Below are positions 1 to 64,000 of a stretch of DNA of 64,000 bases, one piece after another (within the stretch, counting starts at the first letter, position 1; the number at the start of each line of letters is the position of its first letter). Under the pieces are notes generated by a model. The model did no database searches, had not been told where the DNA came from, and saw only the letters and a program-made list of their open reading frames with translations. Source of the DNA: Microglena sp. YARC (taxonomy: Eukaryota > Chlorophyta > Chlorophyceae > Chlamydomonadales > Chlamydomonadaceae). The DNA is taken from positions 60,964,979 through 61,028,978 of the forward strand of contig CM039463.1 in NCBI GenBank assembly GCA_022414725.1. The letters run 5' to 3'. Both the position numbers and the translations under genes were made by a program.

Positions 1-1214
1 TCAATGATAGGTGGACAGGATTCTCCCTGATCTTCAATCTGGCCTACCATGGCTGTGAGTGAGGGGTATGGGTAGCCTCCTGCCTTGTCCCCTGCCTCGG
101 GAAGAAAAGTAACCCTAGGTCCATCAAAGTTGTTGGCATCGTCATCACTGACATCACTGCTGGTTTTATCAGAGTTAGAGGGAGCAGGTGGGGGAACAAA
201 GGTGATGAATCCTAGGGGTCTGACAGCACCATGTGGTGTAGCAGTCTCCAGGGGCCTAATACTACCTAGGGATCTGACAGTACTAGGGGGCACATGAGGG
301 GGAGTGCTTGATTGAAGCATATATTTTATATCTGCCTGTCCAGAGCTATGCCCATCCAGGGGGTTCTTCAGGCTGGTGTTTTTAAGAGCTCCGGTGGTCA
401 TCAGTTGATCTCTCACGCATCCGGGTTCTCATCCAGGTTCACTGCAGCCTTATGTCCATATATACCTGTTGTTACCGTATACACAGCCATCATGTATCTA
501 TTGATTCTATCAAGTGTGTGCTCACCAGCTTTAGTGTTGTCATCTTCTTCTCCATTAACTTGGCCACACACTCACTTCTGATGACTGCTGGTAGCACCAG
601 AATTGATCACAGGTTGAGGTGAAGGTGCAGCTGGCATCCATGGGTACTTAAACCTCCATGCCTCAAAAGCATTCAGACCATTCAAGATATGTAGGTGCCC
701 CAGGACTGGGCTCCGTGCATGTGGGTGCAATATTCTCAGGCAGTGGTGATACATAACTGTTCGCTTCTGGTGTTTCATAACGAATAACCATCATTACACA
801 GACAGGGGAGTTATGTACCTGATAGGTGGGCCAAAGACGTGGCATCCAGTGGTTCCGAGCAACTTGAGTCATCAAAGACAGTGTACTCTGGGTCAGAGGA
901 GGGGTCAGTGATGGCTCCTACTGGATCCTGATCAGGGTCCATGGCAGCTGTGAGTCTGGAGGGCCTACCTGTACACGTTGATCCTATGGCTCCTACTGGA
1001 TCCTGATCAGGGTCCATGGCAGCTGTGAGCGAGTCTGGAGGGACTACCTGTACACGTTGATATAATTGTGTTGAATTGATCGGTGGAATCACTCCCGCAT
1101 AAAGTAGGTACCCCCGCCCCCCGCTCCACCTCCCACTCTTCCACCTCACAGTATAGGCGATAACAGACGTGGGCACATGGCAGATAGGTTCGGTTTCTAG
1201 CTATCCCGCTCTAT
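1..1214. other. No supported gene; one short duplication
   Basis: The open frames here are short and show no recognisable domain. The only structure I can support is a 2-copy direct repeat of about 75-79 bp at roughly 905-1065: the stretch starting at 911 recurs at 986 with the same BamHI/BclI-like GGATCCTGATCA core. Confidence 0.5.
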
Positions 1215-1840
1215 CTAAAATACTTTGTAGATGTGTTATGGCAGTTGGTGGTAGGAGTGTTATAGATGGGGAAATGCATTTCCTGGTGGAATGTCTTTTA
1301 TGCTCTTAGGAGGGGTTTCTTTTGAGAAATTAGGAATTGCGCAAGATCTAATCGTCAATGAATTGTATGTGAGATTGATAATGAACCCTGGCTCCTTACC
1401 TTCAGGGGGTGGAAATAAATCAGGTAATATCTCATTAGGCCACTTTAATTAATGTGATGAGAAACGAAAAGTCAAATAGTTTTCATAGAACGAAGCCCCG
1501 CCGTTTACAATTTGTTGGCATCCAGTTCACTACCGTAGTGCTTGGTTGGTCGGCCGTAGGTGGCAGACCAATACATCGACAACAACGTTTCCTTACACAA
1601 AGTGATTTGTCTTCGTAATGTTCGACAATTCAATTCATTTCAACGATTGAATTCATCTCAATTCGATTCAATTCAACCCAACTCAACCCAACACAATGCA
1701 ATGTACAAGTTCAGTCGAATGCAATGCAAGCTCAAGTTCAAGTTCAATACAATTTAATTTTCAGAACACACAAAAAATATTTAATTCGGGATGCACCTTC
1801 AGGTGCCCTTTAATTTAACTATGTTCTTGGGATATATAAC

Positions 1841-2014
1841 TAGGAGTCAGCATATCATATGATGTTAACCGAAGGCGAGTATGATATCATATGATATCAT
1901 ACAAATTGCATCATATGATATTGTATATAAATGGCAACTTTGGCCTAGTCAGACTGCATCGTATGATATCATATGATGACATGATATCATATGATATCAT
2001 ATTGCCGACCCTTA
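1841..2014. mobile_element. MITE-like element, copy 1 (ATATGATATCAT palindromes)
   Basis: A 174-bp AT-rich element made of overlapping TCATATGATATCATATGA palindromes. Its ends are imperfect inverted repeats (TAGGAGTCAGCA at left, reverse complement TAAGGGTCGGCA at right). It is flanked by a perfect 10-bp direct repeat GATATATAAC (1,831-1,840 and 2,015-2,024), read as the target-site duplication. A second copy lies at 49,719-49,938. It sits inside the foldback element, so it is the younger insertion. No coding capacity. Confidence 0.75.
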
Positions 2015-2103
2015 GATATATAACACATTGTGGCTCTCATCATGTGCCAGAAGAATTCTCATCAGTCATTATCGCAGCCTCATGCTCCACCTTTGCTTCC
2101 TAT

Positions 2104-2215
2104 GCTGACATTCAATCAACAGAAACTTCAACAGTAGCCGCAGCAACAGCGGCCGCAGCAGCAACAGCCGCAACACAAACAGCAGTAGCAGAGACTGTTG
2201 ATGTGACCACACTGA
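2104..2215 (+). repeat. CAG/CAA/GCA trinucleotide-rich tract
   Basis: A run of CAG, CAA and CCG triplets. In one frame it reads as a glutamine-rich stretch with two TAG triplets where CAG is expected; in the frame that stays open it reads as an Ala/Thr run. A second pure (TGC) run of about nine units lies at 2,578-2,606. Whether either belongs to an exon cannot be decided from sequence. Confidence 0.6.
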
Positions 2216-2329
2216 TCATCAGACGCATGCTGCGTACAGCAGTTAAAGAGATCGGACGAGATGAAATGATGCAGCACATTATAAATGGTATATTCCAGGG
2301 TACTACAAAGCGTTCGCGCACCCTTTTTG

Positions 2330-2470
2330 AGCCCCACTGCGTGTTACGCGCAGTTTTTTAACCCCCTGTGAGCGCAGCGCACAGTTTTTTGCGCTTTTTG
2401 CACTACAAAGCGCTGCCCAATTTGACGTTTGTGCGCTTTAAGCGCTGACCATTTTGACAAAATGTAGTAC
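2330..2470. repeat. Dispersed repeat rich in AAAGCGC/GCGCTTT
   Basis: Dense GCGCTTT, TTTGCGC and AGCGCAGCGC words with T runs. The same vocabulary, including GCGCTTTTTGCACTACAAAG in opposite orientation, occurs at 42,640-42,815 inside the host gene and more weakly at 41,380-41,470. The family is therefore dispersed. No ends, target duplication or coding region identified. Confidence 0.6.
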
Positions 2471-2738
2471 ACTGGTATGTTCATCCCGCTTGGAAATCGT
2501 CTATTACCTTTTACAGTAGTAGCATTCATTACTTATGGCGATATTCATGCTGCTTGCAACCATCGTGACACGAATTATGTTGCTGCTGCTGCTGCTGCTG
2601 CTGCTTGTGGGCTCTCTAGTGAAAAGGCGGCGGGGCTGTTCTGTACAAGTTGGTATGCAGACCGGGAGGCCGAGGTACGAGGCAGGGGCCGTGGGCGCGC
2701 GTAGCCAGCCGGGAAAGGTGCAGGAGCCCCTGTTAGCG

Positions 2739-3362
2739 TCATCCTCTAGGTCTGGGGGCTGTGCATTCGCCAACACACCCGAGCAGATTGCATGGAAAGT
2801 AGCCGTAGTCGTAGTCCTCGACCGTACCGAAGCAAGTGCCATCCAATTGTCTTCCATCCATTCCATCTCCTGGTGTCCAGCAGACATGTGTGCCTTTTGG
2901 AAAGCCCTCTGCAGCAGCTGTCAAAACTCGCTCACATCCCTGACAGTGACCAGGGCCAAACGGCGAGGAGCAGGAGCCATCCAGACTGTTTTCATCACAT
3001 TCCTCGAGATTCGCGCATTCGAGGGCGTGGGAACCAGCAAGTGTAAAAATAGCCAGCAAGGCCAGCACCAGCAGCAGCACAGCGCGGCCACGAGCAATGG
3101 CCGCGCTGTGGGAGCACGCGTTAAGCGGGGGTTTGCAGAGGTCAGCATTGGGAGGGGGGGCCTCGACATCTGTGTGAAAGGTGGGGTGGGGTGGGGTGGG
3201 CATAGGGGGGTAGGTGTAGGGGGCAAGGCGTAGGGGTAGGGGTTGTGCTGAGGGTGGGGTGATGGTGGAGATGGGGGTGGTGGCGATGAAGGTGGTAGTG
3301 GCGGTGGTGGTGGAACGCATCTGCGCACGCACCATACTTGCAGCATCCCTGAGCGGGTCCAT
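2739..3362 (-). CDS. Candidate secreted cysteine-rich protein
   Basis: The minus-strand frame encodes a basic segment, then a clear hydrophobic core (LLLVLALLAIF) ending in a small-residue site (GSHA), then about 90 residues with at least ten cysteines spaced like a disulfide-rich extracellular domain (CANLEEC, CSSPF, CQGC, CVGEC). This order is that of a signal peptide followed by a secreted domain. The region before the hydrophobic core is low-complexity Thr/Pro from a GGT-rich tract and may not be translated; a start nearer 3,110 is possible. I do not recognise the family. It lies between the arms of the foldback element, so it could be a captured gene or chance. Confidence 0.35.
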   Translation of the reverse strand: MDPLRDAASMVRAQMRSTTTATTTFIATTPISTITPPSAQPLPLRLAPYTYPPMPTPPHPTFHTDVEAPPPNADLCKPPLNACSHSAAIARGRAVLLLVLALLAIFTLAGSHALECANLEECDENSLDGSCSSPFGPGHCQGCERVLTAAAEGFPKGTHVCWTPGDGMDGRQLDGTCFGTVEDYDYGYFPCNLLGCVGECTAPRPRG

Positions 3363-3510
3363 TCAGCCCATCCACAGGGATGTGGGTTGTGGGGTGCGTC
3401 GCGGTGTATGTGTGGTGGCCATGAAGGTTGAGGTGGTGGTGGCAATGGTGGTTGTGGTGGTGGTGGCGGTGGCGATGAATGTGGTGGTATTGGTGGTCAG
3501 AGAACTGAAA
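3160..3510 (+). repeat. G-rich low-complexity tract (GGTGG/GATGGTGG)
   Basis: Runs of GGGGTGG, GGTGGTGGC and GATGGTGG make all overlapping open frames here (His-, Pro- or Val-rich) unreliable as genes. Confidence 0.7.
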
Positions 3511-3904
3511 CCCATCAAGGAGTTGGTTTTCTACCCTCTGTTGCTGGCTTGGTTCCATGGGGGAGTGGTTAGGGTTAGAGCTTGTGCATGCACCATACGC
3601 TGTCGATGAGTATGTTGTCAGTAGCTTGACCTAGGGATACGCACAAGACTTATGTTTCAGCGTGATTAAGCTACAGTTCAGCTACACTGCTCCTGGTGGT
3701 CAGGCCCCCCGTACTCGGCCCAAAATCCGAATGGGCCTTTGGCTGGAGGCTGGTTCGGGTTTCATCCCAATCAGGTGATTGGTGGCTGTAGGGAGGCACA
3801 GCCAGGCACCCACCCAAGGTACTCCAGCACGCACTAAAAAAACAGTGGTTCTTACATGTTTCAGAAGCCTAGTGAAGAGAGTCCAGCATTCTGCTCACAG
3901 AAAA

Positions 3905-3960
3905 TCTCAAATGATATCATACGGGAATCATATAATCTCATATGATACAAAATTCGGGTG
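3905..3960. repeat. Fragment resembling the AT-palindrome MITE
   Basis: Contains ATGATATCATA and ATCTCATATGATA words like the MITE at 1,841-2,014 but no terminal repeats or target duplication. Probably a decayed fragment. Confidence 0.4.
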
Positions 3961-4499
3961 AGACGTCGAGTCATCCCTAGCAATAACACTATAACAGGTG
4001 CTTGAGCATGCAGAGACATGCATACGAGGATCTGTGTATACCAGTTTTTGTTGTTGCTATAAATAGGCGGTGGGTCATTCCTTCCTGCCCCCAGGCCTGC
4101 GGCCGGGATCTAGAGAGCAATTACCTTCCGTGACCGAGGCCCTCCTTACCTTCTCGAGCAAGATCAGGCGGTAGAGTGGTGCCTCGGGGTCACTGTCGCC
4201 AAGCGAGTGGAGCCGAGAGGGGAAGCGAGTGGGAAAGCGAGTGGGAAAGCGAGTAGAAGTAAATTAATGGGAGCGATCGAGTAGAATTTAAGCAGGCGGC
4301 ATGTAGTAGGTTCCTTTCGGAAGATTCCTGTCTGGTGGTGCGTGGTGCGAGACTTGGTCCTGAACGCGTTCATGAAAGTAGATTCAAGTTTTTATGTCGC
4401 TGATTGACTGCTGACACGTTGATGACTCTGAGTTAGTTGCTGATTAGTTATTGATGACTTAGAGTTCAGTTGAATTTGTTACAACGGCTCATCGTTTAA

Positions 4500-4770
4500 C
4501 AAGATTTAAGTTGGACGCATTTCCAGCAGAGAAAAGCTTGAGTAAATTGCTAGCGAGTCCGGTTTCCAGGGAGCCCGTTTCTTTCCGCTTAGTCTTTGCA
4601 AGAAAAGCTTGAGTAAATTGCTAGCGATTTGAAGTTCAATCATTTGGGAAGTGTGTGGTGCTGAAGGGAAGCTACGGCGAGCGACACACTTTTCAAACTC
4701 TTCTCAGAGAAGTGTGTAGCGGTAGGTGCTGAAGGGAAGCTACGACGAGCGACACACTTTTCAGGGAAGG
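4500..4770 (+). repeat. Local direct duplications
   Basis: Two nested direct repeats: GAAAAGCTTGAGTAAATTGC occurs at about 4,532 and 4,601, and a ~45-bp segment containing GCGAGCGACACACTTTTCA occurs at about 4,650-4,695 and 4,720-4,764. They lie just inside the right inverted arm of the foldback element. Confidence 0.6.
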
Positions 4771-5224
4771 TGCGTCCCGAAAGGAATATGTTTTGTGTTC
4801 TGAAAAATAATTTGTTTTGAACTTGAACTTGAACTTGCATTGCATTCGACTGAACTTGTAAAATACTTTTGATTGGGTTGAGTTGTGTTGAATTGAATCG
4901 AATTGTTGAATTGAATTAAATTAAATTGTAACCGCGCTCCTGGTCGCTTAGATGGAGCCAGCCAAAGTAGTTTGAATTGCGTGATTTCCAAAGCAACCAC
5001 TATCTGCTATTACGACCTTCCTGGTTTCTACGGGTTCTATCTCATCTCAATGGACGAATCAAGACACGTCGCATATTGTTAATTCGTTTGTTAATTAATT
5101 TAAAAATAAAGATGAACGTAAAACAAAGATCTGCGTGCTATATCCAGAGGAGGTTTACAAATCTGCGCAACTCGCGCAGTCGGACTCCTCCGCAACCTTG
5201 CACACTAATGCGCCATGTCGTACC

Positions 5225-5415
5225 CTGATTTCTGTACTTCTGAAGGAGCCAGGGTCCTGTACATCTGAAGGATTTCTGTTCCTCTGAAGAAGCCAGGGTC
5301 CTGCACTTCTGAAGGATTTCTGTACCTCTGAAGGAGTCAGGGTCCTGCACATCTGAAGGATTTCTGTTCCTCTGAAGGAGCCAGGGTCGTGTACATCTAA
5401 AGGAGCCAGGGTCCA
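5225..5415 (+). repeat. Tandem repeat, about 4 x 44 bp
   Basis: Units of about 44 bp containing GAAGGAGCCAGGGTCCTG followed by ATCTGAAGGATTTCTG start near 5,242, 5,286, 5,330 and 5,374. They sit within the right arm of the foldback element; the left arm has only a single CCCTGGCTCC equivalent, so the expansion came after arm formation. Confidence 0.8.
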
Positions 5416-5707
5416 CTAACAATCTCACATTCAATTCATTGACGACTAGATCGTGCTCAATTCCTAATTTCTCAAAACAAACCTCTCTTAAGAGTGTGAA
5501 GGACATTCCATAACGAAATGCATTCCCCCCTCTGAAACTATCCTAACGACCACCATAACACATCTACTAAGCAAGGTACTTCAAACGGACCCCAGGGGTT
5601 GCGTTGGGACGCACCCTAATTCGGTAGGTTGCGTCCTAGAACGCACCCAGCAGTTCGGTAGCTAAGTTGCGTCCAAGGTCGCACTCGACCCCTCAGGCTG
5701 CGACATA

Positions 5708-7644
5708 GGGCGTGTTTCCACAGAGATTTTTTCGCGTGCTCGGAGCCGGGGTTCGGGAGCCTACGTGGCAGTGGTGTGATATCTACGTGGACGTGCTCGG
5801 AATCCTCGGGGTGGACAGGTTGGCCAATCCCCGGCCAATCTGTTGCCTCGCTGATGCCACATTGGTTTTCTAGTTTCCATCTCCCTGCCCCAGTATTTGC
5901 GCATCAAATTGATCGGTGCTACGGTGTTTTTTCGAGTTGCAAGTAATAGAGTCCACTTGCAAATATTTCGAAAAGTGGCCACATCATCCAATCGAATCGA
6001 TGTGTTCGTTCATTCCTTCTCCCTGCCACAATAGTTGCGCATCAAATTCATCGGTGCTACGGTGGTTTTTCGAGTTGCGAGTAATAGAGTCCACTTGCGA
6101 GTATTTCGAAGAGTGGCCACACCATCCAATCGAATTGTTGCGTTCGTTCATTCCTTCTCCCTGTCCCAGTAGTTGCGCATCAATTTCATCAGTGATACCG
6201 TGATTTTTCGAGTTGCGAGTAATACAGTCCACTTGCGAGTGTTTCGTAAAGCTTCTGCTGCTCTGAAGCAGCTCTCAGAAATGCAGCAATCAAGGAGGGT
6301 GCAGTATGTACTGCCGTGCTTTTCGTGTGTCCCTGCCTACGTGGCATGCTCGGAGAACAGGGTCCTCCGAGCGTCTTGCTCCGACATGGGGGGGGGGGCA
6401 GGTCGGAGCAGAGCTCCGAGAATACCAGTTTCTCGACTGTTTTCGACGTGAAACCACCGCTTTTCAAAATATTCGAAACTATTCGAAAATATATGAATAT
6501 GTCCCAGGGATGACCGATCGCCTTCCGGTCGCCTACCTGTCGCCTACCTGTCGTGTTACACCACGATTCGGGTGTGACACAAAGATACGCGCACGTAGCG
6601 CAGTACAGTCAGATATGAGAGATTCGAGTAGTAATTAGGGCGCGGACTTGTCGAAGGTTCCGTCGCATTTGTAGGGGTCCGTCCAAGGTCCCGATCTGAG
6701 ATCTAGTTTCGCCGCCAATTGAAGGGCCAAGCCATGTTTTATGTAACCTAGTTTCGCCGCCCTGCTGAGGCCTATAAATTGATAACCCGCAACTCTGTTC
6801 TTTACTTATGTCTTGATTCACGCTTTGTAACGCTGAGTCAACCTGAAGTCATCCCCTGTGCCAAGTCCCTGTCCCCGTCTCCCTCTACGTGAGTTTGCCT
6901 TTGAGTCCCGCATCGCCCTGTCGGACATACCCCTGTCGCGACCCAAGACCCTGACTTGCCAAGACCCTGAAGACCCCAGCCCGGCTCCAGCGACATATCC
7001 TTGTCCCGGCCCCCAAGCCCCTGGTTACCCTAGATATCCTAGACACTCTGCGAAGTACGTACCTTAGTGGGCTATTTCCTGATCCCCGCACTTAGGCTCG
7101 GAATTAGATTAATTCCCCCTGGAAAGTTACGAGTGTTAGCGCCGTTTCTCTCTTTCCTATCATAGACGGAATTAGCTAGGGCCCCTTGTGCAGTACGAGC
7201 AAGTAATAGCGCTCGGCTGTCTATCCTGCCGTAGGCACGGATTTCGTGTTACTCGTCGACGTACGACACCCTCCCCCTTGAGAAGTACGGATCTAAGCCC
7301 CGTGCCTATCTTTCCTGCCTACGTGGGATTAGTCACCAGTGTCGCAGACCAGTCTGGTTCACTCGTGTATAAAGTAAGAGAAGTACACCTGTGTTAGTCA
7401 GAGTGTAGCAATACCATACTCGTCTGCTTATCAGTCAATGTGTTACTGTTGTATTGTAGGTCACTCTAAAAGCGCGCACCATAGCAACCAAATCACCAGT
7501 GTTACATGTCGCGTGCCAGGCACTCCGAGGAGGCTCCGAGGAGCCTCCGAATGCCCCTGTGGAAACACGACCTGCTGACCTGGCACCTCCGAGGGCTCAC
7601 GGAGGCTTCAGAGCACGCGAAAAAATCTCAGTGGAAACACGCCC
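5708..7644. mobile_element. Harbinger-like element, 1.94 kb, non-autonomous
   Basis: Ends are inverted repeats: GGGCGTGTTTCCAC at 5,708 and its complement GTGGAAACACGCCC ending at 7,644, extending inward over AGATTTTTTCGCGTGCTC. Flanks carry the same 3 bp ATA (5,705-5,707 and 7,645-7,647). A 3-bp target duplication with termini beginning GGG...TGTTT is typical of the PIF/Harbinger superfamily. No transposase is recognisable; the interior holds tandem repeats and GC-rich sequence. The superfamily call rests on ends only. Confidence 0.6.
5880..6245 (+). repeat. Tandem repeat, about 2.5 x 144 bp
   Basis: Three successive versions of a unit containing TTGCGCATCAA, a CGAGTTGC...AGTAATA core and GTGGCCACA. 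Overlapping short frames on both strands are products of the repeat, not genes. It is internal to the Harbinger-like element. Confidence 0.8.
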
Positions 7645-8247
7645 ATAGTATCAACAGAACCCACAGCCCAAGGCAATGAAGAGGTGGTGGGCCAATCAAC
7701 TGATGGGTGAGACGCAACCAACATCCCGAACCTGTGTCCGGGACGCAACCAACTCACCCTCCCATGTTGCGTCTGAGACGCAACGGACCCTCCCCATGTT
7801 GCGTCCTGCGTACAAAGTATTTAAGAGCGGGGTTGAACCCGAACCCATCTGCCAGATTGAACATTCAAGTTGTGCAAGCGAAGACGTAATATATCCATGT
7901 AACAGCTCACGATGCACCTGGCAGCTTGAGGGGTTAGTCTAGAGTAACGGGCTACGTGATGTATGTTTATATGTATGTCGATATGCGTAAGCTAGCAGAA
8001 CAGTAAGGGTGTTACCTAGGTATGGGATGTAGAGTAGCTCGGATGGAACGTCTTCGTGGTAGGAGTAGAAGGGTTCGTTCCGAGTAACTCGTGTCTATGT
8101 GCGCAACGTGTGCGTTGTGAGAGATGAGGCAGTACATGGGTATGGTACTGTATCATGTGCGTTCGTCACGTGGCTTACGGGTACGGTGTACCCGTATGCC
8201 TTGCTGGACGGCCAGAGGGAACCCGTGAAGGGTTCTGTACCGTTACA
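7645..8247 (-). other. Chromovirus 3' LTR region and TTGCGTC-rich spacer
   Basis: On the minus strand a polypurine tract is followed at 8,247 by TGTAACGG, a plausible LTR start. The LTR should extend leftward from there, but no second LTR exists in the window and I could not fix its other end. The part near 7,700-7,810 has repeated TTGCGTC/GACGCAA words also present at 5,590-5,700, on the other side of the Harbinger-like element. Confidence 0.4.
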
Positions 8248-8262
8248 CTCCCCCCCCTCCAG
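8248..8262 (-). other. Polypurine tract of Gypsy remnant
   Basis: The minus strand reads GGAGGGGGGGGAG immediately before a TG dinucleotide that starts the presumed 3' LTR. Position and composition fit the plus-strand primer of an LTR retrotransposon; the chromodomain-encoding end of pol lies about 170 bp upstream on the same strand. Confidence 0.5.
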
Positions 8263-8416
8263 AAGAGATGCGGACCCCGCATCTGATCGTAATAGAGATG
8301 GGATGAGAATACCAGTCGTCGTCGTATGTGCCGTGCTCAAAATATACTTGATGAAACAAGTTGGTTTCGGAGAGAACCATTTAACATCCCTTTTGAGTAC
8401 TCCGAGAAAGATAGCT

Positions 8417-10022
8417 TTATAAATAAAGCAATCTGACCGCCGTGTCGTATGCGTCGAGTGCGATGGGTGGGTGATGGGCCCGTTTTTTTGACGTACGTCG
8501 GGACATAACGGGCGTAACACGGGATTGCCATGCATCGACGACGTGAGGGGCGCTTTTCTTGACCGCCTTGGCGAGCTCCCAAGTGTCTTGCTCAATACCG
8601 AAGTCTTGCCATCGGACCAATCAAGTATTCGAGACGTCGTTTGCTGGATGTGCCGATGACACGCGACTTTTCGCGCATGATGCATTGGATATTCCAAATC
8701 GGAGCGCCGTCGGAGACGAACTCAAGCAGTTGTCCAACATGGACAACGCCATCAGAGCGCCAATGCTTGATCAAACCCACGTGAAACACGGGGTGGATGC
8801 GCATCATCTTAGGCAAGGCTAAGCGGCACGCCGTGACTTGCCGGACGACTCCAGTCTGCTCGTCGCGTGGACCAATGCATTCAGTAATCGTATAAGGACC
8901 AACAAAACGAGGTGTACATCTTGAGAGGCGCCGTAGGGTCGTAGCCAAGGTACACCCAAAAGGGGGTGTTCTGAATGGACTCTTGGTAGGAATTGTTGAT
9001 CGCAAACTCCACCAATGCCAAAGATTTATCCCAATCGTCATGGTATGGCCCCACGTAGTGGCAAATCATGTCCTCGATGACTCGGTTCATGCGTTCCGTC
9101 TGACCGTCAGTTTGTGGATGGAACGCTGTCGAAAACGCTTGTCGTCGCGTGCCCATCAAACGATGGAGAGCCACGCCGAAATGGCCCGTGAATCGCGCGT
9201 CGCGATCACTGAGGAGTTTCTTTGGGATACCATGATATCGGATGACACGATTGAGGTATAGGGAAGCGAATTCCTCTGCGTTAATCGTCGTATGACAAGG
9301 TTCGACATGAACCATCTTGGACAGCTTGTCGACGAACACATCGATGGCATCATGGCCCGACGATGTTGGCGGAAGCGCCGTAATAAGGTCCGTGGAGACG
9401 CACTCCCAGAATTTGTCTGGAATTTCCACGGGAACCATGGTACCTACCGTTCGGCTTTGCGTTTCCCGGTTTGTTCGTTTGGCACTTATGGCACTGCTGG
9501 ACGAAGGCAGTCACATCTGCCGTGACTTTGGCCCAAGTAAAAGTGCGTGTGACCAGTTCCAACGTTTTGGTGCGACCGCAATGCCCCATGTAAACCGGAT
9601 CGTGAGCTTCGCGGATAATATCCAGGCGAAGTGCCGCGTCAAGTGGGACACATAAAAATTCGTGGCCGTACTTGTTTTTCTTGAACCAATACCCATTTCT
9701 GGAAAATTTATCACGGAGGCGCTTGCAGCCCGGCGTGAAGTTTGAGTCCGTTTTGTACCCAGCCAAAATTCGATCCATGATGGAGAAAGAGGAGGGAGTC
9801 GACGCCAAGGGCAATGGGCGTCTGCGTCGTCGCGTTTCCTTGACCGGAACCGAAGGTGCGCGCACCCGCGCGGGCAGGACCGTTGGAGGGCGGGGTAGGA
9901 TATCAATGACTGTGGGACCGACCGCAACAGGGCGTTGGATTGCTTCTTCGATCGAGGACGGCATTCGCTGATCAAGAGAGAGAACACCAACAGCACATTT
10001 CCCCGGCAGAACTGTTTTGCTT
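8417..10022 (-). pseudogene. Chromovirus integrase remnant (Ty3/Gypsy pol 3' part)
   Basis: Order on the minus strand: HHCC zinc-binding domain (HCG ... CHKCQ), DDE core with D (VSTDLI), D (LLSDRDARF) and E (DGQTERMN), the KMMRIHPVFHVG segment that usually precedes a chromodomain, then chromodomain residues with RWQDFGIEQDTWE. The reading frame changes at least three times (near 9,440, 8,930 and 8,610), so no single product can be made. RT and RNase H are absent: coding similarity stops near 10,022, beside a JmjC-like fragment, so the copy is 5'-truncated. It is a different lineage from the large Gypsy element at 18.6-31.9 kb, which lacks a chromodomain. Confidence 0.85.
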
Positions 10023-10028
10023 TGTCAG

Positions 10029-10253
10029 TTTGCTGGGCAGATGGTCCACATTCCACCTGGATGGGGACACTACGTGCGCAACGTGCAGACATGTGTGAAG
10101 CTCGCTTTTGACATCTACCACACTCAGCATTTCGTCGCATACTCCCTTGTCCTGGCTTGCATCATCAAGTTGTTTGGCAGCACGCAGGGGGCTGACTACA
10201 TGGGTTGGGCAGGCATTATCTTCCAGGGGATGGACAATGGAAAGGCTATGTAG
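10029..10253 (+). CDS. JmjC-domain C-terminal fragment (possible last exon)
   Basis: An AG-preceded open frame of about 74 codons ends at TAG. It contains HIPPGWGHYVRN followed by CVKLAFD. In JmjC oxygenases the motif P-x-G-W-x-H-x-V-x-N holds the second iron-binding histidine, and the C-V/I-K-x-A-x-D that follows is common in the KDM3-like branch. No upstream HxD half was found, and the decayed chromovirus ends right at its 5' side, so upstream exons may have been displaced or lost. It may be a true terminal exon, a gene fragment, or sequence carried by a mobile element. Confidence 0.45.
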   Translation, partial: FAGQMVHIPPGWGHYVRNVQTCVKLAFDIYHTQHFVAYSLVLACIIKLFGSTQGADYMGWAGIIFQGMDNGKAM

Positions 10254-10549
10254 GTCATGTGACCCCCCTAGCCCTGTTGTACTACGTGTGCGATACCCAC
10301 ACTACGTTGGTTGTTTACCTTCCTACGTGCACAAGGTTGAGTAGGATGCCAGTATGCTAGACTCACCTTACCTTTTTGAAGTTGACATAGCTAGCATAAT
10401 TGCGGGATCTGCCCAAATCTACTTATGGTTTGTTGGCAACTTATGGTTTGTTGGCACACCTAGGTTGCTACATACATGCTGGACCTGACTTGGTCGGCAG
10501 AGAGTTTAACTCGTAATGAACATATGCCCAATTTCTGGAACTCGGCGTT

Positions 10550-10697
10550 TTGATTTCTGTTACCCAGTCTCGGTACTCCTGTTACACAGCCTCGGTATTT
10601 CTGTATCTCGCCGTTATTATTTCTGCTACCCAGCCTTGGTATTTCTGTAACCCAGTCTCGGTACTTCTGTAACCCAGCCTCAGTATTTGTGTACTTT
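10550..10697 (+). repeat. Short tandem repeat (ACCCAGYCTCGGTA units)
   Basis: About six imperfect copies of a ~23-bp unit, CCCAGYCTCGGTAYTTCTGT, with one diverged copy in the middle. Confidence 0.75.
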
Positions 10698-10849
10698 GGC
10701 CCCCCCCCAACATAGCCACAGGAGTGCCCTACCACACATACCCACATGTAGTACTGCCCACATGCCAATCCACAAACAGGCACGCAACTCAGAAACCACC
10801 AGGCTCTGAACCTGTGAATGATTGCATCGGCAATTGCCTGACATGTACG

Positions 10850-11930
10850 CCCAACCCCTACAAAGCCATGTGGCTGCCACAGAGCAGCAAAGGGTGGGCA
10901 CATGAGCTGGCATGCGGTTTTTAAGGGGGGGTAGGTATGAGGGGTATGAGGGGGGGGTGAAGGGCAAAACAAACAGTTCAAGGGAAATACAAAAGTGGTA
11001 TGGTTGGAAAGCCCTGAGAAAGCCATCACCACACTAGAAACTCCCACCATTATTAAGGCAGTCACGTGGCTGCCACAGAGCAGCAAAGGGTGGGCACATG
11101 AGCCGGCATGCCGTTTTTAGGGGGGGTATGAGGGGTATAAGGGGGTGAAAGGCAAAAAAACAGTTCAAGGGAAACGCACGAAAGTGGTATGGTTGGAATG
11201 AAAGGCCTGAGAAAGTCATCACCACACCAGAAACTCCCACCATTATTAAGGCGGTCACGTGGCTGCTACAGAGCAGCAAAGGGTGGGCACATAAGCCGGC
11301 ATGCCGTTTTTAGGGGGGGTCTGAGGGGTCTGAGGGGGTGAAAGGCAAAAAAACAGTTCAAGTGAAATGCACGCAAGTGGTATGGTTGGAAAGGCCTGAG
11401 AAAGCCATCACCACACCAGAAACTCCCACCATTATTAAGGCAGTCACGTGGCTGCTACAGAGCAGCAAAGGGTGGGCACATGAGCCGGCATGCGGACTTT
11501 AGGGGGGTTATGAGGGGTATGGGGGGGTGAAGGGCAAAACAAAACAGTTCAAGAGAAATACGAAAGTGGTATGGTTGGAAAGGCCTGAGAAAGCCATCAC
11601 CACACCAGAAACTCCCACCATTATTAAGGCAGTCACGTGGCTGCTACAGAGCAGCAAAGGGTGGGCACATAGGCCGGCATGCGGTTTTAGGGGGGGTATG
11701 AGGGGTATGAGGGGGTGAAGGGCAGAAAAAACAGTTCAAGAGAAACGCACGAAAGTGGTATGGTTGGAAAGCCCTGAGAAAGCCATCACCACACCAGAAA
11801 CTCCCACCATTATTAAGGCGGTCACGTGGCTGCTACAGAGCAGCAAAGGGTGGGCATGTCAGCCGGCATGCGGTTTTAAGGGGGGGTATGAGAGGGACGG
11901 AGGGGGGGTTGCATGGCCTAAAATCCTGGT
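10850..11930 (+). repeat. Tandem array, about 6 x 188 bp
   Basis: Repeated block with GGTATGGTTGG, AAACTCCCACCATTATTAAG, GTCACGTGGCTGC and a G7 run (TTAGGGGGGGTATGAGG). Copies start near 10,995, 11,188, 11,378, 11,566 and 11,757 with a partial copy before. Open frames within it are repeat artefacts. Confidence 0.9.
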
Positions 11931-12785
11931 ATGCATTGCCACAGCATATGCATTGAATGTAACTAATTCCACACATACAAACACATTACTACCCAAGCTA
12001 CCAAGTGGTATTGTTGGAGTGCCATCTGCATGGGTTCATACCTAACGGAATTGGTAGCAGTCTTTCTTGCCCTGGTACAGTTGCACTCTCCAGTTTGTGT
12101 CTGAATAGGCAGTCTTCGACATGACGAGTATGGCACCCTCACTCATTGCTTCATGCGTTATGGATTGTCTGGCCCTTCTTTCAACGGCCCTAAGCTGGCC
12201 ACATGCCGCTATACACAGTAGTTCCCGCTCAGTTCTTGGTCTCTTCGGTCGTGTAGACATCTCCTCCTGGTTTCTGCAAACCCTTCGATGCGTGGGCCAG
12301 GGGAGGGGTAGTCGGAATCGTTGATCGGAATTCAAATTAGGAATTCAAAAGGGTCGAAGGGCAAAGTGGCTGTTTGCCCTTTACGACAAGATAACAATCA
12401 CAATCAGGATACTTTACGTACGTGAGTCCCCACGAAACAAGTATCTCAGGGTACTAAGTATCTCGCCCCCAACCCTTCATCTCTAGTAAACCCACATTTG
12501 GATCCAAGTTGTGAGTTCGGTATCTTACCAACTCCTGTTCTACTCTACTTTTGTTTTCTTTACCTCACGCCACCCCGCGTAGTCGTCTATTTTGTTCTGC
12601 TGTGGCTCCGTCGTGTGTAGCTCTTTCAGCCTCGCTCGTATCTTTGGCTTTCTGCCATTCGGTATTTTCCTTTGTTTTCGCTAGCAAGCTTGTTTACTCA
12701 GCTCCCCAGTTTCGAGCCTGCATTCGTCTCGCTGTCGATTTGACGCTCGGTTTTGCTATCTTCATTTTCACTTACGAGAGACTCC
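11931..12785. other. 5' flank of the RNA-binding protein gene
   Basis: No supported gene. A 97-codon minus-strand frame at 12,042-12,335 (basic, no domain I recognise) is the only long frame. The pyrimidine-rich stretch at about 12,480-12,785 directly before the first coding ATG is the likely promoter and 5' UTR of the host gene. Confidence 0.4.
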
Positions 12786-12846
12786 ATGCGCGCACAAGAG
12801 GAAAGCCGCAGTAGCGAGGATGGCAACAAGGAGACCACCACTCTAT
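12786..12846 (+). CDS. RNA-binding protein gene, exon 1
   Basis: ATG at 12,786 starts an acidic, Ser-rich 20-residue lead. The exon ends CTCTAT before a GTAAGC donor, leaving one base in the last codon, which joins AT of exon 2 to make the Tyr of LYFGNL (RNP2 of RRM1). Confidence 0.85.
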
Positions 12847-15800
12847 GTAAGCATCCAGGGCGGACATGTTTGAATCTGAGCAACCCACCCCACCTTCCCC
12901 CCCGTCTTTTCCTGATGTTTTCCTTTTCCCCCGCAGATTTCGGGAACTTGCATCCTCTGGTTGAGGAAGCGAGCCTCGAGGACCTGTGCAGATACTTCGG
13001 AGAAAATCAGGCTAAGCTCATCAAGGTAAATATATGTTTCTTATCTTTCTGTCACTATGACTACCACCACTATCACTATCGCCTACCTCATTCGCCATGG
13101 AGCTCGTGCATAAGCATGAGGATGCGACACTAGAACGAACACTCACTACCTGTGCGTTTTTCAATACGTATTTGCTTCGTTTATCTTCCTTTCACCATGA
13201 CCACCACCACTATCACTATCGCCTGCCTCATTCGCCATGGAGCACATGAGTAAGTATGGCACTAGCGGCACGACGGCATCTTTCCCGAGTATATAGAAAA
13301 TTCCGAAAAATGCAAAAGAAGGGTAGGTAATTTCCGCGACTGTCAAGATATTGCCCGGGCTATTTTAGGGGCGTTGGGGGGCTCTCAACAACCTCTGTGC
13401 ATTCCCGTGCAATACCGTGCAATACCGTGCAATACCGTGGCATTCCCTTGCAATACCGTGCATTCCGTGCAATTCGCTGGATATCGTGGGCGGGGGATCG
13501 ACCTTGGAATGTCCGGCTCTTGCGGCGGGGTGTGGTGTGTAGGCTTGCGGCTCGTGCACGAAGTGTGCGAGGGAGCCTCCGTGTTGGTTAGCGGCACGCT
13601 AACTTGTCTGGCTCTTGCTGCGGGTGTGGGTGTGTAGGCTTGCGGCTCGTGCACGAAGTGTGCGAGGGAGACGCCGTGTTGGTTAGCGGTACGCTAACTT
13701 GTCTGGCTGTTGTTGTGTGGGTGTGGTTGTTGTTGTGTGGTTTGTTTTTTCTGTTGGGTTAGCGCAGCTAGCAAAACAGGCAGCTAGCAAAACAGGCAGC
13801 TAACAAAACAGGGGGATGTCCGGTACATTTCCCCGTGGTAGTACCGTGGCAGTACCGTGATTTTGCCATGGATGCTTCGCCTAAGATTCGGGAGGTTACG
13901 CGACACACGCTTCGCATGAAGGCGAATGGATAAGAAAAAATAGTAGTCGTCGGCAGGCCCAGCACAACGTTTACCCCCCCAACGTCCACAGTATGGACCT
14001 TGCCCCACTAGAATTCCAGCCGCGAATCGCCCTACGCTGAAGTGTGAACCTGACTCCGATTAGTAAAACTGTCGTGCGTCGTTTACCCCCCCCCAACGTC
14101 CACAGTATGGACCTTGCCCCCCCCTAGAATTCCAGCCGACCATTAGAGGAAGTCGAGAGGAAGTCAAGAGGAAGTCAAGAGGAAGTCATGAGCGAAGCGA
14201 CTGACTGTTGGTTAGCGGAACGCCGCTACATCATGACTTTGCCTATTCCCTGTGCTACTCTCCCTATCCCGCTAGCTTTAGACAGGATTTTCTCTGCTTC
14301 CGGTGAGAAGCCATGTAACGCACTTCCTACTGATCGTATCCCATCCGCCACGGCACTTTGCCCGAGAATGTCCGCTATCCCCGCTGCGGCGTTAGAGACC
14401 GGTATAGAGAACTGTCCCACCTTCCGAGCTACACCTCCACCGAAATCTGCTACCTTCCTAACCACATTCCCGAAAGTGCCTACAGCCTTACCAACGCCAG
14501 ATTTGAGAGTATTAAAGAATCCCATTAATATACTCTTTGATATTATTTGATGGAAAGTAAAAGCAATTTCTGGTCAATGGATTTCAAAATTGATAAAATA
14601 GAATTAATAGGATCAGTATCAGATTCATAATCTATTCTGAGAGTGATGCTCCAGTCGTAGGGAAAAGGCCCTATAGAGTCTTTATGTTCATCTTTAATGC
14701 TCAAACTCAATTCTGACACATGTGAGGCGCTTATATAGAAAGAAAAGTCGTCTGCTGTATTCTGATAAATGATATTGGCAAAACTTTCAACATTAACTGG
14801 TAGGCGGATCAATACATCACTCTCTTGCTTATTGTTTTGACGAAAATTGTTGACAGCACTGTTAGTTATCTTGGGTAAATTGTGATGGATTGTCAGGAAA
14901 CTTTCAAGATTTAAACGCAATGGAAAGTAGCTAACAATGGGAGCACCACCAGGTGTTTCGTGAGGCAGAAACCCAAACAAATAACTACTTTTATTTTTGA
15001 ATTCGAATGAATACCCTGGCCCAGGAGGGTTGAATATACAAAGCCCGTTTGTTTCATTATGGGTTAGTGTCCTTCCCGTAAGCAACACACCCAATTCTGT
15101 CAGCCAAGAATCAAGGGTATAGTTCCCAATTGGAATTCTGATTGATGTCTTGGTACCATTGTTGTTAACAATAAAGTCATTGTTACTTGCTCTAATCGAA
15201 TAAAAACACCTGTTGATGATGACATCTGCAACTGTGACTTTCGTCCTCCCTCCATAGGGATTTTGCAGGACTCCTGCAGGCAATGATGTTGTGAAATTGT
15301 CAGGCATTCCACTTGTTCGAAACGTGCTTGATATGTACAACAATTGTGTTTTCAAGACAGGTGGATACATTTTATAATATGGGATATATTATACTGTAAC
15401 ATTTTGTATTGTAACCAAGCCATCTAAAACCTCAGTACCAGAAACAGGTTTGATTTTATTCAGCAAGTCTTTCCTGATAGCTTTCTTGTCCCTATAAAAC
15501 AATGGTTTATTGATATGTACAGAAATAGCTACATCTACCAAGTATTCAGGTAGACCAGGAGACATGTCTAAAATTGCAGCTCTGAAGTTTTTGTATTCAT
15601 TCGTTTGCTTGTATTCTTGTGTCAAAGAGGCCATTCTTTAACAATCAGTTAGAAAAATAAAATGTCTTATTGCAGGTTCAGAACAATATCAAAGTTTTTC
15701 TTGAACCTATTTAGTTTGTCTCCTGTGAAATCTATAACAAGAGAGTCATGCTCATCCTGTGTTGCATGTATATACAGCCTCTCAAACTTCTTCAAGGTGA

Positions 15801-18800
15801 GAGTAGAGCTGACTTCATCATGAAGATCTACCAATATTTTGGTTGATGCAAACTTGAATAAAACGAACTATGAAGTATTAGTTCTGATGCTCTTGGGTAT
15901 AGCTTTCAAATTCTGTGAGCAAATCATGATGTTTATACCCAAATGCCTGTTCTTCAAAACCAAGTTTGTCAATGCTGATTTACCCACACTTTTGAATGCA
16001 CTACTACCCACCAGATCATCCAATACAAAATAATTTATTGCACCGTTTGGGTATCTACAAGTAGGCTTTTGGAATGCAGTTCTCTCAAGAAAATCTATCT
16101 CATCAAATGTCAATGCATCTATTTTTCCATTGAAAAACTTTGACCAAACTTGCAAATCTTTCTTGTATTCTGCAGTGTTTTGTTTTTCTTGTTTGATGTC
16201 TTCTATAACTTCTAAAAGATTGGAGTCACTGTAATCATTTACAATATCAGAAGGATCAATCTTCAGACAATTGAATACTGGATTTGCATCATGCGTGGGG
16301 CTAAAAACAATAACTCTCATAGCTTGGTTTTTATCAAAACCCGCAAGCTCATATTGTTTCAATAATTGGCAAACAGAATATGTTTTACCAGTCCCTCGGC
16401 TCCCAATGAAAAGGGCTACAAAGTAGTTGCGTGGCAGGGACGTGTTTAAACATTGTGGGTAAGTGTTTGGCTTATAAACGAGTTTTGTATGAATAAAATT
16501 ACTGACTGCGTTTTCTGTGATATTCATCTATTTTTACAGGACATAATATTTTACTAAAAAGGGCATTGTGACCCAGGGAAGAGTGATTGATAAGCCAGTC
16601 GTTTCCCATCATTCATTATTTTCTGTCTAAACAGTTCAACGGTTTCCTCCTGGCTTATTTTTGGAACTTTTGTAACGTTCAAGCGTTTTTTAATTTGTCT
16701 TGACATCTGTTTCACTTCAACTTCTTCTGATTCTGGCTGGGAATCATCTGTTATCACCTGTTCGTCTTCGTCAGAGTCATCATCACTAACAACAATAGTT
16801 GTCTTCAGTTTCTTATTGACTGCCTTCTTACGAAGTTTCATCTCAGTAGCCTTTTCTTGTTGCTTTACTTGTTTCTCCTGTTTCTGGAGCTGTTTCTCTT
16901 GTCTACTGATTTCTCCTAATTCTTTTCTCTTGGCCCAAGCTTTTTCCCGTGCTCTTGCTAGTACCTCTTTCTGCTTCTCAGACATGACCCTCTTTGCTTT
17001 GGGTTGAATCACTTCCACATCCTCCAAATTGTTACTGAGTTGTTCAATATCCTCCATATATAATTTCAAGTTAGAAAATAATAGAAAAAATTACTGGAAT
17101 TTACAAATGATCACTGGAATTTTGGAACCACAGGAGATGTCCTCAGGATGTATATGGCTTTGGGCTTGTTGGGTAAAGGACGACCCCACAGCAACTCAGT
17201 CTCATGTAACGGTTGTCGGATCATTCTCCTACCTACATAGTTTGTAGCTGGTTGAGCATATTTAATGACTCTATTAGTCCATGTTTCTAGACAGAGAGGT
17301 AGCAAATATTTATCCATTTTATATATTACCTTGTGAAAAAGTATTTCGAGCCGTTTTCACCAGTATCTATCTCCAAAAGAGAGTTGTACTTGACGAATAA
17401 AAGTGAATAGTTCTTCGTGTTGATATTACCAGTGCTGTGAAATGTGATGTTATAGGGTATGTCTTCATCCATTACATCTATTGGTAGACCCAGGGCCCAC
17501 TGACGAGTTGCTAGAGTACTTGCACTTCGTATTAATAGGGTACCATCCTTTGTCAATGTAGTCATGTGTTCCATTGATCTGTTGTCATTGTCAAAAATCA
17601 TGTCCAAGTATTCATTTGCCCTGAAATAGTTTATTGGGTGGTCTGCAACAGGTATATTGTTGACACTAATACCAACATAAACTGGAGCATCATTTGTTAG
17701 AATACTTGGAATGCCATGTGAAAAATAGTAGCTTGTCCCGTTATAGTCTTGGTTGAAGTCTTGGAGTGAAAATCTTCTGTCATGAACGTTGCAATAGCAT
17801 ACTCAATATCCTTGGAAGCAATGTATAAATTAGTTTGTTGGTTTTCGTTTTCATTGAGTTGAAACATGGATGAGAAGTTGTCAAATTCAACACGTTCTGT
17901 GACATTGTCTTGAATTTCACTTCGAACAATAAGGTGTAGATCGGAAATCTCATAGCTTGTTGAATCATTGTCTCTCAACAATACTGCAGCATCTGCCCAA
18001 ACAATACAGATTCGAACCCTGCCTTTGATTACACAGTCCTTGGTACCTAAGATACCATGGAAACGGTCTATAACATATGGCTCATCATCTGACATGGAAA
18101 TTAAATCCACAGCCTGAGCATTACCCAACATATTGGAGGAAGTCGCAGGGGAGTTATGAACAGCCATTAGTCTTGTGAGATGATGATAATTGTTGATGGA
18201 CTGGACCTCAACATCATCAAACGAAACTGATAATGAACTGATTAAGCAATCTATTCCCCTGGGTGCAACACCATCCGAATTAAAAGTGAACAAAAGCTTG
18301 ACACTGGATAAATCCCAAATGCCATCAGTCATTTCAAACACGGTCTGTGTTTGGGGGAAACCTGTTTTTGTTCCTATTGGCTCAATTCTATGGATTTTAG
18401 TAATGTTTTGAGGAAGTGCACTCATTTATATTATTGTTACATTTATAATTATTTGTATTTATAGAACTAATTCGAGCATCCTCCCCGCTCCCACACGGAT
18501 CATGCTACTAAACTCAATAAACACCATTGCAGTCAAGTTGGCTGAGCCTGCTGCTCCACTAACGGCTTGAGACTCGAATGCTCCAATCGAACTTGTCACG
18601 GCTGTATGCGTGCTCCTAAGGATAGGTATGTTACCACTGCAAGGCTGCTCTATATATGTACCGGGTGGAATCAAACCACCTAGCCCCCCCCTGGCAGGGG
18701 TACCACCAAAGGTGTGGGGTCTCTGTATACCTAAGTCGGGATACCGGGGATTGGAGCTTGCAACGGAGGTTTCCGTGGGCCGGTAGCGGTAGAGACTTGG

Positions 18801-21800
18801 AAGACGCAGAGGGTTGATTACCCGAGGTTGTTCTGGACAAGAGTTTGATAGTTGAATGAGTTACAATTTGTTATAGGAACAATAGAAGATAAAACTGCGG
18901 TTTCTAAGTGAACATACATAGCTTGCCGGAAACGGTCGGCAAGGTGGGATTGCAATGCACGACAGGGGTCAAGCGGTGCAAGAGCCTAACATGATTATTC
19001 ATGATGCGTGACAGTCGTATTGGATTGTCGTGACGGGTTGGTGTCACGACAAGGCCAACACTTACTGCAAGGGGTAGCAAGTAGCGCCTAGCAGTGACCT
19101 ATCATGAAGTGATATCCCGACGCACCTGGACAAGAGTTTGATAGTTGAATGAGAGAGAATCGGTCGTCTCAATCGACTTATCAACTCTTCTGTCCTTTAG
19201 GGTATGATCGTAACTATGGTTTTGCATGTGCTGGCGAAAGGAGTTATGCTACGGCACTGCATTGTTATGTCTCGTGTTATCACAAGTGCCTGATAACAGT
19301 ATCGTGTTATCACAAGCGTCAGCTAATTAATTACTTAATAAATTAATTGGTATGTGTAACCGAGAAACCCTAGGTAGCTGTGGGTAGCTGGCCACGGCTA
19401 CGGCGGGTCGACTCTGCCAGATCTGGGCTACCTGGGCATGCGCTGGCGAGAGGAGTTATGCTACGGCACTGCATTGTTATGTCTCGTGTTAAGACAAGTG
19501 CCATATAACAGTCTCGTGTTATTAACAGCGTCAGCTAATTAATTACTTAATTAATTAATTGGTATGTGTAACCGAGTAATCCCAGGTAGCTGGCCACGGC
19601 TACGGCGGGTTGACTCAGCCAGATCTGGGCTACCTGGGCTCAGGTCTGGTCGAAGTCCGCTCTTGGTGTGTGTGTGTGTTGACAGGGTATTTCCCCTGCT
19701 TTTAGTGTTACGTAGGTAAACACGCAATCGCGTGTGACAGCTGTCACGGCTGTATGCGTGCTCCTAAGGATAGGTATGTTACCACTGCAATTCCCCCCCT
19801 TCACTACGGAATGGGAGTGAGTGTAGTGAAAAAAGAGAAGTGGTAACGGGAAGAGGTGATTGTAATTCTGTAAGAGAAAAAAAATCTGGAAATCTCTCCT
19901 TCCCCCCCCGTGCTGCTGGTATCGAGCAGATGAGGTTGATGTTGCTGGTTACACAAAAAGGTATGTACAGGTGTATCCATTCTGGTGTTGGAGTATGGTA
20001 AAGCAGGACGCACCACCTAGTTCCCCCCCCCTCTGCACGGAGTGAAGAATAAAAGGTAGGTGGTGGTTATGTCGGAACGGAAAGGAACTAAAGCCACGTC
20101 TATTACTTAAAGAGGTAAAACCTTGAGAGTCAACAAAGATCAAGTATGGGACCGGCCGAATAAATCTGGAGGCATGTGATACAGTGGCCAGTAGAAAAAA
20201 TCGTGGTGTCCAAGTTGAAAGAAGTTGATGTAACTGGGCGAAAATCCTCATCTGGTCATATTGCAAGTGCTGACTGTCCCTCCTAGAGGCTTCCAGTCAG
20301 CAACCCAGTGTTGGCTGCAAACTTGTTTTGAAGTAAGTTTGGGATCGTGTTGCGTATATGTAACGCAACTCGGAACATGAAGCAAGAAAAACAAAAAGAA
20401 CCCCAGAACTGTTGCGATCACTGGGACGTGTATTGTCCCAGGAATGAAGACGTATGTCCTCTGCACCCCCCCCTCCCGCATGGATTAACAAACAAACATG
20501 ACAACCTGTGGGCTAGTCGTAACTGGTCCATCACAGGCACAAGGCATGTCTGGGTTATGCAAGCTGCCTGTCTGCTACACAGCCTGCATAACCAAACCAG
20601 ACGGTGGGTATGGTGGGTTGTGTAAGAGTGTGTCTAGACCACTGGAACATGAGTGTTGTGTGGGGTGATGTATTCCATAAATCGAGGACGCATTGCCATG
20701 TAGTAGATGGGAGGGGGGTTGGAAGCAAAGTCCAGGAAGGCTGAGGGGGGGTGGGCGCCATAGGTTGTTAAACCTGACCCTTGGTCCATGTGTGGTGGCA
20801 TGTAGACCATGTGAGTCAGGTGGGTCCAGCGTTCAACGTCAGGTAGGCGACGAGTGAAATATGGTACATGCACTGGGTATGGGTATGCTCCATTAATGCG
20901 CCTGGTTTCCTCTACCCTGTTGAAAATTGTGATCAGGTCAGCTTGCTGGTGGTGCCAGGCAGCTTGGAGGAAGTGAATGCGTGTAGTGTACTGTTGGACA
21001 GATTCAGTGGGGAGTTGAAGGACATGGCCTTGGGGGTTATCGAGGTCACCATAGTAGCATGGGCCAAGACAGAGTAAATCATCTGCGAGGGGTGGTTGGC
21101 CATTGTATCGCTGTGCCCAATGGGATGTGAAATTTGGTGCGTAACGGGGCAAGCAGTCCTATGTGAGTGCATGGGTGCTGTCACGATATTCTGCAGTGTT
21201 AACCATCACCTGAGGTAGGAGGGAATGTAAGGAGTTGAGGTGAGCAATAGTGTGCTCATGTGTGGTACACTTCACAGGATGGGTTGTCCTCAGACGCCAG
21301 GATGGTGTGCGTTGGATGCCTGCATGCACGGTTGAGGCAGGGGAGCACAGGTGTGAGTGGTAAGGGCTTCTGTGTGCCTGTGGGGAGTGGGTTAAGTTTT
21401 TTTAGTCCAGCCATGGTGAGCTTAATGACTTGGCCGTCATCGTAGGTTAGCTTGAAGTACCATGGCCTGGACAGTGGTCCTTGGAAGGAGGCAGTGCCCC
21501 AGACAGCTTTGTCGAGGCCGCCTTGGACTCTGACTTGTTTGATGACAAGCATCTTGTCGCAGGCGAGGGCGGCTCTGTCTCTGGAGCGAGTCTGCGGGGT
21601 GGGGAAAAGGTTAGGTTCCTTCTGTGGTGCTTCTGGGATGCGTCCCGCGGGGATTGCAGTGATGCCGCTGGCTTTGCAGTTGGGGCAGAACCAGTCCTCG
21701 ACGGGAACTGCAGAGAGAGGTGGGTCAAGGCAGTGAGTGTGGTAACCTGCTCCACAGCCGTCGCAGAGTAGCATGCAATTTGCGTTGTCAGGGAAGTTGC

Positions 21801-24800
21801 AGACGCTGCAGGCTAGGCTGGGGGGTGGGACTGCTAAGTCTGGCCTGATTGTGCCATCCAAGTTAGGGAGGTGGCAAGGAGACAAATTGCGGGCATGGTT
21901 GGTGATGGTACAACCGCAACGTCCTTGCAAGACGACGACTTCAGATGGTTTGAGGTCGATGATGCGCACGATCATGCCTTGGGCAGCCATCTGCAAGGAG
22001 TTGCGCACGTTGGGACGGCGGATGTACACAAAGTCTCCCACCTGGAATTTGCGTAGGCGAGGGTGATAGGCCCCCCCCCTGATCTTTGCGTAGCGCAGGG
22101 TGTCCCTGTGGTGGGCGATTGCTATGTGATTGGCAATAGTAGGGCTGACTCTCTTGATCCATTGAGCGCGCTCCAGGAGAGTGTCTGTCAGAGCTTGCAC
22201 CTGTGTGCTGTCTGTCAGGTCAGGCAGCGGCGCTGTCATGGCAAGCTGTGCCTCAGGGTTGTTCATGACGGGAGCCCGGGCGTACACCAGAGTGAAGGGG
22301 GCGCACTTAGTAGTCTCCTGAGGGCTACAGTCGTACGCTGTAACGACCTTGGCTATGTCAATGTCCCATGTGTCAGTGGCCAGGTTTTCAGAGCAGATCT
22401 TGGTCAAGGCTGCCTTGATGGTACCGACGCTTCGCTCCACAAAACCGTTGCCCTGAGGGTGGTTAGGGTGGATCGTCCTGTGGTCAATGAAGTTGTGAAG
22501 CAGATGTTCCTTGAATTTGCCTTGGAACTCTGGTCCATTGTCAGAGATGCAGAGCGTGTATGCGCCAAAGTGTGCCAAGACTCCATGAGAGTGCGCGTAT
22601 ACCGTATGTATGGCCTCCTTGGCTGGGATGGGGACCACTACGCGTGCGGCGCTGAAATACTCCACGGCGTGCATGAGCATAGTGTTGCCCCTGGCTGTCT
22701 TGTTGTAGGGACCAGACAAATCAATTCCCCAAGCGAAGAAGAGGCCATGAATCGGGTGAGATTGCAATGTGGCTGTTGGCTGGTTGAAGTAGGCCATGGC
22801 TTGGTCACAGATCTTGCATGTCTTGACCAGGGCTTTGACTTGTTTGACCACGCCGTGCCACCAGAAAGAGCTGACCTCTAAGTAAGCTGTTCTGCGTGCC
22901 CCAAAGTGTCCGCTGGTCTCGTGGGCCCTCTGAATGAGGATGGACCTCTGGCTGGGGGCTGGGACGATGCGTTCAATGCCGTTGGCCAGGATGCGTATGA
23001 TCCTCTCTTCTCCAGTTGGAGATGCGCCGAGCCTGTACTTTCTTGACCTTGCCAGTACCCGCCTAGTACGAGATGTCGTCCAGTTGGATCCGAGGACTCC
23101 TCGCCTCAAGTACTCTAAGACAAACTGATCAGAGTGGATGTCTAGACCGTCAGTGTCCTTGGACATTGCAGCAAGGCGCAGGTCAGTATCCAACTGTCTG
23201 CCTGGGGCGAGTGGAGGACTTGGAGCTGAAGATGGTAGAAGAGGCAAAGGAGGGGAGTGTTGCAACGGCTGAGGGTCGGTGGCTGTTGGCCGGTGGCTGT
23301 TGGCTGTTGGCTGGGGGCTGTTGGCTGATGGCTGGTGGCTGTTGGCTGTTGGCTGGTGCAGGTGGTTTTGATGGCCAGATGTGTGGCTTGACAGCCTTGC
23401 TCCTGGTGACTGCCAGCAGGCAAGCAAGCTCAGTGCCATAGAACTGGCGTGTCGGAGGCGTGGGGTCTGATATGCGACCGCCAGAATTGCTGGGATAGCT
23501 GGGAGAAGTTGTCAGAAGAAGAGCAGGGCTGAAAGAAGGTAGCAACTCAGGTCTGGGGGGTGGCTGAAATTCTAGCATAGATGTCAGACGTGTAGGGATT
23601 GCCATTTCCAAGGTCTTTCTGATGATTGCTACCAAGGCTCGCTGATCCATGCTGTTGCCTGTGAGGATATGCCTCTGGTTTTGAGTGAGGCCTGGTGCTG
23701 CTGTTGCTCCTGTGTAGTATCCGAGCATGCGTTCTCTCTCAGAAGGGTTTGGTTCAGACCATGCGCCGCCCTGGAGAGAGTAGATGCTGCCTGGCTTGTC
23801 AGGTCTGAAGGCTCGAGACAGAGGGTACGCTACTAGAGTAGGCAGTACGTTGCGCTCTTGTCCGATCTTGTTTGCTAAGCAAAAGGGGGCTGTGTCTGAT
23901 ATGTAGACCCTTGTAGTGCTCCGTCCTGGATCCAAGAAGGCGTTGGCTGAAATGTTGGCAGTCCGACGGGTCTTGTTGAGCTGGAGCTGGAGATGAAGGG
24001 GGTCAACCAAGTTCTGCCACTTGTTGCGGAGTCTGTGCGCTCCTGAGTCGAATGTTGCAGCATCCACGCAGATAGGGAGGCCAAGAGTTCTGTTGACTGC
24101 GTTGAAGTCTTGCGTAGCAATATGTTGTGATCGGAAGTTGTGCTGCATTGCTGCATTCTCCACGATGTAGAGGGGTTGCCGAGGATGCTGTAGCTGCTGG
24201 ATGTACCCTATGACGGTGGTACAAGCCTGCAGGACGGCGGCCCGTGGTCCCTTGAGTCCTCTGTTGCCTCCTGCCGGGCTGAAGTCTTGGCACTCTGGAC
24301 CGGCTATGATGAGCCACTGTGATTGGTCGTTCACAGCTGCGGCCATGAGCTGTTCTGGTGTGATCTTGGTCACATCCTGGGGCAGCGTCGTGAAGGCATG
24401 GTCGCAGGCGTATGACTTGAGCAGATGGGGGTAGAGGTTGGTCAAAGCTTGTGTCCTATAGCGGGCGACTGTCTGAGCAGCGGGCGCAATGTCGCTGTAG
24501 ATATACCTGTTAACTTGGATGCCATTGCGCAGTGCTGCTTCCAATCCTGCACACATTCCCCCGCACATCTCGTATAGAGTGATGCCATTCTGGGCCATGT
24601 ATGTGACGGCGGCAGGCAAGGGTGTTGTGCAGATGGATAAGACAGATCTGACGTCAAGGACGTAGTCCACGATGTGCCCTAGTGTCAAGTCTAGGGGCAC
24701 ATAAGGGGTGGTGGGCACTGTTGGAAATGCCGCGTATAGGTCGCTGTCCAGGTCAATGCGAGCGCCAGTGTTGTCCTCTGCAGTGGGCTGGGAAACCTAG

Positions 24801-27800
24801 ACAGTGCGTCAGCGTTGCCATGCTGTGCACCTGGTCTGTGCATGATGTCAAAATCAAATGACTGCAGCATGCATGCCCATCGAGCGATGGCACCGGTGAC
24901 GTTGGCAGAGGAGAACATCCACAGCAGAGGCTGGTGATCAGTGACCAGTGTGAAATGTAGTCCGAAGACATATACTCGAAAGATCTTGCAAGCCCAGCAA
25001 GCAGCCAGCATTTCTCCTTTGAAGCTGCTGTACCCTGCTTCATGCTTGTTAAGGCTGCGGCTGGCACAGGCGACGAGGTATTCGTTACCTTCCGACTCGA
25101 GCTAGCCGAGCACTGCTCCTAATCCATGTTGGCTCCAGTCACAGTGGATGAGGGTGCGCGCGTTGATGACAAAGCGTCGCAAAACCTTGCCTGGTGTGCT
25201 GATATTCCTCCTAATGGCGTCCATGGCTGCTGTGTGCTCAGGTCCCCAAGTCCACTTGACATCGTTCTTGGTGAGGTCATTGAGGGGTCTGGCTATGGCT
25301 GAAAAGTTTTCACAAAAACAACCGTAGTAGCGCAGCTTACCCAGGATGGTCTTGAGGTCCTTGAGGTTGCTTGGGTAGGGCAGGTCCTTGATAGCTTGGA
25401 CTTTGGCTGCTTGCGGGGTGAGACCATGGTTGCTGACATCGAAGCCTAAGAAATCGACCGCGTCGAGTGCGAAGCAGGACTTGTCAGGGTGTATGCGGAG
25501 GCCAATGTCGATGAGACACTGTAGTACTGCTTCCACGTCCTTGATGTGATCAGCAAAGGTGGCGCTGTGGACCAGAATGTCATCAATGAAAACCTTGCTG
25601 AACTTGAGGAGACCACGTTTGCCCAACTCAGTTTCCATGACCTTCTGGAAGTAAGCTGGTGCTTGTTTCAGTCCGAAGGGCACACGCTTGAACCTGTAGA
25701 GCTGCTTGTCCCACCAAAAGGCTGAGAAATCTTGGCAGCCGGCAGACAAGTGGACTTGGTAGAAGCCCGAGCGCAGGTCTACTCGTGTAAACCACTTGGA
25801 GTCACCCAGGTCTTGGAATAATTCCTCTGCAATTGGGAAACCTGTGTGCATGTCTTTGGTCAGGAGGTTGATGGCCTTGTAGTTGTAGCACACTCTGTTT
25901 GCAGTGTACTGGCCATCAGGTCCTTTCTTCAAGGCGACGACAGGATTTGCTGCATGCTGAGCTGAAGGAGCTGGCTCTATGAAGCCTAGCAGGAGCAATT
26001 CAGCGCAGACTTTGTCTTGAGCAAGTTTTTCTATAGGTGGCTTGCGGTAGGGACTAGTGAATGCCTGCTTGTCGTTGTCCTTCTCTATGTGCATAGGGGG
26101 CACAATCCCTTTGTAGCCCTCTCTCAAATCCTCCATAGTCCGCGCTACTGCTGGGGTCATTCTGTTGAGCATGGCTGCCATCTCTTTGCGTTGCGCCTCA
26201 GTGCCATCTTGATGATGACCGATGAAGAGGTCACAGTCTGGATGTAGGGCCCCTCTATGTGCATTGGGTGTGACCGCTCCGTCTGGCATACTGTTGTTAA
26301 TCCCCCCCTCCTGCAGATAGTTGGGGTCCATATGACTGAGGCAGCTAGTAAGGCCTCCTTGTAGGCGGCCAGGCAGGAGTGAAGCTGGAGTGGGAGGGTC
26401 CAGGTGCACAGGGAAAGCGCAAGAAGTGGACGCTTGGTAAACTGCTGCTTGGCCTTCCAGGAACTCTTGACCTGGTCGCCAGTAGACATCATCCAGCTGC
26501 GTCGTGAAGAAGTCTTGGGGTTCTTCATAGTCGTCACCGGCTGGGGTGGATGAGGTAGGAGATGGAGTGCTGGCCATTGTGAGCAAGTAATCAGCAGGGG
26601 TGAGGTGGGGCAATGATGAGAGCGAGGAGCAGAGGTGGCTGCAGCGTCTCACTCGAAGTCATCCTCATTGTTGTAGATGGGTGACCTCCCAGCTTGAAGG
26701 TTGGACATACCCTAGTTCTCGGCGGCGGCCTAGCATGGAGGGAGCTGCTTGGTTCGAGATACTGGCCTGAATGGCAAGTCCACGGTCAAAGCGCGACCTG
26801 TGGCAGTATGCTCTGCGCTGGACAAGTGGAGGAAAGGGCGCAATGTGAGTTTCTCTTGCGAAATGTCAGGTAAGGCAGAAATGCCTGGCATGGCCATTAG
26901 TGGGGTACCGATGAGGGCATCGAAGATGGTGTTGTCAGGGGCAATGACAAAAGTTGATCTCGTTGGGGGTGCCGCTGCAAAAAATGACGGGCATTTGAAT
27001 CTCCTTTGTGAGGGAGCTTTTGATGTCATTGAACGCAATCGTCTTGTGGTGGCATGGGAGAGGATCGTATCCTAATGAGTCTGCCATAGATTGCGAGATG
27101 AAGTTGAGACCACTGCCGGTGTCGACGAGGACCATGAGGTTGACGCACTGCAGGAGGCCAGTTGCGGACGTAAACGAGAGGCCTGTCTGGTGGGACCGGT
27201 TGGCCAGGTACGGTACACCGTAGCTGGGCTCTGTTCCTTGCAGCAAGGTTGCTGTAGAAGGGCTCAGCTGGCCAGAAGCAGTGTAGTCGCGTACAAATGT
27301 GTCCACTGGGTTGTGTGTGACACAAGCTGCGCGCTGGGCTGTTTCAACCGCTGTTGCTCTGACCTGCAAGGCCCTGTTGAACTCGTGCAGGTTCTGCACT
27401 TCTCTGAACAGCAAATCAAGATCCCGTCGCAAGACTGTCATCTCATCCATGAGGAGGTCTTGTGATGCCCGATGCTGGGCTTGGGTGACGTGCTGTGATA
27501 CTCGAGCGCGTGGTAGGGGAATGGCAGCTGTTGACCCAGTTCCATCAGTGGAAGGATTGAATGTGGGCTTGTAGATTGCCTGTGAGCTAGCCTGTGTCTC
27601 TGCCTCTGGAGTCTGTCGGAAGCTGACTACTAGGGCTGCATTATACCAGTCAGGTTCTTGTAGATCAGATTGCGCAGCTTGTGGAGCCTCTAGTTGTAGT
27701 GGCTGGTTGCCGCGGCTGTGTTGATCATGGGGGTGTGGGGCATGTCGTCCGCCGGAGGGTTGCAAACGAAGTTCCTCACGAATGGCGAAGACGGTATCAT

Positions 27801-30800
27801 GCAACTGCTGGTTATGTTGTTGCTGCTGCAACTGCATCTGCCGATTGTGTTGTTGTTGTTGCAATTGCATGACGACGTCTGGTCGTTGGTGCTGCTGCAT
27901 GCTGTTGTTGTTAGTGCCTCTTGTCTGCCCTTGGTAGTTGCTTTGAGTGCCCTGGTTGTTTTCCTGGTAACCCGCTTGATATCCACCCTGGGTGCCTTGG
28001 TTGTTGCCTTGGTAGCCACCTTGATACCCGCCACCAGTTCCTCCCATGCTTCTCTGGTTGTTGTTCCCTGGGTTGCCTGCTGGAAAGGGTCGTGGGTTCT
28101 TCCCCTTGTACCTGAGGTTCTGAGGGGGTAGGGAGGATTGCTGTTGCACTGGAGTCTGTGGCTGTCTGTACTGCTGTGCAGGGGGGTTATGCATTTGTGT
28201 ATGCGGGCTGTGTTGTACAGCTCCCTGCACTGAGCGGAAGTAAGGCACTCCAGATTTGAGCTGGTCCAAAGGTGGTGGTGGGGCGAAGCCTTGCTGGATT
28301 GTTGAGGTGCGCCAGATGGCGTACCGTGCTGGGTTCTTTGGGCACCAGGATGGGTTGGGGGTCCCAAGGTTGTTCAGGTAGCAAGTGTCGGAACCGTGTC
28401 CAGTGATGTTGCATGTGGTGCAAACTGTGGAAGACTTGGGTTCACCGTTCTTGCCCTTGGGTGCACTGGGGTCCTGGGTGACGGGAAAAGCAGGCGTCTG
28501 GCGTGGCATGACAGTTGGCCTCTGTGTTTGGTGGTTTGGAGACACAGAGCAGCATGCCTTGTGCTGTCATATCGTCTCTCTTGGATGCTTCAGTTTGGGC
28601 AATGCCAGACAGCCTTTCCAGGGTGTGCTGATCTTGGTCAAGCTTGTAGAGCTTGGCGATTGCACAGCAACCGAGGGGGGTGACATCCTTGTAGCTGCCA
28701 AAGTTCTCCTTCAGGGTGGGGGCCATGCGATCAAGTAGTTTGGCCACCTTGGCCATGGCCTCCCGGTAATGGGGCTGTCCAGCCCGGATATCAAACTCCT
28801 CGTCCTTCTTTGTGAATTCTGACATCAAGATGCGAGGCATGGGGTATAGGAGGCCTGCATTGTCGTAGCAGTCAAACTTCTCATACTCCTCTTTGGCATC
28901 GAGAGGGGTGACCTTGAGTGCGAGTGCTAGTCCAGTTTTGACCAGGTCGTAGAAATGAAGGAGCTTCAGCTTCCAAGTGGCTGGGTTCATGATTGGTTGA
29001 CCATGCTCGTTGATTTGGAGGACTCCATTCAAGGAGCTTTGTGTCTGGAGAGCATTGCACTCCTGGATCCACGCGGCTCTGTTGTTTGTAAACAAGACGA
29101 ATGGTTGAGAGTTCTCATAGACCTGTACCATCATCTGTTCCCACAACTCCTCCACTGCAAGGTCTCTCTTGATGTTGAAAATGTAGCTCTTCATCATCAG
29201 AAGCCAGGCTTTGGTATGTGATACGCTGCCGCCGTGTAGCTGTGATCCTTCTGTTGGAAGTTGCCATGATAGGACGGAACCGACACCGATCATGAGTGCG
29301 ACGTGACGTTCGCTGTCATTGCTATCAGCGTCGCTCACATCCCCTTGAAAGTCTGGTGGAGGTGGGCCCTCATCTTCTTCAGGAGGTGGGGGTGGTTCAT
29401 CGTCAGAGTCTGGTGGGCTGGGGGGTTGGCCTCCCGGTTGATCAGGTGGTCCTCCAGTATCTGCCTCATCATCGGGGACACCGTCACTGTCAGAAGAACT
29501 GGCAGGATCACCCTGGATTACCCCCTGGTCCATGCGGTGACTGGCTGGGGTGGGATCCACTGTTGTCGGAGGAGCTGCTTGACCCGTTGCCGGAAGGTTG
29601 GCTTGCAGGAAGCTGGTTGGCTGGTGAGGGTTCTGGAAGCTGTCGGGGAGTGTGGGCAAGTCGTTTGCTGGGGCTTTCTACTTCCTCTTCTGAGCTGAAA
29701 AGGGTGTTCGTGGTCATGTGTGGAGGACCTGCTGCTTGTGTCGCAGTTGCGCCAGTGAAGGTCTCCCGAGGGGTTATAAATTCCTGCAGGGGGACTGTGC
29801 ACTGGCGGCTGGGACGGAGTGGCAGACGGTCGCTGGACTGGGGACAATGGTGGGTACGCATTGTCCTCAGCATCCTCACTCACGGCAACACGAGAAGGCG
29901 GGGTGTTCAGCAATGGCCGTTGTGAGCTTCCAAGGGCTAGGCGCATTCCACTCTGCCCGCTCCAAGGCTTGAGTGGTGTGGGTGATGGCTGAAGGGCTGA
30001 TGGAGGCCTTAGTGCCGGTAGAGTTACACAGAATTGTCTTTTGGAGGTGCCTGGTAGCTGCGCGATCTGGGCTGGGGGCTGGGGGCTGATAGTAGAAGGC
30101 TGGGGGTCGAGGGTTGAAGGCTGGAGGCTGATAGCGGAAGGCTGGGGGTCGAGGGTTGAAGGCTGGGGGCTGATAGCGGAAGGCTGGGGGACGAGAGGTG
30201 AAGGCTGGGGGCTGATAGGGTCAGCTGCTGTGGCTGAGGCTGGTAAGGTGGTGGCAAGTGCCATAGGAAGGGGGATGTCGATCTCCGATGACTCCCCCTC
30301 GTACCAGGGGTGGCTGCCCCCCAGTGGGAGGGGTGAGTTGGGGATCGTTAGGGGGATGGTTGGGGGAAGTATGTTGATGGGGTTATGCAGATGCAGTTGT
30401 GCTATTTGATTTGTGATGGAATGTTCAGAATAAGTGTTACTTATGTCTGAGAGGGCTTGTCGGGCGTCTGATTGAGCTTGTGCTTGATCAGCTGCGTCTG
30501 AGCGCGCTTCTGCTTCTGCAGCAGCTCTGACTTGTCCTCGTGTTCCTCGCATTGTGTGTTGTGTTAGTTGTTCAGGGGTGGGTTTGTTCCACGTGTTTAT
30601 CAAGGCTTGTGTCCTGACGTGTACCTGAAGGAATGTGTATGTTGGTAGAGCAGCCTTGCAGTGGTAACATACCTATCCTGGTACCCCTGCCACAGGGGGG
30701 GGGCTAGGTGGTTCGATTCCACCCGGTACATATATACCGCTGATGAGAGGAGAACATCAACTCAGTACATTTGAGTGCCTTCATGGTAGACAACCTTTTC

Positions 30801-33800
30801 GGCCCTGGCAGGGGTACCAAAGGTGTGGGGTCTCTGTATACCTAAGTCGGGATACCGGGGATTGGAGCTTGCAACGGAGGTTTCCGTGGGCCGGTAGCGG
30901 TAGAGACTTGGAAGACGCAGAGGGTTGATTACCCGAGGTTGTTCTGGACAAGAGTTTGATAGTTGAATGAGTTACAATTTGTTCTAGGAACAAAAGAAGA
31001 TAAAACTGCGGTTTCTAAGTGAACATACATAGCTTGCCGGAAACGGTCGGCAAGGTGGGATTGCAATGCACGACAGGGGTCAAGCGGTGCAAGAGCCTAA
31101 CATGATTATTCATGATGCGTGACAGTCGTATTGGATTGTCGTGACGGGTTGGTGTCACGACAAGGCCAACACTTACTGCAAGGGGTAGCAAGTAGCGCCT
31201 AGCAGTGACCTATCATGAAGTGATATCCCGACGCACCTGGACAAGAGTTTGATAGTTGAATGAGAGAGAATCGGTCGTCTCAATCGACTTATCAACTCTT
31301 CTGTCCTTTAGGGTATGATCGTAACTATGGTTTTGCATGTGCTGGCGAAAGGAGTTATGCTACGGCACTGCATTGTTATGTCTCGTGTTATCACAAGTGC
31401 CTGATAACAGTATCGTGTTATCACAAGCGTCAGCTAATTAATTACTTAATTAATTAATTGGTATGTGTAACCGAGAAACCCTAGGTAGCTGTGGGTAGCT
31501 GGCCACGGCTACGGCGGGTCGACTCTGCCAGATCTGGGCTACCTGGGCATGCGCTGGCGGGAGGAGTTATGCTACGGCACTGCATTGTTATGTCTCGTGT
31601 TAAGACAAGTGCCATATAACAGTCTCGTGTTATTACCAGCGTCAGCTAATTAATTACTTAATTAATTAATTGGTATGTGTAACCGAGTAATCCCAGGTAG
31701 CTGGCCACGGCTACGGCGGGTCGACTCAGCCAGATCTGGGCTACCTGGGCTCAGGTCTGGTCGAAGTCCGCTCTTGGTGTGTGTGTGTGTTGACAGGGTA
31801 TTTCCCCTGCTTTTAGTGTTACGTAGGTAAACACGCAATCGCGTGTGACAAACTGTTCCCTCTTGTGTCAATGCCCGACATGAACTGATCATCATTGTGG
31901 CAGAACTTGCATGAGAGAACAAAGAATTTATCACGCCAGCTTGCAAATGAATCACAAAGGGGACTTGACCCTCCTAGGGTGTCCTGTAATTGGTTGTAAG
32001 AACTTTGTGTTAACGAAAAACACTGTCCAACATTGGCCCTAAAATCTGGATAATAAGTCCCATTGATAGTGAACTGAGCACTTTCCATCCCAGTCGCTTT
32101 CCTGACGAACGTGTTACAGTTTTTGGTCACAGCATCCAATGCTCCAGTAGGTGATTGGTCTAAAAACAATCCCCAAGCTCGATTAACCGACTGGGACGAC
32201 ACACTAAATTTGGTGGACTGGCTATAACTTGATGCAGCTGATGAAAATGAAAAATAGTTCTTGAACATGATTTCATACACACCTCCATTTTGCAGAAAGG
32301 CATTGTGTGCGGCATCAAAGAGCCCATCATCTATTGAGATAGTATCCACACTGAATGAAATATCTGATAGAATAAATTGTCCTCCCCCAATTAGACAATT
32401 GGATCCATCTAGCTGTATCCTAAGGCGAACCTGCCCTAGGAGTTTTGTATCCAATATGCTGGGCTGAAAGCTATTGAGAGTCAGCCAATTACAAATGCAA
32501 TAATCTTTTGGAATACCAATGGGAATAGCTGAACCATCACCTCCTGATTGGATAATCTTACGTTTGTTGTGGCAATCTGCACCAAAGGATGTATCAGCAA
32601 TAATATTAAAAAGCTGATTATAATTGGAGAACCCTCCTATCACTTGCCCATTCACTTCCAAGTCGCACCTTTGTATGATTGATTCAATTTTCCTTGGCAT
32701 GCCCCCAGTATATGTGATTGCTTTGAAACTCATTATCAGGCTATCAGTATCTATCAAAGTGTTGGAAGGCATGTCGACTGTAATCACACCATTGTTGGTT
32801 GCCGAAGTACTATTAAGGGTGGACAACCGTTCAGTTGCTCTACTATAGTTAGAGATCCGTTTTGTAATGTACTGGAGGTTTTTTGGGTATGCAGACATTT
32901 AGTTTATATTTTGATAATAATCAAAGTTTATTTTTCAGATAATTATAGATATCTATATAATGATTTTTGGTTCTCCGTTTGTCAAGTAGTCTTTGTAATC
33001 CAGGCTCATTAGAACGTTCTTGGTATTCGGTTGCAATTGCAAGCACCTCCCTCTTAGATTGGCCACTTGAATCTGGTGATGCGTGCCTGAAGTCAAATCT
33101 ATCAAGTGACCGCCTCAAATCATACCGTTTTTTAGGTGCTGCATAATTGGCATTAGACGGAGATGGTCGAGAGGAAGGTGGTCTAGGTAAGTGGTCTATA
33201 TACGTCCTAGTTCCTTGAAACACATTTTGTGGTGCAGTGTTTTGTTGAGTCATGGCAGCCCTCGCAGATCTAGCAAGCTGTTCTACAGCAGATACCCCAT
33301 TTACAGCCTGAGCTATCATATTTTGATGGGGTTGTTTGGGGATCTCTATCACATATGCATAAGGGTTGAATCCCATCATTCGAGGGAGTGTCCTATCAGC
33401 AGGTAATTTAACATTAATTGTTGTTGCTCTTTGGTTGGTAGTATTCCCTCTTTGTTTGATTGTATTTGTTTTTGTTTTTGTTTTTGTTTTCCCCACATTT
33501 TTTCTGGACCTCATGGTTTAAATTATGTTATAATTAATGTACAACACCTCTCAGTATATATTTGCTCAGCCCAGAGACACCAAAAAGATCACCAACAGTT
33601 TTTCAGGAGACTATAACGCACTTATAAACAAGCCCCCTTATTTTCAGGGTCTTACAATGATCTTACAGACCAATTGAATGTACAAAACGCTTTTTGTTGC
33701 TATTGGTCCCGGAGTGAAGGTGAGTCGTCTTGAACTACCAACGCAGACTGGAGCCAATTGGGCCCTGGTTTGATTCACTTTGCAGACACAGGGTCGGAGA

Positions 33801-36800
33801 TTAATGGGAGCATATCTTTCTTGAGCGATGGGGGTAGTGAATCATTCAATTTCCTCTTCGAATTCATGACCAAAGCTAGGATTGACCAGACGGGATCATA
33901 CATTAACCTTTCTGACAAGTCATATAAAAATCAGATTGAATACCTCAACCCTGAGGAGTCATTGAAGGCGATCAAATCTTTGCAGCCGGCAAAATACACG
34001 TTCAAGGGAGATGCTAAAAATGCAGTGGAAATTGGGCTGTATGCCCAAGAAGTGATAGGCGTTTGTCCAGAAGCTGTGAGATTCCTAGACTCAGACAAAG
34101 AGAGATTGGGTCTCAATTACAACTCCCTTGTACCACATCTAATTGGTGCAATAAGGGCTTTATCAGTCGAGGTTGATGACCTAAAGAAACAATTGAAGAA
34201 TGAACGGTATAAGAATGACCCAGAATACCGTGCACAACGAAATGAACGTTCGCGGATTTATAAATGCAAAATTGAAGGAACGGAAGGCTATGTTGAAGGC
34301 AGAGTCTGTGTAAGTGAATTAAAAATAAAATTGAATCATACTTAAGAATCTTGAGCATATTATATACTACAAGTATAATAAGATGAGCGAATCTTGCATC
34401 AAAGTTCACACTTATTCTAGTGAAATCCACAAGACGAAAATGAAAGAAGACCCTGAATATCGTGCTTATGTAAATAATCTCGCCAGACTTGCAACTATAA
34501 AACGGTATCAAACAGACGAGGCATATCGTGAGAGGCAACAAGCATATACCAGGAACAGGTACCAAAATGATCCTGAATTTCGCGAAAAACGAAATGAACG
34601 TGCAAGACTATATCATGCAAAAAAAAGAGAAGAAAAAAAGGCGTTATTATTGGCAGAAACTGTCGGAGTATAGAGTTTCATTTAAAAATTGAAATGCACA
34701 TTATTTTTTTGAGTATTTTAAGTAAGACGCTTGAGAGATTGTTCATATATTAATATATAACAGAATTATAATGGCATCACAACAAACTTTGGCAAAATGG
34801 TACAAAAAGCATTTGGTAGCAGCAGGAGAAGCTCCACGCAGGATTACTAAAAAGTATGTGATCGAACAGGGTCACGAATCAGTAGAAGAGTTCTATAATG
34901 CTGTGGAATGGTACAAGAACTACATGGAAGAAGAAGCAAAAAAGGTTAGGAGGGAAAAAAAGGCAGAATATGATAAAGAACGCTACCAAAAAAAACGCTC
35001 CCAAAAGGTTAGTCGAATTCGAGCTTTTCAATCAGGCCAGCAACACTTTGTATGTGTATAGATGTATTTCTATCACAAACGCTTTTCGTCCTTTAAAGGA
35101 TTTCGGCCCAGACACATTGTTGGTTTTGGCCGAAATTAACCAAGACAAATATACCAAAAAAACTGAAGAGGGAGAGTATGTGTCTAATACTTTAGCTGGG
35201 AAAAACAAATTTTTCACAGGATATGCAGAACTACTGAACAGACTTGACATTGACGACCCAAGTATGGGAGCTTTGTTAACAAGACTCATATCACAATCCC
35301 TGGCAATAAAAATTACCTCCAACGAACCTGTGAATAATACAGTTGATAGGCCGTTCTTGTACAGGACTATCAGGGATAACATAAATACTGTTTATACAGA
35401 ATGTAAGTTCATACGATTTGAGTGGGACAATGAAGGAGATAGCTTACAAACAAGTATAAAAAGGACCAGGAATCGGAATTTACCCAACGGAGCATGTGCA
35501 ATTGAAGCGATTCTAAATGGTTTTCAGCCAGCATTCGACTCCTATAACAAGAAATTGAAGTATCATAAACATACAATCACATTTGAATCAATTTATTGGG
35601 ATATATTCGAAAAAGAATATGACGGAGTGTCTGACATTGACAGGACAGTCGAGGATTATTTGAAGTGGTTCAAGAAGAATGGTTTTGGAGCAGAAATATA
35701 CGACAACGAAAACAGGGTAGTATGTAAATGTGAGCCACCACCTGAGGAGCAAACAAAAACATACAGTATCCAGAAACTACGTGTCATATATTGGCATGAA
35801 CATGTGCAGAACATAGACGAAGTGATGTCTTTTGCCAAGACAACTAAGAAGGACATATACTCTCACCCATCATCCAACTTTGTAGTGCCAAAAGTCAAAA
35901 AGGTTACAGCAGACATGTATCACTTGGCAAACAAATACGAAGACATATTCCCAATTATTAAAGCTGGAATGGAAGCATCAAAAAAGGACATCAGAATCAT
36001 CTACAACGGAGATATGAAAGAAGTTCTGTTAAACTTAGTTCAAAAAGAAGGATGTGACCCCAAGCCGATCATGCAAACTGGACATATTATTTCACGGTTA
36101 GATTTGAACCACATCGTGACAAAGGACGGCAAACCTATAGCCATCTCAGTTGAGAATGCATCTCAAGTGCAAGGTTTTTCAAAGTGTCCAATTCTAGACA
36201 TAGACACGTTTGTAGACTACAAGAACCTGGAATCAGAAGTGAAGGGATCGTTTCTAAGTAATAAATTTAAATCCGAGATGAGCATTGAAGCCAGTGAGGC
36301 TTTCAAAACATGTTTAGATCGAGTACCAATGGGCAGGCTTGTTGACAAAGATCTGTCTACCACAGATCTTGACGAGATTACAGCGCTTGATATCAATAAG
36401 CATTACTTTACTTGCATATGGATGTTGGTTGATGGACCAGGGTTCCCAGTTATAAATTCATGGGATATATTCTACACATACATAGATGATAAACCACTAA
36501 ATGAAGCAAAAATCACGACTAAGAAACAAAAGGTTGTGGAATATGATGACCCGTTTCAAAACAACTTCACGCAAACAACACTTGATTCTCAGGGCGGAAT
36601 AGTTAAAAGGAAACCGTTCAACAAAGGATACCTGTATCTCATCAGAATAGATGAAGAACGCCCCATTTACAACCAGGATAAAATGCTCATTTATGGATAC
36701 GAAGTTGTGCAATTGAAATTCAAATGCACAATATTGGCATATCTGCGAGTTGAGTGGAAGAAGTGTAGGTACCTAGCAACTATATTAAAACAGTGTTTGG

Positions 36801-39800
36801 GGGAGGGGAAGTACGGACACATCCCAAAAGATTTGCTAAAGGGAATCCCTAACGAACTGTCAGGCCTTTTTGGGAAAAAACACAACACCAGCAGGCATTC
36901 AAAAATCTTCAAGAACAGATCTGATGCTGTAGAATATGCAAACAAACACAAAGGAAATGTTATACCTATGGCAGATGACGTGTTTCTTGTAACCATCACA
37001 CAGAAAACAGAGCTCATAAACGGATTTCTACCAATGAGGTATGCTCTCACGAATCTAGCAAGATTCCAGATCAATGACGCATATGAAAAGCTGAGCGTCG
37101 ACAATCAAGTGCTTGCTGTAAAAACCGACTGCCTATATGCCATAATAAAAGACGGAAACTGTATCTAACAGCGAATTGGCCCATATTTCGGTCAATACAA
37201 GATATTGAAAGGATCCCTGCCTCCCAATAACGAGATTGTACAATACAAAACAAAACCAATCATAACATACCCAGAGCAAGATATTCGTATTGTTGACAAG
37301 GTTTTACCAAAAACAATCATTGATGGGTTTGCCGGTTGTGGAAAGAGCTATGCTGCTCAAGACTATGTCTATAAAACTTTGGGAAAAAATAAGAAACAAC
37401 GTTTTGAGGATAAGGAAATATTGGTGGTATGCCCATATAACTCCCAGGTAAACAATGTGCTAACGAAAAGCAGGGAAGACGGACATGATATCCAAGCATG
37501 CACATTTCACAATCTCATTGGCCTCAATTTCGAAGGAGAGCATGGGAAGAACAACGCATTTTCACTAGATGACATTAAAGCCATCATATTCGAGGAAGTA
37601 ATGTTGATGACCAGGAGACACATGAATGAAATGAACAAGTTCATGCACAAACACCCACATATATGTGTCATAGCCAATGGGGATTCACACCAACTGGAAT
37701 CGATTGATGATGATGCTACAATTGAGATGAAATGTGGGTATGTGCAAAAAAAAATCGATAATAAATATACATTAACATTCAACCATAGACTGAAAACACA
37801 ACAAGACAGAGATGATATGCTCCTCATCCAAGACGACCTATTTGACGAAACCAAAGATTTACAAGAAACCATCAAAAAATGGTTCGGGGATAGAATACTT
37901 TCCTCGTTAGAAGATGTTAATAAGGTAAAAATAGAGAGAGCAATCAGCTATCTTGTGTACAGCTCAAAGGTTTTAAACACTTTCGTGGACGATCGCCTGG
38001 ACAAAAGTAAAAAGCGAAAGGCAGCACAATGCTATACGCTGGCGGATGGCAAAACATATCACTTCGGCCAAGAGCTAGTTTGCAAAACCAATATCACGAG
38101 GAGTTATAAATACAAGGACGATGGGGAAGAGAAAACAGCAACAATCAAGTTGCGTCCGAGTCAGAGGTACAGGTAATGATAACGCCTGGTGGGGCGTGGT
38201 GTTAAGGGAGCCCGTCGTACGCGGGTAGGGAGCGGTCTCCTACCTCAACTGGACAAGCTACCATCGCGGTTGACGACGACCTGCAACGCCAAGAGTGACC
38301 GAAGGGGGAGTCGAACCCCCGACTCTTCGTTCCTTAGCAATCTGGTCTACCACTAGACCATTGTAATCGCTAAAGAGGCTATCAGAGGTACACAATAATC
38401 GGGCAGACCAAAAAGGAATTCAAACTACAGGACATCTCGTCTGAACACATCAAAATAGATATAACGCACGACATGATCTGCAAGAGGTTCGATCTAAGTC
38501 ACTGTAATACGTGTCACAGCGAACAAGGGTCTTGCATTGCAGAGAAGTTTGTAATAACAGATCTGCTTACAATCACGGACAGGAGATGGGTGTACTCAGC
38601 TGTATCTAGGTGCAGCAAGCTATCTGACGTACATTTTCTGCAGATGGACTTGACAGACCTGAGGTTAGACGAGTTCTTCAAAGAAAAAATACAGGAAGAC
38701 AAAAAACAAGACAAGTCGAAGAAACGTGATTATGACTACATGTTAGAGGAGTATGTAGACGTGGAATGGTGCAAGGAGCAATACATCAAAAACAATGTAT
38801 GTATTGGATGTCACGGACACATGAAGGTTGAGAAGAGCAGCAAAGTTCAATGTACTGTTGACAGAATAGATAATGGATTTGCACACTTCAAGTGGAATTG
38901 CAGATTAATGTGCAATAAGTGCAATACCGCGAAAAATAAGTTTAACGTCCTAATATATATAGGATGACGGAGCTTGAATCTATTTTAAAAAATAATCCGA
39001 ATCTAAAATTGCTGTCCAAGGCAAAGCTATTTACTAGATTAAAAGATGACGGGATTACCAAACGAGATATTGAAGATAACTTCAATCCACGAGAACTCAC
39101 ACAAATATATCAAAAACCACAAAATACCAAATTCAAATTCAAATAACCGCCCCTCCAAGATCTTTTCAAATAGATGTTGCAATTATGCCATTGTCGAGCA
39201 AGAGGATAAATAATAACATAAATCAAATTCTTATGTGCATAGACATCATTTCTAGAAAGGCTTATTGTTACCCATTGAAAAGCGGTAAGATGGATGACGT
39301 TTTAGACGGCTATCAGAAATTTATAGGCGATGTAGACGAAGATATCAACAGTGTATCAGGAGATAATTTTTTTGCATCTTCAATATTTGAGTCTTTCAAT
39401 AAATAACTAAATAAAAGGATTTTTACAGACGTTGCAAAAGAAGACCACATTACTCTGATGGGGAACAAGCTGGGAATCGTTGACCGCTTTACCAGGACTC
39501 TGAAAGGTTTGATAAAGAAACACTCACTGGAGAACAAGACTAAAAAATTGGTAGATGCACTTGGTGATATTGTTGAGCTTTACAACAATACAGCCCATTC
39601 TGGGTTGAAAGATGCAACCCCAGAAGAAGTGTATGATGATTATGACTACAGCCAAAAGCTATATGAAGCTCAGTCAAAAAAGAATGAAAAGATGAATGAC
39701 AAAGTGACCATGAAAGTAGGAGACAGAGTGCGTGTAATGTTGCAGAAGAAGACCTTTGAAAAGGAGAAAGCCACGTTTTCCACAGAGATTTACACCATTG

Positions 39801-42208
39801 AAGAGCACATAGGATATAGATTCAAGCTGAAAGGAGTCAAACGCCTATATAGACCAAGCGAAATGAACATTGTTACAAATGTGAAAGACAGATTAGAGCC
39901 AGAAAAAGAAGACAATCAAATCAGAAGGATGCAAAGGTCAAATGCATTTAATTCCTATGACGAGATTGTTACAACTCTTGATAAGAAGGACGAACCAAAA
40001 GCAAAAAGAACAGTGCGAAAGCCCAAACGGTTTGCTGAGTAACAGCGGCGTTCCGCTAACCAACAGTCATTCGCTTCGCTCATGACTTCCTCTTGACTTC
40101 CTCCATTCCTCCTCCTGCGAGTAGCGGGGGCGGAGAGTAGAAAGGTGTAACAAAGTGTAATAAATCGTATTTTGTCGTATTTTGTCGTATTTTGATTCGG
40201 CTGGAATTCTAGGGGGGGGCAAGGTCCATACTGTGGACGTTGGGGGGGGGTAAACGTTGTACTGGGCCTGCCGACGACTACTATTTTTTCTTATCCATTC
40301 GTGTAACCTCCCGTCACGCAGTGATGGTCGCGTCAGCTCCCGAATCTTAGGCGAATCATCCATGGCAAATCACGGTATTGATCGATCATTTGAGAGAATA
40401 TCGACAGAACGCCCACGAAAAACAAATAGCCCGGGCCATCGCTACACAGTCGCGGAAATTACCTACCCTTCTTTGGCATTTTTCGGAATTTTCTATATAC
40501 TCGGGAAAGATGCCGTCGTGCCGCTAGTGCCATACTTACTCACATGCATACGCATACGAATGAGACACCAGACCGAACACTCACTTCCTGTGCGTTTTTC
40601 AAATACCTTCCACAGGATAGGCCCAGCGGCAACTCCGCTGGTTTTGGGTTTGTCAAGTTTCAGGAGAAGAATGCAGCAGAGAAGGCACTGCTTGCACTGA
40701 ACGGCAATTACCATCTGGGCCACGAGCTGAGAGTGAACTGGGCACTCCCGAACAGCTACAATGACTACAACATGCACCAGCTTTTCGTCGGCGATCTGCC
40801 TGCAGATATTACGGATGCCCAGCTGTACAATGCCTTCTGCACCTCCGGACAATGCTCGTGAGTTTGTAGCAGATGTCGCGAAATAGGTAGATAAACGACA
40901 TGCTTACTTGAACTTCACTGCTGGTCCTAAGTGAATAAGGCTCCCATGCTGGTAAATATTCCAGTTTATTTGTAATGCACTTGCATCGCGGTCCGCTAGA
41001 TCTCTCGTTGATGAGCCTTCTACCCATATTGGATTGCATTCGGGGCCGGGCCACTAGCTTACAAAATTGCGTTTCGGAGCGGTGGTTGATTTCGGAGCTT
41101 TCACTGCAGTCTGCGCGCTCGTGGGTTTGATGGATTCAAACTTGATGTCCACGCATGAGGGGACCCACCAACTGTCATAACATTCGGCTTGCACTTGGCA
41201 TTGTGTTCTGAGCACTTCATTGCAAATGAATAGCCGAGTGCCTTACTTGCGCTCCCTGCCCTTGTCTAAAAAAACCTGCGGGAATCTGCAGAAATGTAAC
41301 TGACACGCCCAGTCACCCGGGTACCCAGGGTACTACATCGCGCGCGCGATTGCGCGAAAGCGGGCAGGGTTTTGGACCCTGACTGCGCTAAACGGGCAGT
41401 TGTTTTGACTACCTGTGCGCTCTCCTATTTTGACTGGCTGTGCGCTTTCTGCGCTTTCTCTCTTTCCCCAGATCAGATAGAGTGATACCTCGTGCTCTGC
41501 TGAACTGGACTGACCTGAGATCCTGAGCTATTAAGAAAGCGTCCCTTGTTTGCCCTCGATAACCTTCTGCTTGCAACTTGCTTAATTGATTTTGCACGCA
41601 CGCATCAAGTCGGTTGTAAAGTTCAGCTAATGCTGCGAGAATTAGCTTCGCTTTCTCGAGTAGAGTGCTCCCTCTCCTCCTCCGTCGATTCCTGATAGGT
41701 GCTCCATGCCTCCTCCACCATCCCTCCCTCGCCATCCGTGCTGGTGTCGGTTGAAGGGTTTGATCTCCGTGATACATATCTCGTGGTAATATTTGTTCCG
41801 ACGCTCTGTTTTATGCCTTGGGTTTTCAGCACGCATAATCTTTCCATGCTCAAGATGCGCGGTTCCGGCAGATGAATGCCCAGTCAATAGCATTGCTGCC
41901 ATGCGAATGTGGTTAGTTAGGATTACTGTTTCCTTTTTCGGCCACGAGCAGCAGCTTGTACGCAGCTCCCCTGGCTGGCAAATCAGCCAGACCGAAATTC
42001 ATCCTAGCGCACCTTGAAGCTGACGCCATCAGCTTTCTAGCGCTGCTGAAAACTCATGTTTGAGGCTTAGCCCAGTGGCTGGCTCAGAGAGCTGCCTAGA
42101 AGCTGCTGCTAGTAGCCGGAAATACAAACATTGTGCCTGAGTTGGCCAACAGCCAAGCAGTTCTATCAAGTGACAAGTCCCTGCCAGCCCTCCTACCCCC
42201 CCCCATAC

Positions 42209-42257
<49 letters not shown>

Positions 42258-45200
42258 AGCCCCCCCCCCCCCCCACCACCAACACCCCCCTAACCACCAC
42301 CAACTTCTTAGCCCCATGCCCCCATTTCTTTCTCTTTAACCCACATTCTCCCAAACCCTCTCTCCTTCTTCCTACACAGTCCCTAATCCACCTTACCAAC
42401 TCTATTTGCAGGGATGTTCGTATTATGTGGGACCACACCACTGGCCGCTCCAAAGGTTACGGCTTTGTATCTTTCCACATCAAGGAGGATGCTGATAACG
42501 CATTGGTCAAGATGCACGGTAGTCTTATTGGCGGAAGGAAGATCCGGTGTGGATGGGCTCAGCATAAGCAAGACGATTGCTCTACGACTCCCGACCATGA
42601 TTCGATTGACAGGTAGGACAGGGATTTCCTCTCCCCCACCAGGGTGCTTGCAAAGGCCAAGTTGGCCAGCGCACTTGAAAACACAAAAACTGCGCTTTGT
42701 AGTGCAAAAAGCGCAAAAATTGCTTGCTGCGCCCTCAGGGGGTTGCAATAAACTGCACTTAAAGCGCAGAGGGGGTCAAAAAGTCAGCGCTCACAAGCGC
42801 AAAAGCGCGTGCTTTGAATTACCCTGCCCCCCACCCGACCCTCCTGAGCTTGATAACAACTGTTTAGCTGTTAAATCTCTTTTCAACTTTGCAACTTGGT
42901 GCTTGTTTGCAAAGCCCATCCATCCAGCACAAACATTAACGTAGTCAACATCCCACCCAAGTAGACAGAGCATAAACTAAAAACAAAAATTGTCAGCTGT
43001 TTTATCTTTTTCCACCCTTGCATGTTTCGGCGCTTTCAGGGCCCATCCATCGAGCACAAGCGATTACGTGGTTAACACCCCACCCTAATGGACAGAACAT
43101 GAACTAAATTCTCAACTTTGTAATCTCTTTCCACCCTTGTACATTGGTGCTTGCAGGGCCCATCCATCCAACACAAACGATTCCATGGTTAACACCCCAT
43201 CCGAGTGGACAGAGCATAAACTAAACTGTTCCAAATTGTAATCACTTTCCACCCTTGTACCTTGGTGCTTGCAGGTCCGATCCATCCAACACACACGATT
43301 CCGTGGTTAACACCCCACCCGAGTGGACAGAGCATAAAATATTTGTTTCCTAATTGTAATCTCTTTCCACCCTTGCTACTTGGTGCTTGCAGGGCCGATC
43401 CATCCAACACACACGATTCCGTGGTTAACACCCCACCCGAGTTGACAGAGCATACACTAAACTTTTCAAAATTGTAATCTCTTTCTAACCTTGCTACTTG
43501 GTGTTTGCAGGGCTGATCCATCCAACACGAACGTTTACGTGGGCAACATCCCACCGGAGTGGATAGAGCACGAGCTAACCAACCACTTCTCTGATAGGTT
43601 AGGGTTTACAGTTTAGGTTTAGAGCTAACCAACCACTTCTCTGGTAGGTTAGGGTTTACAGTTTAGGTTTAGAGCTAACCAACCACTTCTCTGGTAGGTT
43701 AGGGTTCACAGTTTAGGTTTAGAGCCAACCAACCACTTCTCTGGTAGGTTAGGGTTCAGGTTTTAGGGTGTAGGATTTAGGGTTTATGTTTAGATCTAAC
43801 CAACCACTTCTCTGGTAGGTTAGGGTTCACAGTTTAGGTTTAGAGCTAACCAACCACTTCTCTGGTAGGTTAGGGTTCACAGTTTAGGTTTAGAGCTAAC
43901 CAACCACTTCTCTGGTAGGTTAGGGTATCACAGTTTAGGTTTATAGCTAACCAACCACTTCTCTGGTAGGTTAGGGTTCACAGTTTAGGTTTAGAGCTAA
44001 CCAACCACTTCTCTGGTAGGTTAGGGTTCAGGTTTAGGTTAAGAGCTAACCATCCACTTCTCTCGTATGTTAGGGTTTAGGGTTTAGGTTTAGTGCTAGC
44101 CGAGCACTTATAGTTTATTTATTTATCGGAACTGAATTCGCCAAAGTAGCTGCAATTGGTCACTTTGTTAAGTTTGTACTTCAGCTAAGTTTGTACTTTT
44201 TGTTGCAGTCTATGGCCGTATTGCCGAGGTCAAGCTCCACACATAAGGCGGCTAAGGGTTTGTCACGTTCATACACACTCAACACTAACCAACCCATGCC
44301 CTTGACACCCTACACCAAGCACTAACTCCCCTCCTTGTTTTGGTTTGTTACAGTACACGGTCATATTGACAAAGTCAAGCTCCACACAAAAGCTGGCTAT
44401 GGGTGTGTCATGTTTATACAAACCCTACACTAAATAACCCCTGCCCTTGACACCCTACACTGAGCTATGACTCCCCTCCTTGTTTTGGTTTGTTACAGTA
44501 CACGGTCATATTGCCAAAGCCAGCTCCAAACAAAAGCTGGCTACGGGTGTGTCATGTTTACACACACCCTACACTAAAGAACCCCTGCCCTTGACACCCT
44601 ACACTGAGCTATGCCTCCCCTCCTTGGTTTGGTTTGATACAGTACACGGTCATATTGCCAAAGCCAGCTCCAAACAAAAGCTGGCTATGGGTGTGTCATG
44701 TTTACACACACCCTACACTAAAGAACCCCTGCCCTTGACATCCTACACTGAGCTATGACTCTCCTCCTTGGTTTGGTTTGATACAGTACACGGTCATATT
44801 GCCAAAGCCAGCTCCAAACAAAAGCTGGCTATGGGTGTGTCATGTTTACACACACCCTACACTAAAGAACCCCTGCCCTTGACACCCTACACTGAGCTAT
44901 GCCTCCCCTCCTTGGTTTGGTTTGATACAGTACACGGTCATATTGCCAAACTCAAACTCCACACGAAAGCTGGCTATGGGTGTGTCATGTTTATACACAC
45001 CCTACACTAAAGAACCCCTGCCCTTGACACCCTACACTGAGCTATGCCTCCCCTCCTTGGTTTGGTTTGATACAGTACACGGTCTTATTGCCAAAGCCAG
45101 CTCCAAACAAAAGCTGGCTATGGGTGTGTCATGTTTACACACACCCTACACTAAAGAACCCCTGCCCTTGACACCCTACACTGAGCTATGCCTCCCCTCC

Positions 45201-48200
45201 TTGGTTTGGCTTGATACAGTACACGGTCATATTGCCAAAGCCAGCTCCAAACAAAAGCTGGCTATGGGTGTGTCATGTTTACACACACCCTACACTAAAG
45301 AACCCCTGCCCTTGACACCCTACACTGAGCTATGCCTCCCCTCCTTGGTTTGGCTTGATACAGTACACGGTCATATTGCCAAACCCAGCTCCAAACAAAA
45401 GCTGGCTATGGGTGTGTCATGTTTACACACACCCTACACTAAAGAACCCCTGCCCTTGACACCCTACACTGAGCTATGACTCTCCTCCTTGGTTTGTTAC
45501 AGTATACGGTCATATTGTCAAAGTCAAGCTCCACACGAAAGCTGGCTTTGGGTGTGTCATGTTTACACATTCCCTAAGCACCAACCCCCACCTTGATTTT
45601 GTTTTTTTATCACAGTCTACGGCCGTATTGCCAAGGTCTAGCTTTGCTACATTTAAAAGGTCACTGGTCACTTTGTGAACTTGGTACTTCAGCTGAGTTT
45701 GTACTTCAGCAGACTTTGTACTTTTTGTTGCAGTCTACGGCGATATTGCCGAGGTCAAGCTCCACAAGAAAGGCGGCTATGGGTTTGTCAAGTTTTGCGC
45801 GCATGAATCTGCAGTGAAGGCCATTGTTGACCTCCAAGGCAAGGACTGCCAGGGCAGGGTAAGTCATAGCATGTACATTGATTTTTGTAAGCAAAACAAA
45901 ACTATGTTTGGATTCCACCACCACCATTGTTCAGGTATTGAAGTGCTCATGGGGCAAGAACATCTCCCTCTTGATGCCGTTGAAACCCCACACTGCCCTA
46001 TCACATGCCACCACCCACCACCACCCAACCACAACCATCCAAGCACAACCACTCACCGACACCACCATTCTTCAGGTATTAAAGTGCTCCCAGGCAAGAA
46101 CAACTCCCTCCTGATGCCGTTGAAACCCCACACTGACCTATCACATGCCACCACCCACCACCACTTAACCACAACCACCCAAGCACAACCACTCACTGAC
46201 ACCACCATTCTTCAGGTATTAAAGTGCTCCCGGGCAAGAACAACTCCCTCCTGATGCCGTTGAAACCCCACATTGCCCTATCGGATGCCAACACCAACCA
46301 CCAACCACCACCATTGTTCAGGTATTGAAGTTCTCCTGGGGCAAGAACATCTCCCTCTTGATGCCGTTGAAAACCCACACTGCCCTATTGGATGCCAACC
46401 ACCACCACCACCACCACCACCACCACCACCATTGTTCAGGTATCGAAGTGCTCATAGGGCAAGAACATCTCCCTCCTGATGCCGTTGAAACCCCACACTG
46501 CCCTATCGGATACCACCACCAACCACCAACCACCAACCACCACCACCGCCACCACCAACCACCCACCCACCCACCCACGACCACCACCAGAACCACCACC
46601 ATTCTTCAGGTATCAAAGTGCCCCTGGGGTAAGAAAATATTTCTCCTGATAACGTTGAAACCCCAAATTGCTCTATCGGATGCCACCACCACCACCACTA
46701 CCACCACCTTCACCCACCCACCACCACCACCACCACCACCACCACCAATGTTCAGGCATTGAAGTGCTCCTGGGGTAAGAACATCTCTCTCCTGATGTCG
46801 TTGAAACCCCAAATTGCTCTATCGGATGCCACTACCACCACCACCACCACCACCAACCAACCAACCGCCCGCGACCAACAATGTTCAGGTATTGAAGTGC
46901 TCCTGGGGTAAGAACATCTCCCTCCTGATGCCCTTGAAACCCCACATTGCCCTATCGGATGCCAACATCAACCCCCACCACCCACTCACCCAACCACCCA
47001 CCACCACCAATGTTCAGGTATTGAAGTGCTCCTGGGGTAAGAACATCTCCCTCCTGATGCCCTTGAAACCCCACATTGCCCTGTCGGATGCCAACACCAA
47101 CCACCACCACCCACTCACCCAACCACCCACCACCACCGATGTTCAGGTATTGAAGTGCTCCTGGGGCAAGAACATCTCCCTCCTGATGCCGGTGAAACCC
47201 CACGCTGCCCTATCGGATGCCAACACCCTTCAGCTCCCTGTTTTGGGAGGTCTGGAGTGGTTGTCCCTCTCCTCTCACGGTCGCCTGTCCCTGAACCAGG
47301 GCCCCCTGTCTCCTCTCTCCTCCATCACTGCCATGCATCCTAAATTGGCACGGGACAGCTCCCTGGCAGCAGTGCGTCCTAATTTGGCATGGGTCAGCTC
47401 CATGACTGCCATGCATCCTAAATTGGCACGGGACAGCTCCCTGGCAGCAGTGCGTCCTAATTTGGCACGGGTCAGCTCCATGACTGCCATGCATCCTAAA
47501 TTGGCACGGGACAGCTCCATGGCAGCAGTGCGTCCTAATTTGGCACGGGTCAACTCCATGACTGCCATGCATCCTAATTTGGCACGGGTCAGCTCCATGA
47601 CTGCCATGCATCCTAATTTGGCACGGGTCAGCTCCATGGCGGCCATGCGTCCTAATTTGGCACGGGTCAGCTCCATGACTGCCATGCATCCTAATTTGGC
47701 ACGGGTCAGCTCCATGACTGCCATGCATCCTAATTTGGCATGGGACAGCTCCATGGCGGCCATGCATCCTAACTTGGCGCAGGACAGCTCCATGGCTGCA
47801 GTGCACCCTAATTCGTAAGTGACAGCCTTAACGCAGTGCATCCTAATTTGGCAGGTGACAGCCTGGACACCTTCAACACGGGTTTGCTGAGAGGGCTGGA
47901 CCAAGACACATTGAATATGTTGGCGGCAGGTGGGCTGTCCCAGCTAAATATGGGGGGGCTGTCCCAGCTGAATATGGGGGGCCTGCCCTCCACTGAGAGC
48001 AGCTACATGGGCGCCCAACCCACCCACCAGTACAATCAGAACCAGAGCCAAATGCCGGCCCAGCAGAATATGGGGGGCCTGCCCTCCACTGAGAGCAGCT
48101 ACATGGGCGCCCAACCCACCCACCAGTACAATCAGAACCAGAGCCAAATGCTGGCCCAGCAAAATATGGGGGGCCTGCCCTCCACTGAGAGCAGCTACAT

Positions 48201-49193: not shown

Positions 49194-49444
49194 GGGCAGT
49201 GTTTTTAATTTCAGATTTCTGTAGTCCAGGTTGAGTAGCTACTTGGGCTACTCAAACCTGATTTCAGGATAATTGCGTAGCCATCGCATGGCGAAGCTCG
49301 AAGCGCGGAGCCTGGGGGGGTCGGGGGGCAGCGCGTCCGGATATCGGGGGGTCCGGGGGGTGTAGCATTCTACGGAATGGCGACGGAATGGCGACGCGTC
49401 GTCGAAAAATGAAACACTGGATAGGGGAGGAAGCCTGGACGTTT

Positions 49445-49590
49445 ATTTCCCTGGGTGGGACCTATCCCAAGGCCCATCCCACGGACCTTGCGCAGCGCCG
49501 CAGCAGATGCAAGCTGTGCAGGGTAAGTGCGCCGAGGGCTTGGGTGCTCGTGACTTGTATATGGACAACTGTGCCACAATTCAATCGATC
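49445..49590 (+). pseudogene. Duplicated fragment of the gene's 3' coding end
   Basis: GACCTATCCCAAGGCC, GACCTTGCGCAGC and TATATGGACAACTGTG repeat the sequence at about 49,048-49,150 with changes and indels. It is a partial copy without start or stop context. Confidence 0.8.
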
Positions 49591-49718
49591 AGCAGCATCA
49601 AATTTAGCCGCCACATTCAATGCATCTTTTATACTATGAATCATACCACAATGCAGAGATGGGTCAATGTTCACAGTGCAGAAATCACATCCCACAGAGG
49701 TGCACTGTTCACAGATAA

Positions 49719-49938
49719 GTAGGGAACGGCAAATCATATGATGTTGACCAAAGACGAGTATGATATCATATGATATCATATGATATCATACAAAAATCAT
49801 ATGATTTAATATCATATGATATGATGGCCCAGGCCAAAGTTACCTAGTCAGACCACCGGCATCAAATAATATCACATGATATCATATGGTATCATATGAT
49901 GACATGATATCATATGATATCATATTGCCGACCCCTAC
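49719..49938. mobile_element. MITE-like element, copy 2
   Basis: 220 bp, ends GTAGGGAACGGCAAATCATA and (inverted) GTAGGGGTCGGCAATATGAT, flanked by AGATAA on both sides (49,713-49,718 and 49,939-49,944). Shares with copy 1 the order palindromes, GATGTTGACCAAAGACGAG, CAAAGTTACCTAGTCAGAC, GATGACATGATATCATATGA. Confidence 0.78.
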
Positions 49939-49939
49939 A

Positions 49940-50520
49940 GATAAATCTGCACAGTGCATAGATTACAGATAAATCTCACCACAGTGCACACCACAGTCCA
50001 CAGTGCACAGATCAAAGATACATCTCACCACAGTGCACTGTGCACACCACAGTCCACAGTGCACAGATCAAAGATACATCTCACCACAGTGTACACCACA
50101 GTGCACAGATCAAAGACAAAACTCACCACAGTGCACAGTGCACAGATCAAAGACAAAACTCACCACAGTGCACACCACAGTGCACAGTGCACAGATCAAA
50201 GACAAAACTCACCACAGTGCACAGATCAAAGACAAAACTCACCACAGTGCACACCACAGTGCACAGTGCACAGATCAAAGACAAAACTCACCACAGTGCA
50301 CAGTGCACAGATCAAAGACAAAACTCACCACAGTGCACACCACAGTGCACAGTGCACAGATCAAAGACAAAACTCACCACAGTGCACACCACAGTGCACA
50401 GTGCACAGATCAAAGACAAAACTCACCACAGTGCACAGTGCACAGATCAAAGACAAAACTCACCACAGTGCACACCACAGTGCACAGATCAAAGATAAAT
50501 CTCACCACATTGCACAGATG
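49940..50520 (+). repeat. Tandem array, CACAGTGCACAGATCAAAGA units
   Basis: Mix of two short units, CACCACAGTGCACA and GTGCACAGATCAAAGACAAA, in 36- and ~60-bp higher orders. Long Thr/His/Gln frames in all three + frames are a result of the repeat. Confidence 0.88.
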
Positions 50521-50539
50521 AGTAAACATTCACAATGTA

Positions 50540-51430
50540 CAGCTCACACCCACAGATGTGCATAATGCACAGATGAGTCGATGTGCACAGTGCCCAGATC
50601 ACACCCCGCAGAAGTGCGCATTGCACAGTGCTTAGCCGAGTCAATGTGTACAGATCACACCCCACAGATGTGCGCGTATGAAAGATCAGTTGATTTGCAC
50701 AGTGCACAAATCACAAATGAATCTCACCATAGTGCGCAGATGAGTTGATGTGCACAGATAACACCCTACAGATGTGCACAGTGCATAGACGAGTCGATGT
50801 GCACAGATCACACCCCACAGATGTGCACAGTTAAGTCGATGTGCACAGTGCACAGATCACACCCCACAGATGTGCACAAATAAGTCGATGTGCACAGAGC
50901 ACAGATCACACTCCACAGATGTGCACAGTGCATAGACGAGTCGATGTGCACAGATCACACCCCACAGATGTGCACAGATAAGTCGATGTGCACAGAGCAC
51001 AGATCACACCCCACAGATGTGCACAGTGCATAGACGAGTCGATGTGCACAGATCACACCCCACAGATGTGCACAGATAAGTCGATGTGCACAGAGCACAG
51101 ATCACACTCCACAGATGTGCACAGTGCATAGACGAGTCGATGTGCACAGATCACACCCCACAGATGTGCACAGATAAGTCGATGTGCACAGAGCACAGAT
51201 CACACTCCACAGATGTGCACAGTGCATAGACGTGTCGATGTGCACATATCACACCCCACAGATGCGCACATTGCATAGACGAGTCGATGTACACAGATCA
51301 CACCCCACTGTGCACAGATAAGTCGATGTGCACAGTGCACGCATCTGAGACAAATCTCACCATAGTGCACAGGTGACACGCCACAGATGTGTCGATGTGC
51401 GCAGTGCACAGATCACATCCCACAGGCTTG
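50540..51430 (+). repeat. Tandem array, GATCACACCCCACAGATGTG units
   Basis: Related to the previous array but with units of ~60-115 bp: ACACCCCACAGATGTGCACA and AAGTCGATGTGCACAGAGCA alternate with GCATAGACGAGTCGATGTGC. The palindrome GTGCAC appears in nearly every unit. Confidence 0.85.
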
Positions 51431-51639
51431 GAATTTTTTGTGGTCCCCTACATATCCCATTATTATAAGGAGCCCCCAGATTCACACCTTTGTCCGTCCG
51501 ACTGACCGACAACCGAGACAAAGCTTGACACGTCAGCCAACTGTCTCATAACTAACTTGCTTCGGTCAGCTCGACTTTCATCGTTGCCACCTGTCGTTCC
51601 GTTTCCAACACACTACGCCAATTTTCTGAATCGGCTACA

Positions 51640-52445
51640 ACGCTGCACAGGAATTATTTGCTCCACAGCCTCGGACAGCCGCAAGTGCACACTGTTTTTC
51701 TTTTTGGCTCCTAGCAGCAGCTTCTAGGCAGCTCTTAGGGCTAGCCACTGAGCTACGCCTCCAAATTTCAGCAGCAACGCTACTAGCAGCAGCTTCTAGG
51801 CAGCTCCCGGAGCTAGCCACTGGGCTGCGCCTCCAAATGTTAGCAGCAGCGCTACTAGCAGCCCCTTCTAGGTACCTCCCTCATTTCAGTAGCAGCGTAC
51901 TAGCAGCAGCTTCTGGGTAGTTCCCTGAGCTAGCCACTGGGCTACGCCTCCAAAATTGACCAGCAATTGAGCAGCTTCTAGGCAGCTCCAAGAGCTAGCC
52001 ACTGGGCTATGCCTCAAAATTTCAGCAGTAGCGCTGCTGGCAGCAGCTGCTAGGTAGCTCCCAGATTTAGCCACTGGGCTACGCCTCCAAATTTCAGTAG
52101 CTGCGCTAGAAAACTGATTGCGGCAGCTTCTAGTCAGCTCCCTGAGCTAGCCACTGGGCGTTCAGCAGCAGCGCTCGAAAACTGATTACACCAGCTTCTA
52201 GGCAGCTCCCTGAGGTAGCCACTCGGCGTTCAGCAGCAGCGCTCGAGAACTGATAACGCCAGCTTCTAGGCAGCTCCCTGAGTTAGCCACTGGTCTTTCA
52301 GCAGCAGCGCTAGGAAACTGATTACGCCAGCTTCTAGGCAGCTCCCTGAGGTAGCCACAGGGCTTTCAGCAGCAGCGCTAGGAAACTGATTGCGCCAGCT
52401 TCTAGGCAGCTCCCTGAGCTAGCTACTGGGCTACGCCTCCACATG
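51640..52445 (+). repeat. Repeat array with A-box-like sequence, about 65-75 bp units
   Basis: About ten copies of CAGCTTCTAGGCAGCTCCC, GAGCTAGCCACTGGGCTACG, CCTCCAAATTTCAGCAGCAG. On the minus strand GTAGCCCAGTGGCTAGC resembles a tRNA D-arm/A box. Single relative in intron 3 at about 41,990-42,100. Confidence 0.75.
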
Positions 52446-52659
52446 CGAGATGATTCGGATTTGGGTCTCGTAGTTCGTCTATGGTACCTCCATTTTTCAG
52501 GCCAAATTTCAATCAATTCCCAGAAATTCTCGGAATTCTCGATTATCAGGCCAAATTGTCCCAGCCGCAGGTGCGAGGTTATCGGCTGCCTTGGTTTCTC
52601 AGCCGTAATTTGTTTGTGGTTCTGGTTTGGTTCAGCGATCTATTTGCATTCAGTATGCT

Positions 52660-55600
52660 CCCTTCATACAGTTTGGGGTTGATTACATGGTCTATCAGCC
52701 TTCGGGTTTGATTGTCTGGCCTATCAGCCTTAAGTATCTTATATTCCCTTTTCACTGTTTGGTTTTGATTACGTGGTCAATCAGCCTTCAGTTTGCTCCC
52801 TTCCTCTTATTTCAGGTTTGTTTACATGGTCTATCAGCCTTTGTATGTTTGTTCCGTGGTCTCTCAGCCTTAATACTGCTCCCCTTCTCACAGTATGGGT
52901 TTGATTACGTGGTCTATCAGCTTTTAGTTTGCTCCCTTCTCTATTTCTTTGATTGCATGGTTTATCAGCCTTTGGGTTTGATTACATGGTCTATCAGCCT
53001 TTTGCATTTTTGTTACGTGGTCTATCAGCCTTAATACTGCTCCCCTTCTCACAGTATGGGTTTGATTACGTGGTCTATCAGCTTTTAGTTTGCTCCCTTC
53101 CTCTTATTTTAGGTTTGTTTGCATGGTTTATCAGCCTTTGGGTTTGATTACATGGTTATCAGCCTTTTGCATTTTTGTTACGTGGTCTATCAGCCTTAAT
53201 ACTGCTCCCCTTCTCACAGTATGGGTTTGATTACGTGGTCTATCAGCTTTTAGTTTGCTCCCTTCCTCTTATTTTAGGTTTGTTTGCATGGTTTATCAGC
53301 CTTTGGGTTTGATTACATGGTCTATCAGCCTTTTTGCATTTTTGTTACGTGGTCTATCAGCCTTAATACTGCTCCCTTTTCACAGTATGGGTTTGATTAC
53401 GTGGTCTATCAGCTTTTAGTTTGCTCCCTTCCTCTTATTTTAGGTTTGTTTGCATGGTTTATCAGCCTTTGCATTTTTGTTACGTGGTCTATCAGCCTTA
53501 ATACTGCTCCCCTTTTCACAGTATGGGTTTGATTACGTGGTCTATCAGCTTTTAGTTTGCTCCCTTCCTCTTATTTTAGGTTTGTTTGCATGGTTTATCA
53601 GCCTTTGGTTTGATTACATGGTCTATCAGCCTTTTGCATTTTTGTTACGTGGTCTATCAGGCTTAATACTGCTCCCCTTCTCACAGTATGGGTTTGATTA
53701 CGTGGTATATCAGCTTTTTAGTTTGCTCCCTTCTCTTATTTCAGGTTTGATTGCATGGTTTATCAGCCTTTGGGTTTGATTACATGGTATATCAGCCTTT
53801 TGCATTTTTGTTACGTGGTCTATCAGCCTTAATACTGCTCCCCTTCTCACAGTATGGGTTTGATTACGTGGTATATCAGCTTTTAGTTTGCTCCCTTCCT
53901 CTTATTTAGGTTTGATTGCATGGTTTATCAGCCTTTGGGTTTGATTACATGGTCTATCAGCCTTTTGCATTTTTGTTACGTGGTCTATCAGCCTTAATAC
54001 TGCTCCCCTTCTCACAGTATGGGTTTGATTACGTGGTCTATCAGCTTTTAGTTTGCTCCCTTCCTCTTATTTTAGGTTTGTTTGCATGGTTTATCAGCCT
54101 TTGGGTTTGATTACATGGTCTATCAGCCTTTTGCATTTTTGTTACGTGGTCTATCAGCCTTAATACTGCTCCCCTTTTCACAGTATGGGTTTGATTACGT
54201 GGTCTATCAGCTTTTAGTTTGCTCCCTTCCTCTTATTTTAGGTTTGTTTGCATGGTTTATCAGCCTTTGGGTTTGATTACATGGTCTATCAGCCTTTTGC
54301 ATTTTTGTTACGTGGTCTATCAGGCTTAATACTGCTCCCCTTTTCACAGTATGGGTTTGATTACGTGGTCTATCAGCTTTTAGTTTGCTCCCTTCCTCTT
54401 ATTTAGGTTTGTTTGCATGGTTTATCAGCCTTTGGGTTTGATTACATGGTCTATCAGCCTTTTGCATTTTTGTTACGTGGTCTATCAGCCTTAATACTGC
54501 TCCCCTTTTCACAGTATGGGTTTGATTACGTGGTCTATCAGCTTTTAGTTTGCTCCCTTCCTCTTATTTTAGGTTTGTTTGCATGGTGTTTGATCATCAT
54601 CAGCCTTTTGCATTTTTGTTACGTGGTCTATCAGCTTAATACTGCTCCCCTTCTCACAGTATGGGTTTGATTACGTGTCTATCAGCTTTAGTTTGCTCCC
54701 TTCCTCTTATTTTAGGTTTGTTTGCATGGTTTATCAGCCTTTGGGTTTGATTACATGGTCTATCAGCCTTTTGCATTTTTGTTACGTGGTCTATCAGGCT
54801 TAATACTGCTCCCCTTTCACAGTATGGGTTTGATTACGTGGTCTATCAGCTTTTAGTTTGCTCCCTTCCTCTTATTTTAGGTTTGTTTGCATGGTTTATC
54901 AGCCTTTGGGTTTGATTACATGGTATATCAGCCTTTTGCATTTTTGTTACGTGGTCTATCAGGCTTAATACTGCTCCCCTTCTCACAGTATGGGTTTGAT
55001 TACGTGGTCTATCAGCTTTTTAGTTTGCTCCCTTCCTCTTATTTTAGGTTTGTTTGCATGGTTTATCAGCCTTTGGGTTTGATTACATGGTCTATCAGCC
55101 TTTTGCATTTTTGTTACGTGGTCTATCAGCTTAATACTGCTCCCCTTCTCACAGTATGGGTTTGATTACGTGGTATATCAGCTTTTAGTTTGCTCCCTTC
55201 CTCTTATTTTAGGTTTGTTTGCATGGTTTATCAGCCTTTGGGTTTGATTACATGGTCTATCAGCCTTTTGCATTTTTGTTACGTGGTCTATCAGGCTTAA
55301 TACTGCTCCCCTTCTCACAGTATGGGTTTGATTACGTGGTCTATCAGCTTTTAGTTTGCCTCCCTTCCTCTTATTTTAGGTTTGTTTGCATGGTTTATCA
55401 GCCTTTGGGTTTGATTACATGGTCTATCAGCCTTTGCATTTTTGTTACGTGGTCTATCAGCCTTAATACTGCTCCCCTTTTCACAGTATGGGTTTGATTA
55501 CGTGGTCTATCAGCTTTTAGTTTGCTCCCTTCCTCTTATTTTAGGTTTGTTTGCATGGTTTATCAGCCTTTGGGTTTGATTACATGGTCTATCAGCCTTT

Positions 55601-58600
55601 TGCATTTTTGTTACGTGGTCTATCAGCCTTAATACTGCTCCCCTTCTCACAGTATGGGTTTGATTACGTGGTCTATCAGCTTTTAGTTTGCTCCCTTCCT
55701 CTTATTTTAGGTTTTGTTTGCATGGTTTATCAGCCTTTGGGTTTGATTACATGGTATATCAGCCTTTTGCATTTTTGTTACGTGGTCTATCAGCCTTAAT
55801 ACTGCTCCCCTTTTCACAGTATGGGTTTGATTACGTGGTCTATCAGCTTTTAGTTTGCTCCCTTCCTCTTATTTTAGGTTTGTTTGCATGGTTTATCAGC
55901 CTTTGCATTTTTTTTTGTTACTATCAGGCTTAATACTGCTCCCCTTTTCACAGTATGGGTTTGATTACGTGGTCTATCAGCTTTTAGTTTGCTCCCTTCC
56001 TCTTATTTTAGGTTTGTTTGCATGGTTTATCAGCCTTTGGGTTTGATTACATGGTCTATCAGCCTTTTGGCATTTTGTTACGGGTGTCTATCAGCCTTAA
56101 TACTGCTCCCTTCACAGTATGGGTTTGATTACGTGGTCTATCAGCTTTTAGTTTGCTCCCTTCCTCTTATTTTAGGTTTGTTTGCATGGTTTTATCAGCC
56201 TTTGGGTTTGATTACATGGTTTATCAGCCTTTTGCATTTTTGTTACGTGGTCTATCAGGCTTAATACTGCTCCCCTTTTCACAGTATGGGTTTGATTACG
56301 TGGTCTATCAGCTTTTAGTTTGCTCCCTTCCTCTTATTTTAGGTTTGTTTGCATGGTTTATCAGCCTTTGGGTTTGATTACATGGTCTATCAGCCTTTGC
56401 ATTTTTGTTACGTGGTCTATCAGGCTTAATACTGCTCCCCTTTTCACAGTATGGGTTTGATTACGTGGTCTATCAGCTTTTAGTTTGCTCCCTTCCTCTT
56501 ATTTTAGGTTTGTTTGCATGGTTTATCAGCCTTTGGTTTTTGATTACATAATCAGCCTTTGCATTTTTGTTACGTGGTCTATCAGCCTTAATACTGCTCC
56601 CCTTCTCACAGTATGGGTTTGATTACGTGGTCTATCAGCTTTTAGTTTGCTCCCTTCCTCTTATTTCAGGTTTGTTTGCATGGTTTATCAGCCTTTGGGT
56701 TTTGATTACATGGTCTATCAGCCTTTTGCATTTTTGTTACGTGGTCTATCAGCCTTAAATACTGCTCCCCTTCTCACAGTATGGGTTTTGATTACCGTGG
56801 TCTATCAGCTTTTTAGTTTGCTCCCTTCCTCTTATTTTAGGTTTGTTTGCATGGTTTATCAGCCTTTGGTTTGATTACATGGTCATCAGCCTTTTGCATT
56901 TTTGTTACGTGTCTATCAGGCCTTTAATACTGCTCCCCTTCACAGTATGGGTTTGATTACGTTCTATCAGCTTTTAGTTTGCTTTCCTCTTATTTTAGGT
57001 TTGTTTGCATGGTTTTATCAGCCTTTGGGTTTGATCGCCTTTTGCATTTTTGTTACGTGGTCTATCAGGCTTAATACTGCTCCCCTTTTCACAGTATGGG
57101 TTTGATTATCGTGGTCTATCAGCTTTTAGTTTGCTCCTTCCTCTTATTTTAGGTTTGTTTGCATGGTTTATCAGCCTTTGGGTTGATTACATGGTCTATC
57201 AGCCTTTGCATTTTTGTTACGTGGTCTATCAGCCTTAATACTGCTCCCCTTTTCACAGTATGGGTTTGATTACGTGGTCTATCAGCTTTTAGTTTGCTCC
57301 CTTCCTCTTATTTTAGGTTTGTTTGCATGGTTTATCAGCCTTTGGGTTTGATTACATGGTCTATCAGCCTTTTGCATTTTTGTTACGTGGTCTATCAGGC
57401 TTAATACTGCCGCCCTTTTCACAGTATGGGTTTGATTACGTGGTCTATCAGCTTTTAGTTTGCTCCCTTCCTCTTATTTCAGGTTTGTTTGCATGGTTTA
57501 TCAGCCTTTGGGTTTGATTACATGGTCTATCAGCCTTTTGCATTTTTGTTACGTGGTCTATCAGGCTTAATACTGCTCCCCTTTTCACAGTATGGGTTTG
57601 ATTACGTGGTCTATCAAGCTTTTAGTTTGCTCCCTTCCTCTTATTTTAGGTTTGTTTGCATGGTTTATCAGCCTTTGGTTTGTTATTACATGGTCTATCA
57701 GCCTTTTGCATTTTTGTTACGTGGTCTATCAGGCTTAATACTGCTCCCCTTCTCACAGTATGGGTTTGATTACGTGGTCTATCAGCTTTTAGTTTGCTCC
57801 CTTCCTCTTATTTTAGGTTTGTTTGCATGGTTTATCAGCCTTTGGGTTTGATTACATGGTCTATCAGCCTTTTGCATTTTTGTTACGTGGTCTATCAGCC
57901 TTAATACTGCTCCCCTTTTCACAGTATGGGTTTGATTACGTGGTCTATCAGCTTTTAGTTTGCTCCCTTCCTCTTATTTTAGGTTTGTTTGCATGGTTTA
58001 TCAGCCTTTGGGTTTGATTACATGGTCTATCAGCCTTTTGCATTTTTTGTTACGTGGTCTATCAGCCTTAATACTGCTCCCCTTTTTTCACAGTATGGTT
58101 TGATTACGTGGTCTATCAGCTTTTAGTTTGCTCCCTTCCTCTTATTTTAGGTTTGGTTTGCATGGTTTATCAGCCTTGGGTTTGATTACATGGTCTATCA
58201 GCCTTTTGCATTTTTGTTACGTGGTCTATCAGCCTTAATACTGCTCCCTTCTCACAGTATGGGTTTGATTACGTGGTCTATCAGCTTTTAGTTTGCTCCC
58301 TTCTCTTATTTCAGGTTTGTTTGCATGGTTTATCAGCCTTTGGGTTTGATTACATGGTTATCAGCCTTTTGGCATTTTTGTTACGTGGTCTATCAGCCTT
58401 AATACTGCTCCCCTTCTCACAGTATGGGTTTGATTACGTGAGTCTATCAGCTTTTAGTTTGCTCCCTTCCTCTTTATTTTTAGGTTTGTTTGCATGGTTT
58501 TATCAGCCTTTGGGTTTGATTACATGTCTATCAGCCTTTTGCATTTTTGTTACGTGGTCTATCAGCCTTAATACTGCTCCCCTTCTTCACAGTATGGGTT

Positions 58601-61600
58601 TGATTACGTGGTCTATCAGCTTTTAGTTTGCTCCCTTCCTCTTATTTTAGGTTTGGCTTTGCATGGTTTATCAGCCTTTGTGTTTGATTACATGGTATCA
58701 GCCTTTTGCATTTTTGTTACGTGGTCTATCAGCCTTAATACTGCTCCCCTTCTCACAGTATGGGTTTTTGATTACGTGGTCTATCAGCTTTTAGTTTTGC
58801 TCCCTTCCTCTTATTTTAGGTTTGTTTGCATGGTTTATCAGCCTTTGGGTTTGATTACATGGTCATATCAGCCTTTTGCATTTTTGTTACGTGGTCTATC
58901 AGGCTTAATACTGCTCCCCTTTTCACAGTATGGGTTTGATTACGTGGTCTATTCAGCTTTTAGTTTGCTCCCTTCCTCTTATTTTAGGTTTGTTTTGCAT
59001 GGTTTATCAGCCTTTGGGTTTGATTACATTGGTCTAATCAGCCTTTGCATTTTTGTTACGTGGTCTATCAGGCTTAATACTGCTCCCCTTTTCACAGTAT
59101 GGGTTTGATTACGTGGTCTATCAGCTTTTAGTTTGCTCCTTCTCTTATTTTAGGTTTGTTTGCATGGTTTATCAGCCTTTGCATGGTATATCAGCCTTTG
59201 CATTTTTGTTACGGTGGTCTATCAGGCCTTAATACTGCTCCCTTTTCACAGTATGGGTTTGATTACGTGGTCTATCAGCTTTTAGTTTGCTCCCTTCCTC
59301 TTATTTCAGGTTTGTTTGCATGGTTTATCAGCCTTTGGGTTTGATTACATGGTCAATCAGCCTTTTGCATTTTTTGTTAGTGGTCTATCAGCTTAATACT
59401 GCTCCCCTTCTCACAGTATGGGTTTGATTACGTGGTCTATCAGCTTTTAGTTTGCTCCCTTCCTCTTATTTTAGGTTTGTTTGCATGGTTTATCAGCCTT
59501 TGGGTTTGATTACATGGTCAATCAGCCTTTTGCATTTTTGTTACGTGGTCTATCAGGCTTAATACTGCTCCCCTTTTCACAGTATGGGTTTTGATTACGT
59601 GGTCTATCAGCTTTTAGTTTGCTCCCTTCCTCTTATTTTAGGTTTGTTTGCATGGTTTATCAGCCTTTGCATTTTTGTTACGTGGTCTATCAGAATACTG
59701 CTCCTTTCACAGTATAGATTACGTGGTCTATCAGCTTTTAGTTTGCTCCCTTCCTCTTATTTTAGGTTTGTTTGCATGGTTTATCAGCCTTTGGGTTTGA
59801 TTACATGGTCTATCAGCCTTTTGCATTTTTGTTACGTGGTCTATCAGCCTTAATACTGCTCCCCTTTTCACAGTATGGGTTTGATTACGTGGTCTATCAG
59901 CTTTTAGTTTGCTCCCTTCCTCTTATTTCAGGTTTGTTTGCATGGTTTATCAGCCTTTGGGTTTGATTACATGGTCTAGCCTTTTGCTATCTTTTTGTTA
60001 CGTGGTCTATCAGGCTTAATACTGCTCCCCTTTTCACAGTATGGGTTTGATTACGTGGTCTATCAGCTTTTAGTTTGCTCCCTTCCTCTTATTTCAGGTT
60101 TGATTGCATGGTTTATCAGCCTTTGCATTTTTGTTACATGGTCTATCAGCCTTTTGCATTTTTGTTACGTGGTCTATCAGCCTTAATACTGCTCCCCTTT
60201 TCACAGTATGGGTTTTGATTACGTGGTCTATCAGCTTTTAGTTTGCTCCCTTCCTCTTATTTTAGGTTTGTTTGCATGGTTTATCAGCCTTTGGGTTTGA
60301 TTACATGGTCTATCAGCCTTTGCATTTTTGTTACGTGGTCTATCAGGCTTAATACTGCTCCCCTTTTCACAGTATGGGTTTGATTACGTGGTCTATCAGC
60401 TTTTAGTTTGCTCCCTTCCTCTTATTTTAGGTTTGTTTGCATGGTTTATCAGCCTTTGGGTTTGATTACATGGTATATCAGCCTTTTGCATTTTTGTTAC
60501 GTGGTCTATCAGCCTTAATACTGCTCCCCTTCTCACAGTATGGGTTTGATTACGTGGTCTATCAGCTTTTAGTTTGCTCCCTTCCTCTTATTTTAGGTTT
60601 GTTTTGCATGGTTTTCTCAGCCTTTGGTTTGATTACATGGTATCAGCCTTTGCATTTTTGTTACGTGGTCTATCAGGCTTAATACTGCTCCCCTTTTCAC
60701 AGTATGGGTTTGATTACGTGGTCTATTAAAAGTATTGGGTTTTTTTGTGGGTACATGGTTTATCTTTTTGATTACATGTTAATCAGCCTTTTGCATTTTT
60801 GTTAGCGTGTCTCAGCCTTAATACTGGCCTCACTTCTTACAGTAGGGTTTGATTACGGTTATATCGCTTTTAGTTTGGCTCCCTTCCTCTTATTTTAGGT
60901 TTTGTTTTGCATGGTTTTATGCAGCCTTTGGGTTTGATTACATGGTATTATGATCAGCCTTTGCATTTTTGTTACGTGGTCTATCAGGCTTAATACTGCT
61001 CCCCTTCTCAGTATGGGTTTGATTACGTGGTCTATCAGCTTTTAGTTTGCTCCCTTCCTCTTATTTTTTGGTTTGTTTGCATGGTTTATCAGCCTTTGGT
61101 TTGATTACATGGTCTATCAGCCTTTTGCCATTTTTGTTACGTGGTCTAATCAGGCTTAATACTGCTCCCCTTTTCACAGTATGGGTTTGATTAACGTGGT
61201 CTAGATCAGCTTTTTAGTTTTGCTCCCTTCCCTCTTATTTTAGGTTTGTTTGCATGGTTTTATAACAGCCTTTGGGTTTGATTACATGGTCTATCAGCCT
61301 TTGCATTTTTGTTACGTGGTCTATCAAGCTAATACTGCTCCCCTTCTCACAGTATGGGTTTGATTACGTGGTCTATCAGCTTTTAGTTTGCTCCTTCCTC
61401 TTATTTTGGTTTTTGTTTGCCGATGGTTTATCAGCCTTGGGTTTGATTAGCATGGTATTCAGCCTTGCATTTTTGTTACGTGGTCTAGCGAGCCCTTAAT
61501 AAGTCTGCCCCTTTTCCTTTTCAGTATGGGTTGTTGATTACGTGGTCTATAGTACTTATAGTTTGCTCTTTCTTATTTAGTTTGATTTGCCATGGTTTAT

Positions 61601-64000
61601 CAGCTTTTGGGTTTGATTAATGGTATACAGTCTGTCAGCTTTTTGCATTTTTGTGTTACGTGGTCTACTCCAGCCTTAATGACTGCTCTCCTTTTCTCTA
61701 CAGTATGGGGTTTGATTACGTGGTCTACATAGACTTTTAGTTTGCTCCCTTCCTCTTATTTTAGGTTCTTGTTTTGCAAATGGTTTACTCACCTTGGGTT
61801 TTTAACATGTTTGTTTAATCAGCCTTTTGCATTTTTTATTACGTGGTCCTATGAGGCTTAATACTGCTCACCCTTACTCACATGTATGGTTTGATTAGCA
61901 GTGGTATGAAGTCAGCTTTGGGGTTTTTATGGGCTGTGCACCTTCGCTATTATTATGTTAGGTTATTATGTATATGATAGAGTTTAGTCAGTTTTGGGTT
62001 TGATACATGGTTGCTATCAGCCTTGTGCATGTTGTTTGTTAGCGCTGGGATCTATCAGGCCATTTAATAACTCACGGCTGTTGCCCCCTTTCACAGTATG
62101 GGTTTGATATAGTGTACTATGAGTTTAGTTTTGCTCGCTCACTCCTCTTTTTTATTTGGTTACGGTTTGATTGCATGGTTTATTCAGCCTTTGGGTTTGA
62201 TTGTACATGGTCTAACAGCCTTTTGCATTTGTTGTTACGTGGTCTATCAGCCTTAATACGCCCCTTTCAGGCTGCATCCCTTTTGCACATATGCGGTTTG
62301 ATCTTAGCGTTTTGATTAAGTGGTCTACCTGCGAAAGCTTTTAGTTTGCTCTTAGTTTTGCTCCATGATGTCCTCTTATTTTAGGTTTGATGGTCATGGT
62401 TTATTCAGCCGTTTGGGCTTTGACGGCTTTGATCTACTATGGTAAATACGCACTCAGGCCTTATTGCATTTTTGTTACGTGGTCTATTCAGGCTAATACT
62501 GCTCCCCTTCTTCATCAGTATGGGTTGATTACGTGGTTATCTGTCAGCTTTAGTTTGCTCCCTTCTCTCTATTTCAGGTTTGTTTGCATGGTTTATGCAG
62601 CCTTTGGGTTTGATTACATTAGTATGGGTTGCTATGAGATCACCTTTTGGCATTTTTGTTACGTGGTCTAATCAGGCTAATACTGCTCCGCTTCTCCAGT
62701 ATGGGTTTGATTACGTGTAGTATAGTTTTAGTTTGCTCCCTTCCTCTTATTTAAGGTTTTGGCATGGTTTATCAGCCTTTGGTTTGATTCACATGGTAGT
62801 GATGATCAGCCTTATTTGCATTTTTTGTTACGTGTATACGTGGTCCCTAATCTTGCTCACAACAGGTATGGGTTTGATTTATACGTGGTTTATCACGTTC
62901 AGTTTGCCATTCTCACTATTTATGGCTTCTGGTTGTGTTTGCATGGTTTATGCAGCCTTGGGTTTGATTACATGTTGGTGCAGTCACCTTTGTGCAATTT
63001 TTATGTTTTCGTGGTCTATTTTTGCAGAGTTCCTTAATACTGCTGTCCAGCTCCCTTTCTCAGTATGGGTTTGATAGTGGTCTTGTGCAGCCTTTTTAGT
63101 TTGCTCCCTTCCTCTTATTTTTAGGTTTTTTGCAGATGGTTTATCAGCCTTTTGGGTTAAGTGATTACATGGTCCTATTTATCAGCCGTGTTGCATTTTG
63201 TTACGTGGTAATACTGCCTCATATCAGCCTCGGATACTTCGGGCTCTTTGTTAGGTATATTAAGTGGATCCCTTGTTAGTATGATGCTACCATGAGTCAC
63301 TTCATATTTAGGTTTGATTCGGTGGTCATTAGCTCTTATTTGTTACTGATGTCTACCAGTTAATACTGACAAGCTGTGTATTTGCTATGGTTTAGTGCAG
63401 GCCTTATGGGTTTTTGATTACATGGTCTATGGCAGCTTTTTGTGCGGATGTTTTGTTTACGGGTAAGTTGTGGGGGTGGTCTATCAGGCTCGATACTTGC
63501 TCCTTTTCAACAGTATGGGTTTGATTACTGATGGTCTACTGCCAGAACTTTTAGTGTTTGCTCCCTTCCTCTTATTTTAGGTTGTGTTTGCATGGTTTAT
63601 CAGCCTTTGGGTTTGATTACATTGGTCTATTCTCAGGCAAGCCTTTGCATTTGTTAAGGTGGTATATAGTGTCGATATACTACGCTTCCCCGCTTTTACC
63701 AGTTATGGGTTTTAGAATTACGGTGAGCTGGTAGGGTCGGTGGTCTATTACGTAAGCTTTAGTGTTGCTGCCCTTGTCCGTGCTTATTTTAGGTTTGGGT
63801 TTGCCATGGTTTCTTCAGCCTTGGGCGTTTGTAGTGTGACTATGGTCTATCATGCCTTTGTTGCAAATTTTGTTCACGGGCTGGTCCTTATTCATGGAGG
63901 TTCTAATACTGCTCGGCCCCTTCTCACAGTATGGGGTTTCGGATTACGTGTATACAGTTTCAGCTCTTGTTTTAGTTTGCTCTCCTTCCTCTTATTTTCA
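52660..64000 (+). repeat. Satellite, 166-bp unit made of four ~41-bp monomers
   Basis: Each unit has four TGGT(C/T)TATCAGC monomers with different linkers (CTTTTAGTTTGCTCCCTTCC, TTATTTTAGGTTTG, CTTTTGCATTTTTGTTACG, TTAATACTGCTCCCC). About 68 units before the window ends. Irregular monomers at 52,660-52,870 mark the left edge. From about 60,720 insertions and deletions become frequent. AG-ended pyrimidine tracts (CTTATTTCAG, CTCACAG) recur in every unit. Open frames rich in VYQ, FAWFISL or LRGLSAL are artefacts. Confidence 0.95.

What the first reader, a model, noticed from the sequence alone, without database searches (positions are those of the whole stretch)
18594..31850. Gypsy retrotransposon carrying its own DNA methyltransferase plus PHD and Tudor-like readers
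Between RNase H and integrase lies a C5-DNA methyltransferase with motifs I, IV (PECQ), VI (ENA), VIII, IX and X recognisable, and the integrase ends in a PHD finger and a Tudor-like segment. One element thus combines a chromatin writer and two reader-type modules. DNMT capture by retrotransposons has been described in dinoflagellates and charophytes (de Mendoza and colleagues, 2018); the combination with a PHD-tailed integrase, and its presence inside a viral genome, may be new. It could methylate its own new copies and choose integration sites.
Basis: partly seen in the sequence, partly recalled or inferred. Interest (0 to 1): 0.9.

Follow-up and report, generated by a model that had tools for sequence, protein, structure and literature searches.

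The report
Retrotransposon carrying a DNMT3-type methyltransferase
A young jumping element, probably in a green alga, encodes inside its copying-and-pasting polyprotein a DNA-methylating domain and a histone-reading finger, and it belongs to a large, mostly unlabelled family that extends a kind described so far from one charophyte alga and from dinoflagellates.

Summary
A 13,257-bp Gypsy-type retroelement (18594-31850, minus strand) carries a C5-DNA methyltransferase between RNase H and a DDE integrase that ends in a PHD finger. Profile and predicted fold place the enzyme nearest DNMT3A/B. The repeats are not ordinary LTRs: they are split, A-coding-B-A-B, with TG...CA ends and a 4-bp target duplication, the layout published for KnitGypsy-Dnmt3 of Klebsormidium (2018). 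Joining the flanks re-opens a capsid-like ORF; the element sits in a PLV-like insertion with inverted repeats 26-27 kb apart. The copy is young (0.6% between A repeats) but broken at three places; an intact relative exists. RT-DNMT-INT-PHD recurs in 48 of 51 polyproteins holding RT, DNMT and INT, Haematococcus and Chlamydomonas eustigma among them. DNMT is as conserved as RT and INT and co-inherited with them. Odd: the residue before the catalytic cysteine is not proline in 68 of 80. So: a new variant of a known kind, wider than reported. Methylating its own cDNA and reading target chromatin is the likeliest role, untested. The 'Tudor-like' end is a confident predicted fold without a family match. 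Copies elsewhere in the genome could not be searched.

The parts
18594..31850 (-). whole retroelement, 13,257 bp, TG...CA ends
18590..18593 (.). target-site duplication, left copy (4 bp)
   Evidence: identical to 31851-31854
31851..31854 (.). target-site duplication, right copy (4 bp)
30803..31850 (-). A1, 5' copy of the long direct repeat
   Evidence: 1042 identical positions, 6 substitutions, 3 gap columns against A2
18689..19739 (-). A2, inner 3' copy of the long direct repeat
19742..19790 (-). B1, inner copy of the 49-bp repeat; the B1/A2 junction reads GTGACA-GC-TGTCAC, like the two element ends joined
18594..18642 (-). B2, outer copy of the 49-bp repeat, 3' end of the element
   Evidence: identical to B1
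18651..18691 (.). tRNA-like block, inverted copy of 30696-30736; 18619-18652 / 30646-30679 form a second inverted pair
   Evidence: tRNA likeness read by eye; ARAGORN and Rfam find nothing
28442..29677 (-). gag-like ORF (open frame in gag position, no family match)
26935..28566 (-). ORF with CCHC knuckle (by eye) and aspartyl protease (weak Pfam match)
25102..26658 (-). reverse transcriptase and start of RNase H; ends in a stop not present in the intact relative
24691..25101 (-). rest of RNase H
   Evidence: by comparison with P0063
23183..24796 (-). ORF with DNMT3-type C5-methyltransferase (domain 23615-24589; motif IV 24278-24301)
21256..23511 (-). ORF with H2C2 and DDE integrase (21841-23160), PHD finger (21673-21816), C-terminal domain
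21397..21597 (-). conserved C-terminal SH3/Tudor-like fold (predicted, unassigned)
13242..40547 (.). PLV-like element, bounded by inverted repeats within 13242-14227 and 40044-40547, that the retroelement interrupts
15868..16527 (-). A32-like packaging ATPase of the PLV-like element
   Evidence: Pox_A32 E 5.6e-4, under its cut-off; terminase phrog_2666 E 3.6e-7
31851..32898 (-). capsid-like ORF cut by the insertion (join at codon 348 of 392 when the flanks are joined)
   Evidence: the capsid label is by eye, no database match

Best explanation
A recently inserted Gypsy-type retrotransposon of a family known from green algae and metagenomes, whose pol polyprotein is RT-RNaseH-DNMT3-integrase-PHD-(SH3/Tudor-like), with split A-B-A-B repeats. 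Shown: domain order, conservation, DNMT3-type fold, ends, 4-bp duplication, insertion into a PLV-like element. Inferred: the polyprotein is cut or acts as a whole in the particle; the DNMT methylates the new cDNA (or the DNA at the insertion site) on cytosine, so that the copy enters the genome already marked; the PHD, most like fingers solved with histone H3 tails, steers the integrase complex to chromatin. This would be a parallel to host DNMT3A, whose ADD domain also reads unmodified H3K4 (recalled). The inner B1-A2 junction, which equals the two ends joined, serves as template for remaking complete ends.
Confidence: 0.6

Rival explanations
1. The DNMT domain no longer methylates DNA; it has been kept as a SAM/nucleic-acid-binding or structural part of the polyprotein, or methylates RNA (genomic RNA or the tRNA primer).
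For: Residue before the catalytic Cys is not Pro in 68 of 80 and switches between Pro and other at least 6 times on the RT+INT tree and 5 on the DNMT tree; KnitGypsy-Dnmt3 gave no methylation in yeast; the authors suggest RNA as substrate for SymbioLINE-Dnmt.
Against: Catalytic Cys, the motif VI Glu and Arg255 of motif VIII are each 80 of 80; 12 of 80 keep the PC; the nearest fold is DNMT3A/B.
Confidence: 0.25
2. The DNMT serves the host or dampens the element: the insertion is methylated and silenced, which lowers the cost of the element.
For: CHH/CHG methylation on KnitGypsy-Dnmt3 copies and the authors' own suggestion; low CpG observed/expected in the element body and to its right.
Against: Host DNMTs could do the same: the window's genome has 123 other PF00145 matches (some may themselves be mobile). 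Selection on a selfish element for its own silencing is hard to sustain (inference).
Confidence: 0.15
3. Chance fusion: a host DNMT gene trapped once in this copy, not part of the element.
For: The copy is frame-broken on both sides of the DNMT.
Against: Same place and order in 51 polyproteins and in the 99% identical intact P0063.
Confidence: 0.01
4. Ordinary LTR retrotransposon; the 95 bp beyond A2 are a rearrangement of this copy, not a split-repeat architecture.
For: Only one copy could be examined at DNA level; the A-repeat edges carry extra tRNA-like inverted blocks.
Against: The A-B-A-B reading gives TG...CA ends, a 4-bp duplication and re-opens the target ORF; same layout in print for K. 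nitens.
Confidence: 0.1

Closest known systems
KnitGypsy-Dnmt3, Klebsormidium nitens (de Mendoza et al. 2018, PMC5890265)
   Same: Gypsy domain set with a Dnmt3-related DNMT inside the pol ORF and repeats laid out as in DIRS elements (A-coding-B-A-B)
   Different: PHD, Tudor and chlorophyte do not occur in the main text (figures and supplements not seen); described as an independent acquisition in the K. nitens lineage; its sequence was not among my hits, so kinship is untested
SymbioDIRS-Dnmt3, Symbiodinium (same paper)
   Same: Dnmt3-type DNMT in pol, A-B-A-B repeats
   Different: DIRS reverse transcriptase and tyrosine recombinase; here Gypsy RT and a DDE integrase with a 4-bp duplication
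Gypsy insert in PLVA of Cymbomonas tetramitiformis (PMC10675990)
   Same: Ty3/Gypsy element between capsid genes of an integrated PLV
   Different: Chromodomain, Chlamyvir-related; the word methyltransferase does not occur in the paper's main text; 39-kb element with a 16-kb insert (about 23 kb without it) against about 14 kb with a 13.3-kb insert here
DNMT3A/DNMT3B catalytic domain
   Same: nearest by profile and fold; AHRxRxxWxNL region
   Different: Glu before the catalytic Cys; fused to a retroelement pol

Membership tests
Gypsy-Dnmt3 retroelements (KnitGypsy-Dnmt3 kind) | Gypsy RT, RNase H and DDE integrase | tested here: met
   best PDB match of the family profile is Ty3 Gag-Pol
Gypsy-Dnmt3 retroelements (KnitGypsy-Dnmt3 kind) | Dnmt3-type DNMT in the pol ORF | tested here: met
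   intact pol P0063
Gypsy-Dnmt3 retroelements (KnitGypsy-Dnmt3 kind) | A-coding-B-A-B repeats | tested here: met
   (this one copy)
Gypsy-Dnmt3 retroelements (KnitGypsy-Dnmt3 kind) | phylogenetic grouping with the K. nitens elements | not testable with these tools
   no hit named Klebsormidium; supplements not readable
DIRS retroelements | tyrosine recombinase instead of DDE integrase | tested here: not met
   H2C2 + integrase core, 4-bp duplication
Chromoviruses | chromodomain at the integrase end | tested here: inconclusive
   no chromodomain hit in the window ORF at E up to 0.1, PHD instead; P0117 has a PHD and a Chromo hit under its cut-off
DNMT3 | PC dipeptide in motif IV (as recalled) | tested here: not met
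   GPEC in the window; Pro in 12 of 80 relatives
DNMT3 | catalytic Cys, motif VI Glu, motif VIII Arg | tested here: met
   Cys, Glu, Arg255 each 80 of 80, Arg257 79 of 80
Tudor | match to a Tudor family or structure | tested here: inconclusive
   PTM_DIR17_Tudor only E 0.16 at best, 2 of 12 members; the fold list barely covers this part
Polinton-like virus (the interrupted element) | TIRs, A32 ATPase, capsid genes, polymerase | tested here: inconclusive
   TIRs and ATPase found; capsid and polymerase labels by eye only (no matches in 38, 96, 97, 122, 123)

The most novel reading that the evidence does not exclude
A single ancient clade of Gypsy retroelements, spread through green algae and perhaps beyond, has carried a DNMT3-type writer together with a PHD histone reader in one polyprotein since before the chlorophyte classes split; in chlorophytes, where one survey found no DNMT3 (MMETSP green algae), the DNMT3 type survives chiefly inside these elements, with a recurrently altered catalytic loop (EC/SC for PC) and in some branches a second, Dam-like methyltransferase at the C-terminus.
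Probability: 0.4. Interest if true: 0.82.

Novelty: new variant of a known kind. Interest (0 to 1): 0.62.

Why it matters
DNMT capture by retroelements was reported from two lineages, dinoflagellates and a charophyte. Here it is a widespread architecture that includes three named chlorophytes (Haematococcus lacustris, Chlamydomonas eustigma, Cymbomonas tetramitiformis; lineages; for Cymbomonas only a DNMT-containing protein was seen) and that routine labelling mostly misses: 17 of the 88 proteins carry the Pfam DNMT label, and the PF00145 search of the window's own genome does not list this place (counts are lower bounds). It makes testable whether transposons methylate their own cDNA, what the element gains, and whether a writer-reader pair guides integration.

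Tried and rejected
Ordinary LTR reading: set aside, since the A-B-A-B reading alone gave TG...CA ends with a target duplication. tRNA gene in the inverted block: ARAGORN and Rfam find none and the fold is no better than shuffles. Tudor assignment: no significant sequence match. Second C-terminal MTase of relatives (28 of 142 proteins; 21 of the 60 with full DNMT, INT and PHD): no match in the window pieces; Pfam D12 E 0.005, under the cut-off. Relatives in viral contigs (PLV genes 97, 121) and genome contigs: none by these patterns. Phage records: five weak DNMT matches, none for two PLV proteins. CpG depletion as a sign of self-methylation: not specific. A phylogeny against DNMT1/3/5 and K. 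nitens was not made, for want of reference sequences. Papers: searches listed no paper on DNMT-bearing Gypsy elements of chlorophytes; that is absence from this open-licence library under these terms only. Of the papers I saw: PMC5890265 abstract, sections 9, 10, 11 and passages; PMC10675990 section 6 and passages; PMC12344493 section 5 and passages; PMC9998398 passages; all others search listings only. Motif numbers, the usual PC, the ADD parallel, tRNA likeness, the DRM identity of 4onj and the PLV capsid/polymerase likeness are recalled or by eye.

Rows dropped: the 80 are proteins whose DNMT match covers at least 85% of the model, out of 110 with any DNMT match among 142 session proteins; many of the other 30 are EukProt gene models or partial proteins with DNMT fragments. 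The 51 need more than 100 (RT), 200 (DNMT) and 200 (INT) model positions. Trees use 44 proteins with at least 85% of RT, DNMT and INT, plus the window; P0046 and P0059 were added to the RT+INT tree only. Trees are quick ones with many weak branches; a careful DNMT tree keeps the window in the same sets of 3 and 15 rows.

Full report
What is there. On the minus strand a retroelement runs from 31850 to 18594. Its pieces, by Pfam, are an aspartyl protease region (weak), RT, RNase H, a C5-DNMT-like domain, H2C2 zinc finger with integrase core, and a PHD finger. Pfam scores the DNMT below its cut-off in this copy (18.8 against 22 bits). The pol frame is broken at three places (a stop within the RT/RNase H stretch, and a change of frame before and after the DNMT), while the DNMT domain itself is uninterrupted. 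An intact relative, P0063 (1768 aa, on a public contig of 13,922 bp), is 99% identical over RT+INT and over the DNMT, and reads RT-RNaseH-DNMT-INT-PHD in one frame. So the DNMT is part of pol.

Ends. Repeat A (30803-31850 and 18689-19739) differs by 6 substitutions over 1048 aligned positions and 3 gap columns, a young insertion. Repeat B (49 bp) stands at the outer end (18594-18642) and again just inside A2 (19742-19790), identical. The element therefore reads, in its own sense, A1-coding-B1-A2-B2. Its ends are TGTCAC...GTGACA, flanked by the same four bases on both sides (18590-18593, 31851-31854). Joining the flanks re-opens one 392-codon ORF with the join at codon 348, 44 codons beyond it. 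The inner B1-A2 junction equals the two outer ends joined with two bases between. This is the layout that de Mendoza et al. describe for SymbioDIRS-Dnmt3 and, with Gypsy domains, for KnitGypsy-Dnmt3. It suggests that the inner junction is the template from which complete ends are remade before a DDE integrase inserts the DNA; that is inference.

Setting. The target lies in a region bounded by inverted repeats (within 13242-14227 and 40044-40547), with an A32-like ATPase; without the insert it measures about 14 kb. The ORF that is cut looks like a PLV capsid protein by eye only; no database confirmed it. The window lies in a 568-Mb assembly of 2390 contigs. Near-identical relatives come from one EukProt gene set without a species name; the named relatives are chlorophytes, and the one Cymbomonas protein is only 31% identical to the window's DNMT. 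A green alga is thus likely, not shown. A Gypsy insert between PLV capsid genes is in print for Cymbomonas, with different sizes and a chromodomain.

The family. An alignment search returned 88 proteins, among them Haematococcus lacustris (P0090, P0091), Chlamydomonas eustigma (P0117, P0132) and Cymbomonas (P0139); 17 of 88 carry the Pfam DNMT label. Where RT, DNMT and INT are all present in good length, the order is RT-DNMT-INT-PHD in 48 of 51 and RT-DNMT-INT in 3 of 51. Over 45 rows the DNMT is as conserved as RT and INT (0.463, 0.440, 0.445) and its tree distances follow theirs (r = 0.72; 0 of 2000 permutations), though only 17 of 42 splits agree. This is what lasting co-inheritance under purifying selection at protein level looks like; codon-level tests were not possible. 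P0046 lacks the DNMT, so loss or prior absence occurs. Several EukProt models of the window's lineage hold only a DNMT fragment, probably through predicted introns.

Literature. de Mendoza 2018 reported Dnmt3-Gypsy elements in one charophyte as an independent acquisition, and de novo CG methylation in yeast for SymbioDIRS-Dnmt3, with none for KnitGypsy-Dnmt3, called inconclusive. A 2025 survey names streptophytes and dinoflagellates for retrotransposon DNMT3 and finds DRM in streptophytes only. A 2023 survey found no DNMT3 in green algae of MMETSP. The present family adds chlorophytes and, as far as the text shows, the PHD tail. That it is one clade with the Klebsormidium element is my guess, untested.

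Verdict. Real, well bounded, and of a published kind, extended in host range, domain content and catalytic loop. Most likely it marks its own DNA and reads target chromatin; neither step is shown.

Noticed in passing
P0037, P0041, P0042, P0046, P0079, P0082, P0083, P0088, P0103 and others (C-termini): A second methyltransferase-like domain (best preserved as DPxxGxG ... TSPWF) follows the PHD in 28 of 142 session proteins; weak likeness to D12/N6-N4 MTases; in several the motifs are lost.
   Followed up: partly
P0040, P0083, P0088, P0104: A G-patch domain is labelled in some relatives; in P0083 it lies between DNMT and integrase.
   Followed up: no
window 52700-62000: About 9 kb of a ~166-bp satellite with strong AT skew; further arrays of 144, 118 and 50 bp at 42.9-45.6 kb.
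   Followed up: no
G000 genome-wide: PF00145 gives 123 matches in the window's genome, many in open frames of 300-450 aa; the eight loci fetched have no tblastn match at 1e-4 to the element's RT, DNMT or INT.
   Followed up: partly
window 34886-40042, + strand: Genes on the other side of the PLV-like element: a 760-aa protein (DNA-polymerase-like by eye only), SF1 helicase-like pieces (AAA_30 E 1e-6, UvrD_C_2 E 0.007), endonuclease VII-like (phrog_1035 E 7e-5).
   Followed up: partly
window 30646-30736 and 18619-18691: tRNA-like sequence (GGTTCGATTCC, primer-binding-site-like in the sense strand, by eye) present as an inverted pair near the two ends of the element, 98-100% complementary.
   Followed up: partly
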